Shown here: one piece after another, positions 1 to 64,000 of the stretch
How positions within the stretch are numbered: the stretch's first letter is position 1
How the letters are laid out: every line of letters starts with the position of its first letter
Assembly: GCA_949294665.1 (NCBI GenBank)
Contig: CASFID010000056.1
Coordinates: 1-64,000 of the forward strand
Direction of reading: 5' to 3'
Length of the DNA: 64,000 nucleotides
Origin: an uncultured Eubacteriales bacterium
GTDB lineage: Bacteria > Bacillota > Clostridia > Lachnospirales > Lachnospiraceae
Notes under the pieces: model-generated
What the model was told of the DNA's origin: nothing
Database searches by the model: none
The model's input: only the letters and a program-made list of their open reading frames with translations
Made by a program: the position numbers and the translations under genes

Positions 1-1
1 G

Positions 2-88
2 GTGGAAATCCTGAAAGGATGCCAGCTGGCTGATGTGCCGATCCTGATCCTGACCATCGATCCGTGCGTAAGCTGTACGGAACGCTAG
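2..88 (+). CDS. echE: Ech-type [NiFe] hydrogenase large subunit, C-terminal fragment
   Basis: Only the last 28 codons are in the window. They end in DPCVSCTER followed by a stop, which is the C-terminal DPCxxCxxR motif of [NiFe] hydrogenase large subunits; its two cysteines bind the Ni-Fe centre. In Ech-type membrane hydrogenases this subunit precedes a small polyferredoxin, which is exactly what follows 18 bases downstream. The chain ends close behind the motif with no long tail, as expected for Ech-type enzymes that lack the processed C-terminal peptide. The rest of the operon lies left of the window. Confidence 0.8.
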   Translation: MEILKGCQLADVPILILTIDPCVSCTER

Positions 89-106
89 GCAGAAAGGAGA
101 AGCAGT

Positions 107-670
107 ATGAAAAAGACGAGAATGTTTACATTTGCCGGAAGAGTGATCGGAAATCTCTTCAAAAAACCGGCGACAACGCAGTATCCTTTTGAACCTGTAG
201 AATATCCGGAGCGGCTGCGGGGACATATCCGTATCGAGATTGAGAACTGTATCAGCTGTGGTCTGTGTATGAGGTCCTGCCCGTCTCAGGCGATCCGGGT
301 AGACAGGAAAGCAGGGACGTGGACGATCGAACGGTTTGACTGTGTGCAGTGCGGTTTCTGCGTGGCGACCTGTCCGAAGAAGTGTCTGTTCATGGAAAAA
401 GAATATACGGAACCGGATATCCTGAAGAAGAGCGAAACATTTACCAAGCCGGAAGAAGAGAAAAAAGAGGCCGGGACCGCGGCAGGCGGCAAACCTGTAG
501 TAGATACAGAAAAGTGCGTATACTGTACGCTCTGTGCGAAGAAATGTCCGCAGGAAGCGCTTCATGTAGACCGGAAAGAGAAAATCTGGGAGCTGGATGA
601 AGAGAAGTGCGTGGAGTGCGGCATCTGCGCGGGGGCCTGCCCGAAGAAAGCGATAGAGTTGAAAGGGTAA
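107..670 (+). CDS. echF: Polyferredoxin subunit of Ech-type hydrogenase (four 4Fe-4S motifs)
   Basis: This is a 187-residue iron-sulfur protein. Four CxxCxxCxxxCP motifs are visible: CISCGLCMRSCP, CVQCGFCVATCP, CVYCTLCAKKCP and CVECGICAGACP. The first half (to about residue 110) matches the two-cluster EchF subunit, which passes electrons between ferredoxin and the [NiFe] subunit at the membrane. The second half, after a charged linker rich in E and K, is a second two-cluster ferredoxin domain, so the protein is longer than the usual EchF. An AAGGAG ribosome site precedes the ATG. It is the last gene of the hydrogenase operon and is followed by a hairpin terminator. Assignment to Ech rather than another energy-converting hydrogenase rests on the adjacent large-subunit tail. 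Confidence 0.8.
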   Translation: MKKTRMFTFAGRVIGNLFKKPATTQYPFEPVEYPERLRGHIRIEIENCISCGLCMRSCPSQAIRVDRKAGTWTIERFDCVQCGFCVATCPKKCLFMEKEYTEPDILKKSETFTKPEEEKKEAGTAAGGKPVVDTEKCVYCTLCAKKCPQEALHVDRKEKIWELDEEKCVECGICAGACPKKAIELKG

Positions 671-711
671 GCGAAGATTCAGTGCTTATGGAATATATTG
701 AATGAAACGAG

Positions 712-745
712 ATGCAGCGCAAAAGGTTTGCGTTGCATTTTGTTT
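712..745 (+). terminator. Rho-independent terminator after the hydrogenase operon
   Basis: ATGCAGCGCAAA pairs with TTTGCGTTGCAT across a 3-base AGG loop with one mismatch, followed by a T-rich run. It lies 42 bases after the polyferredoxin stop codon. Confidence 0.7.
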
Positions 746-842
746 GAAAGGCAAATATAATTTCAATAGATAAGCAATATAGTCAGCGATGATAATACAG
801 TTGAGTTGATATATTTAGTTGAACAATTGGAGGTATTTACCC

Positions 843-1409
843 ATGAAAAAAATAGCAGTCATTTTCCCGGGAGTCGGCTACCACGCGGACAAGCCGCTCC
901 TCTACTACAGCAAGAAGATCGCATCTCAGAACGGATATGAGATCGTTGAAGTACCATACGGAAAGTTCCCAAAGGGAGTGAAAGGTTCCAGGGAAAAGAT
1001 GGAAAAAGCGTTCTTCAGCGCAGTGGAGCAGGCGGAAGAAATTTTAAAAGACGTGGATTTCTCTGCATATGTCGATATCTTGTTTATCTCGAAGAGTGTG
1101 GGCACTGCGGTCTCCTCTGCATATGCGGGAAAACATCACCTGAAAACGAGAAACATCTATTACACACCGGTGGAGGCATCTTTCCAGTTCATGACTCAGC
1201 CGGGAATCGCATTCACCGGGACAAAAGACTCGTGGGTGGATCATGAGGCCGTAAAAGAAGGCTGTGAAAAAGGCGGATTCCCGCTGTATATCACTGAAGG
1301 AGCGAATCACTCACTGGAGACAGGCGATGTGATGACAGATCTGGAGAATTTGCAGAAGATCATGCTGGCTGCAGAGAAGTATATCGCTTGTGACAGTTCA
1401 GATAAGTAA
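843..1409 (+). CDS. Small alpha/beta-hydrolase-fold protein
   Basis: The product has 188 residues. The ATG at 843 is chosen over an in-frame one at 819 because GGAGG lies 8 bases before it. The sequence begins with a hydrophobic strand (KKIAVIFPGVGYHADKP). It carries a plausible catalytic triad: Ser in ISKSVGTAV, Asp in GTKDSWVD and His in GANHSLE, in the order and spacing of small alpha/beta hydrolases. There is no signal peptide, so it is probably cytoplasmic. The substrate is unknown. It is preceded by a terminator and so starts its own transcript, with the alkyltransferase-like gene 23 bases downstream. The fold is inferred from motif order only. Confidence 0.6.
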   Translation: MKKIAVIFPGVGYHADKPLLYYSKKIASQNGYEIVEVPYGKFPKGVKGSREKMEKAFFSAVEQAEEILKDVDFSAYVDILFISKSVGTAVSSAYAGKHHLKTRNIYYTPVEASFQFMTQPGIAFTGTKDSWVDHEAVKEGCEKGGFPLYITEGANHSLETGDVMTDLENLQKIMLAAEKYIACDSSDK

Positions 1410-1432
1410 CAGAAGGAAACAAGAGGATAACA

Positions 1433-1804
1433 ATGAGTTTCGATTTCTATAAACGCGCAGCCATCGTCTGCCGTGCCATCCCCTGTGGGAAAGCCGCGAC
1501 CTACGGGCAGATCGCGCTCCTCTGCGGGAAACCGAAGAATGCGCGCCAAGTGGGATATGCCTTGAACCGGAACCGGCTGGGAGACGATATCCCCGCTTAC
1601 CGGGTGGTAAATGCAAGAGGGATTTTAAGCGGAGCCGCGGCGTTTGAGACAGCGGATATGCAGAAGATGCTTCTGGAAAATGAGGGCGTGGAAGTACATT
1701 TTACTCCAGACGGCTGGCAGGTTGACATGGAAAAAGACGGCTGGCATAATACGATGGAGGAAGCGCTGCGTTTTCAGGAGGTATTTGAGGAACAGGATAT
1801 ATAG
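1433..1804 (+). CDS. Alkyltransferase-like (ATL) protein lacking the acceptor cysteine
   Basis: This 123-residue protein resembles the C-terminal DNA-binding domain of O6-alkylguanine-DNA alkyltransferase. It has the helix-turn-helix region (IPCGKAATYGQIALLCGKPKNARQVG) and the active-site loop, but the canonical PCHR motif reads PAYR (IPAYRVVNARG), so the alkyl-accepting Cys is missing. In known ATL proteins this position is Trp or Ala; they bind O6-alkylguanine without repairing it and recruit nucleotide excision repair. The last 40 residues (from about WQVDMEKDGWHN) extend beyond the usual domain. It sits 23 bases after the hydrolase gene and may be co-transcribed with it. Its role in damage sensing is inferred from the family. 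Confidence 0.8.
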   Translation: MSFDFYKRAAIVCRAIPCGKAATYGQIALLCGKPKNARQVGYALNRNRLGDDIPAYRVVNARGILSGAAAFETADMQKMLLENEGVEVHFTPDGWQVDMEKDGWHNTMEEALRFQEVFEEQDI

Positions 1805-1875
1805 GCGGCATTCTCTGTGCTGACGGGATGACCGTCTCTTAAGAGATCAGAGAATCAGGCGCGCAGGAGAAGAAT

Positions 1876-2763
1876 ATGAAGATTAAGTGCATTGCCCTCG
1901 ATCTGGACCGGACGACACTGGACAGTCAGGGGCATCTGAGTGAAGAAAACAGAACAGCGATCGAGAGCGCTGTCGCAGCCGGCATTCATGTGGTGGCAGC
2001 GAGCGGACGGTCGCTGGATTCATTGCCGGCGGAGCTTACGGACATCACAGGCATACGATATGCCATTACATCCAATGGAGCGGCAGTCTATGATCTGCGC
2101 GAAAGGAAATGTCTGAGGCAGTTTAAGATGACTCCGGAGTCTGTAGAGGATATCCTGCGGTACACGATGCCGGCTCGAATGAAAGATGCATATGGAGAGG
2201 AAGCGGAGACGGCTGAAACGGGGCTCGCTGAAACAGGGATATCTTACGAGGCGTTTATCGACGGAAAGGCTTTTGCGGAGAGCCGTTACGTGGCGGATCC
2301 GGTGCGTTTCGGAGCTATGCCGCAGGCAATTCCCTATATACAGGGCACTCGCATGCCGGTTGAGGACATGAGGACTTTTATCCGCGGACATAAGTCGGAG
2401 CTGGACTGCATTGACCTTGTGGTAAAAAGCGAGGATATGAAGCATAAATTGTGGAAAAATCTCCGGGAAAATGTCAGGGATGTGTATATCACATCTTCTG
2501 TAAGGCAGCTTCTTGAAATCTCTCACAGAGATGCAGGCAAGGAATCCGGAGCAAAGTTCCTGCTGGAATATCTGGGCCTGTCAGAAGAAGAACTTGCCGC
2601 GTTCGGCGACGGGGACAATGACAGCGGGCTTCTCAAGTTTGCAGGGATCGGCTTTGCCGTGGCGAACGGCTCCCCGGAATGCAGAGCCGCTGCAGATGAG
2701 ATCGTTGCCTCTAATGACGAAAACGGCGTTGCACAGGGGATCAGTAAGATTCTGGCAATGTGA
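1876..2763 (+). CDS. Cof-type HAD-superfamily phosphatase
   Basis: The product has 295 residues. HAD motif I is ALDLDRTTLDS near the N-terminus (Arg replaces the usual Gly after the second Asp), motif II is ASGRS, and motif IV is GDGDNDSGLLKFAG. A large C2-type cap lies between motifs II and IV, as in Cof/YidA phosphatases, which act on sugar phosphates and related metabolites in the cytoplasm. Length fits the family (about 270-290 residues). The ribosome site is AGGAGA. It is followed 42 bases later by a metallophosphoesterase gene. The exact substrate cannot be read from the sequence. Confidence 0.8.
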   Translation: MKIKCIALDLDRTTLDSQGHLSEENRTAIESAVAAGIHVVAASGRSLDSLPAELTDITGIRYAITSNGAAVYDLRERKCLRQFKMTPESVEDILRYTMPARMKDAYGEEAETAETGLAETGISYEAFIDGKAFAESRYVADPVRFGAMPQAIPYIQGTRMPVEDMRTFIRGHKSELDCIDLVVKSEDMKHKLWKNLRENVRDVYITSSVRQLLEISHRDAGKESGAKFLLEYLGLSEEELAAFGDGDNDSGLLKFAGIGFAVANGSPECRAAADEIVASNDENGVAQGISKILAM

Positions 2764-2805
2764 GAAGAGCGGGATGAGATCAGGCTGTAAGTATGGAGGT
2801 TTGCT

Positions 2806-3501
2806 ATGGCGCTGTATGCGATGGGAGATTTCCACCTGTCGTTCTCGGTCGATAAACCGATGGATGTGTTCGGGAGCGAGTGGAAGAACCATGTGAGAAA
2901 GATTGAGAAATACTGGAAGAAATGTGTGAAGGAAACGGATACTGCGGTTATCACAGGCGATCATTCCTGGGGAAGAAATCTGGACGAATGCAGGGAAGAC
3001 CTGCAATTTATCGAGGCTCTTCCGGGGCGCAAGATCCTGCTGAGAGGCAATCACGACATGTTCTGGGATGCGAAGAAGACAGAGCGGCTCAACAGCCTGT
3101 ACGATGGCAGACTCAGCTTTCTGCAGAATAATTTCTATACATATGAGGACTATGCTCTGGTCGGGACAAAGGGATACTGCTATGAGGGAAAAGACAGCTA
3201 CGAACACTTTGAGAAGATCAGAGACCGGGAGCTTGTGAGACTGCGGACGTCTTTTGAGGCGGCGCGCTCTGCGGGATACCGGAAATACATCATGTTCCTG
3301 CACTACCCGCCCACCAGTATCGGCGAGACGGAGAGCGGTTTTACAAAGATGGCGCGGGAATACGGGGCGGAGCAGGTCGTTTATTCCCATTGTCACGGGA
3401 AAGCAAGATATGATGACAGCTTCCACGGAGAAGTGGACGGCATCGTCTATCATCTTGTGTCTTCCGATTACCTTAGATTTAAACCGGAGAGGATATTATG
3501 A
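2806..3501 (+). CDS. Metallophosphoesterase
   Basis: This 231-residue predicted phosphoesterase shows the dimetal-site motifs in order: MGDFHLS near the N-terminus, TGDHSWG, GNHDMFW and SHCHGKA, matching DxH, GD, GNH(D/E) and HxH. The fold is that of calcineurin-like phosphoesterases, close to small YfcE/YkuE-type proteins; the substrate is unknown. GGAGG lies upstream of the ATG. Its last four bases (ATGA) overlap the start of yaaA, implying translational coupling. Confidence 0.75.
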   Translation: MALYAMGDFHLSFSVDKPMDVFGSEWKNHVRKIEKYWKKCVKETDTAVITGDHSWGRNLDECREDLQFIEALPGRKILLRGNHDMFWDAKKTERLNSLYDGRLSFLQNNFYTYEDYALVGTKGYCYEGKDSYEHFEKIRDRELVRLRTSFEAARSAGYRKYIMFLHYPPTSIGETESGFTKMAREYGAEQVVYSHCHGKARYDDSFHGEVDGIVYHLVSSDYLRFKPERIL

Positions 3502-4304
3502 AGATCATTATTTCACCAGCGAAAAAAATGAATATTGACACAGATACTCTGGCGTGCAGGAGCGCGCCGGTCTTTCTTGACGAGGCGGCAGAGCTCCTCG
3601 AGTGGATGCGGCGTCTCACCTTCGGACAGGCAAAGGAATTGTGGAAATGCAACGGGAAAATTGCAGAGCAGAATTACAGAAGATTTCAGGAGATGGACCT
3701 GGAGCGGAACCTGACGCCTGCGGTGATCGCCTATGAGGGGATCCAGTACCAGTATATGGCTCCCGCCGTATTCGGCGGGGCGGAGACGGATTATATTCAG
3801 GAACATCTGCGGATCCTGTCCGGATTTTACGGCGTACTGAAACCTTTTGACGGCGTGACGCCATACAGACTGGAGATGCAGGCAAAAGCATCTTCCGCCG
3901 GAGATTTGTATCAGTTCTGGGGCGATAAACTGTACCGGGAAGTTGTGAGAGAAGAAAAGCCGGCGGGTGGAGCGCCCGGAAGAGACGGAACAGAGAGGGA
4001 TCTTATCGTAAATCTGGCGTCTAAAGAGTATTCCAGATGTGTGGAGAAGTACCTGACGCCCGAAGACCGGTACCTGACCATTGTGTTCGGGGAACTGACA
4101 GACGGGAAAGTAAAGCAGAAAGGGACGCTGGCCAAGATGGCGAGAGGTGAGATGGTGCGCTATCTGGCGGAGAACAGGGTGGAAGACGCAGATGGCATTA
4201 AAGGGTTCGACAGACTGGGATACCGGTTTGACGAAGCGCTTTCCGGCGTGAGGGAATATGTGTTTTTAAAAAATGAACTACGGACAGACACGGATACGGT
4301 CTGA
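3498..4304 (+). CDS. yaaA: Peroxide stress protein YaaA (DUF328)
   Basis: This 268-residue protein begins with the family signature MKIIISPAKKMN and carries the conserved YEGIQYQ and RYL.PEDRYLTIVFGE-like segments. YaaA proteins bind DNA and lower free iron during peroxide stress, protecting DNA from Fenton damage. A short Gly/Glu-rich insertion (EEKPAGGAPGRDGTE) lies near residues 152-166. The start codon overlaps the stop of the metallophosphoesterase gene, so the pair forms a small operon. Confidence 0.85.
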   Translation: MKIIISPAKKMNIDTDTLACRSAPVFLDEAAELLEWMRRLTFGQAKELWKCNGKIAEQNYRRFQEMDLERNLTPAVIAYEGIQYQYMAPAVFGGAETDYIQEHLRILSGFYGVLKPFDGVTPYRLEMQAKASSAGDLYQFWGDKLYREVVREEKPAGGAPGRDGTERDLIVNLASKEYSRCVEKYLTPEDRYLTIVFGELTDGKVKQKGTLAKMARGEMVRYLAENRVEDADGIKGFDRLGYRFDEALSGVREYVFLKNELRTDTDTV

Positions 4305-4358
4305 GGACAGGAGTGTTTTTCTGTGGGCAGACAATCTGACATATGGAGGGAAAAGACT

Positions 4359-5342
4359 ATGTACAATGCATCAGAAAAAAGATATGAAAACATGCTCTAC
4401 AACAGATGTGGAAACAGCGGATTAAAGCTTCCGGCAGTATCGCTGGGACTCTGGCATAATTTCGGCGATACCGGTTCGTTTGAGACGATGAGGCAGATCT
4501 GCTTTACTGCATTTGACAACGGGATCACACATTTAGATCTTGCGAATAACTACGGACCAGAACCCGGAAGCGCTGAGAAGAATTTCGGACGGATCTTAAA
4601 AGAGGATCTGGGACAGTACCGGGACGAGCTTATCATCAGCACGAAAGCCGGATATGACATGTGGCCGGGGCCGTATGGGGACTGGGGGAGCAGGAAATAT
4701 CTTCTGGCAAGTCTCGATCAGAGTCTGAAGCGTATGGGACTTGAATATGTGGACATCTTCTATCATCACAGGATGGACCCGGAGACGCCTCTCGAGGAGA
4801 CGATGGGGGCGCTTGCCAGTGCGGTTTCATCCGGGAAAGCCCTCTATGTCGGCTTGTCCAACTATGATGGAGAGACATTGAGGAAAGCGTCCGCGATCCT
4901 TGAGGAACTGCATTGTCCGTTTATTATCAATCAGAACCGCTACTCCATCTTTGACCGTACGATCGAGAAGAACGGTCTGAAAGATACGGCCGCAGAGCTT
5001 GGGAAAGGAATCATCGCGTTCAGCCCGCTCGCCCAGGGCCTGCTGACGAACCGGTATCTGAACGGGATACCGGAGGACAGCCGCATCAGGACGGACGGCA
5101 GATTCCTTCAGCAGGATGCGCTGACAGAGAAGCGGCTGCTGCAGATCAGAAATCTGAACGGCATCGCGGCGGGAAGGGGCCAGACGCTTGCCGGGATGGC
5201 GCTCAGCTGGGTGCTCCGCGACGGGATCGTGACGAGTGTACTTATCGGCGCATCCAGACCGGAACAGGTGCTTGATGATATCAAAGCCATACAGAATACG
5301 TCGTTTAGTGAAGAGGAACTAAAGAAGATCGATAAGGCATGA
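4359..5342 (+). CDS. Aldo/keto reductase, L-glyceraldehyde-3-phosphate reductase type
   Basis: The product has 327 residues. ATG 4359 is preferred over an upstream in-frame start because GGAGGG lies 8 bases before it. The AKR barrel is recognised from GITHLDLANNYGPEPGSAE (Asp, Tyr), the Lys in ISTKAGYDMWPGPYG, the catalytic His in YHHRMDP, and NADPH-loop sequences near the end (VLIGASRPEQV). The WPGPYGDWGSRKYL segment is typical of the YghZ/Gpr group, which reduces L-glyceraldehyde 3-phosphate and methylglyoxal. Cytoplasmic. A detoxification role is inferred from the family. Confidence 0.85.
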   Translation: MYNASEKRYENMLYNRCGNSGLKLPAVSLGLWHNFGDTGSFETMRQICFTAFDNGITHLDLANNYGPEPGSAEKNFGRILKEDLGQYRDELIISTKAGYDMWPGPYGDWGSRKYLLASLDQSLKRMGLEYVDIFYHHRMDPETPLEETMGALASAVSSGKALYVGLSNYDGETLRKASAILEELHCPFIINQNRYSIFDRTIEKNGLKDTAAELGKGIIAFSPLAQGLLTNRYLNGIPEDSRIRTDGRFLQQDALTEKRLLQIRNLNGIAAGRGQTLAGMALSWVLRDGIVTSVLIGASRPEQVLDDIKAIQNTSFSEEELKKIDKA

Positions 5343-5454
5343 CACGGGTGCCGAATGCAGGGAAAAGAGTTGTATTCTTTTATGAATCATGGTACCGTAT
5401 TCTTAAGGAATGAATACACATGCACTGCATGCTGCCTGTTAAGGAGGGAAGAAT

Positions 5455-6102
5455 ATGGCAAGATATGTAAGAGACATTGAACTGAACAAACCGGATGATT
5501 TTGTGACATTTATTGTCAACGATTATCTGCAGAAAAACCAATTTGCAATGTCGGATTGGAAAGGCGAACCGGCGTACCGCGCCGGAGACGGGATGGTCGA
5601 GGGATTTAAGTATCTCAAGTGGTCGTATTCGGGCGGAGTGCTCCATCTTGAAGCGTGGCTGAAGGGAACAGCCGGCGGAGAATGGGATCTGGATGGAGCA
5701 GTCGGGGCTCTGATGAAAAAGCCCTATAAGAAGAGCCTGGAGCAGTTGTTTGAGGTACTCCAGCAGGAGATACCTGCACAGAGCACAGCGGGAGGAAACA
5801 CCGCAGCTTCGCAGGGCGCTTACGGACAGGCGAATCCCCAGCCGATCCCGGTACGGACGACGGACAATACAGGGGCGGCCACGGCGGCGCTTGTGCTCGG
5901 CATTCTCAGTATAGTCATGGGAGTGCTCGTCGCTCTGGTCGGCGTTATCTTGGGGATCATCGGTCTCTCTCAGGCGCGCATGGGCTCCGGTTCAAGTAAA
6001 GCCGGCATGGCGAAAACAGGAAAGATATTGAGTATTATAGGAATCTGCATCTCTGCGGCGGTCTGGTTTTTAAACATCGTGTTTACCGTGGCGCTGTTCT
6101 AG
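5455..6102 (+). CDS. DUF4190-type membrane protein
   Basis: This 215-residue protein has an N-terminal soluble domain of about 105 residues (WKGEPAYRAGDG, LKWSYSGGVLHLEAW) of a type often found in Clostridia. It is followed by a Gln/Thr/Gly-rich linker and a C-terminal pair of transmembrane helices (AALVLGILSIVMGVLVALVG and ILSIIGICISAAVWFLNIVF) separated by a small basic Gly/Ser loop, the usual DUF4190 arrangement. No catalytic residues are evident. It is followed by a strong terminator and looks monocistronic. Function unknown. Confidence 0.6.
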   Translation: MARYVRDIELNKPDDFVTFIVNDYLQKNQFAMSDWKGEPAYRAGDGMVEGFKYLKWSYSGGVLHLEAWLKGTAGGEWDLDGAVGALMKKPYKKSLEQLFEVLQQEIPAQSTAGGNTAASQGAYGQANPQPIPVRTTDNTGAATAALVLGILSIVMGVLVALVGVILGIIGLSQARMGSGSSKAGMAKTGKILSIIGICISAAVWFLNIVFTVALF

Positions 6103-6146
6103 CACGGTAAATGCCAGATGACCAGCCATGTGATCTGTCTGAGTTT

Positions 6147-6179
6147 ACTCCCCGTCCTTTAGGACAGGGAGTTTTTTGT
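6147..6179 (+). terminator. Rho-independent terminator
   Basis: ACTCCCCGTCC pairs with GGACAGGGAGT around a TTTA loop, with one C-A mismatch, followed by TTTTTT. It separates the DUF4190-type gene from the rpoN operon. Confidence 0.85.
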
Positions 6180-6208
6180 TGCAGTTTTCAAATTCTTTTT
6201 TTTATGAT
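6179..6208 (+). promoter_or_regulatory. Probable vegetative promoter of rpoN
   Basis: TTGCAG and TATGAT are separated by 18 bases, immediately after the upstream terminator and 27 bases before the rpoN start codon. Match to consensus is moderate. Confidence 0.45.
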
Positions 6209-6235
6209 AACATGGGATATCAAAGAGGTGAAGTG

Positions 6236-7600
6236 ATGGTGGAATTCGGACAGGGATACATACAGGAACAGAGGCAGACGCATGCGATCTCCCAGATGCA
6301 GAGAGAGAAGCTGGCGATCCTGGCAATGAACGCGCAGGAACTCAATGACTTTCTGAGCAATGAACAGATGGAGAATCCGATGATAGATCTTGACGAGCCC
6401 GATTCGAGACAGGAAATGATCCGCGCGGGAGAATGGATGAGGAGGAACGGTGATTCGGAGGTAAGAGATTCGTACAGCGGCTACATAGAGGAAGACGACG
6501 GGAGACATGCGCAGGAGTTCAGTACCAGACATGGAGAAAGCCTTGGCGATTACCTCAGAACTCAGATCCCGTCCCGGACGCTGGATGGAAGGATCTGCAG
6601 ACTTGTTGAGATACTGCTGGAGTTTATCGATGAGGACACAGGCTATTTCACAGAGCCCAGAGAGAGCCTGATGAAGCTCAGAGGATATGAAAAAGCCGAG
6701 AAAGAGAGAGCTATAGAACTGATACGGACTATGGATCCGGTAGGGACGGGAGCGTTCGATCTTCCGGACTGTCTGCTTATCCAGCTTCGGCGGGCGGGGA
6801 TCCGGGATGAGACGCTGTTCGAGATCATCGACTCATATATGCAGGAGGTAGCCGGGGGAAAGATCAGTGTGATCTCAAGATCGCTTAACATTTCTACAGA
6901 AAAGGTAAAGCGCTATATCTATGCGATCAGAAATCTGAACCCGCGGCCTGCAAAAGGATTCGGGAAAGACAGACCGGTATATATCATACCGGATATGAGA
7001 GCGGTATTCATCCATGGAACATGGCAGATCATCTTTTTCGGGCGGACCGCAAAGGATATCCGGCTTAACAGACTGTACATGGAGATCGCAAAACAGGCAG
7101 ACGAGCCTGAAATTGCAGAATATCTGGAAAATAAGATAAAACGGGCGAGATTCATCGTCCAGTCAGTAGAGCAGAGAGAAGAGACCGTCAGAAAAGTTGC
7201 CGTTAATGCGTTGACTCATCAGGCAGCGTATGTGCTGGGAAATGGAAAGAAACAGGTGCTTACAATGAGGCAGACAGCCGGAGAACTGGGGATACATCCG
7301 TCTACAGTCACGCGCGCGGTAAAAGACAAGTATATAGAGACTCCCAGGGGAACCCTGCTGTTAAAGGATCTGTTTATCCTGAAAGAAGAGAAAACAGATC
7401 ATCCGAAAAAGGACAAAGAGAGTGAAGTGATCGACAGAATAGCCGCACTGATCCAAAAGGAAGATAAGAAGCTGCCTCTGTCTGATCAGAAGATCACAGA
7501 TCTGTTGAAAGAGGACGGCATCGTGATCGCCAGGAGGACAGTGGCAAAATACAGAGAAATGGCAGGAATAGTGAAGGCATCGGAGAGGAAGAGATTATGA
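6236..7600 (+). CDS. rpoN: RNA polymerase sigma-54 factor RpoN
   Basis: This 454-residue protein has the sigma-54 architecture: a Gln/Leu-rich N-terminal activator-interaction region (ISQMQREKLAILAMNAQELNDFL), an acidic linker, the core-binding domain (LDFI..EDTGYF, MDPVGTGAFDL), a helix-turn-helix (TMRQTAGELGIHPSTVTRAVKDKY) and the RpoN box at the C-terminus (ARRTVAKYRE). The latter two recognise the -24/-12 promoter. ATG 6236 is chosen because AGAGGTG lies before it and homology begins here. The last four bases overlap the activator gene at 7597, so sigma-54 and its activator are made together. Confidence 0.93.
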   Translation: MVEFGQGYIQEQRQTHAISQMQREKLAILAMNAQELNDFLSNEQMENPMIDLDEPDSRQEMIRAGEWMRRNGDSEVRDSYSGYIEEDDGRHAQEFSTRHGESLGDYLRTQIPSRTLDGRICRLVEILLEFIDEDTGYFTEPRESLMKLRGYEKAEKERAIELIRTMDPVGTGAFDLPDCLLIQLRRAGIRDETLFEIIDSYMQEVAGGKISVISRSLNISTEKVKRYIYAIRNLNPRPAKGFGKDRPVYIIPDMRAVFIHGTWQIIFFGRTAKDIRLNRLYMEIAKQADEPEIAEYLENKIKRARFIVQSVEQREETVRKVAVNALTHQAAYVLGNGKKQVLTMRQTAGELGIHPSTVTRAVKDKYIETPRGTLLLKDLFILKEEKTDHPKKDKESEVIDRIAALIQKEDKKLPLSDQKITDLLKEDGIVIARRTVAKYREMAGIVKASERKRL

Positions 7601-9573
7601 CGGGACAGGTGACAGAGATCTGTATGATAGCGCCCACGGACGAGCTTCTCAGAAAAAGCGAGAAGATCATACAGAAGTACAACAAGAATATAAATGTGTA
7701 TCAGGGCTCTCTGAAAAATGCCAGAGAGGTGGCGGCCGGCCTGCTGGCGCATGGCGCTCAGGTGTTTATCAGCCGAAGAGGGACCAAAAGGATCATTGAA
7801 AAAGAGTTCCCGGTGCAGGTGGTTGATATCGGGCTTACACTGGCCGACTATATACCGGCGATAGAGGAAGCGGCAAAAGTTAAGGGGCGCGTAGCCTTCT
7901 TTTCCTATGGGGCGATCACGGAAGACGTAAAAACGATGTGCCATATGTTGAAGATCGACGCGCTGTACTATTCGTTTAAAAATCTGCAGGACTGCCGGAG
8001 AGTCGTGGAAGAAGCGGACGCAGCCGGTGCGGGTATGGGGATCGGCGGCGCAGATACAGCTCCGATAGCGGAGGAAAAAGGTCTGCGTCATCTGGTGGTG
8101 GAAAATTCCGAAGAGTCTCTGATGCGTGCGATCGAGAGCGCGGAACAACTTTTGGCTGTCAAAAAGAAAGAGAGGCAGAAGAGAAAACAGCTGAAGCTTC
8201 AAATGGAGAGATACAAGCTGATCTTTAATTATACACATGATGCGATCATTGCGATCAACCCTGACGGTGAGATCGATGTGATCAACCGCGAGGCCAGGAA
8301 AATACTGGGGCAAGGCCGCAGGGACAGAGAAAATATCGACGCGGTAGCGGACAAAGTCGTGCAGGACACCCGGATGAAAGAAGTGCTCCGCACAGGGAAA
8401 AACGAGCTCAATCAGCTTATGAGCATGAATGGAACGCTTGTGTCGGCAAACCGTATGCCGATCATCGTAGACGGTAAGACGGAGGGCGTGGTTGCGACTT
8501 TTCAGGACGTCAAAGCGCTGCAGGACAGTGAGCAGAAGATCCGTATCAAGCTACATCAGAAAGGGCTTGTGGCCAGATATCATTTTGAAGACATCATAGG
8601 CTCTTCCAGGGTGATGAAGGACAATATCGGGCTTGCGAGAAAGTTTGCGAAATCAGATGCTACGATCTTGATCCAGGGAGAGACGGGGACCGGCAAGGAG
8701 TTGTTTGCACAGAGCATCCACAATGCAAGCACCAGAGCGGGCGGACCTTTTGTCGCAGTCAACTGTGGAGCATTTCCCAGAAATCTTCTGGAGGAGGAGC
8801 TCTTCGGCTATGTAGAGGGAGCGTTCACCGGCGCGAGCAAAGGCGGAAAGATGGGACTTTTCGAGATGGCGCACAGGGGAACGATCTTTCTGGATGAGAT
8901 CGGGGAGATGCCGCCGGAGACGCAGGTGCAGCTCCTAAGAGTGCTGCAGGAGAAAGAAATCCGCAGGATCGGAAGCGACAGAGTAACTCCTGTGGACATA
9001 CGTGTCATAACCGCGACGAACCGAAATCTGAGCGACGGGATCCGGCAGGGAAAGTTCAGGGAAGATCTGTATTACCGTCTGAATGTCCTGAATATAAAAA
9101 TCCCGGCTCTGCGGGAGAGAGAGGATGACGCAGCTCTTTTGGGGCTTTATTTATATGAACAGTACAGAGGCACGCCTGACAGGGAAGAAAAGGAGTTTGT
9201 CCGTCATATCGTAGAGCGGCTGCGGGGATATGAATGGCCGGGAAACGTAAGAGAACTGGGCAATCTGATGGAACGGCTCTATGTGCTGCTCTCGCAGGGA
9301 GAAAAGAAGGAGTTTGTGGAGGAATATATCTTCTCGTTCCTGAGCAGCTCTGCGGGTGCGGAGCGCGCTGAGGCAGAGGAACAGACGGAAACAACCGGGA
9401 AAGTTTCAGTCAGGGCGGAAGAATCGGGAAGGCTGGATGAATGGGAAAAGAAAAACATTCTGTCGGAACTGAAAAAACACAATCTGGAAACAGGAAAGAC
9501 AGCGGAGGCTCTCGGGATCAGCAGAAGTACGCTCTGGCGGAAGCTAAAGAAATATGGCATCGAAATCAGGTGA
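7597..9573 (+). CDS. Sigma-54-dependent enhancer-binding activator (PrpR_N-PAS-AAA+-Fis HTH)
   Basis: The product has 658 residues. Domains in order: a PrpR_N-type ligand-sensing domain (about 1-185), a coiled linker, a PAS domain (about 205-310; LIFNYTHDAIIAINPDGEI), an AAA+ ATPase (about 330-565) with Walker A GETGTGKE near 361-368 and the sigma-54 contact loop GAFTGA near 408-413, and a C-terminal Fis-type helix-turn-helix (NLETGKTAEALGISRSTLWRKLK). PrpR_N domains sense small acids or their CoA/methylcitrate derivatives. The gene overlaps rpoN by 4 bp. The TGAAAC array that probably binds its HTH starts at its own stop codon. It most likely activates the two units downstream. Confidence 0.9.
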   Translation: MTGQVTEICMIAPTDELLRKSEKIIQKYNKNINVYQGSLKNAREVAAGLLAHGAQVFISRRGTKRIIEKEFPVQVVDIGLTLADYIPAIEEAAKVKGRVAFFSYGAITEDVKTMCHMLKIDALYYSFKNLQDCRRVVEEADAAGAGMGIGGADTAPIAEEKGLRHLVVENSEESLMRAIESAEQLLAVKKKERQKRKQLKLQMERYKLIFNYTHDAIIAINPDGEIDVINREARKILGQGRRDRENIDAVADKVVQDTRMKEVLRTGKNELNQLMSMNGTLVSANRMPIIVDGKTEGVVATFQDVKALQDSEQKIRIKLHQKGLVARYHFEDIIGSSRVMKDNIGLARKFAKSDATILIQGETGTGKELFAQSIHNASTRAGGPFVAVNCGAFPRNLLEEELFGYVEGAFTGASKGGKMGLFEMAHRGTIFLDEIGEMPPETQVQLLRVLQEKEIRRIGSDRVTPVDIRVITATNRNLSDGIRQGKFREDLYYRLNVLNIKIPALREREDDAALLGLYLYEQYRGTPDREEKEFVRHIVERLRGYEWPGNVRELGNLMERLYVLLSQGEKKEFVEEYIFSFLSSSAGAERAEAEEQTETTGKVSVRAEESGRLDEWEKKNILSELKKHNLETGKTAEALGISRSTLWRKLKKYGIEIR

Positions 9574-9606
9574 AACATTCTAAAACAAAATAAAACATAT
9601 AAAAAC
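9571..9606 (+). promoter_or_regulatory. 10-bp-phased TGAAAC-like array (candidate enhancer, upstream unit)
   Basis: TGAAAC (9571), TAAAAC (9581), TAAAAC (9591) and AAAAAC (9601) recur at exactly 10-base intervals, beginning at the stop codon of the activator gene. The array lies about 158 bases upstream of the TTGGCAC element at 9729, a distance typical for enhancer sites of sigma-54 activators. A matching and better conserved array lies at 12490. Confidence 0.6.
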
Positions 9607-9608
9607 AA

Positions 9609-9677
9609 TTGGGGGATTTTATCTGCCGGCAGGATCTGAGACAGGCCGGAAAATAAGATCCTTTTTTTGTCCCCCAA
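9609..9677 (+). terminator. Terminator hairpins between the activator gene and the hydrolase unit
   Basis: GGATCT (9632) pairs with AGATCC (9656), followed by seven Ts, giving a terminator for the rpoN-activator operon. An outer stem TTGGGGG (9609) with CCCCCAA (9671) encloses it. It lies between the candidate enhancer and the promoter. Confidence 0.6.
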
Positions 9678-9728
9678 AAGGCCTGAAATCAAAGCATTAA
9701 AAAAATAAGGAAAAGAAAAATAATACAA

Positions 9729-9756
9729 TTGGCACAATAATACTGATATATTGCTT
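9729..9756 (+). promoter_or_regulatory. Sigma-54-like promoter element with long spacing
   Basis: A perfect -24-type TTGGCAC (9729-9735) is followed after 15 bases by TTGCTT (9751). Canonical sigma-54 promoters have 5 bases between TGGCAC and TTGC, and the canonical position here reads TACT. The identical TTGGCAC-N15-TTGCTT arrangement precedes the gene at 12735, so the element is probably functional although its exact reading is unsettled. Confidence 0.5.
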
Positions 9757-9796
9757 AAAAATTAGTGTAAATACTACAAAGGAAGGAGAGAAGACT

Positions 9797-10636
9797 ATGA
9801 TTTTCTCAAAAAACAACTTTTTTGAGACAAGCGACGGGACGATCTTATACTACGAAGATCATGGCGAGGGAGATCCTATCCTGCTCCTCCATGGATTTTG
9901 CTGCAGCAGCCAGGTGTTCAAAAGGAACATTGAGGGACTGACCAGGAACAACAGGGTAGTGCTCCTTGATCTGCGTGGACACGGCGCAAGTTCCAAGACG
10001 CTGCAGGGAGTGACGATGCCCCGCATGGCCGAAGACGTCAAGGACCTTATCGAATATCTGAAACTTGAAGATGTTACATTGCTGGGATGGTCCATGGGCG
10101 GACAGGTAGCCCTGATGTACTGGCGGCTGTTTGGCGGATACGGTTATGTAAGGCGCCTTGGCATTCTTGATTCGACGTTATATCCGTTTTCTGATGACGA
10201 CTGGAACAGGCATGGAAACCGGAGCTACAACATGGACAAGGCAAACGACCGGCTGATCGCGATGCTTGAGGATCACGAGGCAGACGCGCGGGCAATGGTG
10301 GACGGGATGGTGACAGAGGGGACACCGGACGAGGACAGGGAGTGGATCAGAAAAGAGATCATGAAGACGCCCGCCTATATCGCGTTCAGTATCTACAGTG
10401 ATTTTCTGGGACGTGATTTTACGGATTATATTCCGGCAGTTACAGTGCCCATGCTGTTTATAGGGAGCAATTCACCGGCTGTAAAAGGTGAGGTCGCTAT
10501 GGATTACTATGTGAGCAGATGCAGGACTCAGTATGAACTGGTGAAGATAGGGGAGTCCGGACACTTCTTCTTTTATTTCTATCCGGACAGATTCAACCAG
10601 ATCGTACTCGACTTTATTGAAAAATACCCGGTATAA
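9797..10636 (+). CDS. Alpha/beta hydrolase
   Basis: This 279-residue serine hydrolase has the oxyanion-hole segment LLLHGFCCSSQVF, the nucleophile elbow GWSMGGQ, an Asp after the late strand (FIGSNSPAVKG region) and a C-terminal His (GESGHFFFYF). There is no signal peptide. Relatives include small-ester hydrolases and dehalogenase-like enzymes. It heads the first sigma-54-type unit, with two transporter genes directly downstream (15-base gap), so it probably hydrolyses the imported compound or a thioester made from it. The substrate is unknown. The ribosome site is GGAAGGAG. Confidence 0.8.
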   Translation: MIFSKNNFFETSDGTILYYEDHGEGDPILLLHGFCCSSQVFKRNIEGLTRNNRVVLLDLRGHGASSKTLQGVTMPRMAEDVKDLIEYLKLEDVTLLGWSMGGQVALMYWRLFGGYGYVRRLGILDSTLYPFSDDDWNRHGNRSYNMDKANDRLIAMLEDHEADARAMVDGMVTEGTPDEDREWIRKEIMKTPAYIAFSIYSDFLGRDFTDYIPAVTVPMLFIGSNSPAVKGEVAMDYYVSRCRTQYELVKIGESGHFFFYFYPDRFNQIVLDFIEKYPV

Positions 10637-10651
10637 AGGAGGAAGGCAGAT

Positions 10652-10957
10652 ATGAGCAATGAAAGAGATTTGGAAAGCAGAGATTATGATGTAAATGACA
10701 TCGTAGACGATAAGAGATTCATCAGATGTAAAACAGAGATGCGGATCGTCCTGCTCATGGGCGTGATCCAGATCGCGGTGGCAACAATCCTCGTATATAC
10801 GCTCAACGGCAATGGGCAGTGGTTCTGCGGCGTACCGATGTGGTACGGCGTGACGGCGGCATTTTTCTTCTGCATGTCCATCGCGTCGATCATAGTCGCC
10901 AAGGTTGTCATAAAGAATAATAAACTGGATGCAGTTGCAGATGATAAGGAGGTTTAA
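10652..10957 (+). CDS. Small two-helix membrane protein, YhdT-like transporter partner
   Basis: The product has 101 residues: an acidic N-terminus (about 30 residues) and two hydrophobic helices (VLLMGVIQIAVATILVYTL and GVTAAFFFCMSIASIIVAKV) joined by a GVPMWYGV loop. This resembles the DUF997/YhdT small subunit that is encoded next to sodium:solute symporters such as PanF. The symporter gene begins 2 bases after its stop, supporting a role as an accessory subunit of that transporter. The family match is by architecture and context, not by clear identity. Confidence 0.6.
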   Translation: MSNERDLESRDYDVNDIVDDKRFIRCKTEMRIVLLMGVIQIAVATILVYTLNGNGQWFCGVPMWYGVTAAFFFCMSIASIIVAKVVIKNNKLDAVADDKEV

Positions 10958-10959
10958 GT

Positions 10960-12489
10960 ATGGATTTAGGATTTACAGTATCGGCCAGTACACAGCGGAT
11001 GATCATTGTTGTGTTTATCATCTATTCGCTGGTCATCATGGGCCTGGGACTTTATGTGAAACTCGCATCGCGCAGGAGTTCAAATACAGATAAAGTAGCG
11101 GATTTCCTTACCGGAGGCGGCAATCTCGGCTCTCTGGCAGTCGGCCTGATCATGGTCACAAACATCATGTCCAGCGGCGGTATGGTAGGCGGACCGGGAC
11201 TCAGCTACGGGACCGGATTCATCTGGGCGTTATGTGTTTTCTGCAGTTTTATTAATATTTTCCTCTCGCTTGGCAGCGTGGGAAAGAAAATGTCCATCAT
11301 GGGACGCAGGACAGGAGCTCAGACAGTGCTCCAGCTTTTCCGTCACAGATATCAGTCGAAAGCATTTTCAACGATCCTCGGCCTGTGCTTTATTATCTTC
11401 CTGATCCCGTACGCAGGCAGCCAGTTCATCGGAGGAGGAAGACTTTTTGCTGCGGTAACCGGGCTGGACTATAAGGTAGGAGTATTTTTATTTGCGATAG
11501 TAACGCTTCTCTACACGCTGACCGGAGGAATCAAGTCCCTCTCCAAGATCGCGATAGTACAGGGAGCGATCATGATATTCTCTGTGCTGGCTATCTTCAT
11601 CGCGACGGGCGGAGAGCTGTTCCGGCAGTTTGGAAGTATCCAGTCGGCGATGGAATTTGTACAGGAGACTAATCCGCTTCTCTTTGACGCGAGCACATAC
11701 GCCCCGCTTGTATTTATCGGTACATGCTGTATTCAGAGTTTCGCTCTGATCCCGCTTCCGCATGCGCTGATGGGTACGTTTACATACAACAATTCAAAGA
11801 CGTTGAAAAATGCGATCGTAGTCGGTATCCTTGGCTATACGATCATCCAGTTTACAATGTCGGGCATCGGACCGCTTGCATATGCGGTAAATCCGAATGT
11901 AACACAGGGAGACTACGTGATCCCGATGCTTCTGTCGACGCTTCTTCCGCCGGCGCTGGGCGGTGTGGTCATCGCAGGAGCGGTTGCGGCGATCCAGTCT
12001 ACAGTTGCGGCGTTCTTTATCATTATCGCGTCAACGATCGTAAAGGATCTGTACAAAACACTGTTTAAGCCGGATCTCTCTGCAGAACAGGAAAACAAAG
12101 GCAATATGGTGTTTACAGTGATCGCGGCAGTTGTAGCCATTGCTATGGCCCTGTTCCCGAATGATTATCTCCAGGTGATCGTAAACTTTGCCATCGGAGG
12201 ACTGGCAGCGGGATTCTTCTTCCCTCTGTTCCTGGGACTGTACTGGAAAAAGGCCACCCCGGCTGCGGCGATCGCGGGTACGCTTTCGGGTACGATCGTT
12301 TATATAGCGGCAACAGTGGTCGATGCTCCGATCCATCCGATCCTCCTTGCGTTTGCGGTTTCAGGGATTCTGATGGTCGCGCTCAGTTATGTGACGCCTA
12401 AAGTAAAGCGGGGAGTATTCGAGGTCTGGTTTGGCGAGACGTATGATGAGAAATATGCAAAGATGGAAGTGCCGCCGATCGGACAATGA
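10960..12489 (+). CDS. Sodium:solute symporter (SSS family)
   Basis: This 509-residue integral membrane protein has about 13 hydrophobic helices. SSS features include the early LTGGGNLGSLAVGLIM segment, the GGMVGGPGLSYGTGF helix, YTLTGGIKSLSKIAIVQG (the family's TGG...A...D/Q region) and IQSTVAAFFIIIASTIVKDLY. Members import organic acids, amino acids or vitamins with Na+. Nearby hydrolase, CoA-transferase and lyase genes point to an organic acid substrate. It forms an operon with the small membrane protein upstream; the following gene has its own promoter behind a terminator. Confidence 0.85.
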   Translation: MDLGFTVSASTQRMIIVVFIIYSLVIMGLGLYVKLASRRSSNTDKVADFLTGGGNLGSLAVGLIMVTNIMSSGGMVGGPGLSYGTGFIWALCVFCSFINIFLSLGSVGKKMSIMGRRTGAQTVLQLFRHRYQSKAFSTILGLCFIIFLIPYAGSQFIGGGRLFAAVTGLDYKVGVFLFAIVTLLYTLTGGIKSLSKIAIVQGAIMIFSVLAIFIATGGELFRQFGSIQSAMEFVQETNPLLFDASTYAPLVFIGTCCIQSFALIPLPHALMGTFTYNNSKTLKNAIVVGILGYTIIQFTMSGIGPLAYAVNPNVTQGDYVIPMLLSTLLPPALGGVVIAGAVAAIQSTVAAFFIIIASTIVKDLYKTLFKPDLSAEQENKGNMVFTVIAAVVAIAMALFPNDYLQVIVNFAIGGLAAGFFFPLFLGLYWKKATPAAAIAGTLSGTIVYIAATVVDAPIHPILLAFAVSGILMVALSYVTPKVKRGVFEVWFGETYDEKYAKMEVPPIGQ

Positions 12490-12526
12490 TGAAACAAGAT
12501 GAAACGTTGTGAAACAGAAATGAATC
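12490..12526 (+). promoter_or_regulatory. 10-bp-phased TGAAAC array (candidate enhancer, downstream unit)
   Basis: TGAAAC occurs at 12490, 12500 and 12510, exactly 10 bases apart, with TGAATC at 12521. It starts immediately after the symporter stop codon and lies about 173 bases before the TTGGCAC element at 12663. It matches the array at 9571 and is probably the binding site of the PrpR-type activator. Confidence 0.65.
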
Positions 12527-12541
12527 ACAGATAGCATACTG

Positions 12542-12592
12542 GCTTCCGGGCAGAGGAACTTTTATAAGAAGAATCCTGCCCGGGAGCTTTTT
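12542..12592 (+). terminator. Strong Rho-independent terminator after the symporter gene
   Basis: GCTTCCGGGCAGAGGA pairs with TCCTGCCCGGGAGC (one mismatch, one bulge), followed by TTTTTA. It ends the first transport unit and lies between the enhancer array and the next promoter. Confidence 0.9.
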
Positions 12593-12662
12593 ATGTGAAT
12601 CTGTAGAAAAACACGGCAGAAATCCATATCAGCTGCGCCTGAAAAAAAGAAAATTTTCGGGA

Positions 12663-12690
12663 TTGGCACGTAGGACGAAAATAATTGCTT
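12663..12690 (+). promoter_or_regulatory. Sigma-54-like promoter element with long spacing
   Basis: TTGGCACG (12663) is followed by TTGCTT (12685), with 15 bases between TTGGCAC and TTGCTT, the same spacing as at 9729. At the canonical N5 spacing the bases are ACGA, not TTGC. It lies 45 bases before the CoA-transferase start codon. Confidence 0.5.
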
Positions 12691-12734
12691 TTATCATATC
12701 AGTATAAAAACTAAATCAGAAAGAAGGTAAAGAT

Positions 12735-13928
12735 ATGAAGGGTAAAGGACTGTTGGACGGAGTAAAGGTATTAGATCTTACCAGAGTGCTGGCCGGTCTC
12801 TACTGCGGAATGATGCTGGCTGATATGGGGGCGGACGTCATCAAGATCGAGATGCCCGGAAGAGGGGATGACGCGAGAAGAAACGCGCCTATAGTAAATG
12901 GTGAGAGCGCATATTTTATGAATCTGAATCGCAACAAACGGGGAATGACTCTGAATCTGAAGAGCGAAAAAGGAAAAGAGATATTTCGGAAACTGGCGGC
13001 AAAGGCGGATATCGTGCTGGAGAACTTCCGGCCGGGAGTTATGGAAAAGCTCGGGCTGGGATATGACGAACTGAGGAAGATCAATCCGGCGATCGTATAC
13101 GGCGCCGTATCGGGATTCGGACATTACGGACCGTATTCGCAGAGGGCCGGATATGATATCATCGGTCAGGCTATGAGCGGACTTATGAGTACGACAGGAT
13201 GGCCGGACAGTCCGCCGACGCGTACAGGCACGGCTATCTCAGACGTTATGGGTGGCGCGAGCTGCTGTATCGGTGTTCTGGCAGCTTATGTAAACCGCCT
13301 TAAGACCGGGATCGGGGATAAAGTAGATGTAGCGCTTGTAGATTCCATGGTATCTTCTCTGGAGATCATTAATATGATCTACCTCTGCACAGGGCGCATC
13401 CCGAGCAGGATCGGAAACCGCTACGAGGCGATCTATCCGTATGATTCGTTCCATGCAAAGGACGGAATGGTCATCATCGCCTGCGGCAACGACAAACTTT
13501 ACAATATCCTAAAAGAGATATTAAAACTTCCGGGAATGGATGATGAAATGTTTGCGACCAATATTGACCGTGTGAAGAATCACGCGCCGTTAAAAGAGAT
13601 CATCGAGAAGTGGACAAGAGAGCGGAATATCGACGATATCGTCGACTGTCTGCTGGCAGCAGGGATACCGTCAAGTCCGGTCAATACGATCGACAGAGTC
13701 GCCAGGGATCCGCATATTGCCGGAGCCCGCGAGATGTTTGTGGATCTGGAGCATCCGGTGGCAGGCAAGATGAAAGTTACAGGAAACCAGCTCAAATTTA
13801 CAAACAAGAAGATTGAGATCGACACACCGGCTCCGCTTCTCGGGCAGCATACAGAGCAGATCGTCGTGCAGGAGCTCGGCGTCTCGGAGGAAGAGTATGA
13901 AAGTATGAAAGAAGAAGGAGTATTCTGA
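12735..13928 (+). CDS. Family III CoA-transferase (CaiB/BaiF type)
   Basis: This 397-residue enzyme moves CoA between carboxylic acids. N-terminal family sequence is clear (LDGVKVLDLTRVLAGLYCGMML, ADMGADVIKIE, GDDARRN). The segment RTGTAISDVMGG near residues 160-170 contains the Asp that forms the acyl-anhydride intermediate in this family. The C-terminal half has the expected PLLGQHTEQI motif. It heads a three-gene unit with an HMG-CoA-lyase-like enzyme and a D-2-hydroxyacid dehydrogenase, so it probably activates the imported acid as a CoA thioester. The substrate is not deducible. Confidence 0.88.
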   Translation: MKGKGLLDGVKVLDLTRVLAGLYCGMMLADMGADVIKIEMPGRGDDARRNAPIVNGESAYFMNLNRNKRGMTLNLKSEKGKEIFRKLAAKADIVLENFRPGVMEKLGLGYDELRKINPAIVYGAVSGFGHYGPYSQRAGYDIIGQAMSGLMSTTGWPDSPPTRTGTAISDVMGGASCCIGVLAAYVNRLKTGIGDKVDVALVDSMVSSLEIINMIYLCTGRIPSRIGNRYEAIYPYDSFHAKDGMVIIACGNDKLYNILKEILKLPGMDDEMFATNIDRVKNHAPLKEIIEKWTRERNIDDIVDCLLAAGIPSSPVNTIDRVARDPHIAGAREMFVDLEHPVAGKMKVTGNQLKFTNKKIEIDTPAPLLGQHTEQIVVQELGVSEEEYESMKEEGVF

Positions 13929-13942
13929 GAAAGGAGCGCAAG

Positions 13943-14851
13943 ATGATAAAAAAGGCGAGTGTAGTGGAGATCGGACCAAGAGACGGTTTCCAGAACGTAA
14001 AAGAATTCATACCGACGGAGATCAAGCTGAACATCATAGACGGCCTCGTAAAGTCGGGATATAAAAAAATACAGATGGGATCTTTTGTAAGTCCGAAAGC
14101 GATCCCCCAGATGAGAGACAGCGGGGAAATAGCGCAGATCGTACTTGAGAGATATCCGAACGTAGACTTCTTCGCCCTCGTACCGAATCTGTACGGCGCG
14201 AAAGCAGCGGTGAAAGCGGGATTAAAAGAAATAGCGCCGGTAATGTCGCTGAGTGAATCTCACAACATGGCCAATGTAAAGAGAACATGCGCACAGTCGA
14301 TCGAGGAGATCAGAAAAATACGGGAAGAGCTTCCCGACGTAAAGATCACGCAGGATATCGCCACTGTCTTCGGATGCCCGTTTGAAGGCGAGATGTCAGT
14401 GGACGCCCTGGTAGAAATGATCGGAAAACTAAGAGATATCGGGATCCACGCGTTTACACTGTGCGATACAGTAGGAATGGCCTATCCCACTCTGGTTGAA
14501 AAAGTATTCCGGACGGTAAAAAAAGCGTTTCCCGGCGATGAATTTAACGTACATATCCATGATACAAGAAACATGGGGATCCTGAACAGTTATATCGCAC
14601 TTGAAAACGGCGTCGACAGCGTCCAGGCGGCGGTAGGCGGACTCGGGGGCTGTCCGTTCGCTCCGGGAGCAAGTGGAAATACATCCAGCGAAGATCTGGT
14701 ATATATGCTGAATAAATGCGGCTGCGAGACAGGGATCGATTTTGAACAGTTGTTGAAAACCGCCAAATATACAAAGTCTGTGATCGACGGAAATTTCAGC
14801 GGGCATCACATCAATATCCCGGAAAAGCCGTGTGTCGTAACTCAGGAATAA
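13943..14851 (+). CDS. Hydroxymethylglutaryl-CoA lyase-like enzyme
   Basis: The product has 302 residues with a TIM-barrel HMGL-like fold. It carries VEIGPRDGFQN (metal-binding Asp and catalytic Arg), the HxH metal ligands in VHIHDTRNMG, and the loop GGLGGCPFAPGASGNTSSED with the active-site Cys. Characterised members split HMG-CoA into acetyl-CoA and acetoacetate; relatives cleave other 3-hydroxyacyl-CoAs. It is 14 bases after the CoA-transferase gene and 25 bases before the dehydrogenase gene. The neighbouring 2-hydroxyacid dehydrogenase suggests a 2-oxo acid product, which would mean a substrate other than HMG-CoA (inference). Confidence 0.85.
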   Translation: MIKKASVVEIGPRDGFQNVKEFIPTEIKLNIIDGLVKSGYKKIQMGSFVSPKAIPQMRDSGEIAQIVLERYPNVDFFALVPNLYGAKAAVKAGLKEIAPVMSLSESHNMANVKRTCAQSIEEIRKIREELPDVKITQDIATVFGCPFEGEMSVDALVEMIGKLRDIGIHAFTLCDTVGMAYPTLVEKVFRTVKKAFPGDEFNVHIHDTRNMGILNSYIALENGVDSVQAAVGGLGGCPFAPGASGNTSSEDLVYMLNKCGCETGIDFEQLLKTAKYTKSVIDGNFSGHHINIPEKPCVVTQE

Positions 14852-14876
14852 ACGAATCAAAAAGGAGGACGCGCTA

Positions 14877-15842
14877 ATGAAGATCGTAGTTTTAGACGGA
14901 TATACATTAAATCCCGGCGACATAAGCTGGGAGGGGCTCGAACGGCTAGGGGAGCTCAAGGTTTATGACAGGACGGATATCAGTGATGAGGACGGGATCA
15001 TAGATAGGATCGGAGACGCGGAGGCTGTATTTACGAATAAGACGCCGCTCTCAGCCAGAGTATTTGAAAGCTGTGATAAGATAAAGTTTGTCGGAGTTCT
15101 TGCCACAGGATACAATATCGTCGACACAGAAGCGGCAAAGAAGAGGAATATTCCCGTATCCAATATCCCTACGTACGGCACGGATGCCGTAGGACAGTTT
15201 GCCATTGCACTGCTTCTGGAGATCTGTCTTAGGATCGGGCATCATGATAAAGCGGTCCACGACGGCGCCTGGGAGAACTGTAAGGACTGGTGTTTCTGGG
15301 ATTATCCTCTGATCGAGCTGTCCGGAAAGACGATGGGGATCATCGGCTTCGGCAGGATAGGGCAGGCCACGGGACGGATCGCGAAAGCGCTTGGCATGAA
15401 AGTGCTGGCCAACGACGAGCATCCAAATGAAAGCGGAAAAGAGATCGCCGATTATGTCACAAAGGACGAACTTTTCGAGAGGGCAGACGTTATCGCACTC
15501 CATTGTCCGCTTTTCGAGTCGACGAAAGGGCTGGTCTGCAAGAAGAATATCGACAGGATGAAAGACGGGGTTATCATCCTGAATAATTCAAGAGGGCCTC
15601 TCGTAGTAGAGCAGGATCTTGCGGACGCGCTGAACAGTGGAAAAGTCTATGCCGCCGGGCTGGATGTTGTGTCCACAGAGCCGATCAGAGGAGATAATCC
15701 GCTCCTCAAAGCGAAGAACTGTATTATCACTCCGCATATGTCGTGTGGAGCGAAAGAAAGCCGGGAAAGACTGATGGGTATAGCAGTCTCCAACCTGGAA
15801 GCATTTCTGGAGGGGGAACCCGCCAATGTGGTAAATAAATAA
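14877..15842 (+). CDS. D-2-hydroxyacid dehydrogenase (NAD-dependent)
   Basis: This 321-residue oxidoreductase has a Rossmann core GKTMGIIGFGRIGQATGRIA near residues 147-166 with an acidic residue at the end of the second strand (VLANDEHP), indicating NAD over NADP. The catalytic Arg lies in NNSRGPLV, the Glu in the VVSTEPI region and the His in TPHMSCGAKES. The group includes glycerate dehydrogenase and hydroxypyruvate reductase; it interconverts 2-oxo acids and D-2-hydroxy acids. It is last in the lyase unit and may reduce the keto acid released by the lyase. The ribosome site is AAAGGAGG. Confidence 0.88.
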   Translation: MKIVVLDGYTLNPGDISWEGLERLGELKVYDRTDISDEDGIIDRIGDAEAVFTNKTPLSARVFESCDKIKFVGVLATGYNIVDTEAAKKRNIPVSNIPTYGTDAVGQFAIALLLEICLRIGHHDKAVHDGAWENCKDWCFWDYPLIELSGKTMGIIGFGRIGQATGRIAKALGMKVLANDEHPNESGKEIADYVTKDELFERADVIALHCPLFESTKGLVCKKNIDRMKDGVIILNNSRGPLVVEQDLADALNSGKVYAAGLDVVSTEPIRGDNPLLKAKNCIITPHMSCGAKESRERLMGIAVSNLEAFLEGEPANVVNK

Positions 15843-15859
15843 AGTCATGATTACTTCAG

Positions 15860-15901
15860 GAAAGGGCCTGCAGCCGGCGTCAGTCGACAACAGGCCCTTT
15901 C
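15860..15901 (+). terminator. GC-rich hairpin ending the lyase unit
   Basis: GAAAGGGCCTG pairs perfectly with CAGGCCCTTTC around a 20-base loop, 18 bases after the dehydrogenase stop. The following sequence is T/C-rich rather than a pure T run. Confidence 0.7.
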
Positions 15902-15918
15902 TCTCAGGCCCTTTCTCT
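15891..15918. repeat. 14-bp tandem repeat over the terminator arm
   Basis: CAGGCCCTTTCTCT occurs twice head to tail (15891 and 15905) with a degraded third copy starting CAGGCTTCTTCTCC. The first copy forms the right arm of the terminator hairpin. Probably slippage duplication. Confidence 0.8.
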
Positions 15919-15981
15919 CAGGCTTCTTCTCCTCCCGACTTCTTTTGCCCGGCTCCCGGGGAGAGGACAGAGGGGCGGGGA

Positions 15982-16683
15982 TTATCCGGATCCGCAGCCC
16001 GGGCGCCCGGCGCCAAATCTTTCGGCTGCTTTCTCCCAGTCGACCACACGGAACCAGTCGTCGATATATGCGGCCCGCAGGTTGTAATGCCTGAGATAAT
16101 AGGCGTGTTCCCAGACGTCAATGTTCAGGATGAGCGTCCGGAAATGGACGATCGGAGTGTTCTGGTTAGAGGACGTCACGATCTTGAGGGTTCCGCTGTC
16201 GGAGACGAGCCATGCATAGCCGGAGCCGAAAACCGAAAGAGCGGCGTCTTTAAACTGCGAGTGGAAATTCTCCGGGCTGCCGAACTGCCGTGACATCTCC
16301 CGGAAAAGACGGGACGAAGAGCCGGACAGGGAATGCAAGCCGCATCCATCTGCAGGGATCCCGGAGCAGCCTGCCCGTGGGGCGTCTGTCCTGCGGCACG
16401 CTTTCATGCCATTGAAGTAGAACCGGTGATTATACACTCCTCCTGCATTGTTCCTGAGCGGAGCCTGAAGATGGCAGGGGAGTCTGCGCCATATGACAAG
16501 CAGGTCTTCCAGCGGATATTCCTGCAGAGAAGGATTCTCCTCCAGAAAGACGTTCAGGTTGTCGATGTAAGTCTGGAGGTGACGGTCATGGTGAAGGTGC
16601 ATCGTCTTTTCATCGATAAAAGGCTCGAGTGCGTCATAGGAGTATGGAAGGGGCGTGTTGACAAAAGGATAATAATTGTTCAT
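15982..16683 (-). CDS. sodA: Superoxide dismutase, Fe/Mn family
   Basis: This 233-residue enzyme converts superoxide to peroxide and oxygen. Metal ligands are recognisable: His in MHLHHDRHLQTY, His in YNHRFYF, and Asp and His in DVWEHAYYLRHYNLRAAYID. Two departures are visible: FYF replaces the usual FYW, and the stretch after NHRFYFNGM carries about 20 residues rich in Cys, Arg and Gly (ACRRTDAPRAGCSGIPADGC) where most family members have a short GGG.P loop. It is encoded opposite to its neighbours; GGAG precedes the ATG. Fe or Mn preference cannot be read with confidence. Confidence 0.85.
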   Translation of the reverse strand: MNNYYPFVNTPLPYSYDALEPFIDEKTMHLHHDRHLQTYIDNLNVFLEENPSLQEYPLEDLLVIWRRLPCHLQAPLRNNAGGVYNHRFYFNGMKACRRTDAPRAGCSGIPADGCGLHSLSGSSSRLFREMSRQFGSPENFHSQFKDAALSVFGSGYAWLVSDSGTLKIVTSSNQNTPIVHFRTLILNIDVWEHAYYLRHYNLRAAYIDDWFRVVDWEKAAERFGAGRPGCGSG

Positions 16684-16878
16684 ACAGATCTCCGAAAACG
16701 TGGTTCCTGTTAATATATGAAAGAGGGTGGGATATGTTTCCTGAGGCGCGATTATTTAAACTCTTTTCTGACATGCAAAAGAAATTTGCGCATTTTCCAA
16801 ATGGATTTGCTGGTAATTCCATCGCCTTTCTGATATTCTGAGTACGATCAAAATGACGAAAGAGAGGAGCGGGGGAAT

Positions 16879-17361
16879 ATGCTCGGAGAAAAACTCGTAA
16901 CGCTGAGAAAGAAATACGGATACAGCCAGCAGGAGATCGCGGATATGCTGTCTGTGACACGCCAGACTATATCGAACTGGGAGTGCGGACAGGGTGCTCC
17001 TTCACTTGATAAGGCTGCCGAGCTTGCAGCAATCTATAAAGTAAGTCTGGATGATCTGGCGGGAAACGAGATAGAGATCGCGGCGGGTGAGAAGAAAGAA
17101 AAAAATCTGCATATCCTGAAGAAACTTGTCGGAAAGAAATGCAGCCTGGAGTGTTCGGACTGGGACCTTGTCCTGGTGGACGGGGCGATGGACGATCTGT
17201 CCGGAACAGCAGAAGTAAAAATACTCGATGTGAACGATGAGTGGCTCAAGATCGAGTACGAACGGCGAAAAGAGGGAACAGTATTTCAGAAAGAGACCGT
17301 GATAAAGCTTGTTGATATTTCGATGATCTCAGGTCTGATGGCGGAGGTGACAGAAGAATGA
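16879..17361 (+). CDS. XRE-family regulator with C-terminal Sm-like domain
   Basis: This 160-residue protein has an N-terminal XRE helix-turn-helix (LRKKYGYSQQEIADMLSVTRQTISNWECG, about residues 7-36). From about residue 75 follows a beta-rich domain (LVGKKCSLECSDWD, KILDVNDEWLKIEY, KLVDISMISGL). That domain recurs in the membrane protein encoded next, whose start overlaps by 4 bases. No target operator is evident. Probably a DNA-binding regulator whose C-terminal domain interacts with its neighbour or a ligand. Confidence 0.75.
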   Translation: MLGEKLVTLRKKYGYSQQEIADMLSVTRQTISNWECGQGAPSLDKAAELAAIYKVSLDDLAGNEIEIAAGEKKEKNLHILKKLVGKKCSLECSDWDLVLVDGAMDDLSGTAEVKILDVNDEWLKIEYERRKEGTVFQKETVIKLVDISMISGLMAEVTEE

Positions 17362-17663
17362 TAATATTTTTGCTGTTAGTTATCATAGGTTTACTCATTT
17401 ATCTGATCTGCGAATATAAGAAAGAAAGCAAGCCTGACAGGACACAGATATCATGGAGAAAACTGCTCCCCGGATACATCGGGAAAAACTGTGAGATCGT
17501 GGTAAAAGATCCTCTGGTAAATATCGATGTCATATACAGCGTGAAAGGAATCCTGACAGATGTGGATGATGAGTGGCTGGAGATGGAGTGCATAGTCAAA
17601 AAGAAAAAGGTGTTGAAGATTTTCAGAATCGATAATGTCAGCGGTGTAAAGGAAATCGTGTAG
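17358..17663 (+). CDS. Membrane-anchored partner sharing the regulator's C-terminal domain
   Basis: The product has 101 residues. One N-terminal transmembrane helix (IIFLLLVIIGLLIYLICEY) is followed by a cytoplasmic beta-rich domain (LLPGYIGKNCEIVVKD, GILTDVDDEWLEMEC, FRIDNVSGVKEI). It aligns by eye with the C-terminal domain of the preceding XRE protein, including the shared D-(V/N)-D-DEWL core. The overlapping ATGA with the upstream gene implies coupled synthesis. Possibly a membrane tether or sensor for the regulator; the function is inferred. Confidence 0.6.
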   Translation: MIIFLLLVIIGLLIYLICEYKKESKPDRTQISWRKLLPGYIGKNCEIVVKDPLVNIDVIYSVKGILTDVDDEWLEMECIVKKKKVLKIFRIDNVSGVKEIV

Positions 17664-17716
17664 CACAGCAGTACGATACAGTTATTACAGAAAAGTATTT
17701 TCCGTGCAGGAGATCA

Positions 17717-17758
17717 TAAAAAAGGAGGCATATTTTCCATTTGGAAGTACGCCTCCTT
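17717..17758 (-). terminator. Rho-independent terminator of the MFS gene
   Basis: On the minus strand AAGGAGGC pairs with GCCTCCTT and the stem is followed by a run of Ts (the A run at 17718-17723 on the plus strand). It lies between convergent genes and could also slow rightward transcription. Confidence 0.75.
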
Positions 17759-17826
17759 ACTAAATTAAAGTCCCTTTATTAAAATTAAAGAAATTGAATT
17801 ATTATCAGTGGATTGACTGGGTTACA

Positions 17827-19164
17827 TTATCTGTCGCCTTCCAGTTCCCGGATATGCCGGTCTCTCTGGAAATACAGGCAGACAAATATGCCGGCAAATG
17901 CGATCACAAAGAACAGAAGTGCCGCGCCGGAACCCTTGCCTGCTCCGAAGACAAGGGTAAAAATGCTGTCCGCTGTCTGCGTCTGCATAAATGGCTCAAA
18001 CATACGGTCCACCAGAAATCCGCCAAGCAGATATCCCAAAGGAATCGTGAAAAACTGAAGCGTGTTCCTCGCTGAGTAAACCCTTCCCTGCATTTCCACA
18101 GGAATGCGTGAGCGGAAGAGGGCGTCCATGTTTGTGTTCATGACCGGTATGAACAGCCAGCCCAGAATGGCGCCCAGGCACCATACCGGTGTACTCTGCC
18201 CCAGGGCGAGCAGGAAATTCTCCGTGCTCATGGAAAACAGAAGGGAACGGCAGATCACCTTTCCCCGGTTTTTCGGAGCCGGGAGAAATGTGACGACTGC
18301 ACTTCCAATGATATTTGCCAGACCGGTGCATGTGTTGACAAGCGCCAGCGCAGTCTGACTGCCTCCGCCGCGGGAGAGCAGCATGGCAGGCAGGGCCGCG
18401 TTATAGACAGATGCCACAAGATTGATGGCCGCGAGAAACAGGATCAGATCCAGTATCCCGCGGTTCCTTTTCAAATATTTAAGCCCTGCAAGAGCAGACT
18501 GGAGGACAGATTCCTCCGCCTGGTCATCGCTGGCGGCAATTCCGATCTGTCTGTCAGGAAATTGCCGGCGGGGATCCGGGATCCGGATAAAGAATGCCAG
18601 TGCGGTGAATGCTGTCACAAATGTCAACAGGTCAAAAACAATCACTGCGTAAATCCCGAGAAAGCCGAGCAGTGCCGTGGCAATTACCGGTGAGAGGATG
18701 GTTACCAGGGAATTGGAAAATGTCCGCATCCCGGCAGCTCTCTGGTACTGTGCTTTTGGAGTAAGCAGACTGACTGCTACGTCGGAAGCCGGCTGCTGAA
18801 ATGTATTTCCCAGTCCGTTCAGTGCATTCAGTACGTAGAGATGCCACAATTCAAGCCGTCCGGTGACGAGCAGCGTCAATACAGACAATGTACAGAGTGC
18901 GGCAAAGCTGTCGCATATGAGCATGGTTGCCTTCTTATCCCACCGGTCGCTCAGCGCTCCCGCAAATATACTGAGCAGTACATAGGGAGCGTACGAGCAT
19001 ACAGTTAACAGCGCGGAGGCAAAAGCTGAGCCGTGCTGCTCGTAAGACCAGATGACAAGCGCATAGCTAGTCATGGAACTTCCGAGTGCGGAGAGCCCCT
19101 GTGTTGCCCAGAGAATAAGAAATGTATGTAATCCTTCAAATAGTTTTCTGAATTTTTTTATCAT
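17827..19164 (-). CDS. MFS efflux transporter (MFS_3 / macrolide-efflux type)
   Basis: The product has 445 residues with about 12 transmembrane helices. The start at 19164 is chosen because AAGGAG lies 7 bases upstream; a longer reading from 19209 has no ribosome site. Typical features are the N-terminal WATQGLSALGSSMTSYAL helix, the loop motif AGALSDRWDKKATM after helix 2, and FQQPASDVAVSLL. This resembles MefA/EntS-like exporters of drugs or small metabolites. It is monocistronic with its own terminator; the substrate is unknown. Confidence 0.85.
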   Translation of the reverse strand: MIKKFRKLFEGLHTFLILWATQGLSALGSSMTSYALVIWSYEQHGSAFASALLTVCSYAPYVLLSIFAGALSDRWDKKATMLICDSFAALCTLSVLTLLVTGRLELWHLYVLNALNGLGNTFQQPASDVAVSLLTPKAQYQRAAGMRTFSNSLVTILSPVIATALLGFLGIYAVIVFDLLTFVTAFTALAFFIRIPDPRRQFPDRQIGIAASDDQAEESVLQSALAGLKYLKRNRGILDLILFLAAINLVASVYNAALPAMLLSRGGGSQTALALVNTCTGLANIIGSAVVTFLPAPKNRGKVICRSLLFSMSTENFLLALGQSTPVWCLGAILGWLFIPVMNTNMDALFRSRIPVEMQGRVYSARNTLQFFTIPLGYLLGGFLVDRMFEPFMQTQTADSIFTLVFGAGKGSGAALLFFVIAFAGIFVCLYFQRDRHIRELEGDR

Positions 19165-19658
19165 GACTTTGCTCCTTTTCGTTTCTTTTCTATAGAAATG
19201 AAAGTGCAAAGCCTGAAGCTGTCAGCGGTTTTCAATTATCAGCGCCGCTGCGCTTTCCAGACGGTGCAGGTGTAAGCGGTTCCGTATACTGCGGGAGATC
19301 CCGCCGCCCTGATCTGTGATCTCGCTCCGTGTCAGTCCCGTCCGGGATCAGACTCTGCACGGAGCATGAGCAATGCATAATCTCATGGTAAAAGTACCTT
19401 TCCAGTTTAATATTGCAGGAGTTACATTTTTTCTTCCAGAGAATTTTCGGCACAAATAAGCCTGCTCCCACATTTCTCCTTAAATTTGCGAAATACATTT
19501 TTCTGTACATTGTGAGTGCGTACTTTGCTGCATATAATACTGTTGTCCGGTATTTATCGCTCTATGTCTTCTGGAACTTCCTTTGTCCTTTGAGACGATT
19601 ATCTTTTGATCATGTTTACACAGAGATTTTTCCTGAGGTAATAACATAGGGTTCCTTT
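19165..19658. other. 494-bp AT-rich interval without a convincing gene
   Basis: This interval separates two leftward genes. On the minus strand a 92-codon open stretch (19510-19232) lacks a ribosome site. Another minus frame near 19335-19222 reads ISRSIRNRLHLHRLESAAALI before its stop, faintly like the end of an AraC-type DNA-binding domain. The two frames may be remains of one eroded regulator, but this cannot be shown. The MFS promoter presumably lies near 19165-19230. Confidence 0.3.
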
Positions 19659-20966
19659 CTATTTGCTTTCTTCCTTTAACAGTACCATCTTGTCGTAGTC
19701 CTCGTTTATAACATCAGATGCCCCGTCTATCACTTCGTTTTCTATTGAATGAAATTCTTTATCGAGACAAGAAGCCACGATTCCATTATTTATGAAATAA
19801 GCGCTGATTGTACTAAAGTCCAGCCATCTGCTTTGGGGGATGATGGAGGCTACTTTTTTGGGGGATACACTTTCGGAAATTTTATCTGCATATAAGAGAT
19901 TATTTATTGTTCCGAGAATGTATGGACTATGTGTAGTAATAAATATTTGGTTTCTGCCCTTTCCCCGGGCGAGTGAGATAAATTCCGTAACTAACTTCTG
20001 CGCTTGAGGAAAGAGATGAGATTCGGGTTCTTCAATAATAAAATAAGCTTTTCTGTTATTTAAAAGATAGTAAAACAGAACATTTAATATCCATACTACC
20101 TCCTGCTGTCCCGATGAGGCAAAATTAACTTTAACATACTGATCTTTTGTGACTTGAAGCCGTTCTTCGCCATCTTTATACAAATATTCGCCCTGAAGTA
20201 TGTCGCGCATCAGACTTGTCATTTCATACAGAAGATTTATGTCTAATTTCGTATCTGTCAGCATGATCGCATCTTTAATCATTGCATCTGGATTCTGGGT
20301 GAAAGATTGTTTTAAGCGGAGAATACGTTCCAGATAGCTTTGCGTACAATAGTCCAGATTGCGTTTTTGCGTATCATTCATAAAACTATATATATAGTTT
20401 AACTGACTGCTCAGTAAAGTGATCATGCTTCTTCCTGCCGGTATATATACTACTGCAGCATCCTCACAAAAGATGAGCTCGATTTCATGCATGATCTGAA
20501 CTGTCAGTTCTTCCGTATATTCATGTTGTTCTTTTTGCAAAGCATCCAAACGGCCTAAAAAATCCTGAATATCTTTGCTGCATTCAATCCAAATATAGTT
20601 AGGTATATCTATATTGGATTTTAAAGACATTTTGATAAAAGTGTTTTCAGCATAATAATACTCTAAAGACATTGCTCGATCCATATGCCAGGTTGTTCCG
20701 AAAATCTGGAGAAAATTTGAGCGCATTTCTCTGTAAAAACGATTTTCGATAGACAAAGCTAAAACGTCATCATTATCTTCCATGGACAGCAGATATTGTT
20801 TCATAAACTGGCTGTATAAAATATTGCGGAGATTTTTAAAGAAAAAAACGCTCTTGGCTAAGGTGCTTTTCCCGGCAGCCTGCGGACCGGTGCAAATAAT
20901 AAAATCATTAATATTCAGTTCGCAGTGTTTTATCGGTCCGAGATGATTAATAATGATTTTCTGCAT
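19659..20966 (-). CDS. Lone AAA/ABC-type ATPase (OLD/AAA_21-like)
   Basis: The product has 435 residues. Walker A is GPQAAGKST near residues 27-35, a signature-like stretch is NFASSGQQEVVW, Walker B is YFIIEEPESHLFPQAQK, and the H-loop is ITTHSPYILG. The middle region (about 80-250) is predicted helical. There is no TOPRIM nuclease domain after the ATPase, so it is not a full OLD nuclease. Base composition is clearly more AT-rich than neighbouring genes, consistent with transfer. Similar ATPases occur in phage-defence systems, but no nuclease or toxin partner is adjacent. The ribosome site AAAGGA supports the start. Confidence 0.75.
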   Translation of the reverse strand: MQKIIINHLGPIKHCELNINDFIICTGPQAAGKSTLAKSVFFFKNLRNILYSQFMKQYLLSMEDNDDVLALSIENRFYREMRSNFLQIFGTTWHMDRAMSLEYYYAENTFIKMSLKSNIDIPNYIWIECSKDIQDFLGRLDALQKEQHEYTEELTVQIMHEIELIFCEDAAVVYIPAGRSMITLLSSQLNYIYSFMNDTQKRNLDYCTQSYLERILRLKQSFTQNPDAMIKDAIMLTDTKLDINLLYEMTSLMRDILQGEYLYKDGEERLQVTKDQYVKVNFASSGQQEVVWILNVLFYYLLNNRKAYFIIEEPESHLFPQAQKLVTEFISLARGKGRNQIFITTHSPYILGTINNLLYADKISESVSPKKVASIIPQSRWLDFSTISAYFINNGIVASCLDKEFHSIENEVIDGASDVINEDYDKMVLLKEESK

Positions 20967-21018
20967 TGTTAAGTATCCTTTCCGGCAGAACTAAATCTGT
21001 GTCTTATCATATGCAATT

Positions 21019-21047
21019 ATTATAGCAATCGACCTGTTAAAATACAA
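21019..21047 (-). promoter_or_regulatory. Promoter of the lone ATPase gene
   Basis: On the minus strand TTGTAT and TATAAT are separated by 17 bases, about 50 bases upstream of the ATPase start codon. Confidence 0.6.
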
Positions 21048-21073
21048 TGCAAACATCATTGCTGAGTCAAAGG

Positions 21074-21102
21074 TTGATTCTGAATTTTTGCAGGTGTATG
21101 AT
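21074..21102 (+). promoter_or_regulatory. Promoter of the EndoQ-helicase gene
   Basis: TTGATT and TATGAT are separated by 17 bases, 55 bases before the start codon at 21158. Confidence 0.55.
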
Positions 21103-21157
21103 TGAGATAAATGTTCAGCGCTGACGAACGGTTATTTTACGGCAGAGAGGTGTCATT

Positions 21158-24100
21158 ATGTACATAGGAGATTTACATATTCATTCCAGATATTCCCGGG
21201 CGACGAGCAAAGACTGCGCGCCGGAGCATCTGGACCTGTGGGCGAGGAAGAAAGGAATACATATCGTGGGAACCGGTGATTTTACTCATCCTGCATGGCG
21301 GGAAGAGCTGGAGGAGAAACTGGAGCAGGCGGAGGACGGGCTCTATGTGCTGAAAGACGAATACAGGATCAAAGATGAGGAGATCCCGGGAGAAGTGATC
21401 CCGAGGTTTGTCATAACAGGCGAGATCAGTTCTATTTATAAGAAGAATGGGAAGGTGCATAAAGTCCACAGCCTGATCCTTCTGCCCGGTCTCGATGATG
21501 CGGAGCGGATCTCGGCAAAGCTGGAGCAGATCGGGAATATCCATTCCGACGGCCGTCCGATCCTCGGTGTGGACTGTCACGACCTGCTGGAGATCGTCCT
21601 GGAACTGAGCCCGCAGGCAGTCTATGTGCCGGCCCATATCTGGACGCCACATTTTTCGCTGTTCGGTGCGTTCTCTGGTTTCGATACAGTGGAAGAGTGC
21701 TTTGAGGACCTGACGCCGTACATCCATGCCATGGAGACAGGACTGTCATCAGATCCTCCGATGAACTGGCGTGTCTCAGCGCTTGACCGGTATCAGCTGA
21801 TCTCCAATTCAGACGCCCACTCTCCCGCAAAACTGGGAAGAGAGGCAAATTTATTCGACATTCCTCTGTCCTATGAAGGGCTTGCCCGTGCCATACAGAC
21901 GGGTGAGGGATTATATGGTACGATCGAGTTTTTCCCCGAGGAGGGGAAGTACCATATGGACGGACACCGGAAATGCAATCTCTGCCTGACGCCCTCCGAT
22001 ACGTTGAAATACAATGGAATCTGCCCGGTGTGCGGCAGGAAGATCACGATCGGCGTGTCCCACCGTGTGGAAGAGCTCTCAGACCGGGCAGAAGGATATA
22101 TCCGGGAAAATGCAAAGCCGTTTGAAAGTCTGGTGCCTCTGCCGGAAGTCATCGGAGCTTCTTCCGGACACTCGGCAGCCGGCGTGAAAGTGCAGAGAGA
22201 ATATCAGAAAATGCTCTCCGAGCTGGGACCGGAATTTGATATCCTTAGAAATCTCCCTCTGGAGGATATCCGCAGGGTATCCGGCGCCCGTGTGGCAGAG
22301 GGGATCGAGCGCCTGCGCCGCGGGCAGGTGGAACGGATACCGGGCTTCGACGGGGAATACGGTGTGATCAAACTGTTCAGTGCAGAAGAGCTGAATAATA
22401 CAGAAGGGCAGATGAGTTTCTTTGAGTTTCTCGGAGCGCCGGAAAGCGGAGAGGCAGCGAAAGAAGAGCGGCGAAGTACAGCTAAACAGTATGGCGCGGC
22501 AGAACAGGCAGAAGCCCGGAAGAAACAGCAGAGGAAGCAACAGGAGACGCGGCAGGAACAATCTCAGAATAAGGCGGTACGTCTGAACCCGGAGCAGGAA
22601 TATGCTGTCCGCTGTGCGTCGCCTCATATTGCTGTAAAGGCAGGACCGGGTACGGGAAAGACAAAGACGCTTGTATCCAGGCTCCGCTATCTTATGGAAT
22701 ACAGGAAAGTACGCCCGGCAGAGATCACTGCGGTCACATTTACCAATCAGGCGGCAGTCGGGATGAGGGAGCGCATTGAAAAGGAGACGGGAAAGAAACA
22801 TGCCGGCCGTGCGATGCAGATCGGGACATTTCACGGCGTCTGCCTGGATTTCCTGAAAGAGCAGGGAGAAGAGTTTGCTCTGATGGGAGAAGCACAGCAG
22901 CGTCTCATGGCGGAAGAGGTCGTCTCACAGACAGGGGTGAACGCAAAGCCGGGCAGATTTCTGGAGCAGATATCGCGCAGAAAGTCCGGCATGGATATGG
23001 CTCTTACAGGAGATCTTCCCATTGATGATATTTCCGATGATCCGGCGTGGCAGCAGGCTTTTCAGATTTATGAAGAGAAGAAGAAAGAACTGCATCTGTT
23101 CGACTTTGACGACCTTCTCCTGCGCACGGCGGAGCGCATTGAGAACGGTCTGGTCCATGACGGCTGGGAGAAGAGGTTCCGATATCTTCTGGTCGATGAA
23201 TTTCAGGATATTAACCCTGCCCAGCTGAAATTGGTGAAGTTGTGGAGCCGGGCGGGAAGGGAACTGTTCGTGATCGGAGATCCGGATCAGTCGATCTACG
23301 GTTTCCGGGGAGCGGACAGCGCCTGCTTTGAACGTCTCGGGAAAGAATATGACGATCTTGAGATCATAAGCCTGAAAGAAAATTACCGTTCCGCGCCTCA
23401 GATCCTGAAAGCGGCGTCGGCGGTGATCGGCGCCTCCGAAGCAGGAGAAGATGGGAGGAAAGAGGGAGGAATGCTTCATCCGAACTGTCCGGACGGGGCC
23501 CCTGTTCGGATCGTCCGTGCCGGAAACCCCATGGGCGAGGCGGTATTTATCGCGAAGGAGATCAACCGTATGGCGGGCGGCATGGGCATGATCGAGGCGC
23601 ATCAGACTGCATGGGAGCACCCGGAAAAGCAAGTTCGCAGTTTTGACGAAATCGCGGTTCTCTGCCGCACCCATCATCAGGCGGAACTGGTGGAAAGATG
23701 TCTTCGGACAGAGAGCATTCCTTATGTGATCGCAGGCAGGGAAGATTACCTGGACGAAGAATCCGTGCAGAACAGCCTTTGCTTTTTCCGCATTATAGAA
23801 CAGACGGCGGAATCCGGGAACCTGGCGGATGCAGCCGGCGATATTTCCGGGATGAAGATATGCGCAAAATATTTCTGGAAGCTGGAATGGAGCGGCATGG
23901 CAGAGGAAGTGTTCAGAAATACTCTGCTCAAGTACCGCCCGCTTTATAAAAAGAAAAAGCCTCAGAAATTCCTTGAACAGTGGATGGAAGAGATGAATCT
24001 GGCAGACGATCCTGCCATGCAGAAACTTTTGCAGGCGTCGGTGTTCTATAAGACAATGACGGAATTTCTACTGGCCCTTGAGCTGGGCGTGGAGAGCGAC

Positions 24101-24436
24101 CTGAAGCGCTGCGGCGGTAAAAAATATACTTCCGACGCGGTTGCCGTCATGACTCTGCACGGTTCCAAAGGGCTTGAATTCCCTGTGGCCTTTATCTACG
24201 GAGTGGAGAAAGGTTCGATCCCGCTGGAAAATGAGAAGCATCCGTCGGACAGAGAAGAAGAGTGCCGTTTGTTCTATGTGGGGATGACAAGAGCGAAGGA
24301 AGAACTGATCCTGACAACTTCGGGGGAAGAGTCTGAATTTACCGGCGCCATTCCCGCAGATGTATCTGTTTATGAAAATGAAGAAAAAAAGAAAAAAGAG
24401 CAGGAATGGCAGCAGATGAGTCTGTTTCATATGTGA
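21158..24436 (+). CDS. Endonuclease Q-like PHP domain fused to UvrD/Rep helicase
   Basis: The product has 1092 residues. Residues 1-425 match the EndoQ/TIGR00375 group: PHP metal-site motifs DLHIHSRYSRATSKD, GTGDFTHPAW and SNSDAHSP, then a zinc ribbon (CNLC...CPVCG). EndoQ nicks DNA 5' to deaminated bases or abasic sites. A charged Gln/Lys/Arg linker leads to a UvrD-family helicase (about 480-1090): Walker A AGPGTGKTKTL, VDEFQDINPAQ, GDPDQSIYGFRGAD and YVGMTRAKEEL. QMSFF (418-422) and QMSLF (1086-1090) look like sliding-clamp-binding motifs. The fusion suggests coupled nicking and strand removal in base-damage repair. Cytoplasmic. Confidence 0.88.
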   Translation: MYIGDLHIHSRYSRATSKDCAPEHLDLWARKKGIHIVGTGDFTHPAWREELEEKLEQAEDGLYVLKDEYRIKDEEIPGEVIPRFVITGEISSIYKKNGKVHKVHSLILLPGLDDAERISAKLEQIGNIHSDGRPILGVDCHDLLEIVLELSPQAVYVPAHIWTPHFSLFGAFSGFDTVEECFEDLTPYIHAMETGLSSDPPMNWRVSALDRYQLISNSDAHSPAKLGREANLFDIPLSYEGLARAIQTGEGLYGTIEFFPEEGKYHMDGHRKCNLCLTPSDTLKYNGICPVCGRKITIGVSHRVEELSDRAEGYIRENAKPFESLVPLPEVIGASSGHSAAGVKVQREYQKMLSELGPEFDILRNLPLEDIRRVSGARVAEGIERLRRGQVERIPGFDGEYGVIKLFSAEELNNTEGQMSFFEFLGAPESGEAAKEERRSTAKQYGAAEQAEARKKQQRKQQETRQEQSQNKAVRLNPEQEYAVRCASPHIAVKAGPGTGKTKTLVSRLRYLMEYRKVRPAEITAVTFTNQAAVGMRERIEKETGKKHAGRAMQIGTFHGVCLDFLKEQGEEFALMGEAQQRLMAEEVVSQTGVNAKPGRFLEQISRRKSGMDMALTGDLPIDDISDDPAWQQAFQIYEEKKKELHLFDFDDLLLRTAERIENGLVHDGWEKRFRYLLVDEFQDINPAQLKLVKLWSRAGRELFVIGDPDQSIYGFRGADSACFERLGKEYDDLEIISLKENYRSAPQILKAASAVIGASEAGEDGRKEGGMLHPNCPDGAPVRIVRAGNPMGEAVFIAKEINRMAGGMGMIEAHQTAWEHPEKQVRSFDEIAVLCRTHHQAELVERCLRTESIPYVIAGREDYLDEESVQNSLCFFRIIEQTAESGNLADAAGDISGMKICAKYFWKLEWSGMAEEVFRNTLLKYRPLYKKKKPQKFLEQWMEEMNLADDPAMQKLLQASVFYKTMTEFLLALELGVESDLKRCGGKKYTSDAVAVMTLHGSKGLEFPVAFIYGVEKGSIPLENEKHPSDREEECRLFYVGMTRAKEELILTTSGEESEFTGAIPADVSVYENEEKKKKEQEWQQMSLFHM

Positions 24437-24442
24437 CGACGA

Positions 24443-24473
24443 TCCCGGCAGACGTCAGGAGGATCTGCCGGGA
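24443..24473 (+). terminator. Hairpin after the EndoQ-helicase gene
   Basis: TCCCGGCAGA pairs perfectly with TCTGCCGGGA, 6 bases after the stop codon. There is no T run, so termination may be inefficient or the hairpin may only protect the 3' end. Confidence 0.55.
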
Positions 24474-24514
24474 AACTGTGAGACATTATACGTAACAGTT
24501 CAGCCTTTTACTCA

Positions 24515-24544
24515 TTGACAAGCTGTCGCTCTCTGGACTATAAT
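24515..24544 (+). promoter_or_regulatory. Strong vegetative promoter of cvfB
   Basis: TTGACA and TATAAT match consensus perfectly with an 18-base spacer, 80 bases before the cvfB start. Confidence 0.8.
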
Positions 24545-24624
24545 AGCGGCATTCAGAGGAGAAAGGCGTCCCGTCGTACCGCAAAAACGATGCCGCACCG
24601 GCGGGGAAAAGGAGATGGAACAGT

Positions 24625-25467
24625 ATGAGATTAGGGGAAAAACAGATACTGACTGTTGTGAAAAAAGTTGACTTCGGCGTATATCTTGGAAGCGACGAAG
24701 AGAGGGTGCTGCTCCCGAAAAGGCAGGTGCCCGACGGGATAGAGCCGGGAGATCCGATAGAGGTATTTCTGTATAAGGATTCATCAGACCGCATGATCGC
24801 GACGACGCGGGAGCCAAAGATCACCCTGGGGAAGCTGGCTGTGCTTGAAGTGATAGATACAGGGCGCATCGGTGCGTTCCTTGACTGGGGGCTTGAGAAA
24901 GATCTTCTCCTGCCGTTTAAGGAACAGACGGCGAAGGTGGAAAAGGGCGACCGGTGTCTCGTCAGTCTGTATATCGACAAGAGCGGACGGCTCTGCGCCA
25001 CAATGAAAGTATACCCGCTCCTGCGCCTGGACTCGCCTTATAAGAAAAATGATACGGTGAAAGGAACCGTCTATGAGATCAACCGGGAACTGGGGATATT
25101 CGTTGCTGTGGACGATATGTTTTCAGCGTTGATCCCAAGGCGGGAAGCATATGCAAAGGTGCGTATCGGGCAGCAGGTCGAGGCACGGGTGGCTGCGGTA
25201 AAAGCGGACGGCAAGCTCGACTTAAGCCTTCGGGAGCGGATACCGGAGCAGATGGATGCTGACGCGCAGAAGATCATGGAACGGATCGCGGAGGGCGGAG
25301 GAATGCTTCCGTTTACGGACAAGGCCGATCCGGAACGCATCCGGGAAGAGTTCGGAATGAGTAAGGCGGCATTTAAGAGAGGCGTCGGTCGCCTGCTGAA
25401 ACAGGGAAAGATAAAAATCGACGGGCAAAAAGGAAAAATCTTGCAATCTGATACAAAACAGGTATAA
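24625..25467 (+). CDS. cvfB: S1-domain RNA-binding protein CvfB/YitL
   Basis: This 280-residue protein is built of consecutive S1-like beta-barrels (KKVDFGVYLGSDEERVLLPKRQ; DTGRIGAFLDWGLEKDLLLPF; REL.GIFVAVDDMFSALIP) and a C-terminal winged-helix segment (FGMSKAAFKRGVGRLLKQGKIKI). This order is that of CvfB, an RNA-binding regulator of virulence and haemolysin expression in Staphylococcus. Length agrees with the family. A strong promoter precedes it, and a promoter for the next gene overlaps its last codons. Confidence 0.85.
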   Translation: MRLGEKQILTVVKKVDFGVYLGSDEERVLLPKRQVPDGIEPGDPIEVFLYKDSSDRMIATTREPKITLGKLAVLEVIDTGRIGAFLDWGLEKDLLLPFKEQTAKVEKGDRCLVSLYIDKSGRLCATMKVYPLLRLDSPYKKNDTVKGTVYEINRELGIFVAVDDMFSALIPRREAYAKVRIGQQVEARVAAVKADGKLDLSLRERIPEQMDADAQKIMERIAEGGGMLPFTDKADPERIREEFGMSKAAFKRGVGRLLKQGKIKIDGQKGKILQSDTKQV

Positions 25468-25468
25468 T
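25441..25468 (+). promoter_or_regulatory. Promoter of the small gene at 25553
   Basis: TTGCAA and TATAAT are separated by 16 bases, overlapping the cvfB stop codon. A 16-bp palindrome (ATAGTAT-CA-ATACTAT, 25486-25501) lies just downstream in the leader. Confidence 0.5.
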
Positions 25469-25552
25469 AGTCTTTAGGAGCGCGCATAGTATCAATACTA
25501 TCTGCTCTCCGGCATATTGCAGATCATATAGGAAGAGAAAGGAGAGTACATC

Positions 25553-25792
25553 ATGAAAGTTCAGAATATCACAGATATAGAGGGTTTTTTTAAGGTTATT
25601 GACGAGTGTAAAGGAAAAGTCGAGCTCGTGACAGGAGAGGGAGACAGACTGAATCTGAAATCCAAACTTTCCCAGTATGTGTCTATGGCCAATATTTTTT
25701 CAAACGGCGAGATACCGGAGCTGGAGATCATTGCTTATGAGAAAGAGGATACGGACAGACTGATCAAATTCATGCTCGACGGCGGACAATAA
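25553..25792 (+). CDS. Conserved small protein of unknown function
   Basis: The product has 79 residues, is acidic and soluble, and has no cysteines apart from one near the N-terminus. The sequence begins MKVQNITDIEGFFKVIDECKGKVELVT and alternates predicted helices and strands. It has its own promoter, a strong AGGAGA-type ribosome site and a terminator, so it is clearly a gene. I do not recognise a family. It sits between cvfB and dnaE, which gives no strong hint of function. Confidence 0.65.
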   Translation: MKVQNITDIEGFFKVIDECKGKVELVTGEGDRLNLKSKLSQYVSMANIFSNGEIPELEIIAYEKEDTDRLIKFMLDGGQ

Positions 25793-25817
25793 GATAGGGA
25801 ATAAAAAGACAGGTGAG

Positions 25818-25851
25818 GGCGGTCCCCGCAGGAAGGGAGCCGCCTTTTATT
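25818..25851 (+). terminator. Rho-independent terminator before dnaE
   Basis: GGCGGTCCC pairs with GGGAGCCGCC with small mismatches around a CGCAGGAA loop, followed by TTTTATTAT. Confidence 0.8.
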
Positions 25852-25904
25852 ATATATCGGCGGAGAGGATCAGACAAACAGCGAAGAAACAGCAGAGGTG
25901 TGCC

Positions 25905-28900
25905 ATGAGTTTTGTACATTTGCACGTCCATACAGAGTACAGTCTTCTGGATGGATCGAACAAGATAAAAGAATATGTTGCACGGGTGAAAGAACTTGGC
26001 ATGAACAGCGCGGCGATCACAGATCACGGCGTCATGTACGGCGTGATCGATTTCTATAAAGAAGCGCATGCCCAGGGAATAAAACCGATACTCGGATGTG
26101 AAGTCTATGTTGCGCCTAATTCCAGATTTGACAGAGAGATAACAGGCGGGGACGACAGATATTATCATCTTGTGCTTCTGGCGGAGAACAATGAAGGATA
26201 TGCCAATCTGATGAAGATCGTATCAAAAGGATTTGTAGACGGATACTATTATCGTCCGCGTGTGGACAAGGAGCTTCTGAGAGAGTACCACACGGGGATC
26301 ATCGCATTAAGCGCATGTCTTGCAGGGGAAGTACAACGCTATATTGTGAAAGGGCTGTACGACGAGGCGAAAAAGACTGCGCTGGAGTACAGGGAGATCT
26401 TCGGGGAGGACAATTATTATCTGGAACTGCAGGATCACGGCCTGCCGGATCAGACGCTTGTGAACCAGCAGCTTCTGAAGATGTCCGAGGAGACCGGTAT
26501 AGAGCTCGTTGCGACGAACGATGTCCATTACACGTATGCCGAGGACGCCGTTCCCCATGATATCCTTCTGTGCATCCAGACCGGAAAGAAGCTGGCGGAC
26601 GAGAACCGTATGCGCTATGAGGGAGGACAGTATTACGTGAAATCTCCCGGGGAGATGGAAAAGTTATTTCCCTATGCGCTACAGGCGCTTGACAATACGC
26701 AGCGGATCGCTGACAGATGTTCTGTGGAGATAGAGTTTGGAGTGACCAAACTTCCGAAATATGACGTCCCCGACGGCTATACTTCATGGGAATATCTGAA
26801 GAAGCTCTGCTGGGAAGGTCTGGAGAATCGCTACGGCGAGCCGTCGCAGGAGCTGAAAGACCGTCTGACCTATGAACTGGATACAATACAGAACATGGGA
26901 TATGTGGATTATTTTCTCATTGTATGGGATTTCATTAAATATGCGAAAGACCATGGGATAGCGGTCGGACCGGGCAGAGGATCTGCGGCGGGCAGCATTG
27001 TCTCCTACTGTCTGGGGATCACCACGATAGATCCGATAAGATATCAGCTCCTCTTTGAGCGTTTCCTGAACCCGGAACGAGTATCCATGCCTGATATCGA
27101 TGTGGATTTCTGCTTTGAACGCCGGCAGGAAGTCATCGATTATGTAGTGCGCAAATACGGCGAGGACCGGGTGGTCCAGATCGTCACATTCGGTACGCTG
27201 GCGGCGAGAGGCGTTATCCGCGACGTCGGACGGGTGATGGATCTTCCATATGCATTTGTAGATTCGATCGCCAAGATGATCCCGCAGGAACTCAATATCA
27301 CGATCGACAAGGCACTGAAAGAGAATCCCGAGCTGCGGCGGACGTATGAGACGGATGAACAGGTAAAGACGCTGATCGATATGGGCAGGAGACTTGAGGG
27401 ACTTCCCCGGCACAGTTCTATGCATGCGGCGGGCGTTGTTATCAGCCAGAAGTCTGTCGATGAGTACGTGCCCTTATCAAGAGCTGCCGACGGCACGATC
27501 ACGACTCAGTTCACCATGACGACGCTGGAGGAACTGGGCCTGCTGAAAATGGATTTCCTCGGACTGCGTACTCTGACCGTGATCCAGAATGCGGTAGGGC
27601 TGGCAGGGAAAAAGCAGCCGGATCTGGATATGGAGAAGATAGACTATAACGACCAGAAAGTGATGGATTATATCGGTACGGGAAATACAGACGGTATCTT
27701 CCAGCTTGAGAGCTCCGGCATGAAGAGCTTTATGAAAGAACTCAAGCCGCACAGCCTTGAGGATATTATTGCCGGAATCTCCCTGTACCGCCCCGGTCCG
27801 ATGGATTTTATCCCCCAGTATATCCGGGGGAAGAATGACGCGGCGTCCATCACCTATGACTGCCCGCAGCTGCAGCCGATCCTTGAACCGACATACGGGT
27901 GTATCGTCTACCAGGAGCAGGTCATGCAGATTGTGCGCGATCTGGCGGGATATACACTCGGGCGCAGCGATCTGCTGCGGCGCGCCATGTCCAAGAAAAA
28001 GGGCGACGTCATGAAGAAAGAGCGCCGGATCTTCGTCTATGGAGATAAAGAAAATCATGTTCCGGGGTGTGTGAATAACGGCATTGACGAGAAGACGGCG
28101 AACAAGATCTATGATGAGATGATCGATTTCGCCAAGTATGCATTCAATAAATCCCACGCTGCGGCTTACGCAGTGGTCGCATACCAGACCGCATGGCTGA
28201 AATATTATTATCCCGTTGAATTTATGGCGGCGCTGATGACGTCGGTGATCGAGAATCCGTCAAAAGTGGCGGAATACATCTATGCCTGCCGAAAGATGGA
28301 CATTCAGATACTTCCGCCCGATATCAATAACGGCGAGGTGGACTTCTCCGTCGACGACGGCAATATCCGCTACGGGCTTGCCGCGATCAAGAGCATCGGC
28401 CGGCCGGTCGTGCAGGCAGTGATAGAAGAGAGGAACGCCTTCGGAAAATTCAAGAATCTGGAGGATTTTATCACACGAATGTCGCCGAAGGACGTGCTCA
28501 ACAAAAGGACGATAGAGAACCTGATAAAGTCGGGAGCTCTGGATGATCTGGGCGGAACGCGCAAACAGTTTATGAGCATCTACATTCAGATCATGGATCA
28601 TGTGAATCAGGAGAAGAAATACTCCATGTCCGGACAGATGAGCCTGTTCGACCTGGTCGGGGAAGAGCAGAAAAGCGAATTTCAGATACGAATGCCGGAC
28701 GTAGGAGAGTATGCAAAGGAAAATCTGCTGGCGTTTGAGAAAGAAGTGCTTGGCATCTATGTCAGCGGTCATCCTCTGGAAGAATATGAGGATAAATGGC
28801 GTAAGATGATATCGGCGACTACTCTTGATTTCCAGCCGGATGAAGAAAGCGGCCGGTCCAAAGTGCACGATGGCGCCCGGGAGATCATCGGCGGTATGAT

Positions 28901-29378
28901 CACGGACAAGACGGTGAAGCACACAAAGACAAACCAGATGATGGCATTTGTAACGATAGAGGATCTTCTGGGGACCGTAGAGGTCGTCGTATTTCCCAGA
29001 GATTATGAAAAGAACAGGGAATATCTGGAGACGGACAGTAAGGTGTTCATCAGAGGGCGCGTCTCAGAAGAGGATGAGAAGGCCAGCAAGCTGATCTGTG
29101 AGAAGGTGATACCCTTTGAGAGAACAAAGCGGGAGCTGTGGCTCCAGTTTCCCGACAAGGCGACGTTCCTTGAGGAAGAGCAGATCGTCTACGGCTATCT
29201 GGCGGATTCCGAAGGGCAGGATGAAGTCGTTATATACTGTGCGAAAGAAAAAGCCATCAAAAGACTGCCAAGAAACAGAAACATACGAATAAATCAGCAG
29301 ATTTTGAGCAGACTGATGAATCATTACGGGGAAACCCGCGTAAAAGTGGTGGAAAAAGCTATTGAAAACCACTTCTAA
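25905..29378 (+). CDS. dnaE: DNA polymerase III alpha subunit DnaE
   Basis: This 1157-residue replicative or repair polymerase begins with the PHP domain (FVHLHVHTEYSLLDG), followed by the C-family palm (GRGSAAGSIVSYCLG; catalytic acids in MPDIDVDFCF), fingers, tandem helix-hairpin-helix and an OB fold near the C-terminus (VKHTKTNQMMAFVTIEDLLG). QMSLF at 911-915 fits the beta-clamp-binding motif of DnaE. Length matches DnaE of Firmicutes. GAGGTG precedes the ATG. A separate PolC would be expected elsewhere in the genome. Confidence 0.95.
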   Translation: MSFVHLHVHTEYSLLDGSNKIKEYVARVKELGMNSAAITDHGVMYGVIDFYKEAHAQGIKPILGCEVYVAPNSRFDREITGGDDRYYHLVLLAENNEGYANLMKIVSKGFVDGYYYRPRVDKELLREYHTGIIALSACLAGEVQRYIVKGLYDEAKKTALEYREIFGEDNYYLELQDHGLPDQTLVNQQLLKMSEETGIELVATNDVHYTYAEDAVPHDILLCIQTGKKLADENRMRYEGGQYYVKSPGEMEKLFPYALQALDNTQRIADRCSVEIEFGVTKLPKYDVPDGYTSWEYLKKLCWEGLENRYGEPSQELKDRLTYELDTIQNMGYVDYFLIVWDFIKYAKDHGIAVGPGRGSAAGSIVSYCLGITTIDPIRYQLLFERFLNPERVSMPDIDVDFCFERRQEVIDYVVRKYGEDRVVQIVTFGTLAARGVIRDVGRVMDLPYAFVDSIAKMIPQELNITIDKALKENPELRRTYETDEQVKTLIDMGRRLEGLPRHSSMHAAGVVISQKSVDEYVPLSRAADGTITTQFTMTTLEELGLLKMDFLGLRTLTVIQNAVGLAGKKQPDLDMEKIDYNDQKVMDYIGTGNTDGIFQLESSGMKSFMKELKPHSLEDIIAGISLYRPGPMDFIPQYIRGKNDAASITYDCPQLQPILEPTYGCIVYQEQVMQIVRDLAGYTLGRSDLLRRAMSKKKGDVMKKERRIFVYGDKENHVPGCVNNGIDEKTANKIYDEMIDFAKYAFNKSHAAAYAVVAYQTAWLKYYYPVEFMAALMTSVIENPSKVAEYIYACRKMDIQILPPDINNGEVDFSVDDGNIRYGLAAIKSIGRPVVQAVIEERNAFGKFKNLEDFITRMSPKDVLNKRTIENLIKSGALDDLGGTRKQFMSIYIQIMDHVNQEKKYSMSGQMSLFDLVGEEQKSEFQIRMPDVGEYAKENLLAFEKEVLGIYVSGHPLEEYEDKWRKMISATTLDFQPDEESGRSKVHDGAREIIGGMITDKTVKHTKTNQMMAFVTIEDLLGTVEVVVFPRDYEKNREYLETDSKVFIRGRVSEEDEKASKLICEKVIPFERTKRELWLQFPDKATFLEEEQIVYGYLADSEGQDEVVIYCAKEKAIKRLPRNRNIRINQQILSRLMNHYGETRVKVVEKAIENHF

Positions 29379-29466
29379 ATACGGTAAAATATCCTCGGAA
29401 TTGTCAAAATTTTTTCAATTAGGGAATTTTGTAGTTATCTGACTTTTTAGGAAAGGTGGAGAAAAT

Positions 29467-30486
29467 ATGGCAGAGAATATTGCAACGGATAAAGAAATGT
29501 ATTTAGATGAGATTGAAGACACCATCCGTACGATCGGCGTCCTCACCAGCGGCGGGGACGCGCCGGGGATGAACGCGGCGATCCGTGCGGTTGTCCGTAC
29601 AGCGCTGTCAAAGGGGCTGAAAGTACGCGGTATCAGGAGAGGATATCACGGACTTCTCAGAGAAGAGATCATCGACCTGTCTGCGCGTGATGTGTCCGAT
29701 ACAATACAGCGCGGAGGTACGTTCCTGCAGACGGCGCGCTGCAAGACGATGCGTACAGAGGAAGGCCAGCAGAAAGCGGCGGCTATCTGTAAGAAATATG
29801 GCATTGACGGGCTTGTGGTCATCGGCGGTGACGGATCTTTCGCAGGAGCACAGAAACTTGCAAATCTGGGCGTCAATACGATCGGTATTCCGGGAACGAT
29901 CGATCTGGATATCGCATGTACTGACTATACGATCGGTTTCGACACAGCGGTCAATACCGCTATGGAAGCGATCGACAAGGTGCGCGATACATCCACATCG
30001 CATGAGCGATGCAGTATCATAGAGGTTATGGGCCGTGACGCCGGATATCTTGCTCTCTGGTGCGGCATTGCAAACGGTGCGGAACGTATCCTCATGCCGG
30101 AAGAGCATGATTATGACGAGCAGGATATCATCAATGATATCATGGAAAATAAAAAACGCGGCAAGAAGAACTATATCATCATCAATGCCGAGGGTATCGG
30201 AGATTCCATCAATATGGCGAAGAGGATCGAGACGGCTACAGGAATCGAGACAAGAGCTACTATTCTGGGCCACATGCAGCGAGGCGGAAGCCCGACCTGT
30301 AAGGACAGGGTATATGCATCGATCATGGGCTCGATGGCGGTAGATCTGCTCTGCCAGGGCAAGACGAATCGTGTGGTAGGATATAAGAACGGTCAGTATG
30401 TCGATTTTGACATCGAGGAAGCGCTCGCAATGAAGAAAACGATCTCCGAATATCAGTATAATGTAGCTAAGACGCTTGCACTCTGA
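29467..30486 (+). CDS. pfkA: ATP-dependent 6-phosphofructokinase
   Basis: The 339-residue product carries out fructose 6-phosphate + ATP -> fructose 1,6-bisphosphate + ADP in glycolysis. Motifs are TSGGDAPGMNA, the ATP-type GGDGSF (Gly, not the Asp of PPi enzymes), PGTIDLDIACTDYTIGFDTA, VMGRDAGYLA and LGHMQRGGSP. The catalytic loop reads TIDLD where most PFKs have TIDND; both aspartates are kept. About 18 residues precede the usual start of homology. An AAAGGTGG ribosome site supports the ATG. Confidence 0.92.
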   Translation: MAENIATDKEMYLDEIEDTIRTIGVLTSGGDAPGMNAAIRAVVRTALSKGLKVRGIRRGYHGLLREEIIDLSARDVSDTIQRGGTFLQTARCKTMRTEEGQQKAAAICKKYGIDGLVVIGGDGSFAGAQKLANLGVNTIGIPGTIDLDIACTDYTIGFDTAVNTAMEAIDKVRDTSTSHERCSIIEVMGRDAGYLALWCGIANGAERILMPEEHDYDEQDIINDIMENKKRGKKNYIIINAEGIGDSINMAKRIETATGIETRATILGHMQRGGSPTCKDRVYASIMGSMAVDLLCQGKTNRVVGYKNGQYVDFDIEEALAMKKTISEYQYNVAKTLAL

Positions 30487-30519
30487 TATGCATGAACCGG
30501 GAAGAGGGAGAGCAGAAAC

Positions 30520-31347
30520 GTGAGTATGGATAACAGGAAGACAGCGCCGGTCGGCGTGTTTGATTCCGGTGTGGGGGGCCTGACGGTGGCGAGAGAGATA
30601 TCCCGTCAGCTTCCGCAGGAGAATATCGTATATTTTGGAGATACGGCCAGAGTTCCGTATGGCAGTAAATCGCAGAATACGATCATCCGTTTTTCAGAGC
30701 AGATCATCCGTTTTCTGAAGACGAAAGAAGTCAAGGCCATCGTGATCGCCTGCAATACGGCGAGCGCGCTGGCTCTTGATGCTGTCAGGGACGAATTTGA
30801 CGTTCCGGTGATGGGCGTCGTCATACCGGGAGCCAGGGCGGCAGTCGAGGCGACGAAGAACCGGAAGGTAGGCGTCGTGGGTACGGACGCCACGGTCCAG
30901 AGCGGTATGTACACGAAAGTCATTCACGATATGGCGCCGGATGTTACGGTGGTGGAGAAAGCCTGTCCGCTGTTTGTGCCGCTGGTCGAAGAAGGGTTTA
31001 AGGATCATGTCGTAACCCGGGAGGTCATAGAGTATTACCTGGAGTCCATGCGAAGCTCGGATATCGATGCGATGATCCTCGGATGCACGCACTATCCTCT
31101 GCTCAGATCCAAGATACGGGAGTATATGGGAGAGACGATACAGATCGTGAACCCGGCATATGAGACGGCGCTCGATCTGAAACATCTTCTCCATGAACAG
31201 GGAATGGAAAATGACGGCAGGACGGCACAGCACAGCAGATATTCTTTTTACGTGAGCGATGCGGCGGAGAAGTTCCGAAGATTCGCCAATACTGTGATGC
31301 CGTTTGATGTGCCGACGACAAATGTAGTAAATATAGAAGAGTATTAG
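30520..31347 (+). CDS. murI: Glutamate racemase
   Basis: This 275-residue cofactor-independent racemase makes D-glutamate for peptidoglycan. The two catalytic cysteines lie in VIACNTASA and LGCTHYPLL; the substrate-site motif FDSGVGGLTV is near the N-terminus. A GTG start at 30520 is chosen because GAGGGAG is 9 bases upstream; an ATG two codons later is the alternative. The gene follows pfkA by 33 bases and precedes the DUF1934 gene by 4 bases, so the three may be co-transcribed. Confidence 0.93.
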   Translation: MSMDNRKTAPVGVFDSGVGGLTVAREISRQLPQENIVYFGDTARVPYGSKSQNTIIRFSEQIIRFLKTKEVKAIVIACNTASALALDAVRDEFDVPVMGVVIPGARAAVEATKNRKVGVVGTDATVQSGMYTKVIHDMAPDVTVVEKACPLFVPLVEEGFKDHVVTREVIEYYLESMRSSDIDAMILGCTHYPLLRSKIREYMGETIQIVNPAYETALDLKHLLHEQGMENDGRTAQHSRYSFYVSDAAEKFRRFANTVMPFDVPTTNVVNIEEY

Positions 31348-31351
31348 AAAA

Positions 31352-31828
31352 ATGACAAAGGATGTATTAGTCAGTATCTCGGGAAAACATATAGATATCA
31401 CAGACGATCCGGTTCGGGGATATGAGACGGGGGACGACAGCATAGAAGTGGTCACTCCGGCCAACTATTACTGTAAAAACGGAAAACACTATATCATATA
31501 TGATGAAGTTCTCGAAGGAATGGCCGGAACGATCCGGAACAAGATCAAGATAACCGGGACCGACAGCGTAGAGATCATGAAGAGCGGAGTATCCAGCTCT
31601 CACATGATATTTGAGAAGAATAAAAAGAACCAGACATATTACCGTACGCCGTACGGAAATATGCTGGTCGGCGTGAATACAAGAAATATGGAAGTATGTG
31701 TAGACGACGACAGGATCAATGTCCGGGTAGACTATGAACTTGACGTTAATCATGAACCCCTTGCAGACTGCCGGATAAGGATGGATATCATGTCCAAAAA
31801 TGATCCGGGATTTACGGTGCTGAGTTGA
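31352..31828 (+). CDS. DUF1934 family protein (YwiB-like)
   Basis: This 158-residue protein is predicted to be a small beta-barrel. Family hallmarks are the central YDE sequence, the repeated strands (NKIKITGTDSVEIMKSG), the YRTPYGNMLVGVNTR segment and the C-terminal YELDVNHEPLADCRI. The fold is lipocalin-like and the biochemical role is unknown. It starts 4 bases after murI, a neighbour consistent with co-expression. It is followed by a strong bidirectional terminator. Confidence 0.8.
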   Translation: MTKDVLVSISGKHIDITDDPVRGYETGDDSIEVVTPANYYCKNGKHYIIYDEVLEGMAGTIRNKIKITGTDSVEIMKSGVSSSHMIFEKNKKNQTYYRTPYGNMLVGVNTRNMEVCVDDDRINVRVDYELDVNHEPLADCRIRMDIMSKNDPGFTVLS

Positions 31829-31843
31829 CACGTCTGAACTTTG

Positions 31844-31903
31844 AAGACAAACTGCGGGCAATTGTCACGATATATCATATGACAATTGCCCGCAGCTTGT
31901 CTT
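31844..31903. terminator. Long bidirectional terminator between convergent genes
   Basis: A 24-base arm starting AAGACAAACTGCGGGC pairs with its complement ending CCCGCAGCTTGTCTT, with one mismatch and a 12-base loop. It lies between the DUF1934 gene and the leftward gene at 31928. Confidence 0.85.
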
Positions 31904-31927
31904 AATCTGAGAAAAACCTGTGCCGGA

Positions 31928-32359
31928 TCACCGGCGGAAGAAGCCTTTCTTCTTCTGCGGCTGTTCAATGGAACCGCCCCGTACGCTTTTGATGCCTGTT
32001 ATGTAGAGACCGCTGACAACGGCCTTTACTTCTTTCTTGACCGGGATGACTTCAAAGACCTTGTTCTCACACATCAGAGTCATGATCTTCGGACCGACCT
32101 TTGCCTTTACGACCGGAACTTTGGTGCGCCGCAAGTATTTCGGCGTGTTCTCAAGGACAACGGCGGGGAGGCCGGATTCTCTTAGTTTCATTTTCTTTTT
32201 ATCGATGACGAGCATGCTGATCGTCTGCGCTGCCGCGTCCATCTGCTCCTGCTGCTCGGCCTGCTTTTTCTGAGCTTTTTTGCCGAAAATATACAGTGCG
32301 ACGCAGGCGATGACGAGAACCACGAGTATGACGATCATCACAATGGTGAATGTAGTCAC
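31928..32359 (-). CDS. Single-pass membrane protein of unknown function
   Basis: The product has 143 residues. An N-terminal transmembrane helix (IVMIVILVVLVIACVALYIFG) is followed by a basic, Gln-rich juxtamembrane stretch (KKAQKKQAEQQEQ) and a soluble domain with VIDKKKMKLRESGLPAVV, VPVVKAKVGPKIMTLMC and FEVIPVKKEVKAVVSG. It ends in a basic tail (KKKGFFRR). It is likely anchored with its domain in the cytoplasm. Monocistronic; AGGAGGG upstream of the ATG. No known family recognised. Confidence 0.65.
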   Translation of the reverse strand: MTTFTIVMIVILVVLVIACVALYIFGKKAQKKQAEQQEQMDAAAQTISMLVIDKKKMKLRESGLPAVVLENTPKYLRRTKVPVVKAKVGPKIMTLMCENKVFEVIPVKKEVKAVVSGLYITGIKSVRGGSIEQPQKKKGFFRR

Positions 32360-32456
32360 GTTAGAACCCTCCTAAATATTACTGCTGCTGTAATTGCGCA
32401 CATAGTATTTTAACATTGTTTTAAAACAAGTGCAAGATAATAAGTGTATTTTAGGG

Positions 32457-32486
32457 TTTACTTTTTAATGGGAGAACGAGTATACT
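32457..32486 (+). promoter_or_regulatory. Promoter of the cardiolipin synthase gene
   Basis: TTTACT and TATACT are separated by 18 bases, about 114 bases before the cls start. A perfect 18-bp GC palindrome follows at 32501. Confidence 0.5.
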
Positions 32487-32500
32487 GATATAGTAGCGCT

Positions 32501-32518
32501 GCGGCCGGCGCCGGCCGC
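32501..32518. repeat. Perfect 18-bp GC palindrome in the cls leader
   Basis: GCGGCCGGC is followed directly by its reverse complement GCCGGCCGC. It lies just downstream of the predicted cls promoter, so it would be in the 5' leader. It could be an operator or an RNA stem; no partner is visible. Confidence 0.6.
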
Positions 32519-32599
32519 CGGACGGGACACAATGCCTGAAAAAGAAGCAAGTTCTGCGCAAGTTCCGGGCAGCGCCAGGAGGAAAAAGGAGTTTGATCT

Positions 32600-34075
32600 A
32601 TGGCAGAAACGATTTGGAACGGAGTAGTGACGGTCTATGATTTTATTATGGACAACATTGTCATTATCAACGTCCTCTTTGCACTGATCATCGTGTTCTT
32701 TCAGAGGAGGTCTCCGCAGACGGTATGGACATGGCTTCTTCTGCTGTATTTTATACCGATACTTGGTTTCATCCTCTATCTTGTCATCGGGCAGGATTTC
32801 CACAAGAGCCGGATGTTCAAAGCGAAAGAGATAGAAGGGGAACTGAAATACGCTGTAAGGCGTCAGGAAGAGACGATCTATCATAAGCGTCTGAGGCTTG
32901 CAAATCCCGAGATGGTGCGCTTCAAGGATCTGATCCTGTACAACCTTGAAGCAGGAGAGGCTGTCCTGACAGACAACAACGATATCCGTATCTACACCGA
33001 CGGCAAGGCGAAGTTCCGAGCCCTTATCGATGAGATGCGTCAGGCGAAGAGATATATCCATCTTCAATACTATATTATCAGAAACGACGAACTCTGGCAG
33101 GAGATAGAGAAGGTCCTTATCGAGAAGTCCAGAGAGGGCGTGGAAGTGCGCGTGCTCTTTGACAGTATGGGATGCCGCACAATGAAGAACAGAGACTGGG
33201 AGCGTCTGGAAAGAGAGGGCATACAGGTGGCGGAATTCTTTCCGGCTCTTCTTGGAAAGCTACAGCTTCGTGTCAATTACCGCAATCACAGGAAGATCGT
33301 TGTCATAGACGGACGGATCGGTTTCGTGGGCGGTTTCAATGTGGGGCGGGAGTATCTCGGACGGGACAAAAAATTCGGCTACTGGCGGGACACGCATCTG
33401 TGTATCGAGGGGGCGGCGGTGACTTCGCTGGCTGTCCGGTTCGTGCTGGACTGGAATTATGCGGCGAAGGAGAATCTGTTCCTGGAGGACAATCTGTTCG
33501 AGATCCCTCAGTATACGCGGCATGGAAGAGATCCTGTACAGATCATATCAAGCGGACCGGATTCTCAGATCAAGACCATACATGATAATTATCTCCGCCT
33601 GATACACAGTGCGAAAGATCACGTGTATATCCAGACGCCGTATTTTATCCCGGACGATTCTATACTGGACGCGCTCAAGATCGCCAGCCGCTCGGGGATC
33701 GACGTGCGGATCATGGTGCCTTGCAAGCCGGACCATCCGTTCGTATACTGGGCCACATATTCGTATGTCGGCGACATGGTGGCTGCCGGCGCCAAATGCT
33801 ATGTTTACAATAACGGTTTCCTGCATGCAAAGACTCTGTGCGTGGACGGACTGGTCGCGTGCGTGGGGACGGCGAATATGGATATCAGGAGCTTCGGGCT
33901 TAATTTCGAGGTGAATGCTGTTATCTACAGCGAGCGCACCGTACAGCGTCTGGAGCGCGCATTTGAAAATGATATGACCCAGTGTACGCATGTCACAAGG
34001 AAGGTTTATGATGAGAGGAGTCTTGTCATTAAAGCAAAAGAGCAGTTTTCAAGACTTCTGTCACCATTGCTGTAA
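32600..34075 (+). CDS. cls: Cardiolipin synthase
   Basis: This 491-residue membrane enzyme condenses phosphatidylglycerol into cardiolipin. Two N-terminal transmembrane helices (IMDNIVIINVLFALIIVFF; WLLLLYFIPILGFILYLVIG) precede two phospholipase-D active sites: HRKIVVIDGRIGFVGG near residue 230 and HAKTLCVDGLVACVGTANMD near residue 410. A QTPYFIPDDSIL strand precedes the second site as in other Cls enzymes. AGGAGG precedes the ATG. The lipoprotein gene starts 67 bases downstream. Confidence 0.92.
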   Translation: MAETIWNGVVTVYDFIMDNIVIINVLFALIIVFFQRRSPQTVWTWLLLLYFIPILGFILYLVIGQDFHKSRMFKAKEIEGELKYAVRRQEETIYHKRLRLANPEMVRFKDLILYNLEAGEAVLTDNNDIRIYTDGKAKFRALIDEMRQAKRYIHLQYYIIRNDELWQEIEKVLIEKSREGVEVRVLFDSMGCRTMKNRDWERLEREGIQVAEFFPALLGKLQLRVNYRNHRKIVVIDGRIGFVGGFNVGREYLGRDKKFGYWRDTHLCIEGAAVTSLAVRFVLDWNYAAKENLFLEDNLFEIPQYTRHGRDPVQIISSGPDSQIKTIHDNYLRLIHSAKDHVYIQTPYFIPDDSILDALKIASRSGIDVRIMVPCKPDHPFVYWATYSYVGDMVAAGAKCYVYNNGFLHAKTLCVDGLVACVGTANMDIRSFGLNFEVNAVIYSERTVQRLERAFENDMTQCTHVTRKVYDERSLVIKAKEQFSRLLSPLL

Positions 34076-34142
34076 GATCGGCAGACAACTGCAGATCATC
34101 AACAGATCATAGAAAGAAAAGAAAGAGAAAGAGGAGAAAAAC

Positions 34143-35219
34143 ATGAAAAAGAAAATCATAAGTGTAATGCTTGCAGCAGTCCTTGCGGGGGCGCTTGCGG
34201 GGTGCAGTTCGGAACTGTCCAACGACTACGTGACGGTGAAGCAGTATAAGGGACTTGAGGTCCCGCAGCCCGCACAGACCGAGGTGACGGACGAACAGGT
34301 GGATCAGGTGATAGAGAGCAATCTCGCGGCATATGCCGAAAGAGAAGACGTCACAGACCGTCCGGCCCAGAACGGGGATATCGTTAATATCGACTATACC
34401 GGATATATCGACGGCGTGGCGTTCGATAACGGTTCTGCGGAGGACGCGGAGCTGGAGCTCGGGAGTAATTCATTTATAGGAGCGACAGACGATTATCCGG
34501 GATTCGAGGAACAGATAGAGGGACATAAAGCGGGTGATGAGTTTGATATCACAGTGCAGTTTCCGGAAGAGTACAGCCTGAATCCGGATATGGCGGGCGA
34601 GGTGGCCGATTTCCATATCGTACTTAATTCCATCCAGACAGAGTCCGTGCCGGAACTCACAGATGAGTGGGTGCAGGAGAACAGCGAGGAGTCAGAGACT
34701 GTCGACGAGTACAGAGAGGAAATACGTTCTACACTGGAAGAGAGCGTCGAGGAGTCTGCACGTTCAGAACTGAGGACGTCTGTCCTGAACGCCCTTCTGG
34801 AGAATACTGAAGTTAAAAAATATCCTGAGGATACTGTAAACGAGATGAAGGACAGATATACCGAAGCATACGTACAGACTGCGGAAGTATACGGTATGGA
34901 TCTGGGGGAATTCCTTGAGAGTTATATGCAGACGACCGAGGAAGAACTCAACGCCCAGGCGGAGGAATATGCTCAGCAGGCGGCGACTCTCCAGGAGGCA
35001 GTAAAACTGATCGCGGAAAAGGAGAAACTGGAACCGTCAGAAGAAGAATATCAGGAGAGCGCGGCTGAATATGCCGGACAATCCGGGTACGACGATGTGG
35101 AGGCGTTTGAGAAAGAAGTGGGAGAAGACCTGCTGAAAGCACAGATCCTTCAGGATGCCGTGGCAGAGTATCTGGTGGACGAATGCATCCAGGTGGAGCA
35201 GAGCGACGACGCACAGTAA
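34143..35219 (+). CDS. Trigger-factor-like FKBP lipoprotein
   Basis: The product has 358 residues. A lipoprotein signal peptide ends in the lipobox LAGC at about residue 21. After it come an FKBP-type prolyl isomerase domain (NGDIVNIDYTGYIDGVAFDNG; LGSNSFI; GHKAGDEFDITVQFPEEY) and a long helical C-terminal part (about 180-345) resembling the trigger factor chaperone arms. Cytosolic trigger factor lacks a signal peptide, so this is an exported relative, tethered outside the membrane, and probably helps fold secreted proteins. AGGAG lies before the ATG. Confidence 0.85.
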   Translation: MKKKIISVMLAAVLAGALAGCSSELSNDYVTVKQYKGLEVPQPAQTEVTDEQVDQVIESNLAAYAEREDVTDRPAQNGDIVNIDYTGYIDGVAFDNGSAEDAELELGSNSFIGATDDYPGFEEQIEGHKAGDEFDITVQFPEEYSLNPDMAGEVADFHIVLNSIQTESVPELTDEWVQENSEESETVDEYREEIRSTLEESVEESARSELRTSVLNALLENTEVKKYPEDTVNEMKDRYTEAYVQTAEVYGMDLGEFLESYMQTTEEELNAQAEEYAQQAATLQEAVKLIAEKEKLEPSEEEYQESAAEYAGQSGYDDVEAFEKEVGEDLLKAQILQDAVAEYLVDECIQVEQSDDAQ

Positions 35220-35280
35220 TCTGAGAGCGGACCGGGGATGCCGGAATGGACAGTATATGAAAGAAAAAGGAGGGAACGTC

Positions 35281-36171
35281 ATGCAGATGGAGAACAGAAG
35301 ACTCTGTGTTGAGATTTCAGAGATGGGAGCGGAAGTGACCAGGATTTACGATAAGAAATACGGTACGGAGATGCTCTGGGAAGCTGATCCCACATACTGG
35401 AAGCGCCATTCGCCGATCCTCTTCCCGAATGTGGGGAAGACATGGCATAACACCGTGCTGATAAACGGTACTCAGTATCCGACATCACAGCATGGATTCG
35501 CAAGGGACAATGCATTTCAGTGTATCAGGCAGAAGGCAGATCAGGCGTCATTCCTCCTCTCATCCTCGGAAGAGACGAAAGAGGTCTATCCGTTTGAATT
35601 CGAGCTGATCGTTACCTATACGCTGGAGTCTGATGCGCTGGTCGTGGACTGGGAAGTGAGAAATCCCGGCGACGAAGAGATGTATTTTACAATAGGCGGG
35701 CATCCCGCATTCCGGTTCGCGGGGGCGGGAGAGAAAAAGACGGACTACAAGCTGCGATTCCCGGGCAAGGATTCTCTTGAGTATATCCTCGTAGATATGG
35801 ACGAAGCGGCGGCAGATCCGTCGAAAGTATATAAACTGGAACTGGAAAATGAATGCTGTCCGGTCACGGAGGAAATGTTTGCAAATGACGCCCTGATCTT
35901 TGACGGAGGACAGATCAGCGAAGTGTGGCTCTGCCGGAAAGACGGCGCGCCCTATGTCGGCATGAGATGCGACGGCTTTCCGAATTTCGGTATCTGGTCT
36001 GTGAAGGATGCGCCGTTCGTCTGCCTGGAGCCATGGATGGGCAGGTGCGATGATATCGGGTTCGACAGGGAGCTCTCAGAGAAACCGGACGTCAATAAAG
36101 TAGCGCCCGGGGATACATTCCGACAGCGCTATACGATCATGGCCGGGAATCAGGATTTGTCCCTGATGTAA
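35281..36171 (+). CDS. Aldose 1-epimerase family protein (LacX-like)
   Basis: This 296-residue protein has the galactose mutarotase fold. Visible markers are SPILFPNVGK, the catalytic-type His in QHGFARDN, VVDWEVRNPGDEEMYFTIGGHPAF with the second conserved His, and a C-terminal CLEPWMGRCDD. The LacX/YeaD-like branch interconverts anomers of sugars or sugar phosphates; the substrate is not clear. ATG 35281 is chosen because AGGAGGG is directly upstream. Its last 35 bases overlap the 3' end of the convergent TetR gene. Confidence 0.85.
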   Translation: MQMENRRLCVEISEMGAEVTRIYDKKYGTEMLWEADPTYWKRHSPILFPNVGKTWHNTVLINGTQYPTSQHGFARDNAFQCIRQKADQASFLLSSSEETKEVYPFEFELIVTYTLESDALVVDWEVRNPGDEEMYFTIGGHPAFRFAGAGEKKTDYKLRFPGKDSLEYILVDMDEAAADPSKVYKLELENECCPVTEEMFANDALIFDGGQISEVWLCRKDGAPYVGMRCDGFPNFGIWSVKDAPFVCLEPWMGRCDDIGFDRELSEKPDVNKVAPGDTFRQRYTIMAGNQDLSLM

Positions 36172-36769
36172 GAAAACTCAGAGAACCGGGCGGATTGTCC
36201 GTACCTTTCTCTACGAGCGACACAAGTCCCGAGACGGTCTCCTCGATCTCTTCCTGAGAAGAGGGGACGATCGTATTGTCTATCTTTACGGCCAGTACGA
36301 TGAGTACGATCTCAGCCAGGACATCCGGCCGGTCAAAACGGATCTCGCCGGCGTCAATGCCCTGCTGTATGATCTCAGCCAGCACGGGCTTGAACTCGCT
36401 GATCAGATGATTCATGTATTTCTGGTGGAGCAGCGCCTTTTCCGGGGCGCCGGCTCCACTTTTTTTTCCTGATCTTAAATATTCTGTAGAAGCGTTGCGG
36501 CATGCCTGGAAGATCATTGCCATGCGCGTAAAAGGAGGGATCTCCGTCCGCGAGGAGAGGTCTTTGGCGGTAGACAGAGGCTTTTCATAGTTCCGTTCTA
36601 CAAGGGCCTCGAGGATAGAGTCCTTGGACGGAAAATAATAGTAGATGCTCCCTTTGCCTATTCCTGCCGTCTGCGCGATCTCGCTCACAGAGATCGTCTG
36701 CAGCTTTTTATTTTCCAAAAGTTTCTGTAATGAGTCGAGTATGAGGTTGTATTTCTTCTGGTCCGGCAT
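36137..36769 (-). CDS. TetR-family transcriptional regulator
   Basis: The product has 210 residues. The N-terminal DNA-binding domain contains SVSEIAQTAGIGKGSIYYYFPSKDSILEALVERNYE, a textbook TetR helix-turn-helix; the rest is a helical ligand-binding domain. The start at 36769 (MPDQKKYN) is chosen because homology begins here. It is divergent from the SCP2-hydrolase-condensation-ACP-ligase cluster; a palindrome overlapping that cluster's promoter is a candidate operator. It is therefore likely the local repressor, released by a lipophilic or acyl ligand (inference). Confidence 0.85.
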   Translation of the reverse strand: MPDQKKYNLILDSLQKLLENKKLQTISVSEIAQTAGIGKGSIYYYFPSKDSILEALVERNYEKPLSTAKDLSSRTEIPPFTRMAMIFQACRNASTEYLRSGKKSGAGAPEKALLHQKYMNHLISEFKPVLAEIIQQGIDAGEIRFDRPDVLAEIVLIVLAVKIDNTIVPSSQEEIEETVSGLVSLVEKGTDNPPGSLSFLTSGTNPDSRP

Positions 36770-36923
36770 AATATCCGCCTTTCTTGTCAGTGAGGTCTTC
36801 TTCCGATACCGGTCCCGACGTATGTCGTACTGTGGACAGGCACGTCCGAAGAACATTGTCAGTTCAGCTTAACACTTCAAGTATAGCATATCTGCTGTGA
36901 AAGGACCAGAAAGAAAAACAAAC

Positions 36924-36954
36924 AAAAAAAGCAGGGGAAAGTCCTGCTTTTTTT
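36924..36954. terminator. Bidirectional terminator between the TetR gene and the SCP2 cluster
   Basis: AAAAAAAGCAGG pairs with CCTGCTTTTTTT around a GGAAAGT loop. It lies between the divergent start regions, so it may insulate the two promoters. Confidence 0.85.
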
Positions 36955-36964
36955 GGCAGTGACA

Positions 36965-36980
36965 ACTGTTGACCAACAGT
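36965..36980 (+). promoter_or_regulatory. Candidate TetR operator overlapping the cluster promoter
   Basis: ACTGTTG and CAACAGT form a perfect inverted repeat with a 2-base AC spacer. The repeat contains TTGACC (36969-36974), a good -35 element, with TACTCT 17 bases downstream as a weak -10. Binding here would block the SCP2 cluster promoter. Confidence 0.55.
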
Positions 36981-37060
36981 CGGAAAGATGATACTCTAAC
37001 AGAAGAAATAAGATGACCGATGGTCGAAAAATGACAGATGCGGTCGAAAAGGAGGACATT

Positions 37061-37435
37061 ATGACCTACGCAGATATGTTTTCAAAAGTGAAAGGGATGC
37101 TGATGGAAGCAGATGTGAGCGATATCCGCGAACATCTGGCGTATCAATTTAATATCACCGGTGAGGCGGAAGGAATCTTCTATGCCGAGGTAAAAGACGG
37201 ACAGCTCTTTGTGGAACCGTACGAGTATTTTGACCGTGACGCAATGTTTACCTGTACGGCGGAGACGCTGTTTAAGATCGCAGACGGAAAGACCGATCCG
37301 ATTCTTGCCGTAACACTTGGAAAACTGAAAGTAGAAGGCAATATCGAGAAAGCTCTGAAATTAAAAGACCTGATCGGCAGCAAGAAAGCTGCGAAGAAAA
37401 GAGGGAAAAAAGCGGACAGGAAACAGAAAAAATAA
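37061..37435 (+). CDS. SCP2 sterol-carrier-domain protein
   Basis: The product has 124 residues. ATG 37061 has GGAGG 7 bases upstream; an earlier in-frame ATG does not. It matches the SCP2 lipid-binding fold: an N-terminal helix (FSKVKGMLMEADVSD), strands ending in FNITGEAEGIFYAEVKDGQL, and the late TLGKLKVEGNIEKALKLKDLIG. It ends in a very basic tail (KKAAKKRGKKADRKQKK). SCP2 domains bind acyl chains and other lipids in a hydrophobic cavity. It is first in the acyl-transfer cluster. Confidence 0.82.
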   Translation: MTYADMFSKVKGMLMEADVSDIREHLAYQFNITGEAEGIFYAEVKDGQLFVEPYEYFDRDAMFTCTAETLFKIADGKTDPILAVTLGKLKVEGNIEKALKLKDLIGSKKAAKKRGKKADRKQKK

Positions 37436-37458
37436 GTATTGTAAAAGCGGGTGATGAA

Positions 37459-38403
37459 ATGGGCAGGATATTAAAGGGGACCGCTGCGGTACTGGGACTG
37501 CTGACCGCAGCGGAGGCCGGAGGGACGGCGTATTTCTACAGAAGGACGATGAAACGTTACAATGCTAAGACGGAGCGCACGATGAAGATGTCCGGCGTGG
37601 ACTGGGAGAAGTATTTCCCGATCATGCACGGGCGGCACGACTGGATGATGGAACAGCCCCATGAGGATGTATGGATCACTTCCCATGACGGGCTGAAGCT
37701 GCACGGTACATATTTTGAGGGCGACGGGGGTACGAAAGCAGTGATCTGCTTCCACGGCTATACGAGCAAGGGCCTCAATGACTATGGAAGCCTCTCGTAT
37801 TATTATCTCCGGCACGGATTCCGGATGTTGCTGATCGACGAGAGGGCCCACGGAGAGAGTGAGGGAACATACATCGGATTCGGGACGATGGACCGGCTTG
37901 ACGGTATGAAGTGGATCGAGTGGATGACGGACAAGATCGGGGATGAGGCACAGATCCTGCTCCACGGCAATTCCATGGGAGGGGCGACCGTCTGCATGAT
38001 GAGCGGACTGAAACTTCCGCCCCAGGTGAAGGGGATCGTCTCCGACTGTGCGTTTACATCTGCAAAGGACGTATTCACGCACGTACTCCACAGTATGTAT
38101 CATCTTCCGGCATTTCCCATGATCCAGATCGCAGATAAGCTGAATAAGAGAAACGCGGGATACGGCCTCGACGAGTGCAATGCGGCAAGGGAAGTAAGAA
38201 AAGCGGAAGTACCGTTTCTGTTTATCCACGGAGAAAAGGACGTCTTCGTACCATGCCGGATGTGCGAGGAAATATACAGAAACTGCGCGTCGCCGAAAAC
38301 GAAACTCATTGTCAGAGATGCAGGACACGCAGAGAGCTATTACAAGGACACGGAAGCCTATGAGAACGCGCTGGATTCATTTATCGGGGGGATAATGGAA
38401 TGA
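37459..38403 (+). CDS. Membrane-anchored alpha/beta hydrolase
   Basis: The product has 314 residues. An N-terminal helix (GTAAVLGLLTAAEAGGTAYFY) is a likely membrane anchor. The hydrolase core shows VICFHGYTSKG, the nucleophile elbow LHGNSMGGA, an Asp in FIHGEKDVFVP and a His in RDAGHAESYY. This is the YjfP/Bem46-like type that cleaves esters or thioesters. The gene sits 23 bases after the SCP2 gene and overlaps the condensation-domain gene by 4 bases (ATGA). It could act as the releasing thioesterase of the cluster (inference). Confidence 0.82.
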   Translation: MGRILKGTAAVLGLLTAAEAGGTAYFYRRTMKRYNAKTERTMKMSGVDWEKYFPIMHGRHDWMMEQPHEDVWITSHDGLKLHGTYFEGDGGTKAVICFHGYTSKGLNDYGSLSYYYLRHGFRMLLIDERAHGESEGTYIGFGTMDRLDGMKWIEWMTDKIGDEAQILLHGNSMGGATVCMMSGLKLPPQVKGIVSDCAFTSAKDVFTHVLHSMYHLPAFPMIQIADKLNKRNAGYGLDECNAAREVRKAEVPFLFIHGEKDVFVPCRMCEEIYRNCASPKTKLIVRDAGHAESYYKDTEAYENALDSFIGGIME

Positions 38404-39806
38404 TGAAGACAAGAAAAGGGCATAAAGTTTATCCGCTTACCGTAGCGCAGAAATTTCATCTTTATTATGCACCGCACTGTCCGAATATGGCTGTTCTGAA
38501 TATCGGGACGAGCCTGACGATCGAAGTGGAACTGGACTGGGATCAGTTAAAGCGATCGATCAATGAAGCATATGCCAGGAGCGAAGCCATGCGTGTGCGG
38601 CTTGCAAAGGATAAAGAGGGAACCTGGTATCAGTATGTGACAGAGCCGGAAGAGAAGGATATCGAGTTCGTTGATTTCTCGAACGGTACGATAGAAGAGG
38701 CGGAAGTAGTGATGAAGAAGTGGACGGCCAGGCCGTTCAGGATGTTCGACGCGCCTTTGACGAGAATCGTTATGATCAGGATGCCGGATAGATTCAATGG
38801 GATCTATTTCCTTGGAAATCATATGATCGTGGACGCACAGTCGCTGATCTGTTTCCTGAAAGATATCATCGAGCTGTACTGTCATGCGAAATATGAAGGT
38901 GTGCCGTATCCCAAAGATATGGCGTCCTATATCCAGCAGATTCAGCGGGATCTTGCATATGAAGCGGGGAGCAGGGCGCAGTTGAGAGACGCAGAATATT
39001 TCCATAAAGAGATCGAGACAGGCGAACCGATCTACAATGACATTCACGGTACCGCAAAACTGGAATCCATGCGCAGGACGTTCCGAAACCCGGATCTCAG
39101 GTCCGCTTTCTGCGTGACTGACGATACAAGTTCCTCTCTTGATATCTTCCACCTTGAGGCGGAGCCGACGAAGCGTCTGATGGATTTCTGCGGGAAATAT
39201 CACGTCTCGCTGGCCTGTCTTCTCCTGATGGGGCTTCGTACCTATTATCAGAAGATGAACGGTTTTGACGATGTATCACTGACGACGACGATCGCGAGAC
39301 GGGCGACTCTCAAAGAGAAGAAATCCGGGGGAACAAGGATCCACTCCTTCCCGTTCCGCACGATATTCCCGCAGGATATGAAGTTCATCGACGCCGTCTA
39401 TGCGATCCGGGATAAGCAGAACGAGTATTTTCGCCATGCGAACTATGATCCCACGGCATTCTTTGCGTACCGTGCGAAAACATATCCGCAGCCGCAGGCA
39501 GGACTCGGTTATGAGCCAATCTCTCTGACCTATCAGCCCTTGACGTTAAAAGAGAAAGGGCTGGACCAGCTGGGAGATATCCGCTACAAGACGAAATGGT
39601 ATCCGAACGGGATCTGTCCCCAGGGGATGTACCTGACGGTCATGCACCGCCCGGAGGACAACGGACTTGACTTTAATTTTGAACATCAGATCAAGGCGGT
39701 TTCGAGAGAGGAACTGGAGTATCTGTACTACTATCTGTGCAGGATCATGTTCAAGGGCGTTGAGAACCCGGAACTGACGATCGGGGAGATCATCAGGCTT
39801 GTCTGA
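38400..39806 (+). CDS. Stand-alone condensation-domain acyltransferase
   Basis: This 468-residue protein has the chloramphenicol-acetyltransferase/NRPS-condensation fold. The N-terminal YPLTVAQKFHLYY region, the RSEAMRVRL segment and the active-site strand IYFLGNHMIVDAQS are present. The HHxxxDG motif reads NHMIVDA: the second (catalytic) His and the Asp are kept, the first His and Gly are replaced. No adenylation or carrier domain is attached. With the ACP and ligase genes that follow, it probably moves an ACP-bound acyl group onto an amine or alcohol. Overlaps the hydrolase gene. Confidence 0.78.
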   Translation: MMKTRKGHKVYPLTVAQKFHLYYAPHCPNMAVLNIGTSLTIEVELDWDQLKRSINEAYARSEAMRVRLAKDKEGTWYQYVTEPEEKDIEFVDFSNGTIEEAEVVMKKWTARPFRMFDAPLTRIVMIRMPDRFNGIYFLGNHMIVDAQSLICFLKDIIELYCHAKYEGVPYPKDMASYIQQIQRDLAYEAGSRAQLRDAEYFHKEIETGEPIYNDIHGTAKLESMRRTFRNPDLRSAFCVTDDTSSSLDIFHLEAEPTKRLMDFCGKYHVSLACLLLMGLRTYYQKMNGFDDVSLTTTIARRATLKEKKSGGTRIHSFPFRTIFPQDMKFIDAVYAIRDKQNEYFRHANYDPTAFFAYRAKTYPQPQAGLGYEPISLTYQPLTLKEKGLDQLGDIRYKTKWYPNGICPQGMYLTVMHRPEDNGLDFNFEHQIKAVSREELEYLYYYLCRIMFKGVENPELTIGEIIRLV

Positions 39807-39892
39807 AAGAGCAGACCGGCGTAACAGAAGAAGCAGCGTGTCGGAAAAAACGCGCGGACATGTCAGATTCAAGTGGAAAAGGAGACAAGATC

Positions 39893-40117
39893 ATGTTTGA
39901 AAAACTGGTAGACATCATCTGCAACTATGTAGAAGTAGAACCGGAGAATATTCATCCGGAATCGCGGTTTATGGAGGATCTGGGATTTACATCTTTTGAT
40001 TTTATGAGCATGCTTGGAGAGATCGAGGATGAGTTCGACGTCGAGGTAGAGCAGACAGAAGCGGCGAATATCCGCACGGTACAGGAAGCAGTCGACTACC
40101 TTGAGAAACTGATGTAA
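39893..40117 (+). CDS. Acyl carrier protein
   Basis: The product has 74 residues, is acidic and has the four-helix ACP pattern. The phosphopantetheine-attachment Ser is in EDLGFTSFDFM (the usual DSL reads TSF). ATG 39893 is chosen because GGAG lies 9 bases upstream and the fold starts here. It lies between the condensation and ligase genes, so it is a dedicated carrier rather than the fatty-acid ACP. Activation needs a phosphopantetheinyl transferase, which is not in the window. Confidence 0.88.
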   Translation: MFEKLVDIICNYVEVEPENIHPESRFMEDLGFTSFDFMSMLGEIEDEFDVEVEQTEAANIRTVQEAVDYLEKLM

Positions 40118-40199
40118 GCAGCCCGGCCGCAGAGAATGCTGCGGGGGAGAGCAGCTGGGGACGATATGGCATGAAAAACAGGGAAAGGAATGTGAGAAT

Positions 40200-41708
40200 A
40201 TGCTTTGCAGTACGGTGCGTCAGATCCTGGTCAATACAGAGGAGAAATATGGACCGGAAGATGCGATACGTTACAAGATCAGTAAAAATGAGATCGCTTC
40301 CAGGTCTTACACACAGCTCAAAGAGGACAGCGAGAGTTTCTCCAATGTTCTGAAAAGTCTTGGAGAGCAGGGAAATCATATCGCCGTCATCGGAATGACT
40401 TCCTATGCATGGCTGGTAACATACTTCGGAACAGTCAACAGCGGGAGCGTAGTAGTGCCGCTGGACGTAAACCTTCCGGCGGAAGACGTGTGCGATCTGG
40501 TCGCGCGGTCGGATTCCACAGTGCTTGTCTATGACGAGATCAGAAAGGATGTGGCTGCGATCGCAAAAGAGAAGTGTCCGCAGCTTCGGCATCTCGTGTC
40601 CATGCAGCAGTCGGCGCATGACGAACACGCTTACTCTTTCCGGAAGCTGCTGGAAGAGAACAAAGGCGGCTTCGACTATGAACCGCAGCCGGACCAGCTC
40701 TGTACGATCATGTTCACGTCAGGAACAACGGGAAAGAGCAAAGGAGTCATGCTCACACACAGAAATGTATCGGAAAACGCCACCTGTCTGGATTTGAAGA
40801 TCCCGGAGAGGATCGTGATCATGACAGTGCTCCCGATCCATCACGCCTACTGTCTGAGCATGGATATCCTGAAAGGGGTATCTCTGGGGGCAGTGATCTG
40901 CATCAATGATTCCCTGATGCGCGTGGCGAAGAACATCAAACTGTTCAAGCCGGAGATGATCCTGATGGTGCCGCTGATGATAGAGACAATGGCGAAGAAA
41001 CTGGAGGAGGCTTCTCTTCTTCCTGCAAAGATCGTAAAAAGCCAGGTGTTCGGAAAACAGTTTCACACCATCTGCAGCGGCGGAGCCTATCTTGATCCGA
41101 AGTATATCGATATGTTCAAAAAATATGACATTGTCATCCAGCAGGGATATGGAATGACAGAGTGCTCGCCGGTCATCAGCATCTCCCGGAGATGGAATAT
41201 CCGCAAAGATTCCGTAGGCCAGCTCATCCCCAACTGTGAGGCGAAGACCGTCGACGGCGAACTCTGGGTGAGAGGGAGCAGCGTCATGCAGGGATACTAT
41301 AAGATGCCGGAAGAGACGGCGGAAACACTGGAAGACGGCTGGCTCAAAACCGGAGACCTGGGCTATGCAGACGAGGACGGATTCGTCTATCTGACAGGAC
41401 GCAAGAAGAACCTGATCATCACAAAGAACGGCGAGAACGTATCACCGGAAGAACTGGAGAATGCCCTTGCTTCCAACCGGCTTGTGGGGGAGGTACTCGT
41501 CCGGGAGAAAGACGGCGTGATCGAGGCGGAGATCTATCCGGATCAGGATTACATGAAAAAGAAACGGATCAAAGATGTGAGGGGGAAACTTCAGGAGATC
41601 ATCGACGGGTATAATAAGACGGCGGCTCCCCAGAAAAGGATCTACAGCCTGACCGTAAGGGATCAGGAGTTTGAGAAGACAACGACAAGGAAGATCAGGA
41701 GGTTTTAA
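40200..41708 (+). CDS. Acyl-AMP ligase / adenylation enzyme
   Basis: The 502-residue member of the adenylate-forming superfamily has the P-loop FTSGTTGKSKGVMLTH near residue 180, YGMTECSPV near 316, GDLGYADEDG near 385 and the C-terminal catalytic Lys in TTRKIRRF. It activates a carboxylic acid with ATP and transfers it to CoA or a carrier, most likely the ACP encoded 82 bases upstream. Sequence character is closer to fatty-acyl ligases than to amino-acid adenylation domains; the substrate is unknown. Last gene of the cluster. Confidence 0.85.
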   Translation: MLCSTVRQILVNTEEKYGPEDAIRYKISKNEIASRSYTQLKEDSESFSNVLKSLGEQGNHIAVIGMTSYAWLVTYFGTVNSGSVVVPLDVNLPAEDVCDLVARSDSTVLVYDEIRKDVAAIAKEKCPQLRHLVSMQQSAHDEHAYSFRKLLEENKGGFDYEPQPDQLCTIMFTSGTTGKSKGVMLTHRNVSENATCLDLKIPERIVIMTVLPIHHAYCLSMDILKGVSLGAVICINDSLMRVAKNIKLFKPEMILMVPLMIETMAKKLEEASLLPAKIVKSQVFGKQFHTICSGGAYLDPKYIDMFKKYDIVIQQGYGMTECSPVISISRRWNIRKDSVGQLIPNCEAKTVDGELWVRGSSVMQGYYKMPEETAETLEDGWLKTGDLGYADEDGFVYLTGRKKNLIITKNGENVSPEELENALASNRLVGEVLVREKDGVIEAEIYPDQDYMKKKRIKDVRGKLQEIIDGYNKTAAPQKRIYSLTVRDQEFEKTTTRKIRRF

Positions 41709-41933
41709 GAGGAGGCCCCTGCTCCGGATTCCCTGTTTGACGCTATATCCCAGGACTCCCTGAAACTGAGCAGGCCGGGAAAGATGCCGTGATAATAGTT
41801 CTCTTTTTTTATCATCGCGCCGGGCAATCGGCAAGGCGCACTTGACGGCAGCGAGTGATGCTTGGTAAGATAAGAGTTAAAGTTCACATTACAGATGAAC
41901 ATATCATCTGCAAGTGTGCGGGGAGGAATACAT

Positions 41934-42704
41934 ATGCTGCTTACGATCGATGTGGGAAACACGAATATCACAATGGGCGTGTTCAGGGAGGACATTCTGC
42001 AGGGGATGTTCCGTATGACGACGAAACGGCCGAGGACATCGGATGAATACGGGATGACGATCTGCGGCATACTGGAACACAGGTCCATCGATCCGAAAAA
42101 GATCAAAGCGGTTATCATCGCATCGGTCGTTCCCGACATCATGTATTCCCTGACAAGCGGCGTTATCAAATATCTGGACATTACGCCCTGTATCGTCTCG
42201 GCAGATTCAGATACAGGCGTCCGTGTAAATACAGATAACCCGTCCAGGACTGGTCCTGACCGTATCGTCAATGCGGCGGCGGGCTATGCGATCGCGAAAG
42301 GGCCGGCTATTGTGATTGATTTCGGCACGGCAACCACTTATGATCTGATCGGTCCTGACAGTACTTTGGAGGCGTGTGTCATCGCGCCTGGGATCGAGAC
42401 CGCGGGACGTTCCCTCTGGGGAGGAGCGGCGATGCTTCCCGCTATCCAGATTCAGAAGCCGGATACTGCGCTCGCCCGGGATACTGTGACGGGAATGCAG
42501 GGCGGCCTCGTGTTCGGAGCGATCGGACAGACAGAGTACATTGTGAGACGAATGAAAGAGGAGTCGGGCTATGAGGACGCATATGTGATCGCCACAGGCG
42601 GACTCGGGAAGATCATCGCGGAAGAGACAGAATGCATCGATCTGTACGATCCTCAGCTTACGCTGAACGGATTGCGGCTGATCTATGAGAGGATGGAGAA
42701 ATAA
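41934..42704 (+). CDS. coaX: Type III pantothenate kinase
   Basis: This 256-residue CoA-pathway enzyme phosphorylates pantothenate. Motifs are LTIDVGNTNITMGVF (phosphate binding), GPDRIVNAAAGYA, IDFGTATTYDLIG and PGIETAGRSLWGGAAMLP. ATG 41934 has GGGGAGG upstream and starts the conserved core. It lies after the ACP-ligase cluster, with a 225-base gap, and 37 bases before dusB; a functional link to the ACP cluster through phosphopantetheine is possible but unproven. Confidence 0.92.
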   Translation: MLLTIDVGNTNITMGVFREDILQGMFRMTTKRPRTSDEYGMTICGILEHRSIDPKKIKAVIIASVVPDIMYSLTSGVIKYLDITPCIVSADSDTGVRVNTDNPSRTGPDRIVNAAAGYAIAKGPAIVIDFGTATTYDLIGPDSTLEACVIAPGIETAGRSLWGGAAMLPAIQIQKPDTALARDTVTGMQGGLVFGAIGQTEYIVRRMKEESGYEDAYVIATGGLGKIIAEETECIDLYDPQLTLNGLRLIYERMEK

Positions 42705-42741
42705 GACGTTTTAGTATATTAGGAGTCAGGGTTTTGCTATA

Positions 42742-43701
42742 ATGAAACATTTAAAAATAGGAAATGTGGAACTTGAAAACCGATATATACTCGGACCTAT
42801 GGCAGGTGTGACGGACCTGCCATTTCGTCTGCTCTGCCGGGAGCAGGGCGCAGGGCTTCTGTGTATGGAGATGGTGAGCGCGAAGGCGATCTATTATAAT
42901 AACCGGAACACAGAGAGTCTCCTGGAGATCCATCCGGATGAAAAGCCGGTCTCCCTGCAGCTCTTCGGTTCAGACCCGAAGATCATGAGCGAGATGGCAA
43001 AGCGGATCGAGGAGCGTCCGTTTGCGATCCTGGATATTAATATGGGATGTCCGGTGCCGAAAGTCGTCAGGAATGGCGAGGGCTCTGCGCTCATGAAAGA
43101 GCCGGAGCTGGTCAGAGAGATCGTAACCGCCGTTGTCAGAGCGATAGAGAAACCGGTGACGGTAAAGATTCGAAAAGGATTTGACGACGATCATGTCAAT
43201 GCGGTAGAGATCGCAAAGATCATAGAGGATGCGGGAGCCGCGGCGGTGGCGGTCCACGGGAGGACACGGGAACAGTATTACAGCGGGAAAGCGGACTGGG
43301 ACATCATCCGTCAGGTGAAAGAAGCAGTTTCAATCCCCGTGATCGGAAACGGAGACGTCACGAGCCCGCAGAAAGCGGACGAACTGGTCCGGCAGACCGG
43401 ATGCGACGGGGTCATGATCGCAAGGGGAGCTCAGGGGAATCCGTGGATCTTCTCTGAGATGGTATCCTGGGAAGAAACCGGCAGACTTCCGTCCCGGCCG
43501 GACAAGGATGAGGTGTGTCGGATGATCTTAAAGCACGCCCGGCTGCAGCTTGAGTATAAGGGGGAATTTACAGGCATCCGGGAGATGAGAAAGCATGTTG
43601 CCTGGTATACGAAAGGCCTTAAGGGAGCCGCGCGTCTGAGGGAAAAAGTGAATGCGGTAGAGAGCCTTGAAGAACTGGAAAATCTCTTGACATCATTATA
43701 G
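42742..43701 (+). CDS. dusB: tRNA-dihydrouridine synthase
   Basis: This 319-residue FMN enzyme reduces uridine in tRNA. Motifs are LGPMAGVTDLPFR, the catalytic Cys in DINMGCPVPKVVRNGEGSALM, VKIRKGFDD, HGRTREQYY and IGNGDVTSP. The DusB branch fits by length and by the GRTR segment. Upstream, AGGAG is unusually far (17 bases) from the ATG and AGGG is at 9 bases. A TATAAT overlaps the start codon and is probably not a promoter. The greA promoter lies inside the last codons. Confidence 0.9.
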   Translation: MKHLKIGNVELENRYILGPMAGVTDLPFRLLCREQGAGLLCMEMVSAKAIYYNNRNTESLLEIHPDEKPVSLQLFGSDPKIMSEMAKRIEERPFAILDINMGCPVPKVVRNGEGSALMKEPELVREIVTAVVRAIEKPVTVKIRKGFDDDHVNAVEIAKIIEDAGAAAVAVHGRTREQYYSGKADWDIIRQVKEAVSIPVIGNGDVTSPQKADELVRQTGCDGVMIARGAQGNPWIFSEMVSWEETGRLPSRPDKDEVCRMILKHARLQLEYKGEFTGIREMRKHVAWYTKGLKGAARLREKVNAVESLEELENLLTSL

Positions 43702-43715
43702 AGTTTGGTTATAAT
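43687..43715 (+). promoter_or_regulatory. Consensus promoter of greA
   Basis: TTGACA and TATAAT match consensus perfectly with a 17-base spacer. The -35 lies inside the last codons of dusB; the greA start codon is about 105 bases downstream. Confidence 0.85.
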
Positions 43716-43820
43716 ATTGAAATTGCGAAATAGACTTAAATGACAGCATACAGGACATGCGGTCCTGCAAAATAAAATCAAAAAAAGAAAATCTGAAGAG
43801 ACAGAAAGGAAGCGTAACTA

Positions 43821-44306
43821 ATGGCAGAGGCAAAGAAAAGATTACTTACTTATGCCGGATTAAAGGCACTTGAGGATGAACTTGAAGATCTTAAAGTGGT
43901 GAAGAGAAAGGAAGTCGCAGCCAAGATCAAAGAGGCCAGAGAACAGGGCGACCTCTCGGAGAATGCCGAGTATGATGCTGCAAAGGACGAGCAGCGGGAT
44001 ATTGAGGCACGTATCGAGGAACTTGAGGGGATTCTGAAAAATGCAGAAGTAGTCGTCGAGGATGAGGTCGACTTTGATAAGATCAACGTAGGATGTACTG
44101 TGAAAGTCTTCGATGTCACATACGACGAGGAGATGGAGTTTAAGATCGTAGGCTCCACAGAGGCAAACAGCCTCGAGGGGAAAATCTCCAACGAGTCTCC
44201 CGTCGGTCAGGCACTGATCGGGAAGAAAGTCGGCGAGTCGGTCAAGGTTGAGACACAGGCCGGGGATATCGAGTATAAAGTGCTTGAGATCAGCCGTTCA
44301 AAGTAA
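43821..44306 (+). CDS. greA: Transcription elongation factor GreA
   Basis: This 161-residue protein has the N-terminal coiled-coil (LTYAGLKALEDELEDLKVVKRKEVAAKI) whose tip carries the acidic residues DLSENAEYDAAKDEQ that stimulate RNA cleavage in backtracked polymerase, and a C-terminal FKBP-like domain (SNESPVGQALIGKKVGESV). Length matches the family (about 158). Driven by the consensus promoter upstream and followed by a hairpin without a T run. Confidence 0.95.
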   Translation: MAEAKKRLLTYAGLKALEDELEDLKVVKRKEVAAKIKEAREQGDLSENAEYDAAKDEQRDIEARIEELEGILKNAEVVVEDEVDFDKINVGCTVKVFDVTYDEEMEFKIVGSTEANSLEGKISNESPVGQALIGKKVGESVKVETQAGDIEYKVLEISRSK

Positions 44307-44321
44307 ACATATGACATGACA

Positions 44322-44354
44322 CAGACCTCTTAATGTTCGGACTTAAGAGGTCTG
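44322..44354 (+). terminator. Perfect hairpin between greA and lysS
   Basis: CAGACCTCTTAA pairs perfectly with TTAAGAGGTCTG around a TGTTCGGAC loop. No T run follows, so it may be an inefficient terminator or a processing signal. No T-box features are seen before lysS. Confidence 0.5.
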
Positions 44355-44481
44355 AATTCGCATATGGACATGTCTGGCCGTCAACGAAAAACAAAGAGAC
44401 GGATGCGGAAACAAAAGGAAAGAAATCAGAAAGCGGAAGACAGGCAGCAGGAAAAATGCCTGAAAGGAAGGAGAAAAGACA

Positions 44482-46401
44482 TTGGCACAGCAGCAGAAAA
44501 ACGGACAGGAACAGGACCTGAATCAGTTGAGGAAAGTGCGCCGCGAGAAACTTGCGGAGTTGCAGCAGAATGGAAAGGATCCGTTTGTGATCACGAAATA
44601 TGAACAGTCACATCACAGCCTGGAGATCAAAGAGAATTTCGATGAACTTGAAGGGCAGAAAGTATCGATCGCAGGGCGTATGATGTCCAAGCGGGTAATG
44701 GGAAAAGCGTCATTCTGTAATGTGCAGGATCTGGAAGGTAATATCCAGTCGTATGTGGCAAGAGACAGCGTCGGGGAAGAGAATTATAAAGAGTTCAAAA
44801 AACTTGACGTAGGCGACGTGATCGGCATCGAGGGAGAAGTGTTCCGGACAAAGACAGGAGAGATCTCCGTCCACGCTTCCCATGTGACGCTCCTCTCCAA
44901 GAGTCTTCAGATCCTTCCGGAGAAGTTCCACGGACTGACGAATACAGATATGCGTTACCGTCAGAGATACGTGGATCTGATCATGAACCCGGAAGTAAAA
45001 GATACATTTATCAAACGGTCGAAGATCATAAGCGCGATCAGAAAATATCTCGACGGAGAGGGATTCATGGAAGTTGAAACGCCGATGCTTGTGGCAAATG
45101 CCGGAGGCGCTGCTGCAAGACCTTTCGAGACACATTTCAACGCGCTGAACGAGGACTTGAAGCTTCGCATCTCTCTTGAGCTTTATCTGAAACGACTGAT
45201 CGTGGGTGGACTTGAGAAAGTATATGAGATCGGCCGCGTATTCAGAAACGAGGGCCTTGATACAAGACACAATCCGGAGTTCACACTGATGGAGCTCTAT
45301 CAGGCATATACAGATTACAACGGAATGATGGATCTGACGGAGAACCTGTACCGCCATGTGGCTCAGGAAGTGCTCGGAACGACAAAGATCGTCTACAATG
45401 GCGTTGAGATGGATCTCGGAAAACCGTTTGAGCGCATTACAATGATAGACGCGGTGAAAAAATATGCGGGGATCGACTGGAATGAAGTAGAGACTCTGGA
45501 GCAGGCAAGGGAGCTTGCGAAGAAGCATAATGTAGAGTTCGAGGAGAGACACAAGAAAGGCGACATCCTGTCCCTTTTCTTCGAGGAGTTCGCAGAGGAA
45601 CACCTGATCCAGCCGACATTTGTCATGGACCATCCGATCGAGATCTCACCTCTGACCAAGAAGAAGCCGGAGAATCCTGAGTATGTAGAGCGCTTCGAGT
45701 TCTTTATGAACGGCTGGGAGATGGCGAACGCGTACTCTGAGCTCAACGATCCGATCGATCAGAGAGAGAGGTTTAAAGCGCAGGAAGAACAGCTTGCGCA
45801 GGGAGATGAAGAGGCGAACACGACAGACGAAGATTTCCTGAATGCACTGGAGATCGGTATGCCGCCGACAGGAGGTATCGGATTCGGTATCGACAGGATG
45901 TGCATGCTTCTCACAAATGCAGCGGCGATCCGCGATGTGCTGCTCTTCCCGACAATGAAGAGCATCGGCGGAGCCGAGGGCAAGAAAACGGACAAGAAAG
46001 AGGAGTCCGAGCCGGTTGTGAAGATCGATCTTTCCAAGGTGAAAGTCGAGCCACTGTTTGAGGATGCCGTTGATTTTGACACCTTTAGCAAGTCCGATTT
46101 TCGGATTGTAAAGGTAGAGGCATGCGAGGCAGTTCCGAAGAGTAAGAAACTCCTGAAGTTCACACTGAACGATGGAACAGACCGGAAACGCACGATTTTA
46201 AGCGGTATTCACGAGTATTACGAGCCGGAAGAGCTGGTCGGAAAGACCTGCATCGCGATCACAAATCTCCCGCCGAGGAAGATGATGGGTATCGACTCCG
46301 AGGGTATGCTGATCAGCGCTGTGTACGAGTACGATGGGCACGAAGGACTGAATCTGCTGATGGTGGATGACAATATTCCGGCGGGCGCGAAGCTCTATTA
46401 A
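44482..46401 (+). CDS. lysS: Lysyl-tRNA synthetase (class II) with C-terminal tRNA-binding domain
   Basis: This 639-residue enzyme charges tRNA-Lys. It has an N-terminal OB-fold anticodon-binding domain, the class II core with motif 2 [18 protein letters not shown] and motif 3 [10 protein letters not shown], and, after a Lys/Glu-rich linker at about 500-530, an extra C-terminal domain ([45 protein letters not shown]) of the EMAPII/Trbp111 type usually found on MetRS. TTG at 44482 is used as start, supported by GGAAGGAG 8 bases upstream. The ICE begins after its stop. Confidence 0.93.
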
Positions 46402-46422
46402 GGATAAGAAATGACCTATCAT

Positions 46423-46463
46423 TTTGACAACAAAAATTCAATTTGACAACAATTTGACAGCAA
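46423..46463 (+). repeat. Three TTTGACA(A/G)CAA direct repeats near the element's left end
   Basis: TTTGACAACAA occurs at 46423 and 46442, and TTTGACAGCAA at 46453, within 60 bases of the lysS stop. They could be arm-type recombinase sites, partition or replication sites, or overlapping -35 elements (each contains TTGACA). Confidence 0.55.
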
Positions 46464-46542
46464 AAACCGAAACAAATACGAATTATTACGACGTATTGTA
46501 AAAAGTTGTCGCTCGTCCATTTCAGGCAAAACAGATTGTCTG

Positions 46543-46586
46543 GGGCACTTTTTGAAAGAAAAACTTTCAAAGAGTGCCCTTTTTTT
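46543..46586 (+). terminator. Strong terminator upstream of the first element gene
   Basis: GGGCACT-TT-TTGAAAG pairs with CTTTCAA-AG-AGTGCCC, followed by seven Ts. It lies 50 bases before the first element gene and would end read-through from lysS or attenuate the element operon. Confidence 0.8.
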
Positions 46587-46637
46587 GTGCAATCGGATAC
46601 ATCCGTGGTAGTCATTCAGGATGGAGGAACAGAAGTC

Positions 46638-46883
46638 ATGAAAACAGAAAACAGTTACTACAATCAACAAAAGCGCAGTGAAGTGATGGAAAGTGCCCGC
46701 AGGCTCAGAAGAAAGTTTTTACGATATCAACAGGCGGAGATAGTGTACAGCCTGTCCCATAAGAAGCTGATGGAATTGGCTAATGACGCAGGGGCTATTT
46801 ACAGAATGGACGGTATTGTTTTAATCAATCGGGAAATTTTTGACGAGTATCTTGAAAGATTTCATGAGGTAAAACAGAAGTAA
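46638..46883 (+). CDS. Small excisionase-like helix-turn-helix protein (copy 1 of 3)
   Basis: This 81-residue protein has core FLRYQQAEIVYSLSHKKLMELANDAGAIYRMDG followed by VLINREIFDEYLERF, the winged-helix pattern of small DUF6462/excisionase-like proteins found at the start of ICEs. ATG 46638 has GGAGG 12 bases upstream. The next two genes encode recognisable paralogues. Likely binds element DNA for excision control or gene regulation (inference). Confidence 0.7.
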   Translation: MKTENSYYNQQKRSEVMESARRLRRKFLRYQQAEIVYSLSHKKLMELANDAGAIYRMDGIVLINREIFDEYLERFHEVKQK

Positions 46884-46897
46884 AGGAGATGTCTGAT

Positions 46898-47107
46898 ATG
46901 GGATATGCAAGAAAAGATGTAGAAGCTACAAAAGAAGGACAGAAGAAATTTGTGAGGTATAAGGAAGGCGCAGAGAAATATAGTTTGGGGCTCACTAAAT
47001 TTCAAGCTTTAGCTAAAGAAGCAAAGGCGGTCTATAAGGTTGATAAAGTAGTTCTTGTCAATTGTGAAATATTCGAACGCTTTTTGGAAACTTTTAGAGA
47101 ATATTAA
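46898..47107 (+). CDS. Small excisionase-like helix-turn-helix protein (copy 2 of 3)
   Basis: The product has 69 residues: VRYKEGAEKYSLGLTKFQALAKEAKAVYKVDK followed by VVLVNCEIFERFLETF. It aligns with copy 1 over nearly its whole length, including the xRYxx....YSL and VYKVDK positions. ATG 46898 is used because GGAG lies 9 bases upstream; an ATG at 46889 directly abuts that ribosome site and is unlikely. Confidence 0.65.
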   Translation: MGYARKDVEATKEGQKKFVRYKEGAEKYSLGLTKFQALAKEAKAVYKVDKVVLVNCEIFERFLETFREY

Positions 47108-47120
47108 AATCGGAGGATCA

Positions 47121-47381
47121 ATGATGCATGGAAAAGTATGGCTGTTCTCTCATCTCATTGATGATGAAGATCTTGCATTTTTACAGAGGGAGTTTATCAG
47201 TTATCAGCAGGCAATGGAATATTACGGACTCCGGTATAAACCTGTGGTCAGGATGTCTCATGTTTCGGGTTCTGTTTACAAGGTAGGAAAAAAGGTATTG
47301 ATACGAAGGAGTATTTTTGAAGAATATTTGAGAAATCATGTGAAAAGGGGGACCGAAGAATGGGAAGAGTTATTTCAGTAG
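47121..47381 (+). CDS. Small excisionase-like helix-turn-helix protein (copy 3 of 3)
   Basis: The product has 86 residues: FISYQQAMEYYGLRYKPVVRMSHVSGSVYKVGK followed by VLIRRSIFEEYLRNH, the third paralogue. A distinct N-terminus (HGKVWLFSHLIDDEDLAFL) is added. A second ATG at 47124 fits CGGAGGA better and is an alternative start. Its 3' end overlaps parA by 22 bases. Confidence 0.65.
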   Translation: MMHGKVWLFSHLIDDEDLAFLQREFISYQQAMEYYGLRYKPVVRMSHVSGSVYKVGKKVLIRRSIFEEYLRNHVKRGTEEWEELFQ

Positions 47382-48145
47382 CAAACCAAAAGGGCGGAGT
47401 CGCAAAAACAACATCAGCAGTAAATCTGGGGATTGGACTGGCCAGGGAAGGGAAAAAAGTATTGCTCGTTGATACAGATCCTCAGGGAAGTCTTACAGCC
47501 AGTCTTGGATATGTGGAACCTGATGAAATTCAGATTACACTGGCAAATATACTTACTGCAGTGATCAATGAACAGGAGATTGATCCGGATGATGGAATTC
47601 TTCATCATGAGGAGAATATTGATATCATGCCCGGAAATATTGAACTGTCTGCACTGGAAGTTGTCATGGGAAATGTGATGAGCAGAGAACTTATTTTAAA
47701 AGATTATATTGATATGATGAGAGAACGATATGATTATATTCTGATTGATTGTATGCCCAGTCTTGGAATGATGACGATCAATGCATTGGTTGCTTCTGAT
47801 TCTGTACTGATCCCTGTTCAGGCGGCATATCTGCCTGTAAAAGGTCTCCAACAGTTGATAAAGACTATTCTGATGGTCAAGAAGAGGCTGAACCGTGGAC
47901 TGGAAATTCAGGGAATCCTTCTTACAATGGTGGATTACAGGACAAATTATGCGAAAGATATTGCGGCAAAGCTGCATGAAACCTATGGGTCACGAATTAC
48001 GATTTTTGATAATTCGATTCCTATGTCTGTTAAGGCAGCAGAAACAAGTGCCGAGGGAGTCAGTATTTATTCTCATTGTCCTAAAAGCAAGGTGGCAGAA
48101 GCATATCGGAATCTGACACAGGAGGTGCTGAACAGTGAAAAGTAG
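47360..48145 (+). CDS. parA: ParA/Soj-family partition ATPase
   Basis: The product has 261 residues. The deviant Walker A is VANQKGGVAKTTSAVNLG at the very N-terminus, Walker A' is VDTDPQGSLTASLG, and Walker B is YILIDCMPSLGMM. Type Ib length without an N-terminal DNA-binding extension. Together with ParB (10-base overlap) it probably partitions the circular, excised form of the element or steers conjugation. Confidence 0.92.
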   Translation: MGRVISVANQKGGVAKTTSAVNLGIGLAREGKKVLLVDTDPQGSLTASLGYVEPDEIQITLANILTAVINEQEIDPDDGILHHEENIDIMPGNIELSALEVVMGNVMSRELILKDYIDMMRERYDYILIDCMPSLGMMTINALVASDSVLIPVQAAYLPVKGLQQLIKTILMVKKRLNRGLEIQGILLTMVDYRTNYAKDIAAKLHETYGSRITIFDNSIPMSVKAAETSAEGVSIYSHCPKSKVAEAYRNLTQEVLNSEK

Positions 48146-49046
48146 CAGAAGCGGTGAAAAAGTTAAATTAACAAGCATAGATGAGCTGCTGGGTGTTATG
48201 AATGAAGAGTCGGCAATGGAGATTGAACTCAAATCAATCACTCCATTCAGAAGTCATCCATTTAAAGTATTAAATGATGAGAAGATGGAAGACCTTATCA
48301 ATAGCATAAAAGAAAATGGAGTCATTACACCTGTATTAATCCGGCCGACAGAGAAAAATCATTATGAAATGATATCTGGCCATCGAAGAATGTATGCTGC
48401 ACGTAAAGCTGGTCTTGCTACGATTCCGGCAATCGTGAGAGAAATGTCGGACGATGAGGCAGTGATCGCCATGGTAGATGCCAACATCCAAAGAGAAGAA
48501 CTGTTGCCGAGTGAGAAAGCATTTGCATATAAAATGAAATTAGAGGCAATGAAGCATCAAGGGGGAAGGACAGATATAACTTCTGGTCAAAATGGCCAGA
48601 AGTTAGAAAGAACAGTTTCACGAGATGTTCTTGCAGAACAGGTTGGCGAGAGTTCAAAACAAATTCAAAGATACATACGGCTTACCGAACTTATTCCTGA
48701 ACTATTAGATATGGTCGATAATAAAAAAATACAATTTACCGTGGCGGTGGATATTTCGTATATCGATAAAGAAATGCAGAAATGGATTTATGAGTATATC
48801 AGGGATAATGGCTTTATCAAACCGAATCAGATTGCTGTCTTAAGAAAGCGTATGGAAGATGAAAATATAGGACACAGTTATATGATTTCTATATTGAATA
48901 ACTGTATTGCTCCTAAGAAAAACCGAAAAGTTACATTGCCGGAAAAGAAATTGAAGAATTATTTTCCTCCTGAGTATTCACAGGAACAGATGGAAGAGGT
49001 CATAGTAGCTTTATTGGAGCAGTGGAAAAAAGAACGGGAGGCGTAA
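48135..49046 (+). CDS. parB: ParB/RepB/Spo0J-family partition protein
   Basis: The product has 303 residues. The ParB N-terminal nuclease-like/CTPase domain has GVITPVLIRPTEKNHYEMISGHRRMYAARKAG, then ANIQREELLPSEKAFAYKMK and a helix-turn-helix (DVLAEQVGESSKQIQRYIRL). A GTG start is supported by GGAGGT 8 bases upstream. A parS site of the Bacillus type is not seen nearby, so this ParB likely has its own site on the element. Confidence 0.9.
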   Translation: MKSSRSGEKVKLTSIDELLGVMNEESAMEIELKSITPFRSHPFKVLNDEKMEDLINSIKENGVITPVLIRPTEKNHYEMISGHRRMYAARKAGLATIPAIVREMSDDEAVIAMVDANIQREELLPSEKAFAYKMKLEAMKHQGGRTDITSGQNGQKLERTVSRDVLAEQVGESSKQIQRYIRLTELIPELLDMVDNKKIQFTVAVDISYIDKEMQKWIYEYIRDNGFIKPNQIAVLRKRMEDENIGHSYMISILNNCIAPKKNRKVTLPEKKLKNYFPPEYSQEQMEEVIVALLEQWKKEREA

Positions 49047-49050
49047 AAAT

Positions 49051-49401
49051 ATGACGTTTGATTATTTCTATGGAACCAGAGCGGATCAATATTCGTTTAT
49101 CAGAGTTCCTAAACTGTTAATTACAGGCAAAGAGTTTTCGTCTCTGACAATCCAGGCAAAAATGTTATACGGTCTGCTTCTGGACCGTATGGGAATGTCG
49201 ATAAAGAATAAATGGCTTGATCAGGAGAACAGAGTCTATGTGATCTATCCGATTAAAGAAATTCAGCAGGATATGAACATTACAAAGAAAAAGGCAATGG
49301 AAATTCTCGCTGAATTGGAAGAAAAAGGTCTGGTAGAAAAACAGATCCGTGGCTCTGGAATGCCTAACCTTATATATATAAAACAGTTTACAGCGGCATG
49401 A
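49051..49401 (+). CDS. Short RepA_N-type initiator paralogue
   Basis: This 116-residue protein matches only the N-terminal domain of RepA_N replication initiators: FYGTRADQYSFIRVPKLL, AKMLYGLLLDRM and a winged helix ending GSGMPNLIYIKQF. It closely resembles the first 110 residues of the next protein, so the pair arose by duplication and this copy lacks the C-terminal half. It may act as a DNA-binding regulator of replication rather than an initiator. Confidence 0.75.
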   Translation: MTFDYFYGTRADQYSFIRVPKLLITGKEFSSLTIQAKMLYGLLLDRMGMSIKNKWLDQENRVYVIYPIKEIQQDMNITKKKAMEILAELEEKGLVEKQIRGSGMPNLIYIKQFTAA

Positions 49402-49452
49402 TGCAGAGGTGCCGGAAATGGCACCTCTGAAATACAAAGAGAGGAGGAGAAG

Positions 49453-50466
49453 ATGGAGAGCAAAGTAACATTTCAATATTTTTACGGTACGCAGGCTGAT
49501 CAATACAGTTTTTACAGAATACCGAAAGCATTATTCCAGGATGAGTATTTCCGCTGCTTATCCAGTGATGCAAAGATTCTTTACGGCCTGATGCTGGACA
49601 GGATGTCATTATCTATAAAAAACCAATGGTTTGATGCCGAAAACAGGGCTTATATCTACTTTTCCATTGAGGATATCATGGAATTGCTGAATTGCGGAAG
49701 AAATAAGGCCATTAAATCTCTGCAGGAACTGGACAGCGAGACAGGGATCGGCCTGATCGAGAAGAAAAGGCAGGGATTTGGAAAAACCAATATTATCTAT
49801 GTTAAATCATTTGTGATGAAAGAAGAAATAACAAAAGAGGGACAAACACTGAGCAAAACGGAATCCGAATCAGAAGAGAAGTTTATAAATCAAACTTATG
49901 AGGAAGACAACGGTTCACAAGAAGTTTATAATGTAAACTTCAAGAAGTCCCAAAATCAAACTTCAAGAAGTCCTGAAAATAAACTTCAAGAAGTTTACAT
50001 TTCAAACCCTAATTATACTAATATCAGTTATAATAAACAGAGTGATAATGAATCTGATCTAATCCGATCTGAGGGGATGGGATTTGATCCTGATGGGAAA
50101 TCTATTATGCCGGCATATGAAGAGCTGATAAAGGAAAATATGGACTTTGATGCCTTATTAGCTTCATATCCTCTGGATAAAGAGCTGGTGCAGGGGATTT
50201 ATGAACTGATTCTGGAAACTGTGTTATGCCAGAATGACAGGATTTTAATTGCCAGCAGCTGGTATCCTGCAGAACTTGTGAAAAGTAAGTTTATGAAATT
50301 GAAATATGCTCACATTGAGTATGTCATGGAGTGCTTTCGGAAAAATACGACCAAGGTAAAAAATATCAAGAAATATCTTCTGGCGGCATTGTTTAACGCT
50401 CCCAGTACCATTGACGGATATTATACTGCAGAGGTGAACCATGATATGCCACAGTTTGTAGTTTGA
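49453..50466 (+). CDS. repA: RepA_N-type replication initiator
   Basis: The product has 337 residues. N-terminal RepA_N domain (YFYGTQADQYSFYRIPKALF; AKILYGLMLDRMSLSIKNQWF; LNCGRNKAIKSLQEL), a polar Ser/Asn-rich middle (about 130-200), and a C-terminal domain (YEELIKENMDFDALLASYP...) found in ICE-encoded members (DUF6017-like). Such proteins start replication of plasmids and of excised ICE circles. AGGAGGAG is upstream of the ATG. Confidence 0.85.
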   Translation: MESKVTFQYFYGTQADQYSFYRIPKALFQDEYFRCLSSDAKILYGLMLDRMSLSIKNQWFDAENRAYIYFSIEDIMELLNCGRNKAIKSLQELDSETGIGLIEKKRQGFGKTNIIYVKSFVMKEEITKEGQTLSKTESESEEKFINQTYEEDNGSQEVYNVNFKKSQNQTSRSPENKLQEVYISNPNYTNISYNKQSDNESDLIRSEGMGFDPDGKSIMPAYEELIKENMDFDALLASYPLDKELVQGIYELILETVLCQNDRILIASSWYPAELVKSKFMKLKYAHIEYVMECFRKNTTKVKNIKKYLLAALFNAPSTIDGYYTAEVNHDMPQFVV

Positions 50467-50487
50467 TCGAGAAAGGTGGAAAAAATT

Positions 50488-50796
50488 ATGCGTTTCTTAA
50501 TATTTTTGGTAAAGCTCCCACTGAAGCTTATACTGATACCTGTATGGCTGTTCTTAGCTGTTGCCGGATTGATCGTAAGTCTCATCGTCGGCATATATAA
50601 CTTTGGCAGAACGATTGCGGCTTTTATCCTCATACTGCTTCTGATAGGCGTTCTTGTCTGCTATCAGGACTGGATACAGGCAGGGATACTGATCACATTG
50701 TATTTGATTCTGTTTGCGTTGCTATTTGTTGGTACGGCGGTGGAAGTAATCCTGGAAGAAATCCGAAGCAGAGTAATGGGATTTATTCTTTCGTAG
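50488..50796 (+). CDS. Small multi-pass membrane protein
   Basis: The product has 102 residues, almost entirely hydrophobic, with three predicted helices: LPLKLILIPVWLFLAVAGLI, AFILILLLIGVLVCYQ and GILITLYLILFALLFVGTAV. ATG 50488 is chosen with AAGGTGG upstream. It is conserved in position in this type of element by my recollection, but I do not recognise a function. Confidence 0.55.
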   Translation: MRFLIFLVKLPLKLILIPVWLFLAVAGLIVSLIVGIYNFGRTIAAFILILLLIGVLVCYQDWIQAGILITLYLILFALLFVGTAVEVILEEIRSRVMGFILS

Positions 50797-50823
50797 AGAA
50801 AAAGGAACGGAGAGTGAAAAATA

Positions 50824-51126
50824 TTGAATTACATACATGAAATTTTTGAAAAGGCAACGATCCGGGGCATTGCTGATTACCTTCTATTCGGTAAAGGTCC
50901 GGATCCGGATGACAGAAGCTATGAAGAAAGGCTGGAAGAGCCATATATGCGGTTTGAAAAAGCAGTGGCAAAATATGATAAGAATCCGGCATCGGAGTTG
51001 CTTGATCTGTCAAATGAGATTACAAGTGAAACTGCCAGTGTGTATATGGAGATAGGGATGCAGATAGGGATACTTTTGATGCAGGATATGTTTAACAATA
51101 TCAATAGAGAAAAGGCAACAGATTAA
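50824..51126 (+). CDS. Small ICE protein of unknown function
   Basis: The product has 100 residues, acidic, helical, reading from a TTG start with GGAG upstream. The features are LFGKGPDPDDRSYEERLEEPY near the N-terminus and a C-terminal helix (VYMEIGMQIGILLMQDMFNNI). This looks like the DUF6809-type proteins of conjugative elements; the assignment is tentative. Confidence 0.5.
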   Translation: MNYIHEIFEKATIRGIADYLLFGKGPDPDDRSYEERLEEPYMRFEKAVAKYDKNPASELLDLSNEITSETASVYMEIGMQIGILLMQDMFNNINREKATD

Positions 51127-51187
51127 TTCTAGTGTTTTCTGTGATGATTGCAGTATCTAAATCGGTAAGTAATGAAAATAAGTACGT

Positions 51188-51203
51188 GTCAAACAGATTT
51201 GAC
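51188..51203 (+). promoter_or_regulatory. Inverted repeat upstream of the XRE membrane regulator
   Basis: GTCAAA and TTTGAC are separated by CAGA; 85 bases before the XRE gene at 51288. The right arm contains TTGACA, a possible -35. A candidate autoregulatory operator. Confidence 0.4.
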
Positions 51204-51287
51204 ATGCTTAAAATCCTGCGATGTCCAATAGTTTTGATAGCAGAAATCCGGTTCGATGAAATAAAATAGCAGCAGGAGGAAACGAAA

Positions 51288-51878
51288 ATGGAAATCGGAA
51301 GACAGATTAGAAAGTATCGTCAGGAACTGAATATGTCACAGGAGGAACTCGCTGATCACGTTTTTGTCACAAGGCAGACGGTATCCAACTGGGAGAATGA
51401 TAAAAATTATCCGGATATTAACAGCCTGCTTCTTCTCAGTTCTCTTTTCGGAATTTCTCTGGATATTCTGGTAAAAGGAGATATGGAAAAAATGGAAGAA
51501 ATGATTAAAAACGAGGACATTAGAAAGCTGAAGCAATATAGTTGGATTTATACGATATTACTTATCATTGTTTTTGTATCTGCAGTGCCGCTGTTTTTTC
51601 TTTTGTGGCCGGTCGGAATTGGAATCTGGATCTGTATTTACGGAGTGACTATGTGGGTTGCTCATAAGATTGAGAAAGAGAAGAAAGCGCATGATCTTGG
51701 AACGTATAAGGAAATTAAGATGTTTATGGAAGGGAAACGACTGGACGAAATAGAAAAGCTCCGGGAAGAGGGCAAAAGGCCCTATCAAAGATGGTTCCTG
51801 GCGGTGTTGTTTGCAGTGGTTGGTTTTGCTGTTGCGGCGGGAATTGCAGCTGTGCTCTATTATTTTGGAATATTGTAA
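51288..51878 (+). CDS. XRE-family regulator with transmembrane C-terminus
   Basis: The product has 196 residues. The N-terminal helix-turn-helix (LNMSQEELADHVFVTRQTVSNWENDKNYPD) is followed by about 25 linker residues and two transmembrane segments (IYTILLIIVFVSAVPLFFLL and the C-terminal FLAVLFAVVGFAVAAGIAAVLYYF) flanking a charged loop. It is thus a membrane-bound DNA-binding protein that could sense envelope or peptide signals. Ends at a terminator shared with the convergent ImmA gene. Confidence 0.8.
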   Translation: MEIGRQIRKYRQELNMSQEELADHVFVTRQTVSNWENDKNYPDINSLLLLSSLFGISLDILVKGDMEKMEEMIKNEDIRKLKQYSWIYTILLIIVFVSAVPLFFLLWPVGIGIWICIYGVTMWVAHKIEKEKKAHDLGTYKEIKMFMEGKRLDEIEKLREEGKRPYQRWFLAVLFAVVGFAVAAGIAAVLYYFGIL

Positions 51879-51920
51879 AATAATAACAGCTATGAGAAAT
51901 AATGCAATTATAGATACAGT

Positions 51921-51955
51921 GGCACGTTCATTCGAGAACGTGCCGATTTTATTTC
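51921..51955. terminator. Terminator between convergent XRE and ImmA genes
   Basis: GGCACGTTC pairs with GAACGTGCC around ATTCGA, followed by GATTTTATTT on the plus strand. It overlaps the ImmA stop codon on the other strand. Confidence 0.75.
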
Positions 51956-52473
51956 GCCAGAAAACCACTGTTTATATCCATTGGCATATTATATTTCTGC
52001 CCTCTTTTCATAAGGCTGTACAGCTTGAAACTCATCAGTTCCGGAGTCGCATAAAGAGAGCTGCAGAAACTGAAGTAATCCAGATCTTCATTCTTTGAGA
52101 GCTGTTCCACTGCTTCATCTTCAATCAACAGATCAGCAGCAAAGAGGTTCGCCTGATATTCTGTTTCATTGATCATATTGTAAATACGGTTATCAGACAT
52201 AGGTGCCATTTTCAGCTGGGCCCGGTGTAGGGCAATATGTCCAAGTTCATGGGCCGCAACAATCCGTTTCTCTTCTTCGGAGAGGAAACTGCTGAACATT
52301 ACATAGATCGTCTGACAGCTCATAAAGCAGTAGCCTTTCAGCTTATTGTAAGAAGAGCTCTCTCCCACTACAACGTGGAGCGCTTCTAAAATTTTGATCG
52401 GATCTCTTGTATGAAACTTTCTGACAAGAGATTCGACTTTCCTGTATATGTAATCATTGCTCAAATCAATCAC
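51949..52473 (-). CDS. immA: ImmA/IrrE-family metallopeptidase
   Basis: The product has 174 residues. The zinc-protease motif HELGHIALHR lies near residue 90 and a downstream Glu in NETEYQANLFAADLLI completes the ligand set typical of the family. In ICEBs1 the ImmA protease cleaves the partner repressor ImmR to switch on the element; IrrE/DdrO does the same in Deinococcus after damage. The XRE gene 44 bases upstream on the same strand is the probable substrate. Confidence 0.88.
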   Translation of the reverse strand: MIDLSNDYIYRKVESLVRKFHTRDPIKILEALHVVVGESSSYNKLKGYCFMSCQTIYVMFSSFLSEEEKRIVAAHELGHIALHRAQLKMAPMSDNRIYNMINETEYQANLFAADLLIEDEAVEQLSKNEDLDYFSFCSSLYATPELMSFKLYSLMKRGQKYNMPMDINSGFLAK

Positions 52474-52517
52474 CCCAATTTATCATTATAGATGAACAGG
52501 TGTCCAAAAAAACGGAC

Positions 52518-52943
52518 TTAGTTTGGATTTTCATTTTCTTTTTGAAGATATTTTTTCGGGGTGAATTTCTTTGCACGTTTCTTTGAGTCCAGGTAGAGCA
52601 TCTGGATTTCATCCATGAATGCAGTTTTGTCTTCATCACTCAATTCTCCGCCGGCGAACATGGCCGCTGCCTGTTCGATGATCTGCTGAGCCTGTTTTGC
52701 GCCTCTCGAACCATATTGTTCCGAGGCTTCTGTAATGAAAGACTCTTCCTCTGTCATCAGATAGGAAACATCACACCCTAAGGTATCCGCCAGTTTCTGA
52801 TAGAGATCATGCTGTTTCGGATAACGGCCTTCAATCTCCCATCCGCGGATGGTTCTCAGTGAGACACCAATCGCGTTTGCCAGCTGTGTCTGGTTCATAT
52901 GTTTTGATTTTCTCAGATTTTTGATTTTTTCTCCAAACGTCAT
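52518..52943 (-). CDS. XRE-family repressor, probable ImmA partner
   Basis: The product has 141 residues. The N-terminal helix-turn-helix is MNQTQLANAIGVSLRTIRGWEIEGRYPK. The C-terminal part is helical (QAQQIIEQAAAMFAGGELSDEDKTAFMDEIQMLY), a common tail of repressors cleaved by ImmA/IrrE proteases. It is transcribed away from the Y-polymerase gene, and the intergenic region holds inverted repeats with GGCAAG half-sites overlapping the polymerase promoters. GAGG precedes the ATG. Confidence 0.82.
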   Translation of the reverse strand: MTFGEKIKNLRKSKHMNQTQLANAIGVSLRTIRGWEIEGRYPKQHDLYQKLADTLGCDVSYLMTEEESFITEASEQYGSRGAKQAQQIIEQAAAMFAGGELSDEDKTAFMDEIQMLYLDSKKRAKKFTPKKYLQKENENPN

Positions 52944-53039
52944 AGTTAATACCTCTTTTCTAAGTCATTATTCCCCGTATAGAAAAGTGATTTTCCTTCC
53001 TGAAAGAGGAAACCAACTTCCGATTATTCATCTTGCCTC

Positions 53040-53068
53040 TTGACAACAGGTTACTGATTGCCTATAAT
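53040..53068 (+). promoter_or_regulatory. Consensus promoter of the Y-family polymerase operon
   Basis: TTGACA and TATAAT match consensus perfectly with a 17-base spacer. TTGCCTATAAT occurs again at 53096-53105. A promoter this strong is likely silenced by a repressor. Confidence 0.8.
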
Positions 53069-53085
53069 GTGAGACATAAAGAAAC

Positions 53086-53163
53086 GGCAAGAACTTGCCT
53101 ATAATATAAAGCATATTTCCTGTTTTGTCAATAAAAACAAGGAGATTGCCTGATAAAAGGCAA
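53086..53163 (+). promoter_or_regulatory. Candidate repressor operators (GGCAAG/CTTGCC repeats)
   Basis: GGCAAG-AA-CTTGCC is a perfect inverted repeat at 53086-53099, abutting the second TATAAT. TTGCCT-N6-AGGCAA is another at 53146-53163. Half-sites also occur at 53034 (TTGCC) before the -35 and at 53058. All lie between the XRE/ImmA genes and the polymerase gene. Confidence 0.6.
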
Positions 53164-53231
53164 AACAGTTTCTTTTGAATATGGAGAGTAAAGCGTTGAC
53201 CGGCAATATAAGGCGGAAAGGAAGTGATTGT

Positions 53232-54503
53232 ATGGAGAGGCAGAAATATTATATCTGTATTGATCTGAAATCATTTTACGCATCTGTGGAGTGTGTGGAA
53301 AGGAATCTGGATCCATTTCAGACGAACCTGGTAGTGGCAGATCCTACAAGGTCAAAATCTACCATTTGCCTGGCAATCACACCTGCAATGAAGAGGCTGG
53401 GCGTAAAAAACCGATGCAGGATCCATGAAATCCCGGAAAACATTGAGTATATTACAGCAATGCCGAGAATGCAGCTTTACCTGGAATATTCTGCAAGGAT
53501 TTACAGTATTTATCTCAGATATGTATCCAGGGAAGATATTCATGTTTACAGCGTAGATGAATGTTTTATCGATGTGTCGGAATATCTCCGCCTTTATCAG
53601 GTAACTCCAAAAGAGATGGCGGTGAGATTGATGAGTGCTGTCATGGAGGAAACCGGTATTACCGCTACCGCCGGAGTGGGAACCAACCTTTATCTGGCTA
53701 AGATTGCTATGGATATTGTCGCAAAACATGTGGAAGATCACATCGGTATTCTGGATGAAATTTCTTACAGGGAAAAGCTGTGGGATCATCAGCCGCTCAG
53801 AGATTTCTGGATGATCGGATCGAAAACCGAGAAAAAACTTTCCGGCTATGGGATCCATACGATGGGTGATATTGCTCTTGCTTCAATTACGTCAGAAGAT
53901 CTCCTCTTTAAGATTTTCGGCATCGATGCAGAACTGCTGATCGATCATGCCTGGGGGTATGAATCCTGCAGGATGAGAGATATCAAGAACTATCATACGG
54001 AGGAACACAGTCTGTCTAACGGACAGGTTCTGATGAGAAATTATAGTTATGAGGAGGCGGTTGTCATCGTGAAAGAAATGACGGATGTGCTTGTCCTGGA
54101 TCTGGTGGAAAAGGGGCTGGTCACAAATTCTGTGACGCTCTGGATCGCATACGACCATCGATATGGACAGGAACCCTCCAGAGGAACAGCAAAGTTTTCG
54201 GAAGCTACGAACAGTTCCCGGAGGATCATACAGGCGGTAGAAGGCCTGTATTGGAAGATTACGGATCCGCATACCGGAATCCGCAGGATTGAAATCTGTG
54301 CAAATAAAGTTGTTCCGGAAAGCTATATCCAGTATGATCTGTTTTCGGATCCGTATTCACAGGAAAAAGAAAAAAATCTGCAGAGAGCAGTGCTGGAGGT
54401 GAAGAAACGATATGGGAAAAATGCGATCATGCGCGGGGCAAATCTTTTAGACTGCTCTACATACAGGGAACGAAATAATCAGATTGGCGGCCACAGGGCA
54501 TAA
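53232..54503 (+). CDS. Y-family DNA polymerase (UmuC/UvrX-like)
   Basis: The product has 423 residues. Catalytic acids: Asp in YICIDLKSFYASVECVERN at the N-terminus and Asp-Glu in VYSVDECFIDVSEY near residue 115. The thumb has helix-hairpin-helix (YGIHTMGDIALAS) and a little-finger domain follows. This is the UmuC/UvrX type encoded on Gram-positive plasmids and ICEs, an error-prone lesion-bypass polymerase. ATG 53232 has AAAGGA upstream. The YolD-like gene follows after 13 bases. Confidence 0.9.
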   Translation: MERQKYYICIDLKSFYASVECVERNLDPFQTNLVVADPTRSKSTICLAITPAMKRLGVKNRCRIHEIPENIEYITAMPRMQLYLEYSARIYSIYLRYVSREDIHVYSVDECFIDVSEYLRLYQVTPKEMAVRLMSAVMEETGITATAGVGTNLYLAKIAMDIVAKHVEDHIGILDEISYREKLWDHQPLRDFWMIGSKTEKKLSGYGIHTMGDIALASITSEDLLFKIFGIDAELLIDHAWGYESCRMRDIKNYHTEEHSLSNGQVLMRNYSYEEAVVIVKEMTDVLVLDLVEKGLVTNSVTLWIAYDHRYGQEPSRGTAKFSEATNSSRRIIQAVEGLYWKITDPHTGIRRIEICANKVVPESYIQYDLFSDPYSQEKEKNLQRAVLEVKKRYGKNAIMRGANLLDCSTYRERNNQIGGHRA

Positions 54504-54516
54504 GGGAGATGATCAT

Positions 54517-54930
54517 ATGACGGCGGCATATCAGAAGATTTTATATTTATCCAGACCTGTATCAAAAAGGTATCCGATGGCTGTGGAACGCAGAGCAAAG
54601 CAGTTTGCGCCTTTTGCGGCATTAAAAGGATTCGAAGAAACTGTAAGAGAGAAGGAGGCCATTTATGAACCAAAAAGAATTTTACCGGAAGAAAAACAAA
54701 ATGAACTGGATATGAAACTGAAGATACTAAGGCCGGGGATAAAAGTCCGGGCAGAGTATTATCAGGAAAGCAGGAAATATCCGGGAATGGGGCAGTACCA
54801 TACGGCAGATGGGGTAATTGAGTCCTATGCTCCAATGACTTGTCTGTGGATCGGAGATTCGGAAATAAAGATCCGGGATCTCTATGACCTGTCCGGAGAC
54901 TGTTTTGAAATATTAGAGACACCATGTTAA
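54517..54930 (+). CDS. YolD-like protein
   Basis: This 137-residue protein contains the YolD-like features RRAKQFAPFAALKGFEETVREKE and the late VIESYAPMTCLWIGDSEIKIRDLYDL (I...I.FDDI-like). YolD proteins are encoded beside UvrX-type polymerases and are thought to act with them, as UmuD does with UmuC. GGGAG is 8 bases before ATG 54517. The pair forms an operon under the strong promoter at 53040. Confidence 0.8.
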   Translation: MTAAYQKILYLSRPVSKRYPMAVERRAKQFAPFAALKGFEETVREKEAIYEPKRILPEEKQNELDMKLKILRPGIKVRAEYYQESRKYPGMGQYHTADGVIESYAPMTCLWIGDSEIKIRDLYDLSGDCFEILETPC

Positions 54931-55156
54931 AAAATGCAGGGACAAAACAGGCTTACCGGTGAGTGGGAATCGGAAGAGATTTTTTGTGACTGCAGCAGAT
55001 TTACAAAGCAAATCTGTAATTGTGATATCGTGTCCGTCCGCGCAGCTTTGGCGCTATTCGGAATGGGCGGCATGAGGCTCATCAGGCGGATTTGATTCCC
55101 CTTTGATCCGTTGAGTAATAAAGAGAAATATTAATTATTGCTTAAAGGAGGAACCT
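54931..55156 (+). other. Interval after the YolD gene with a hairpin and a short open frame
   Basis: CAGATTT pairs with AAATCTG around ACAAAGC near 54995-55020 without a T run. A 53-codon frame from 54934 (MQGQNRLTGEWESEEIF) lacks a ribosome site, so it is probably not translated. Nothing else is seen. Confidence 0.35.
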
Positions 55157-55402
55157 ATGGGAACAGATTATTATAAATGGCATGTTCACTGCCCTGTGTG
55201 CGGCGCTTTTCTGGAGAAAAGCTCGCAAAGTGATTCGGAGGTGGATTGTAAAAAATGTAAGAGCACATTGGAAGTATTGGTAAAAGATGATATCGTATCT
55301 GTTCGCCCTATGATCATCAGAGACGAACAGCTGAAAGCCAGGATGCGGGTTTATGCGCAGAGTATCAGATCCGGATCCGGAAAGAAAAATCAAATAGGAT
55401 GA
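55157..55402 (+). CDS. Small zinc-ribbon protein
   Basis: This 81-residue protein has two CxxC pairs (HCPVCGAFLEKS and CKKCKSTLE) spaced like a single zinc ribbon, followed by a basic tail. AAAGGAGG is upstream of the ATG, so it is surely translated. It resembles Com-like or generic conjugative-element zinc fingers, possibly binding nucleic acid. Function unknown. Confidence 0.65.
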   Translation: MGTDYYKWHVHCPVCGAFLEKSSQSDSEVDCKKCKSTLEVLVKDDIVSVRPMIIRDEQLKARMRVYAQSIRSGSGKKNQIG

Positions 55403-55500
55403 GATATCTGATCGGGCAGTGAATTTGGCCGGAACCATCAAGACTGCGTCGGATATCAAGAGTTTGTCAAGGAGCTGAACCTGACTGGAATCACTAAGAG
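55403..55500. other. Short non-coding stretch with a possible gene remnant
   Basis: One frame ending at 55536 reads EFGRNHQDCVGYQEFVKEL without a start codon, perhaps the tail of a lost gene. I could not identify a family. Confidence 0.25.
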
Positions 55501-55588
55501 CCCGGCAAAACATTTACGCTTGCAGAACAGGAGTTGAAAAACTTCTGTATCTGAAAAAGCTGTATTTGTTTTGCCGGGATTTTTTTTT
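55501..55588 (+). terminator. Large terminator with a perfect 12-bp outer stem
   Basis: CCCGGCAAAACA (55501) pairs perfectly with TGTTTTGCCGGG (55567), followed by a run of nine Ts. An inner hairpin ACAGGAGTT/AACTTCTGT (one G-U) lies in the loop. It terminates transcription from the zinc-ribbon gene side. Confidence 0.75.
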
Positions 55589-55621
55589 GTGAAAAAGCAG
55601 TTTGCTGCATTGTAAAAGAGA

Positions 55622-55786
55622 TGGCTCCAATTTGAATAAGTAGAGGGATAAAATCCGGAGCCTTGGGCTCCCGTTCAAAAAAAACGGGTGAGTCCAGGGC
55701 TTATTGTAGTGCCTGAAATTAAAAACTGGAAATAAAAGTGTCCTCGGGATCACCCGCAGCCGCAAGGCAGAAAGGTGGTCTATATG
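55622..55786 (+). promoter_or_regulatory. Structured leader of the sigma-like factor gene
   Basis: GGAGCC (55659) can pair either with GGCTCC upstream (about 55623) or with GGGCTCC just downstream, giving exclusive hairpins. Next comes CCCGTT/AACGGG. At the end GATCACC (55748-55754) pairs with GGTGGTC (55774-55780), hiding the ribosome site AAAGGTGG, with an inner GCC-GCAA-GGC hairpin. CGGG-ATCA-CCCG (55745-55756) is an alternative that would free it. Confidence 0.45.
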
Positions 55787-56413
55787 CTGACATTAAAAGA
55801 ATTAAGAGGAATGGTAACTGTAACAGAATCTGAGGACAGGGTTCCGACAGCGAAACAATTATTAGAGTCTGGAGCGGAAGTGATTGTAAAGGAAGCTCTT
55901 ACAAGAGACACTACAATTAGCGTCTTTGCGAATGGTTTTGTTCTTTACAGGGCAGGGAAGCATTATACGGTTTTTTCTATTGAAGATTGTGGAACCTATG
56001 GTTATGAGTCTGTGAAGGATGCCTTCCAAGTATATGAGGCTTCATTTTTTGATAATGAAAACTGGTATGTCCGTTTGATCATGGAAGCTGAGGATCGTCT
56101 GGAGCGAAATCAGGACAGAATTAAATCTAATCATAAAGTATGTTCGTATGATCGCATGGTGGAGGAAGGCAGTGAAATAGAAAGCGATGAAGAAGGTATT
56201 CTGGAAAGTCTGGTTAAGGATGATCTTATTAAAAGAATGCTGGAAAAACTCAATGAACGTCAAAGAGAGATCATTTATCTTTTTTATTTTGAACAGTGGA
56301 GACAGCAGGATATTGCAGAGTACTTCGGTGTATCGCAGCAAAATGTTTCAGATATGATCAGACGGGTGTTAAAAATTTTATCTGAATATGCAAATCAGGA
56401 AAAAAATAATTAA
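55784..56413 (+). CDS. Sigma-70-like factor with only region 4 recognisable
   Basis: This 209-residue protein has a clear C-terminal sigma region 4 (LNERQREIIYLFYFEQWRQQDIAEYFGVSQQNVSDMIRRVLKIL). The first 90 residues (ELRGMVTVTESEDRVPTAKQLLESG; VFANGFVLYRAGKHYTVFSI) form a domain I do not recognise, and sigma region 2 is not evident. It may be a region-4 transcription factor of the ICE rather than a complete sigma factor. ATG 55784 follows AAAGGTGG, which lies in a predicted hairpin. It is upstream of the adhesin and conjugation genes. Confidence 0.75.
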   Translation: MLTLKELRGMVTVTESEDRVPTAKQLLESGAEVIVKEALTRDTTISVFANGFVLYRAGKHYTVFSIEDCGTYGYESVKDAFQVYEASFFDNENWYVRLIMEAEDRLERNQDRIKSNHKVCSYDRMVEEGSEIESDEEGILESLVKDDLIKRMLEKLNERQREIIYLFYFEQWRQQDIAEYFGVSQQNVSDMIRRVLKILSEYANQEKNN

Positions 56414-56439
56414 AAAAATATCAGGTTTACCTTGTAAAA

Positions 56440-56511
56440 GGGTATAGGGCACTTCTGAAAGGTGAGAGGGTTAAAAGCTCTCAGGCACCTTGAAAAGTGA
56501 ATACCCTGCCC
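56440..56511 (+). ncRNA. Candidate structured RNA between the sigma-like factor and the adhesin
   Basis: Nested complementary blocks form one long interrupted stem: GGGTA/TACCC, CACTT/AAGTG, AAGGTG/CACCTT and GAGAG/CTCTC closing a GGTTAAAAG loop. GGGCA (56447) can also pair with TGCCC (56507) as an alternative or pseudoknot. It starts 27 bases after the sigma-like factor stop. I do not match it to a known riboswitch class. Confidence 0.45.
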
Positions 56512-56681
56512 AGAGTGATATCTGATCTGAATGTGCATTCTTGCGTATCTCTTCAGAGAAAACGTTCCGGAAACAATGGAAACCGGGACAGGAACGGATC
56601 TGGGAAAGAAAACAGGAAATGCTCATATCTTAAATCAATAATAATGTCTGATTCATAAAGATGATGACAGTAGAAACAGTG

Positions 56682-56723
56682 TGGCGGTGTTTGTTTCCGA
56701 TGGAATAGATACCGCCATATTTT
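56682..56723 (+). terminator. Attenuator-like terminator in the adhesin leader
   Basis: TGGCGGT pairs perfectly with ACCGCCA around a 22-base loop, followed by TATTTTTG. It lies about 150 bases before the adhesin start codon. Confidence 0.6.
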
Positions 56724-56874
56724 TGTACTGTTATCCCGGCTTGAAGAAAAGCCGACTGTCCCAGGCAGTGCAAGTCTGAAGAAAGGAGGAGAAAAGGCAC
56801 GATAAAAACATAAAGCTACTCAAAGAAATAAAAAAGTTACTATCATAGCAAAGATTCAGAAAGGATTTAAGAAG

Positions 56875-59800
56875 ATGAAAAGAGGAAAAACAATGAAACT
56901 GATATCCGGATGTCTTGCAATGGTCTCCTTTTTATCTACGGTGTTTTCTCCCGCTGTTGCGTATGCTGAAGTTCCGACAGATGAGAAGATCCCCTATTAT
57001 GAAGAGGTTAAAGACCAGCTGGATCCGGATGAAGTGGTAACGGCGAAGGACATTGATATTACGATTGGAAGTTCTTATGACATTGTTTCTGATTTTTCCG
57101 GTATTGAAATCCCGGATGACAGCAAGGTAAAAGTAACATTCCATGATGCGCAGAACGAAAAGGGGGATCCATTTACAACCGATCATGAAGATACCTATCA
57201 GGCTGCCTATTATGTGGAGCCTCTGATGACCGGACATCCGGCCTATCAGATCAGCAGAAATATCAGTGTGAAAGATGCTGAGACAGAGGCAAAAAGCAAA
57301 GTCAATTCAGATGGCTCTTCTGATGAAGATTCAGGTGATGGAGGATCAGAAACATCTGATAGTGAAGAAGATTCATCTATATCGGTTTCTGAAGAAACTG
57401 AACGGACAGAAGAACAGGATATGCCTGATAAGGAAGAAATGCTTTCGGAGGAGGCTTTCGATAAAGCGTTAGAAAGTGCGGAAGGCCAGAAAACCGTAGA
57501 TGATGAAACCGGCATGACACTTGGGGAAGCCCTCCTGCAGGCGGAAGAACAGGGGATCAATCTTCAGGAAATGGAACGGGGGGAAAGTATCAGCTTTACT
57601 GCACAGGCTCCGGCTGCTAAAGCTGCCAGGGCATCTCAATCCGTAACGATTACCCAGGGCAGTTATTACTATTATGCGGATTACGGCCTTGGTTCCTATG
57701 TGACTGCTCCGTTTACCGTGTCTTTTGGGAATGTGACAGCTACTGCATATTGTATTCAGCCATCGAAGCCCGGTCCGGGGAGCGGAACTTACCAGATCAC
57801 AAAACTGGAAGGAAACCGGGAACTGGCAAAGGTGTGCTATTACGGAACAGAAGCCTCAGGATCAGCTTATTTCTTTAACCATTATCATACAGATTTTTCT
57901 GCGGGAAAGAGATTTATTGTGACACACCTTGCGGCATCCTATGCCAACGGAAGCAGTGATGCGTTCTATGGAACAAACAGCACCGGTGAATCCCTGGCAA
58001 TGGAACTGTATCATTATGCGGTCAGCCAGCCTGATATACCGGATGTTGAAATGTCCTTCTCCAATGCTAATGTGACCGCCTATGTAGACGGAAACCAGCA
58101 GAGGACAGAAGAGATTACATTCCATGCGGCAAGTCAGCAGACAATTACCCTGGATCTGCCGGATGGAGTAAAACTGCATAATGTCAGTACGGGAAAAACA
58201 AGTTCTGCAGGTGCAGATGTGACGATTTCCGGCGGCACACGGTTTTATCTGACCGCTCCGCTGACACAGACAAAGGATGTGTCCGGCTCCTGGTCAGCGA
58301 AGATGCAGGGCAGTATCACGAAAGATTATTCCGCTTATAAGATTACCACAGGAAGCGGGACACAGGATCTGGCGCTGGTCTTTGGCGAGGGTGTTGAAGA
58401 TGAAAAGTATGTGGACTTTTCCGTGAAGTGGCTGGAACTGGCAAAAGTGGAGGTAATCAAGGTGGATTCCAACCATGCGAATGCAAAATTAACTGGAGCG
58501 ATATTCGGGATCTACAGTGATAAAGAATGTACAAAACTGATCACGGAAATGCCGGCAACTGACCAGAACGGATCTGCTGTAGCTGAAGTTGTAAAAACAC
58601 AGGATACTGTGTATCTGAAAGAGATTACGGCTCCATCAGGCTATCGGATCAATACTTCTGCTTATAATGTAAACCTTGTAGCGAATGAGACAACTTCTGT
58701 TACCGTTCCGGATCAGGAGCAGATGGGAGAACTTACGATCTATAAGGAAGGTCAGGTATTGACCGGCGCAGACGTGTCTGAGAACGGCGTGGTATTCCAG
58801 TATGAGGATCGCAGGCAGGAGGGAGCTGTCTATAACGTCTATGCCGGGGCGGACATTGTAACCGCTTATGGCGCGAAAGTTTACAGTAAAGGCGATCTGG
58901 TAAAAGCAAACCTGACCACAGATTCCAACGGAGCAACCGTGCTGAAAAATCTCCATCTTGGGACTTACACCATTAAAGAAGTGCAGGCTCCGGAGAATTT
59001 TTATAATGCCGGGGAGGAAAAGACAGTCACGCTGTCCTATGCCGGACAGAACGTAGAGACGGTATTCAGCGAGAGTACCTTTGTCAATGACCGGCAGAAA
59101 GCGGAAGTTTTCGTGCTGAAAAAGGACAAGGACACCTTAAATCCCCTGGATGGCGGCGTGTTTGGTCTGTATGCAGGAAGCGATATTAAAAATGCAGATG
59201 GAAGTGTTGTGGTATCTAAGGGAACGCTGATTGAGAAAGCGGTGACTGGAGAGGATGGAAAAGCCGTATTTACGGCAGACCTGCCGATTGGATTTTCTTA
59301 TGATGTGAAAGAAATCCAGGCTCCGGAAGGATATGTGAGGAACCAGACAGATGAATATTCCTTTACCTTTTCTTATACCAACGATAGTGAAGAGAAAGTG
59401 ACATTTACCCATACCTTTACCAATGAACGAGTCAATGCAGTGATCCGGCTGCAGAAAAAAGACGCTGAGACGAACCAGGCAGTTCCGCAGGGAGACGCTG
59501 TACTGGAAAATGCAGTGTATGGCCTGTATGCCCGTGAGGATATTGTGCATCCGGACGGGGCAACCGGAGTGATCTATCATGCCGGTGACAGAGTAGCAAC
59601 GCTGACCACAGATGAAAACGGAGAAGCGTCTGTGGAGAACCTATATCTTGGGGAGTATTTTGTAAAAGAAATCACGCCTCCTGTGGGGTATCTGGCGGAC
59701 CAGAATGAATATGATCTGGTATGCAGCTATGAAGGAGACCTGACCGCTACCGTGGAGCGTGAATGCATTTCTCCGGAGCAGGTAAAGAAGCAGCCCTTTG

Positions 59801-62800
59801 AGATCATCAAGGCGGCCAATAACGGGGAGACGGACGCTGACCTGCTGTCCGGAGCCGGATTTACGGCTTATCTGCTTTCTGACCTTGCGGTAAAGGAAGA
59901 TGGAAGCTATGATTTTGATTCTGCTGAACCGGTAGTAATTGGGGAGAATGGAGCGACAGAAATATTTACAGACGAGAAAGGACATGCCTGCAGCATTGCC
60001 CTTCCTTACGGCACATACCTTGTCCGGGAAACGACCACGCCTCATAATTATAAGCCGGTGGATGACTTTATCGTGCGGATCACAGAGCATAATCCGAATA
60101 CGCCCCAGGTATGGCGGGTGCTTCTGGATGAAGAATTTGAAGCGAAGCTGAAAATCATCAAACAGGATGACGAGACGAAAAAGCCGGTACTGCAGGAAGG
60201 CACGGAGTTCCGGATTTATGACCTTGATAATGAGGAATATGTTGAACAGGTGACGACTTATCCGACAACAGAGGTTCATACCTCTTTCTTTACGGACGAG
60301 GAAGGCTACCTGATCCTGCCGCAGAACCTGAAGATCGGTCATTACCGGATTGAAGAAGTCACAGCGCCTTATGGGTATACGCTGAATGAGAATTACTATG
60401 AGATTGCCGTGGATTCCGATACCGCTTACCAGATTGATCCAGTGTCCGGGGATGTGGTAATCGAAGTGGTTTATGAGAACCATCCGGTGAAAGGAAACTT
60501 AAAGATCGTAAAACAGGGCGAAGTGCTGGACGGTTTCAACAAGGATTTTGTCTATCAGACAGAGAACTTGGCAGGCGCAGTCTTTGATGTATATGCCGCG
60601 GAGGACATTTATACCGTTGATTTCCAGAAAGACGCCGAAGGGAACCGTATCTTAGAATATGCTTCCGGCGAACTGGTAGGAACGGTGACTATGGATGAAA
60701 ACGGGGAGGCGTTTCTTTCAGACCTTCCTCTTGGAAGTTATAAGATCGTGGAAGTGACCGCACCGGAAGGTTTTGTGCTGAATGGGGAAGACCAGACGGT
60801 GACTTTTACCTACAAAGACCAGAATACGCCTGTGATTGAACAGGAAGCGGTTTTCCGGAATGAACGCCAGAAAGTGGAAGTATCCGTGGTGAAAAAGGAT
60901 GCGGAAACGGAGGCGACTGTGGCAGGCGCAGTTTTTGGGCTGTATGCCAAAGAGGATATTCTGGCACACGGCGAAGTGATTGTGAAAGCGGACACGCTGA
61001 TTGGCAAGGCATTGTCTGATGAAAACGGGAAAGCCGTATTTGTGAATGACCTGCCTTTTGGACGATACTACATCAAAGAAGAAGCAGCTCCGGACGGATA
61101 TGTTTCTTCCGATAAAGTTGTAGAAGTGACCGCAGAGTACCAGGGGCAGGAGATCCCTGTGGTGGAACTGTCCTCTGAATATGAAAATGAACCGACTAAG
61201 ATTTCCGTGAAAAAGACGGATCTCACAACCGGCGTGGAGCTGGAGGGCGCAAAGCTGACAGTCCTGGATAAAGACGGAAATGTGGTTGACAGTTGGACTT
61301 CTGTAAAAGGAGAGGAACATCTGATTGAACGGCTGACTGTAGGCGAGACTTACACGCTCCGGGAAGAACTGGCTCCTTACGGGTATCTGAAAGCAGAAGA
61401 AATTACCTTTACCGTGGAGGATACAGCACAGATCCAGAAAGTGGAAATGAAAGATGATGTGCCGACAGGGACGCTGATCATCAATAAGAAAGGCGAGTTC
61501 CTGGAGGATGTGACGCTTGCCGATACCATTGGCGGCTGGATCAGTCATATCTTTGAGTATGTTACCGGCGCATTAAAAGACGTAACCTTTGAGGTATACG
61601 CTCTGGAGGACATTCAGGCGGCAGACGGCGAGAGTGATGATTACTACAAAAAGGACGAGCTGATCGCCACGATCACCACAGATGAGGCAGGGATTGCGAA
61701 GCTGTCAGACCTTCCCCTTGGGAAATACTATGTGAAAGAAAAGGAGACTGCGGAAGGCTATGTACTGGACGGAGAGATCCGGGAGATTGACCTGACCTAT
61801 GTGGATCAGGACACGACGGAAGTTACCTGGTCGGGAGACTGGCAGAATAACCGCCAGAAGGCGGAAGTCTCTGTCCTGAAGAAAGAAAAGGATACTGACC
61901 GGGTACTGGAAGGTGCTGTGTTTGCACTTTCCGCAAAAGAGGACATTACCAATAAGGACGGGGATGTGGTTCTGGAAGTGGGAACCGTGATCGAGGAAAA
62001 GGCAACCGGTGAGGATGGAAAGCTGACCTTTGAGGCGGATCTGCCAATCGGATTTTCCTATACCGTGAAAGAGACTTCACCGGCGCCGGGATTTGCCACC
62101 ACAGACGAGGCGCAGGAGTTTACCTTTACAGCAGAATCTTCTGATAAAGCGACAGTTTCTTACGAATTTACCTTTGAGGATGAACCGACAGCCTTTGAAT
62201 TTACCAAAACATCTCTGACTACCGGGGAAGAAATCGAGGGAGCGAAGCTGACGGTAACGAATGAAAACGGAGAAGTTGTGGATGAATGGGTATCCGGCAA
62301 AGAACCACATATCATAAAAGAGCTGGTGGTAGGTCAGACCTATACCATGACAGAAGTTCTTCCGGCTCCGGGGTATGTGACTGCGAAGAGCATCCGGTTT
62401 ACAGTGGAGGATACCGCAGAAGTCCAGAAGATCGAAATGAAAGATGATGTGACGAAGGTGGAAATCTCCAAGACGGATATTGCAGGAGAGGAACTGCCGG
62501 GAGCGAAGCTGACGATCCTGGATGAGAATGGAGAGGTTGTGGAGAGCTGGACTTCCACAGAAGAACCGCATTATATTGAAATGCTTCCGATCGGGAAGTA
62601 CACACTCCATGAAGAATCCGCACCGGAAGGATATCTGGTCGCAGAGGATGTAGCGTTTGAAGTAAAAGATACCGGCGAAATCCAGAGGGTTGTGATGAAA
62701 GATGAGGCAGAGCCGGAAGAAACGCCGGAGACGCCTCAGGACACCGCATCCGGGGATGCCCCGCAGACCGGAGATCATACAAACATTTTGTTATGGTCTG

Positions 62801-62865
62801 CATTGCTTGGCCTGGGACTTTGCGGATCTGTCACGGCAGTTATTTTAAGAAGAAAAAGGAAATAA
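56875..62865 (+). CDS. Giant multi-CnaB (SpaA-type) surface adhesin with thioester-like domain
   Basis: The product has 1996 residues: signal peptide (ending near AVAYAEV), acidic Ser-rich stretch (about 138-180), a thioester-type domain with YCIQPSK (Cys293) and VTHLAASY (residues 349-356, His where the partner Gln is usual), then about 13 CnaB/SpaA repeats from about 530 to 1945. Each repeat ends in a sequence like EVTAPEGY, and repeats typically form Lys-Asn isopeptide bonds. A sortase motif APQTG (1962-1966), a hydrophobic helix and RRKRK anchor it to the wall. Such adhesins precede conjugation genes in this ICE type and probably aid cell contact. A second in-frame ATG at 56893 has AGAGGA upstream. 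Confidence 0.9.
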   Translation: MKRGKTMKLISGCLAMVSFLSTVFSPAVAYAEVPTDEKIPYYEEVKDQLDPDEVVTAKDIDITIGSSYDIVSDFSGIEIPDDSKVKVTFHDAQNEKGDPFTTDHEDTYQAAYYVEPLMTGHPAYQISRNISVKDAETEAKSKVNSDGSSDEDSGDGGSETSDSEEDSSISVSEETERTEEQDMPDKEEMLSEEAFDKALESAEGQKTVDDETGMTLGEALLQAEEQGINLQEMERGESISFTAQAPAAKAARASQSVTITQGSYYYYADYGLGSYVTAPFTVSFGNVTATAYCIQPSKPGPGSGTYQITKLEGNRELAKVCYYGTEASGSAYFFNHYHTDFSAGKRFIVTHLAASYANGSSDAFYGTNSTGESLAMELYHYAVSQPDIPDVEMSFSNANVTAYVDGNQQRTEEITFHAASQQTITLDLPDGVKLHNVSTGKTSSAGADVTISGGTRFYLTAPLTQTKDVSGSWSAKMQGSITKDYSAYKITTGSGTQDLALVFGEGVEDEKYVDFSVKWLELAKVEVIKVDSNHANAKLTGAIFGIYSDKECTKLITEMPATDQNGSAVAEVVKTQDTVYLKEITAPSGYRINTSAYNVNLVANETTSVTVPDQEQMGELTIYKEGQVLTGADVSENGVVFQYEDRRQEGAVYNVYAGADIVTAYGAKVYSKGDLVKANLTTDSNGATVLKNLHLGTYTIKEVQAPENFYNAGEEKTVTLSYAGQNVETVFSESTFVNDRQKAEVFVLKKDKDTLNPLDGGVFGLYAGSDIKNADGSVVVSKGTLIEKAVTGEDGKAVFTADLPIGFSYDVKEIQAPEGYVRNQTDEYSFTFSYTNDSEEKVTFTHTFTNERVNAVIRLQKKDAETNQAVPQGDAVLENAVYGLYAREDIVHPDGATGVIYHAGDRVATLTTDENGEASVENLYLGEYFVKEITPPVGYLADQNEYDLVCSYEGDLTATVERECISPEQVKKQPFEIIKAANNGETDADLLSGAGFTAYLLSDLAVKEDGSYDFDSAEPVVIGENGATEIFTDEKGHACSIALPYGTYLVRETTTPHNYKPVDDFIVRITEHNPNTPQVWRVLLDEEFEAKLKIIKQDDETKKPVLQEGTEFRIYDLDNEEYVEQVTTYPTTEVHTSFFTDEEGYLILPQNLKIGHYRIEEVTAPYGYTLNENYYEIAVDSDTAYQIDPVSGDVVIEVVYENHPVKGNLKIVKQGEVLDGFNKDFVYQTENLAGAVFDVYAAEDIYTVDFQKDAEGNRILEYASGELVGTVTMDENGEAFLSDLPLGSYKIVEVTAPEGFVLNGEDQTVTFTYKDQNTPVIEQEAVFRNERQKVEVSVVKKDAETEATVAGAVFGLYAKEDILAHGEVIVKADTLIGKALSDENGKAVFVNDLPFGRYYIKEEAAPDGYVSSDKVVEVTAEYQGQEIPVVELSSEYENEPTKISVKKTDLTTGVELEGAKLTVLDKDGNVVDSWTSVKGEEHLIERLTVGETYTLREELAPYGYLKAEEITFTVEDTAQIQKVEMKDDVPTGTLIINKKGEFLEDVTLADTIGGWISHIFEYVTGALKDVTFEVYALEDIQAADGESDDYYKKDELIATITTDEAGIAKLSDLPLGKYYVKEKETAEGYVLDGEIREIDLTYVDQDTTEVTWSGDWQNNRQKAEVSVLKKEKDTDRVLEGAVFALSAKEDITNKDGDVVLEVGTVIEEKATGEDGKLTFEADLPIGFSYTVKETSPAPGFATTDEAQEFTFTAESSDKATVSYEFTFEDEPTAFEFTKTSLTTGEEIEGAKLTVTNENGEVVDEWVSGKEPHIIKELVVGQTYTMTEVLPAPGYVTAKSIRFTVEDTAEVQKIEMKDDVTKVEISKTDIAGEELPGAKLTILDENGEVVESWTSTEEPHYIEMLPIGKYTLHEESAPEGYLVAEDVAFEVKDTGEIQRVVMKDEAEPEETPETPQDTASGDAPQTGDHTNILLWSALLGLGLCGSVTAVILRRKRK

Positions 62866-62934
62866 GAAATTAGGAAATGGGCGTTCACTGAAAGATGTGG
62901 GCGCCTTTTTGCAACAGAAAAAGGAAACAGGATT

Positions 62935-63210
62935 ATGGAAAATAAGAAATTAGTGATTGATCCGAAAGCGGCAATTCCGGGGCAGAAATATCAAAAGGAC
63001 AAGCCATGGTCCTGCAGATATTGTTTCTGGTGGGAAAAAGGAGGGTGCAGAGAAGAAAAATGCCACTATCTGGAAAAAGAAACAAAAAAGAAGGATAAGC
63101 CCCATGAACCCGGGAGTTGCAAAGGCTGCCCTTACGGAAAACACATGCCGTGTATCGGATACTGCATAGCAGTTTTATATCGGGAAATGAGTCCCCGGAA
63201 AGAGAGGTGA
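62935..63210 (+). CDS. Small cysteine-rich ICE protein
   Basis: This 91-residue protein is rich in Cys and Lys: WSCRYCFWWEKGGCREEKCHYL and CKGCPYGKHMPCIGYC suggest two zinc sites. It lies between the adhesin and the PcfB-like gene; a weak hairpin with Ts (about 62879-62913) separates it from the adhesin. Small proteins of this kind are common at this position in Tn1549-like elements, but the function is unknown. Confidence 0.6.
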   Translation: MENKKLVIDPKAAIPGQKYQKDKPWSCRYCFWWEKGGCREEKCHYLEKETKKKDKPHEPGSCKGCPYGKHMPCIGYCIAVLYREMSPRKER

Positions 63211-63214
63211 AAAT

Positions 63215-63772
63215 TTGCAGGATGAAGTAAATGAGAAAACGATCAGCCTGTGCGTCCAGTGTACAAGGATGACGGCAGGAGTGCTGAAAGCAGTTCTGCG
63301 AAAATTTTTGAACGACAGGGATCGTGCAAAGCAGAATAAAGTACAAATCCGGCAGGCTGCAAAAAGAGGCCGGGCCCAGGAGAAAGGAAGAGTAAAAGAA
63401 CAGAAACGTCAGCAGAAACGGATGCCTCATGGAAAACAGACCATGAAACAGCTGATGTCAAAGGGGGCCAAGCTTTCCAATATCCTGATTACGGATCAGA
63501 ACATCGGCTCTTTTGACCGTGTGGCGAGAAAATACGGGATCGATTACAGCCTGAAAAGGGATAACAGCGTTTCTCCACCCAAATACATGGTGTTTTTCCG
63601 TGCAAGGGATGTAGATGTGATGACCGCAGCCTTCCGGGAATATGCCGGGGTTGCGATGAAGAAATCCAGAAAGCCTTCCGTCAGGAAAAAACTTCAGAAA
63701 GCGATCCAGAGGACAGTAAAGCACCGGGAACGTGTAAAGGTCAGGCAGAAAGACAGAGGGCAGGAGCGATGA
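63215..63772 (+). CDS. PcfB-like conjugation protein (DUF3801)
   Basis: This 185-residue basic protein reads from a TTG start with GAGAGGTG upstream. The DUF3801 core is visible: MTAGVLKAVLRKFL, GKQTMKQLMSKGAKLSNILITDQNIGSFDRVARKYGIDYSLKRD and PPKYMVFFRARDVDVMTAAFREY. PcfB of pCF10 binds the relaxosome and coupling protein. It overlaps the VirD4/TraG-like gene that follows by 4 bases, in keeping with that role. Confidence 0.82.
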   Translation: MQDEVNEKTISLCVQCTRMTAGVLKAVLRKFLNDRDRAKQNKVQIRQAAKRGRAQEKGRVKEQKRQQKRMPHGKQTMKQLMSKGAKLSNILITDQNIGSFDRVARKYGIDYSLKRDNSVSPPKYMVFFRARDVDVMTAAFREYAGVAMKKSRKPSVRKKLQKAIQRTVKHRERVKVRQKDRGQER

Positions 63773-64000
63773 AGCAGATACAGATCAAGAAGCTGCTCCT
63801 TTTGAATTTCCCATATCTGATCGGTTTTTATATCGTGGATAAGGGAGCGTGGCTTTTCCGGCACTGTACAGGAGACAGCTGGATCGTGCGTATGGGCGTG
63901 ATGCTCTCTAATTTTAAACTGGCTTTTTCTTCCTGGCTTCCCAGTCTTCATTTATATGATCTGCTGGCAGGAGCAATCGCAGCGGTCATTTTAAAATTGA
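63769..64000 (+). CDS. VirD4/TraG-like coupling protein, N-terminal fragment
   Basis: Only the first 77 codons are in the window. ATG overlaps the stop of the PcfB-like gene. Two transmembrane segments are visible (LLLLNFPYLIGFYIVDKGAW and LYDLLAGAIAAVILKL at the edge), the usual N-terminal topology of type IV coupling proteins; the ATPase domain lies outside. The identification rests on gene order after pcfB and on membrane topology. Confidence 0.7.
   Translation, partial: MKQIQIKKLLLLNFPYLIGFYIVDKGAWLFRHCTGDSWIVRMGVMLSNFKLAFSSWLPSLHLYDLLAGAIAAVILKL

Follow-up and report, generated by a model that had tools for sequence, protein, structure and literature searches.

A likely TetR-controlled fatty acid amide operon with lipid-carrier and hydrolase genes in an uncultured Lachnospiraceae bacterium

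Here, we analysed 64,000 nucleotides of DNA (referred to as the window) from an uncultured gut bacterium of the Eubacteriales (Lachnospiraceae), and identified a six-gene locus whose sequences can with good confidence be read as a TetR-controlled fatty acid amide (FAA, or 'CTA') operon. Its most likely function is the linkage of fatty acids to small amines, giving signal-like lipids akin to the human body's own. The core chemistry is known from relatives; to this core, the present version adds a control switch of its own, a hydrolase and a lipid carrier.

Gene content of the locus

All six open reading frames (tetR and the five-gene cluster) were present, each scoring above the Pfam cut-offs for its own family, with E-values of 3.9e-11 (TetR_N), 6.3e-13 (SCP2), 6.4e-16 (Abhydrolase_1), 8.7e-32 (Condensation), 1e-12 (PP-binding) and 9.8e-63 (AMP-binding). 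The order is TetR< SCP2> hydrolase> C> ACP> ligase>, with tetR divergent (Table 1). Genes of the cluster are 23 bp (SCP2-hydrolase), 53 bp (C-ACP) and 82 bp (ACP-ligase) apart, and hydrolase and C overlap by 4 bp; thus, the five tightly packed genes of these families described in a first-pass annotation of this DNA were confirmed. The same annotation had seen no full NRPS modules, and a canonical modular NRPS was rejected here because C, ACP and ligase are each encoded as a protein of its own with a single domain. It had also reported that no phosphopantetheinyl transferase or transporter is adjacent; in agreement, neither was noticed among the neighbouring open reading frames, judged by eye, and an ACPS-family match sits on a different contig of the genome. 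Nothing in Rfam matched within positions 34000-43000.

On sequence grounds, the SCP2 start is 37061 and not 37013, since the latter lies inside operator O2, AGGAGG precedes 37061, and an earlier in-frame start codon is lacking in 11 of the 34 relatives aligned. Shorter relatives suggest that translation of TetR likely begins near 36769 and that of the ACP probably at 39893 rather than 39860. The predicted model of the SCP2 protein (pLDDT 86) had SCP2 proteins as its top PDB matches, and by Pfam and this model the window protein is an SCP2-fold lipid carrier with a predicted cavity. The ACP is free-standing, has the phosphopantetheine serine and is encoded between C and the ligase, which is a stand-alone adenylating acyl ligase with P-loop and terminal lysine motifs.

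The hydrolase assignment of the first-pass annotation stands by its Abhydrolase_1 match, and the accompanying term 'membrane' does not find firm support: an N-terminal helix is predicted at residues 2-30, the 19-residue hydropathy of the window protein is 1.18, and only 12 of 62 orthologues reach at least 1.6. The best sequence-profile and fold match of this protein is the Pyrococcus furiosus esterase Pf2001 (5g59), but the identity is about 23% and the substrate is not transferable.

Table 1. Positions of genes and candidate regulatory elements of the locus in the window
Feature	Position	Strand	Remarks
TetR-family repressor	36137..36856	-	C-terminal domain TetR_C_39; start likely near 36769
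Candidate operator O1, TTGACCAACAGTCGG	36969..36983	+	one mismatch to GACCnnnGGTC; overlaps putative -35 TTGACC
Putative promoter, TTGACC-17-TACTCT	36969..36997	+	TG ahead of -10; similar pattern between operators in relatives
Candidate operator O2, ATGACCGATGGTCGA	37013..37027	+	exact core 37015-37025
SCP2-like lipid-binding protein, 124 aa	37061..37435	+	AGGAGG ribosome-binding site 37050-37055
Alpha/beta hydrolase	37459..38403	+	triad S172-D261-H290; N-terminal hydrophobic helix
Stand-alone FAA-type condensation enzyme, OaaC homologue	38400..39806	+	motif NHMIVDA
Dedicated acyl carrier protein	39860..40117	+	phosphopantetheine site DLGFTS; 39893 is the more likely start
Acyl-adenylate ligase, presumed ACP loader	40200..41708	+	TSGTTGKSKG; C-terminal KIRR lysine

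Relationship to characterised FAA systems

The condensation protein matched PDB entry 12KH over residues 8-467 (E = 5e-107, 39.6% identity), whereas the runner-up reached 1.8e-08 and NRPS C domains scored far below. This entry is OaaC of Coprococcus eutactus, as named in the data statement of the corresponding paper, in which OaaC converted acyl-ACP and free amines to N-acyl amides and oleoyl-CoA gave no observed product (PMC13142362). The catalytic residues His141 and Asp145 were invariant in all 25 aligned condensation proteins. Compared with (D/H)HxxxD(S/A/G), the window motif keeps His and Asp and ends in an allowed Ala, and its first position is Asn; among the 63 clade I loci this position is D in 28, N in 15, H in 12 and Q in 8 (D or H in 40 altogether).

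In the phylogenetic tree, whose outgroup consisted only of L142 and L143, the window C enzyme and OaaC were separated from these two rows at 100/100, whereas the clade I fork was weak (82/84) and L138 and L139 formed long branches. The window enzyme appears to belong to a group with the motif xHxxxDA that is sister to the OaaC clade, and because its identity to OaaC is no more than about 40%, its acceptor may differ.

Both this locus and the OaaC/OaaACP/OaaA system have free-standing C, ACP and A proteins, full-length homologous C enzymes with a conserved HxxxD and, presumably, a carrier-loaded acyl donor (PMC13142362). On the other hand, the window enzyme falls in a separate tree group, has Ala where OaaC has Ser at the motif end, and is accompanied by SCP2, a hydrolase and a divergent TetR with candidate operators. 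Neither SCP2 nor the TetR subtype of the window was found in any of 15 OaaC-clade loci; weak TetR-family matches (25-27 bits) near the operon in three of them (L122, L127 and L128) imply that these loci may use a different TetR-family regulator. A hydrolase relative lies beside the operon in 5 of these 15 loci (in four it precedes C on the same strand, and in L128 it is downstream on the opposite strand) and was not seen in the other 10; the one compared was 32% identical to the window hydrolase.

The CTA operons reported for gut Clostridia (Chang et al., 2021, as cited in later papers) and for Blautia wexlerae (PMC13060934) share the C-T-A order, the carrier gene between C and A and the occurrence in Lachnospiraceae, but the accessible text on these operons describes three genes and mentions no regulator, SCP2 or hydrolase. 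More acyl ethanolamides were reported for CTA+ than for CTA- Blautia and Coprococcus, and some amines had a rescuing effect on B. wexlerae exposed to fatty acids (PMC13060934). The first-pass annotation knew of no characterised product for this gene combination. Since OaaC makes N-acyl amides, this no longer holds for the C-ACP-ligase core, which yields FAAs in the Oaa and CTA systems; for the full six-gene set, the openly licensed literature yielded no characterised product, nor any mention of the SCP2-hydrolase-TetR variant or its operator.

Conservation and candidate operators

Co-conservation of the five genes, whose lack the first-pass annotation would have taken as refuting its reading, was evident: the exact order, including the divergent tetR, occurred in 69 of 80 loci. 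Among the 63 clade I loci we found SCP2 in 60, the hydrolase in 62, the ACP in 61, the ligase in 62 and TetR in 53, the 10 loci in which TetR was not found including some at contig edges. Presence of the block varies at a single site: in genome G034, the epimerase-like and the coaX-like gene there are separated by about 100 bp, and in G009 SCP2 alone remains. Cultured carriers of the operon include Mediterraneibacter catenae and Claveliimonas bilis. The search of viral contigs, which covered close relatives only, gave one pattern match and no relative. Matches were obtained in 37 plasmid records, all below 60% identity (20.6-23.7% for the 20 of 37 listed), and those with annotated names among these 20 were NRPS or adenylation-domain proteins; such identities give no sign of a plasmid-borne operon.

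Of 105 distinct TetR-SCP2 intergenic regions, 95 contained the exact palindrome GACCnnnGGTC (shuffled sequences: mean 0.1, maximum 2), and 94 contained a pair of such sites 42-46 bp apart when up to one mismatch was allowed. The O2 core is the sole exact site within the 64-kb window. Conservation thus shows that palindromic candidate operators flank a putative SCP2 promoter beside the divergent tetR. A simple consensus promoter scan did not list this promoter. An initial operator candidate, ACTGTTGACCAACAGT, was dropped, as just 7 of the 105 regions contained this sequence or a related form. With regard to a wider TetR regulon, TGACCNNNGGTCR had 3 forward and 4 reverse sites in the organism's own genome, compared with 3 and 3 when the reversed control was used, and this genome thus gives no evidence of additional TetR targets.

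Proposed function and alternatives

Overall, the locus likely captures and conjugates fatty acids in a regulated manner. The ligase would activate a fatty acid with ATP and load it onto holo-ACP, and the C enzyme would then use this carrier-bound acyl group to acylate a free small amine and release an N-acyl amide, a step shown in homologues. Judging from fold and context, SCP2 would bind the hydrophobic substrate and hand it on, or take the product away; more tentatively, the hydrolase would free fatty acids from ester lipids (its most likely role) or clear mis-loaded acyl groups. TetR would bind the two candidate operators until set free by a ligand of the fatty acid, acyl or sterol type. 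What the cell gains is probably the disposal of toxic free fatty acids, with host effects as a by-product.

Condensation-fold enzymes are also capable of esterification, and the motif end here differs from that of most OaaC-clade rows, as might be expected if the C enzyme acylated a hydroxyl acceptor instead of an amine. We consider this very improbable, because OaaC, the closest solved and assayed homologue, yields amides and Ala is the last motif residue in 36% of 127 FAA C domains (PMC13142362). Thus, of the two product classes suggested in the first-pass annotation for ligase, dedicated ACP and stand-alone C, the N-acyl class is favoured and the O-acyl class gained no support. Just as improbable is a housekeeping role, in which ligase, ACP and C would recycle or incorporate exogenous fatty acids and produce no dedicated secreted amide. 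The resemblance of the ligase to general acyl-CoA ligases and the solitary SCP2 of G009 would fit such a role, but a dedicated ACP and condensation enzyme would be needless for it, and 12 of the 36 genomes from the same genus had no C gene that could be found, although several of these 12 are incomplete and in at least G006 a contig break hides the gene.

A sterol pathway has been proposed for Blautia hominis, whose SCP2 protein RS03310 was published as cholesterol-induced and cholesterol-oxidising: it was raised by cholesterol, and the recombinant protein bound cholesterol and yielded NADH (PMC13029680). The partner predicted for it, RS03300, has a condensation domain and is near it in tag numbering, and an FAA operon is not recognised in the accessible text of that report (PMC13029680). 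All 12 RS03310 residues published by position (11 of the docked pocket plus Phe63) agree, judged on those residues alone, with the SCP2 of a Blautia genome (L261), which is the first gene of the same six-gene operon as in the window. Even so, it is improbable that SCP2 binds or oxidises cholesterol here and that the operon handles sterols. The remaining genes are the FAA set, no nucleotide-binding domain was recognised by eye in the 174-aa L261 protein, and the window SCP2 has 5 of the 12 residues. Moreover, the reported activity of 5.7 nmol/min/mg came from refolded protein, the LC-MS was pooled and qualitative according to the authors themselves (PMC13029680), and SCP2 folds bind fatty acids too, such as 1pz4 with a C16 fatty acid.

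A further reading, also unlikely, is that the operon forms a host-lipid processing unit, in which the hydrolase would split acylglycerols or sterol esters, SCP2 would take up the freed sterol or fatty acid, ligase, ACP and C would convert the toxic fatty acid to an N-acyl amide, and TetR would sense the lipid load. If this is true, the cholesterol response of the B. hominis SCP2 and the acyl-amine production of Blautia would be two views of one regulated system.

The tie between a published cholesterol-transforming SCP2 and an FAA operon means that the cholesterol claim merits re-testing, and it offers a role for SCP2 and hydrolase genes that otherwise seem unrelated. Human receptors respond to FAAs made by gut bacteria, and one preprint describes an effect of these FAAs on GLP-1 secretion. 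A conserved switch that controls their synthesis would reveal when they are produced, and a ligand screen with TetR would be the direct handle.

Operon core and predicted product class

The operon is flanked by what we take, from the protein sequences, to be an aldose-1-epimerase-like gene on one side and a coaX-like gene on the other. At 46000-58000, G+C drops to 0.38-0.44 versus mostly 0.47-0.54 elsewhere in the window, with a further dip at 20-22 kb; the 46000-58000 stretch is possibly a mobile element.

Features of the operon and its control region in the window
Feature	Position	Strand	Basis
Six ORFs, whole span	36137-41708		ORF list, family searches
TetR regulator	within 36137-41708	-	ORF and family match
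SCP2, alpha/beta hydrolase, condensation protein, ACP, ligase	within 36137-41708	+	ORF and family matches
Upstream operator	36969-36983		pattern match
Downstream operator	37013-37027		pattern match

In a PDB search, the nearest solved relative of the condensation protein was 12kh (E 5e-107, residues 8-467), and the runner-up was at E 1.8e-08. The corresponding paper identifies 12KH, in its data statement, as OaaC of Coprococcus eutactus, and reports that OaaC forms fatty acid amides by joining the acyl group of acyl-ACP to amines (aminovaleric acid, for example) and that no product was seen with oleoyl-CoA as donor (PMC13142362). In the literature, the Lachnospiraceae CTA operon (condensation protein, carrier and adenylating ligase) is defined by the order C-ACP-A, as in the window; cultures of CTA carriers were reported to contain more acyl ethanolamides than those of non-carriers, and some amines shielded B. 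wexlerae from fatty acids (PMC13060934). Because of the homology to 12kh/OaaC and the shared C-ACP-A order, the operon, a combination for which the first-pass annotation knew of no characterised product, is of an already known kind, and its product class is very probably an N-acyl (fatty acid) amide.

Two clades and variation within the genus

A match to the condensation protein at E<=1e-20 was present in 57 of 397 family genomes (own genome counted), and the lowest two matches, at 23-25% identity, are probably of a different kind. In a tree of 63 condensation proteins, which included 7 of the 26 same-genus loci and left out the partial row L124, the window fell in a 43-row group (clade I) adjoining a 16-row group with OaaC (clade II); support for the 43-row fork was modest (82/84), L138 and L139 formed long branches, and the outgroup consisted of two rows only. 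These two family-genome loci hold remoter stand-alone sets of condensation protein, ACP and ligase (L138 6257-9601 and L139 3991-7356), whose gene orders, C-A-ACP and ACP-A-C, differ from that of the operon.

A wider locus set, after removal of six loci (L138, L139, L142 and L143, which were too remote, and L140 and L141, which lack the condensation gene), comprised 63 clade I and 15 clade II loci; membership of clade II was assigned manually on the basis of identity and the tree. The motif xHxxxDA was found in 63/63 clade I loci, and DHxxxDS in 14/15 clade II loci. At set bit-score cut-offs, clade I contained SCP2 in 60, hydrolase in 62, TetR in 53, ACP in 61 and ligase in 62 loci; the clade II counts were 0, 5, 0, 12 and 12, respectively. 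Contig ends explain some missing genes, e.g., at L056. Since three clade II loci (L122, L127 and L128) have weak matches of 25-27 bits to the TetR profile in the vicinity of the operon, the restriction to clade I applies to the TetR subtype of the window and not to all TetR-type regulators. The exact six-gene order was observed in 69/80 loci of a second set; these 80 were the top-ranking ones among 558 confirmed matches, which skews the set towards close relatives, and they overlap with the first set. At L055 9708-11241 (genome G008), the ligase gene appears as two ORFs.

Within the genus, 24 of 36 genomes other than the window's own carried the condensation gene. Among the 12 without it, the epimerase-like and coaX-like genes are ~100 bp apart in G034; in G009 an SCP2 gene stands alone between them (L141 8586-8963), with neither TetR, hydrolase, condensation protein, ACP and ligase genes nor an exact operator found at this site, which suggests either an own use for SCP2 or recent loss of the other genes. 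G006 has TetR, SCP2 and a partial hydrolase at a contig end, different genes precede coaX in G001, and the site is cut by a contig end in G011; in the remaining seven the site was not found, the best coaX match being ~32-35% identical. Among the visible sites, then, one case is the loss or gain of the complete block and another that of almost the complete block; one apparent absence is an assembly gap.

The predicted TetR operator and the SCP2 start

TetR-SCP2 intergenic regions were taken from 126 loci, 105 of them distinct. Exact GACCnnnGGTC was present in 95/105 distinct regions, and 100/105 had it with at most one mismatch. Over 50 rounds of dinucleotide shuffling, exact sites occurred in a mean of 0.1 regions (maximum 2) and one-mismatch sites in 3.98 (maximum 9), although the shuffles overstate independence as the regions share descent. 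Alternative spacers of 0 to 8 gave 0 to 2 regions each. The operator cores are palindromic, with three central bases variable across regions, and pairs lie 42-46 bp apart in 94/105 regions (spacing 44 in 73 and 43 in 17). The upstream operator contains TTGACC, followed by TG.TAatcT at promoter distance; the -10 element of this putative promoter is weak, and a simple promoter scan did not list it. The operon is very probably under TetR control via this predicted twin operator.

The SCP2 start is placed at 37061 because the ATG of the ORF list, at 37013, falls inside the second operator, Met1 at 37061 is invariant in 35/35 aligned SCP2 proteins, and an in-frame start codon further upstream is missing from 11/34 relatives. 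A 13-pair terminator-like hairpin (36923-36955; 0.6 such sites in region shuffles) is located between tetR and the SCP2 promoter region and reads toward tetR; it could stop read-through in the leftward direction or attenuate tetR.

SCP2, the hydrolase and the Blautia hominis cholesterol protein

The hydrolase resembles the esterase Pf2001, and S172, D261 and H290 are kept in at least 97% of 67 sequences, including those of clade II. Its N-terminal helix in the window is only weakly hydrophobic; judging by the charges, the catalytic domain would be cytosolic in 52/62 orthologues and on the opposite side in 7/62. One further match, a weak one, was found in its own genome. A role as fatty-acid-releasing esterase is a tentative assignment. 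The SCP2 protein was modelled with an SCP2-domain fold (pLDDT 86), SCP2 proteins being its best PDB matches, and we lean towards its being a lipid carrier for the N-acyl amide pathway.

A 2026 paper reports that the SCP2-like protein RS03310 of Blautia hominis is induced by cholesterol, binds cholesterol and yields NADH, with the condensation-domain protein RS03300 as predicted partner (PMC13029680). The genus labelled g53 holds Blautia, and 12 of its 20 genomes carry the condensation gene (56-80% identical to the window's, clade I by identity). All five of these carriers inspected, including three of 5-6 Mb (G458, G462 and G463), had the six genes in order and the exact operator. SCP2s from three large-genome Blautia-genus genomes (L260 2846-3454, L261 7230-7847 and L262 7994-8395) bear C-terminal tails rich in Lys and Glu; those of L260 and L261 are long.

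In a comparison of 132 SCP2s, some from the same genomes, the SCP2 of G463 (L261) agreed at 12/12 residues named by position for RS03310, and the next best at 10 and 9. This agreement over 12 published positions points, with high likelihood, to RS03310 being the first gene of the six-gene operon and RS03300 its condensation enzyme. Relative to the open-licence literature searched, the operon core is known, and the novelty lies in the six-gene variant with its switch and in the connection to the cholesterol report.
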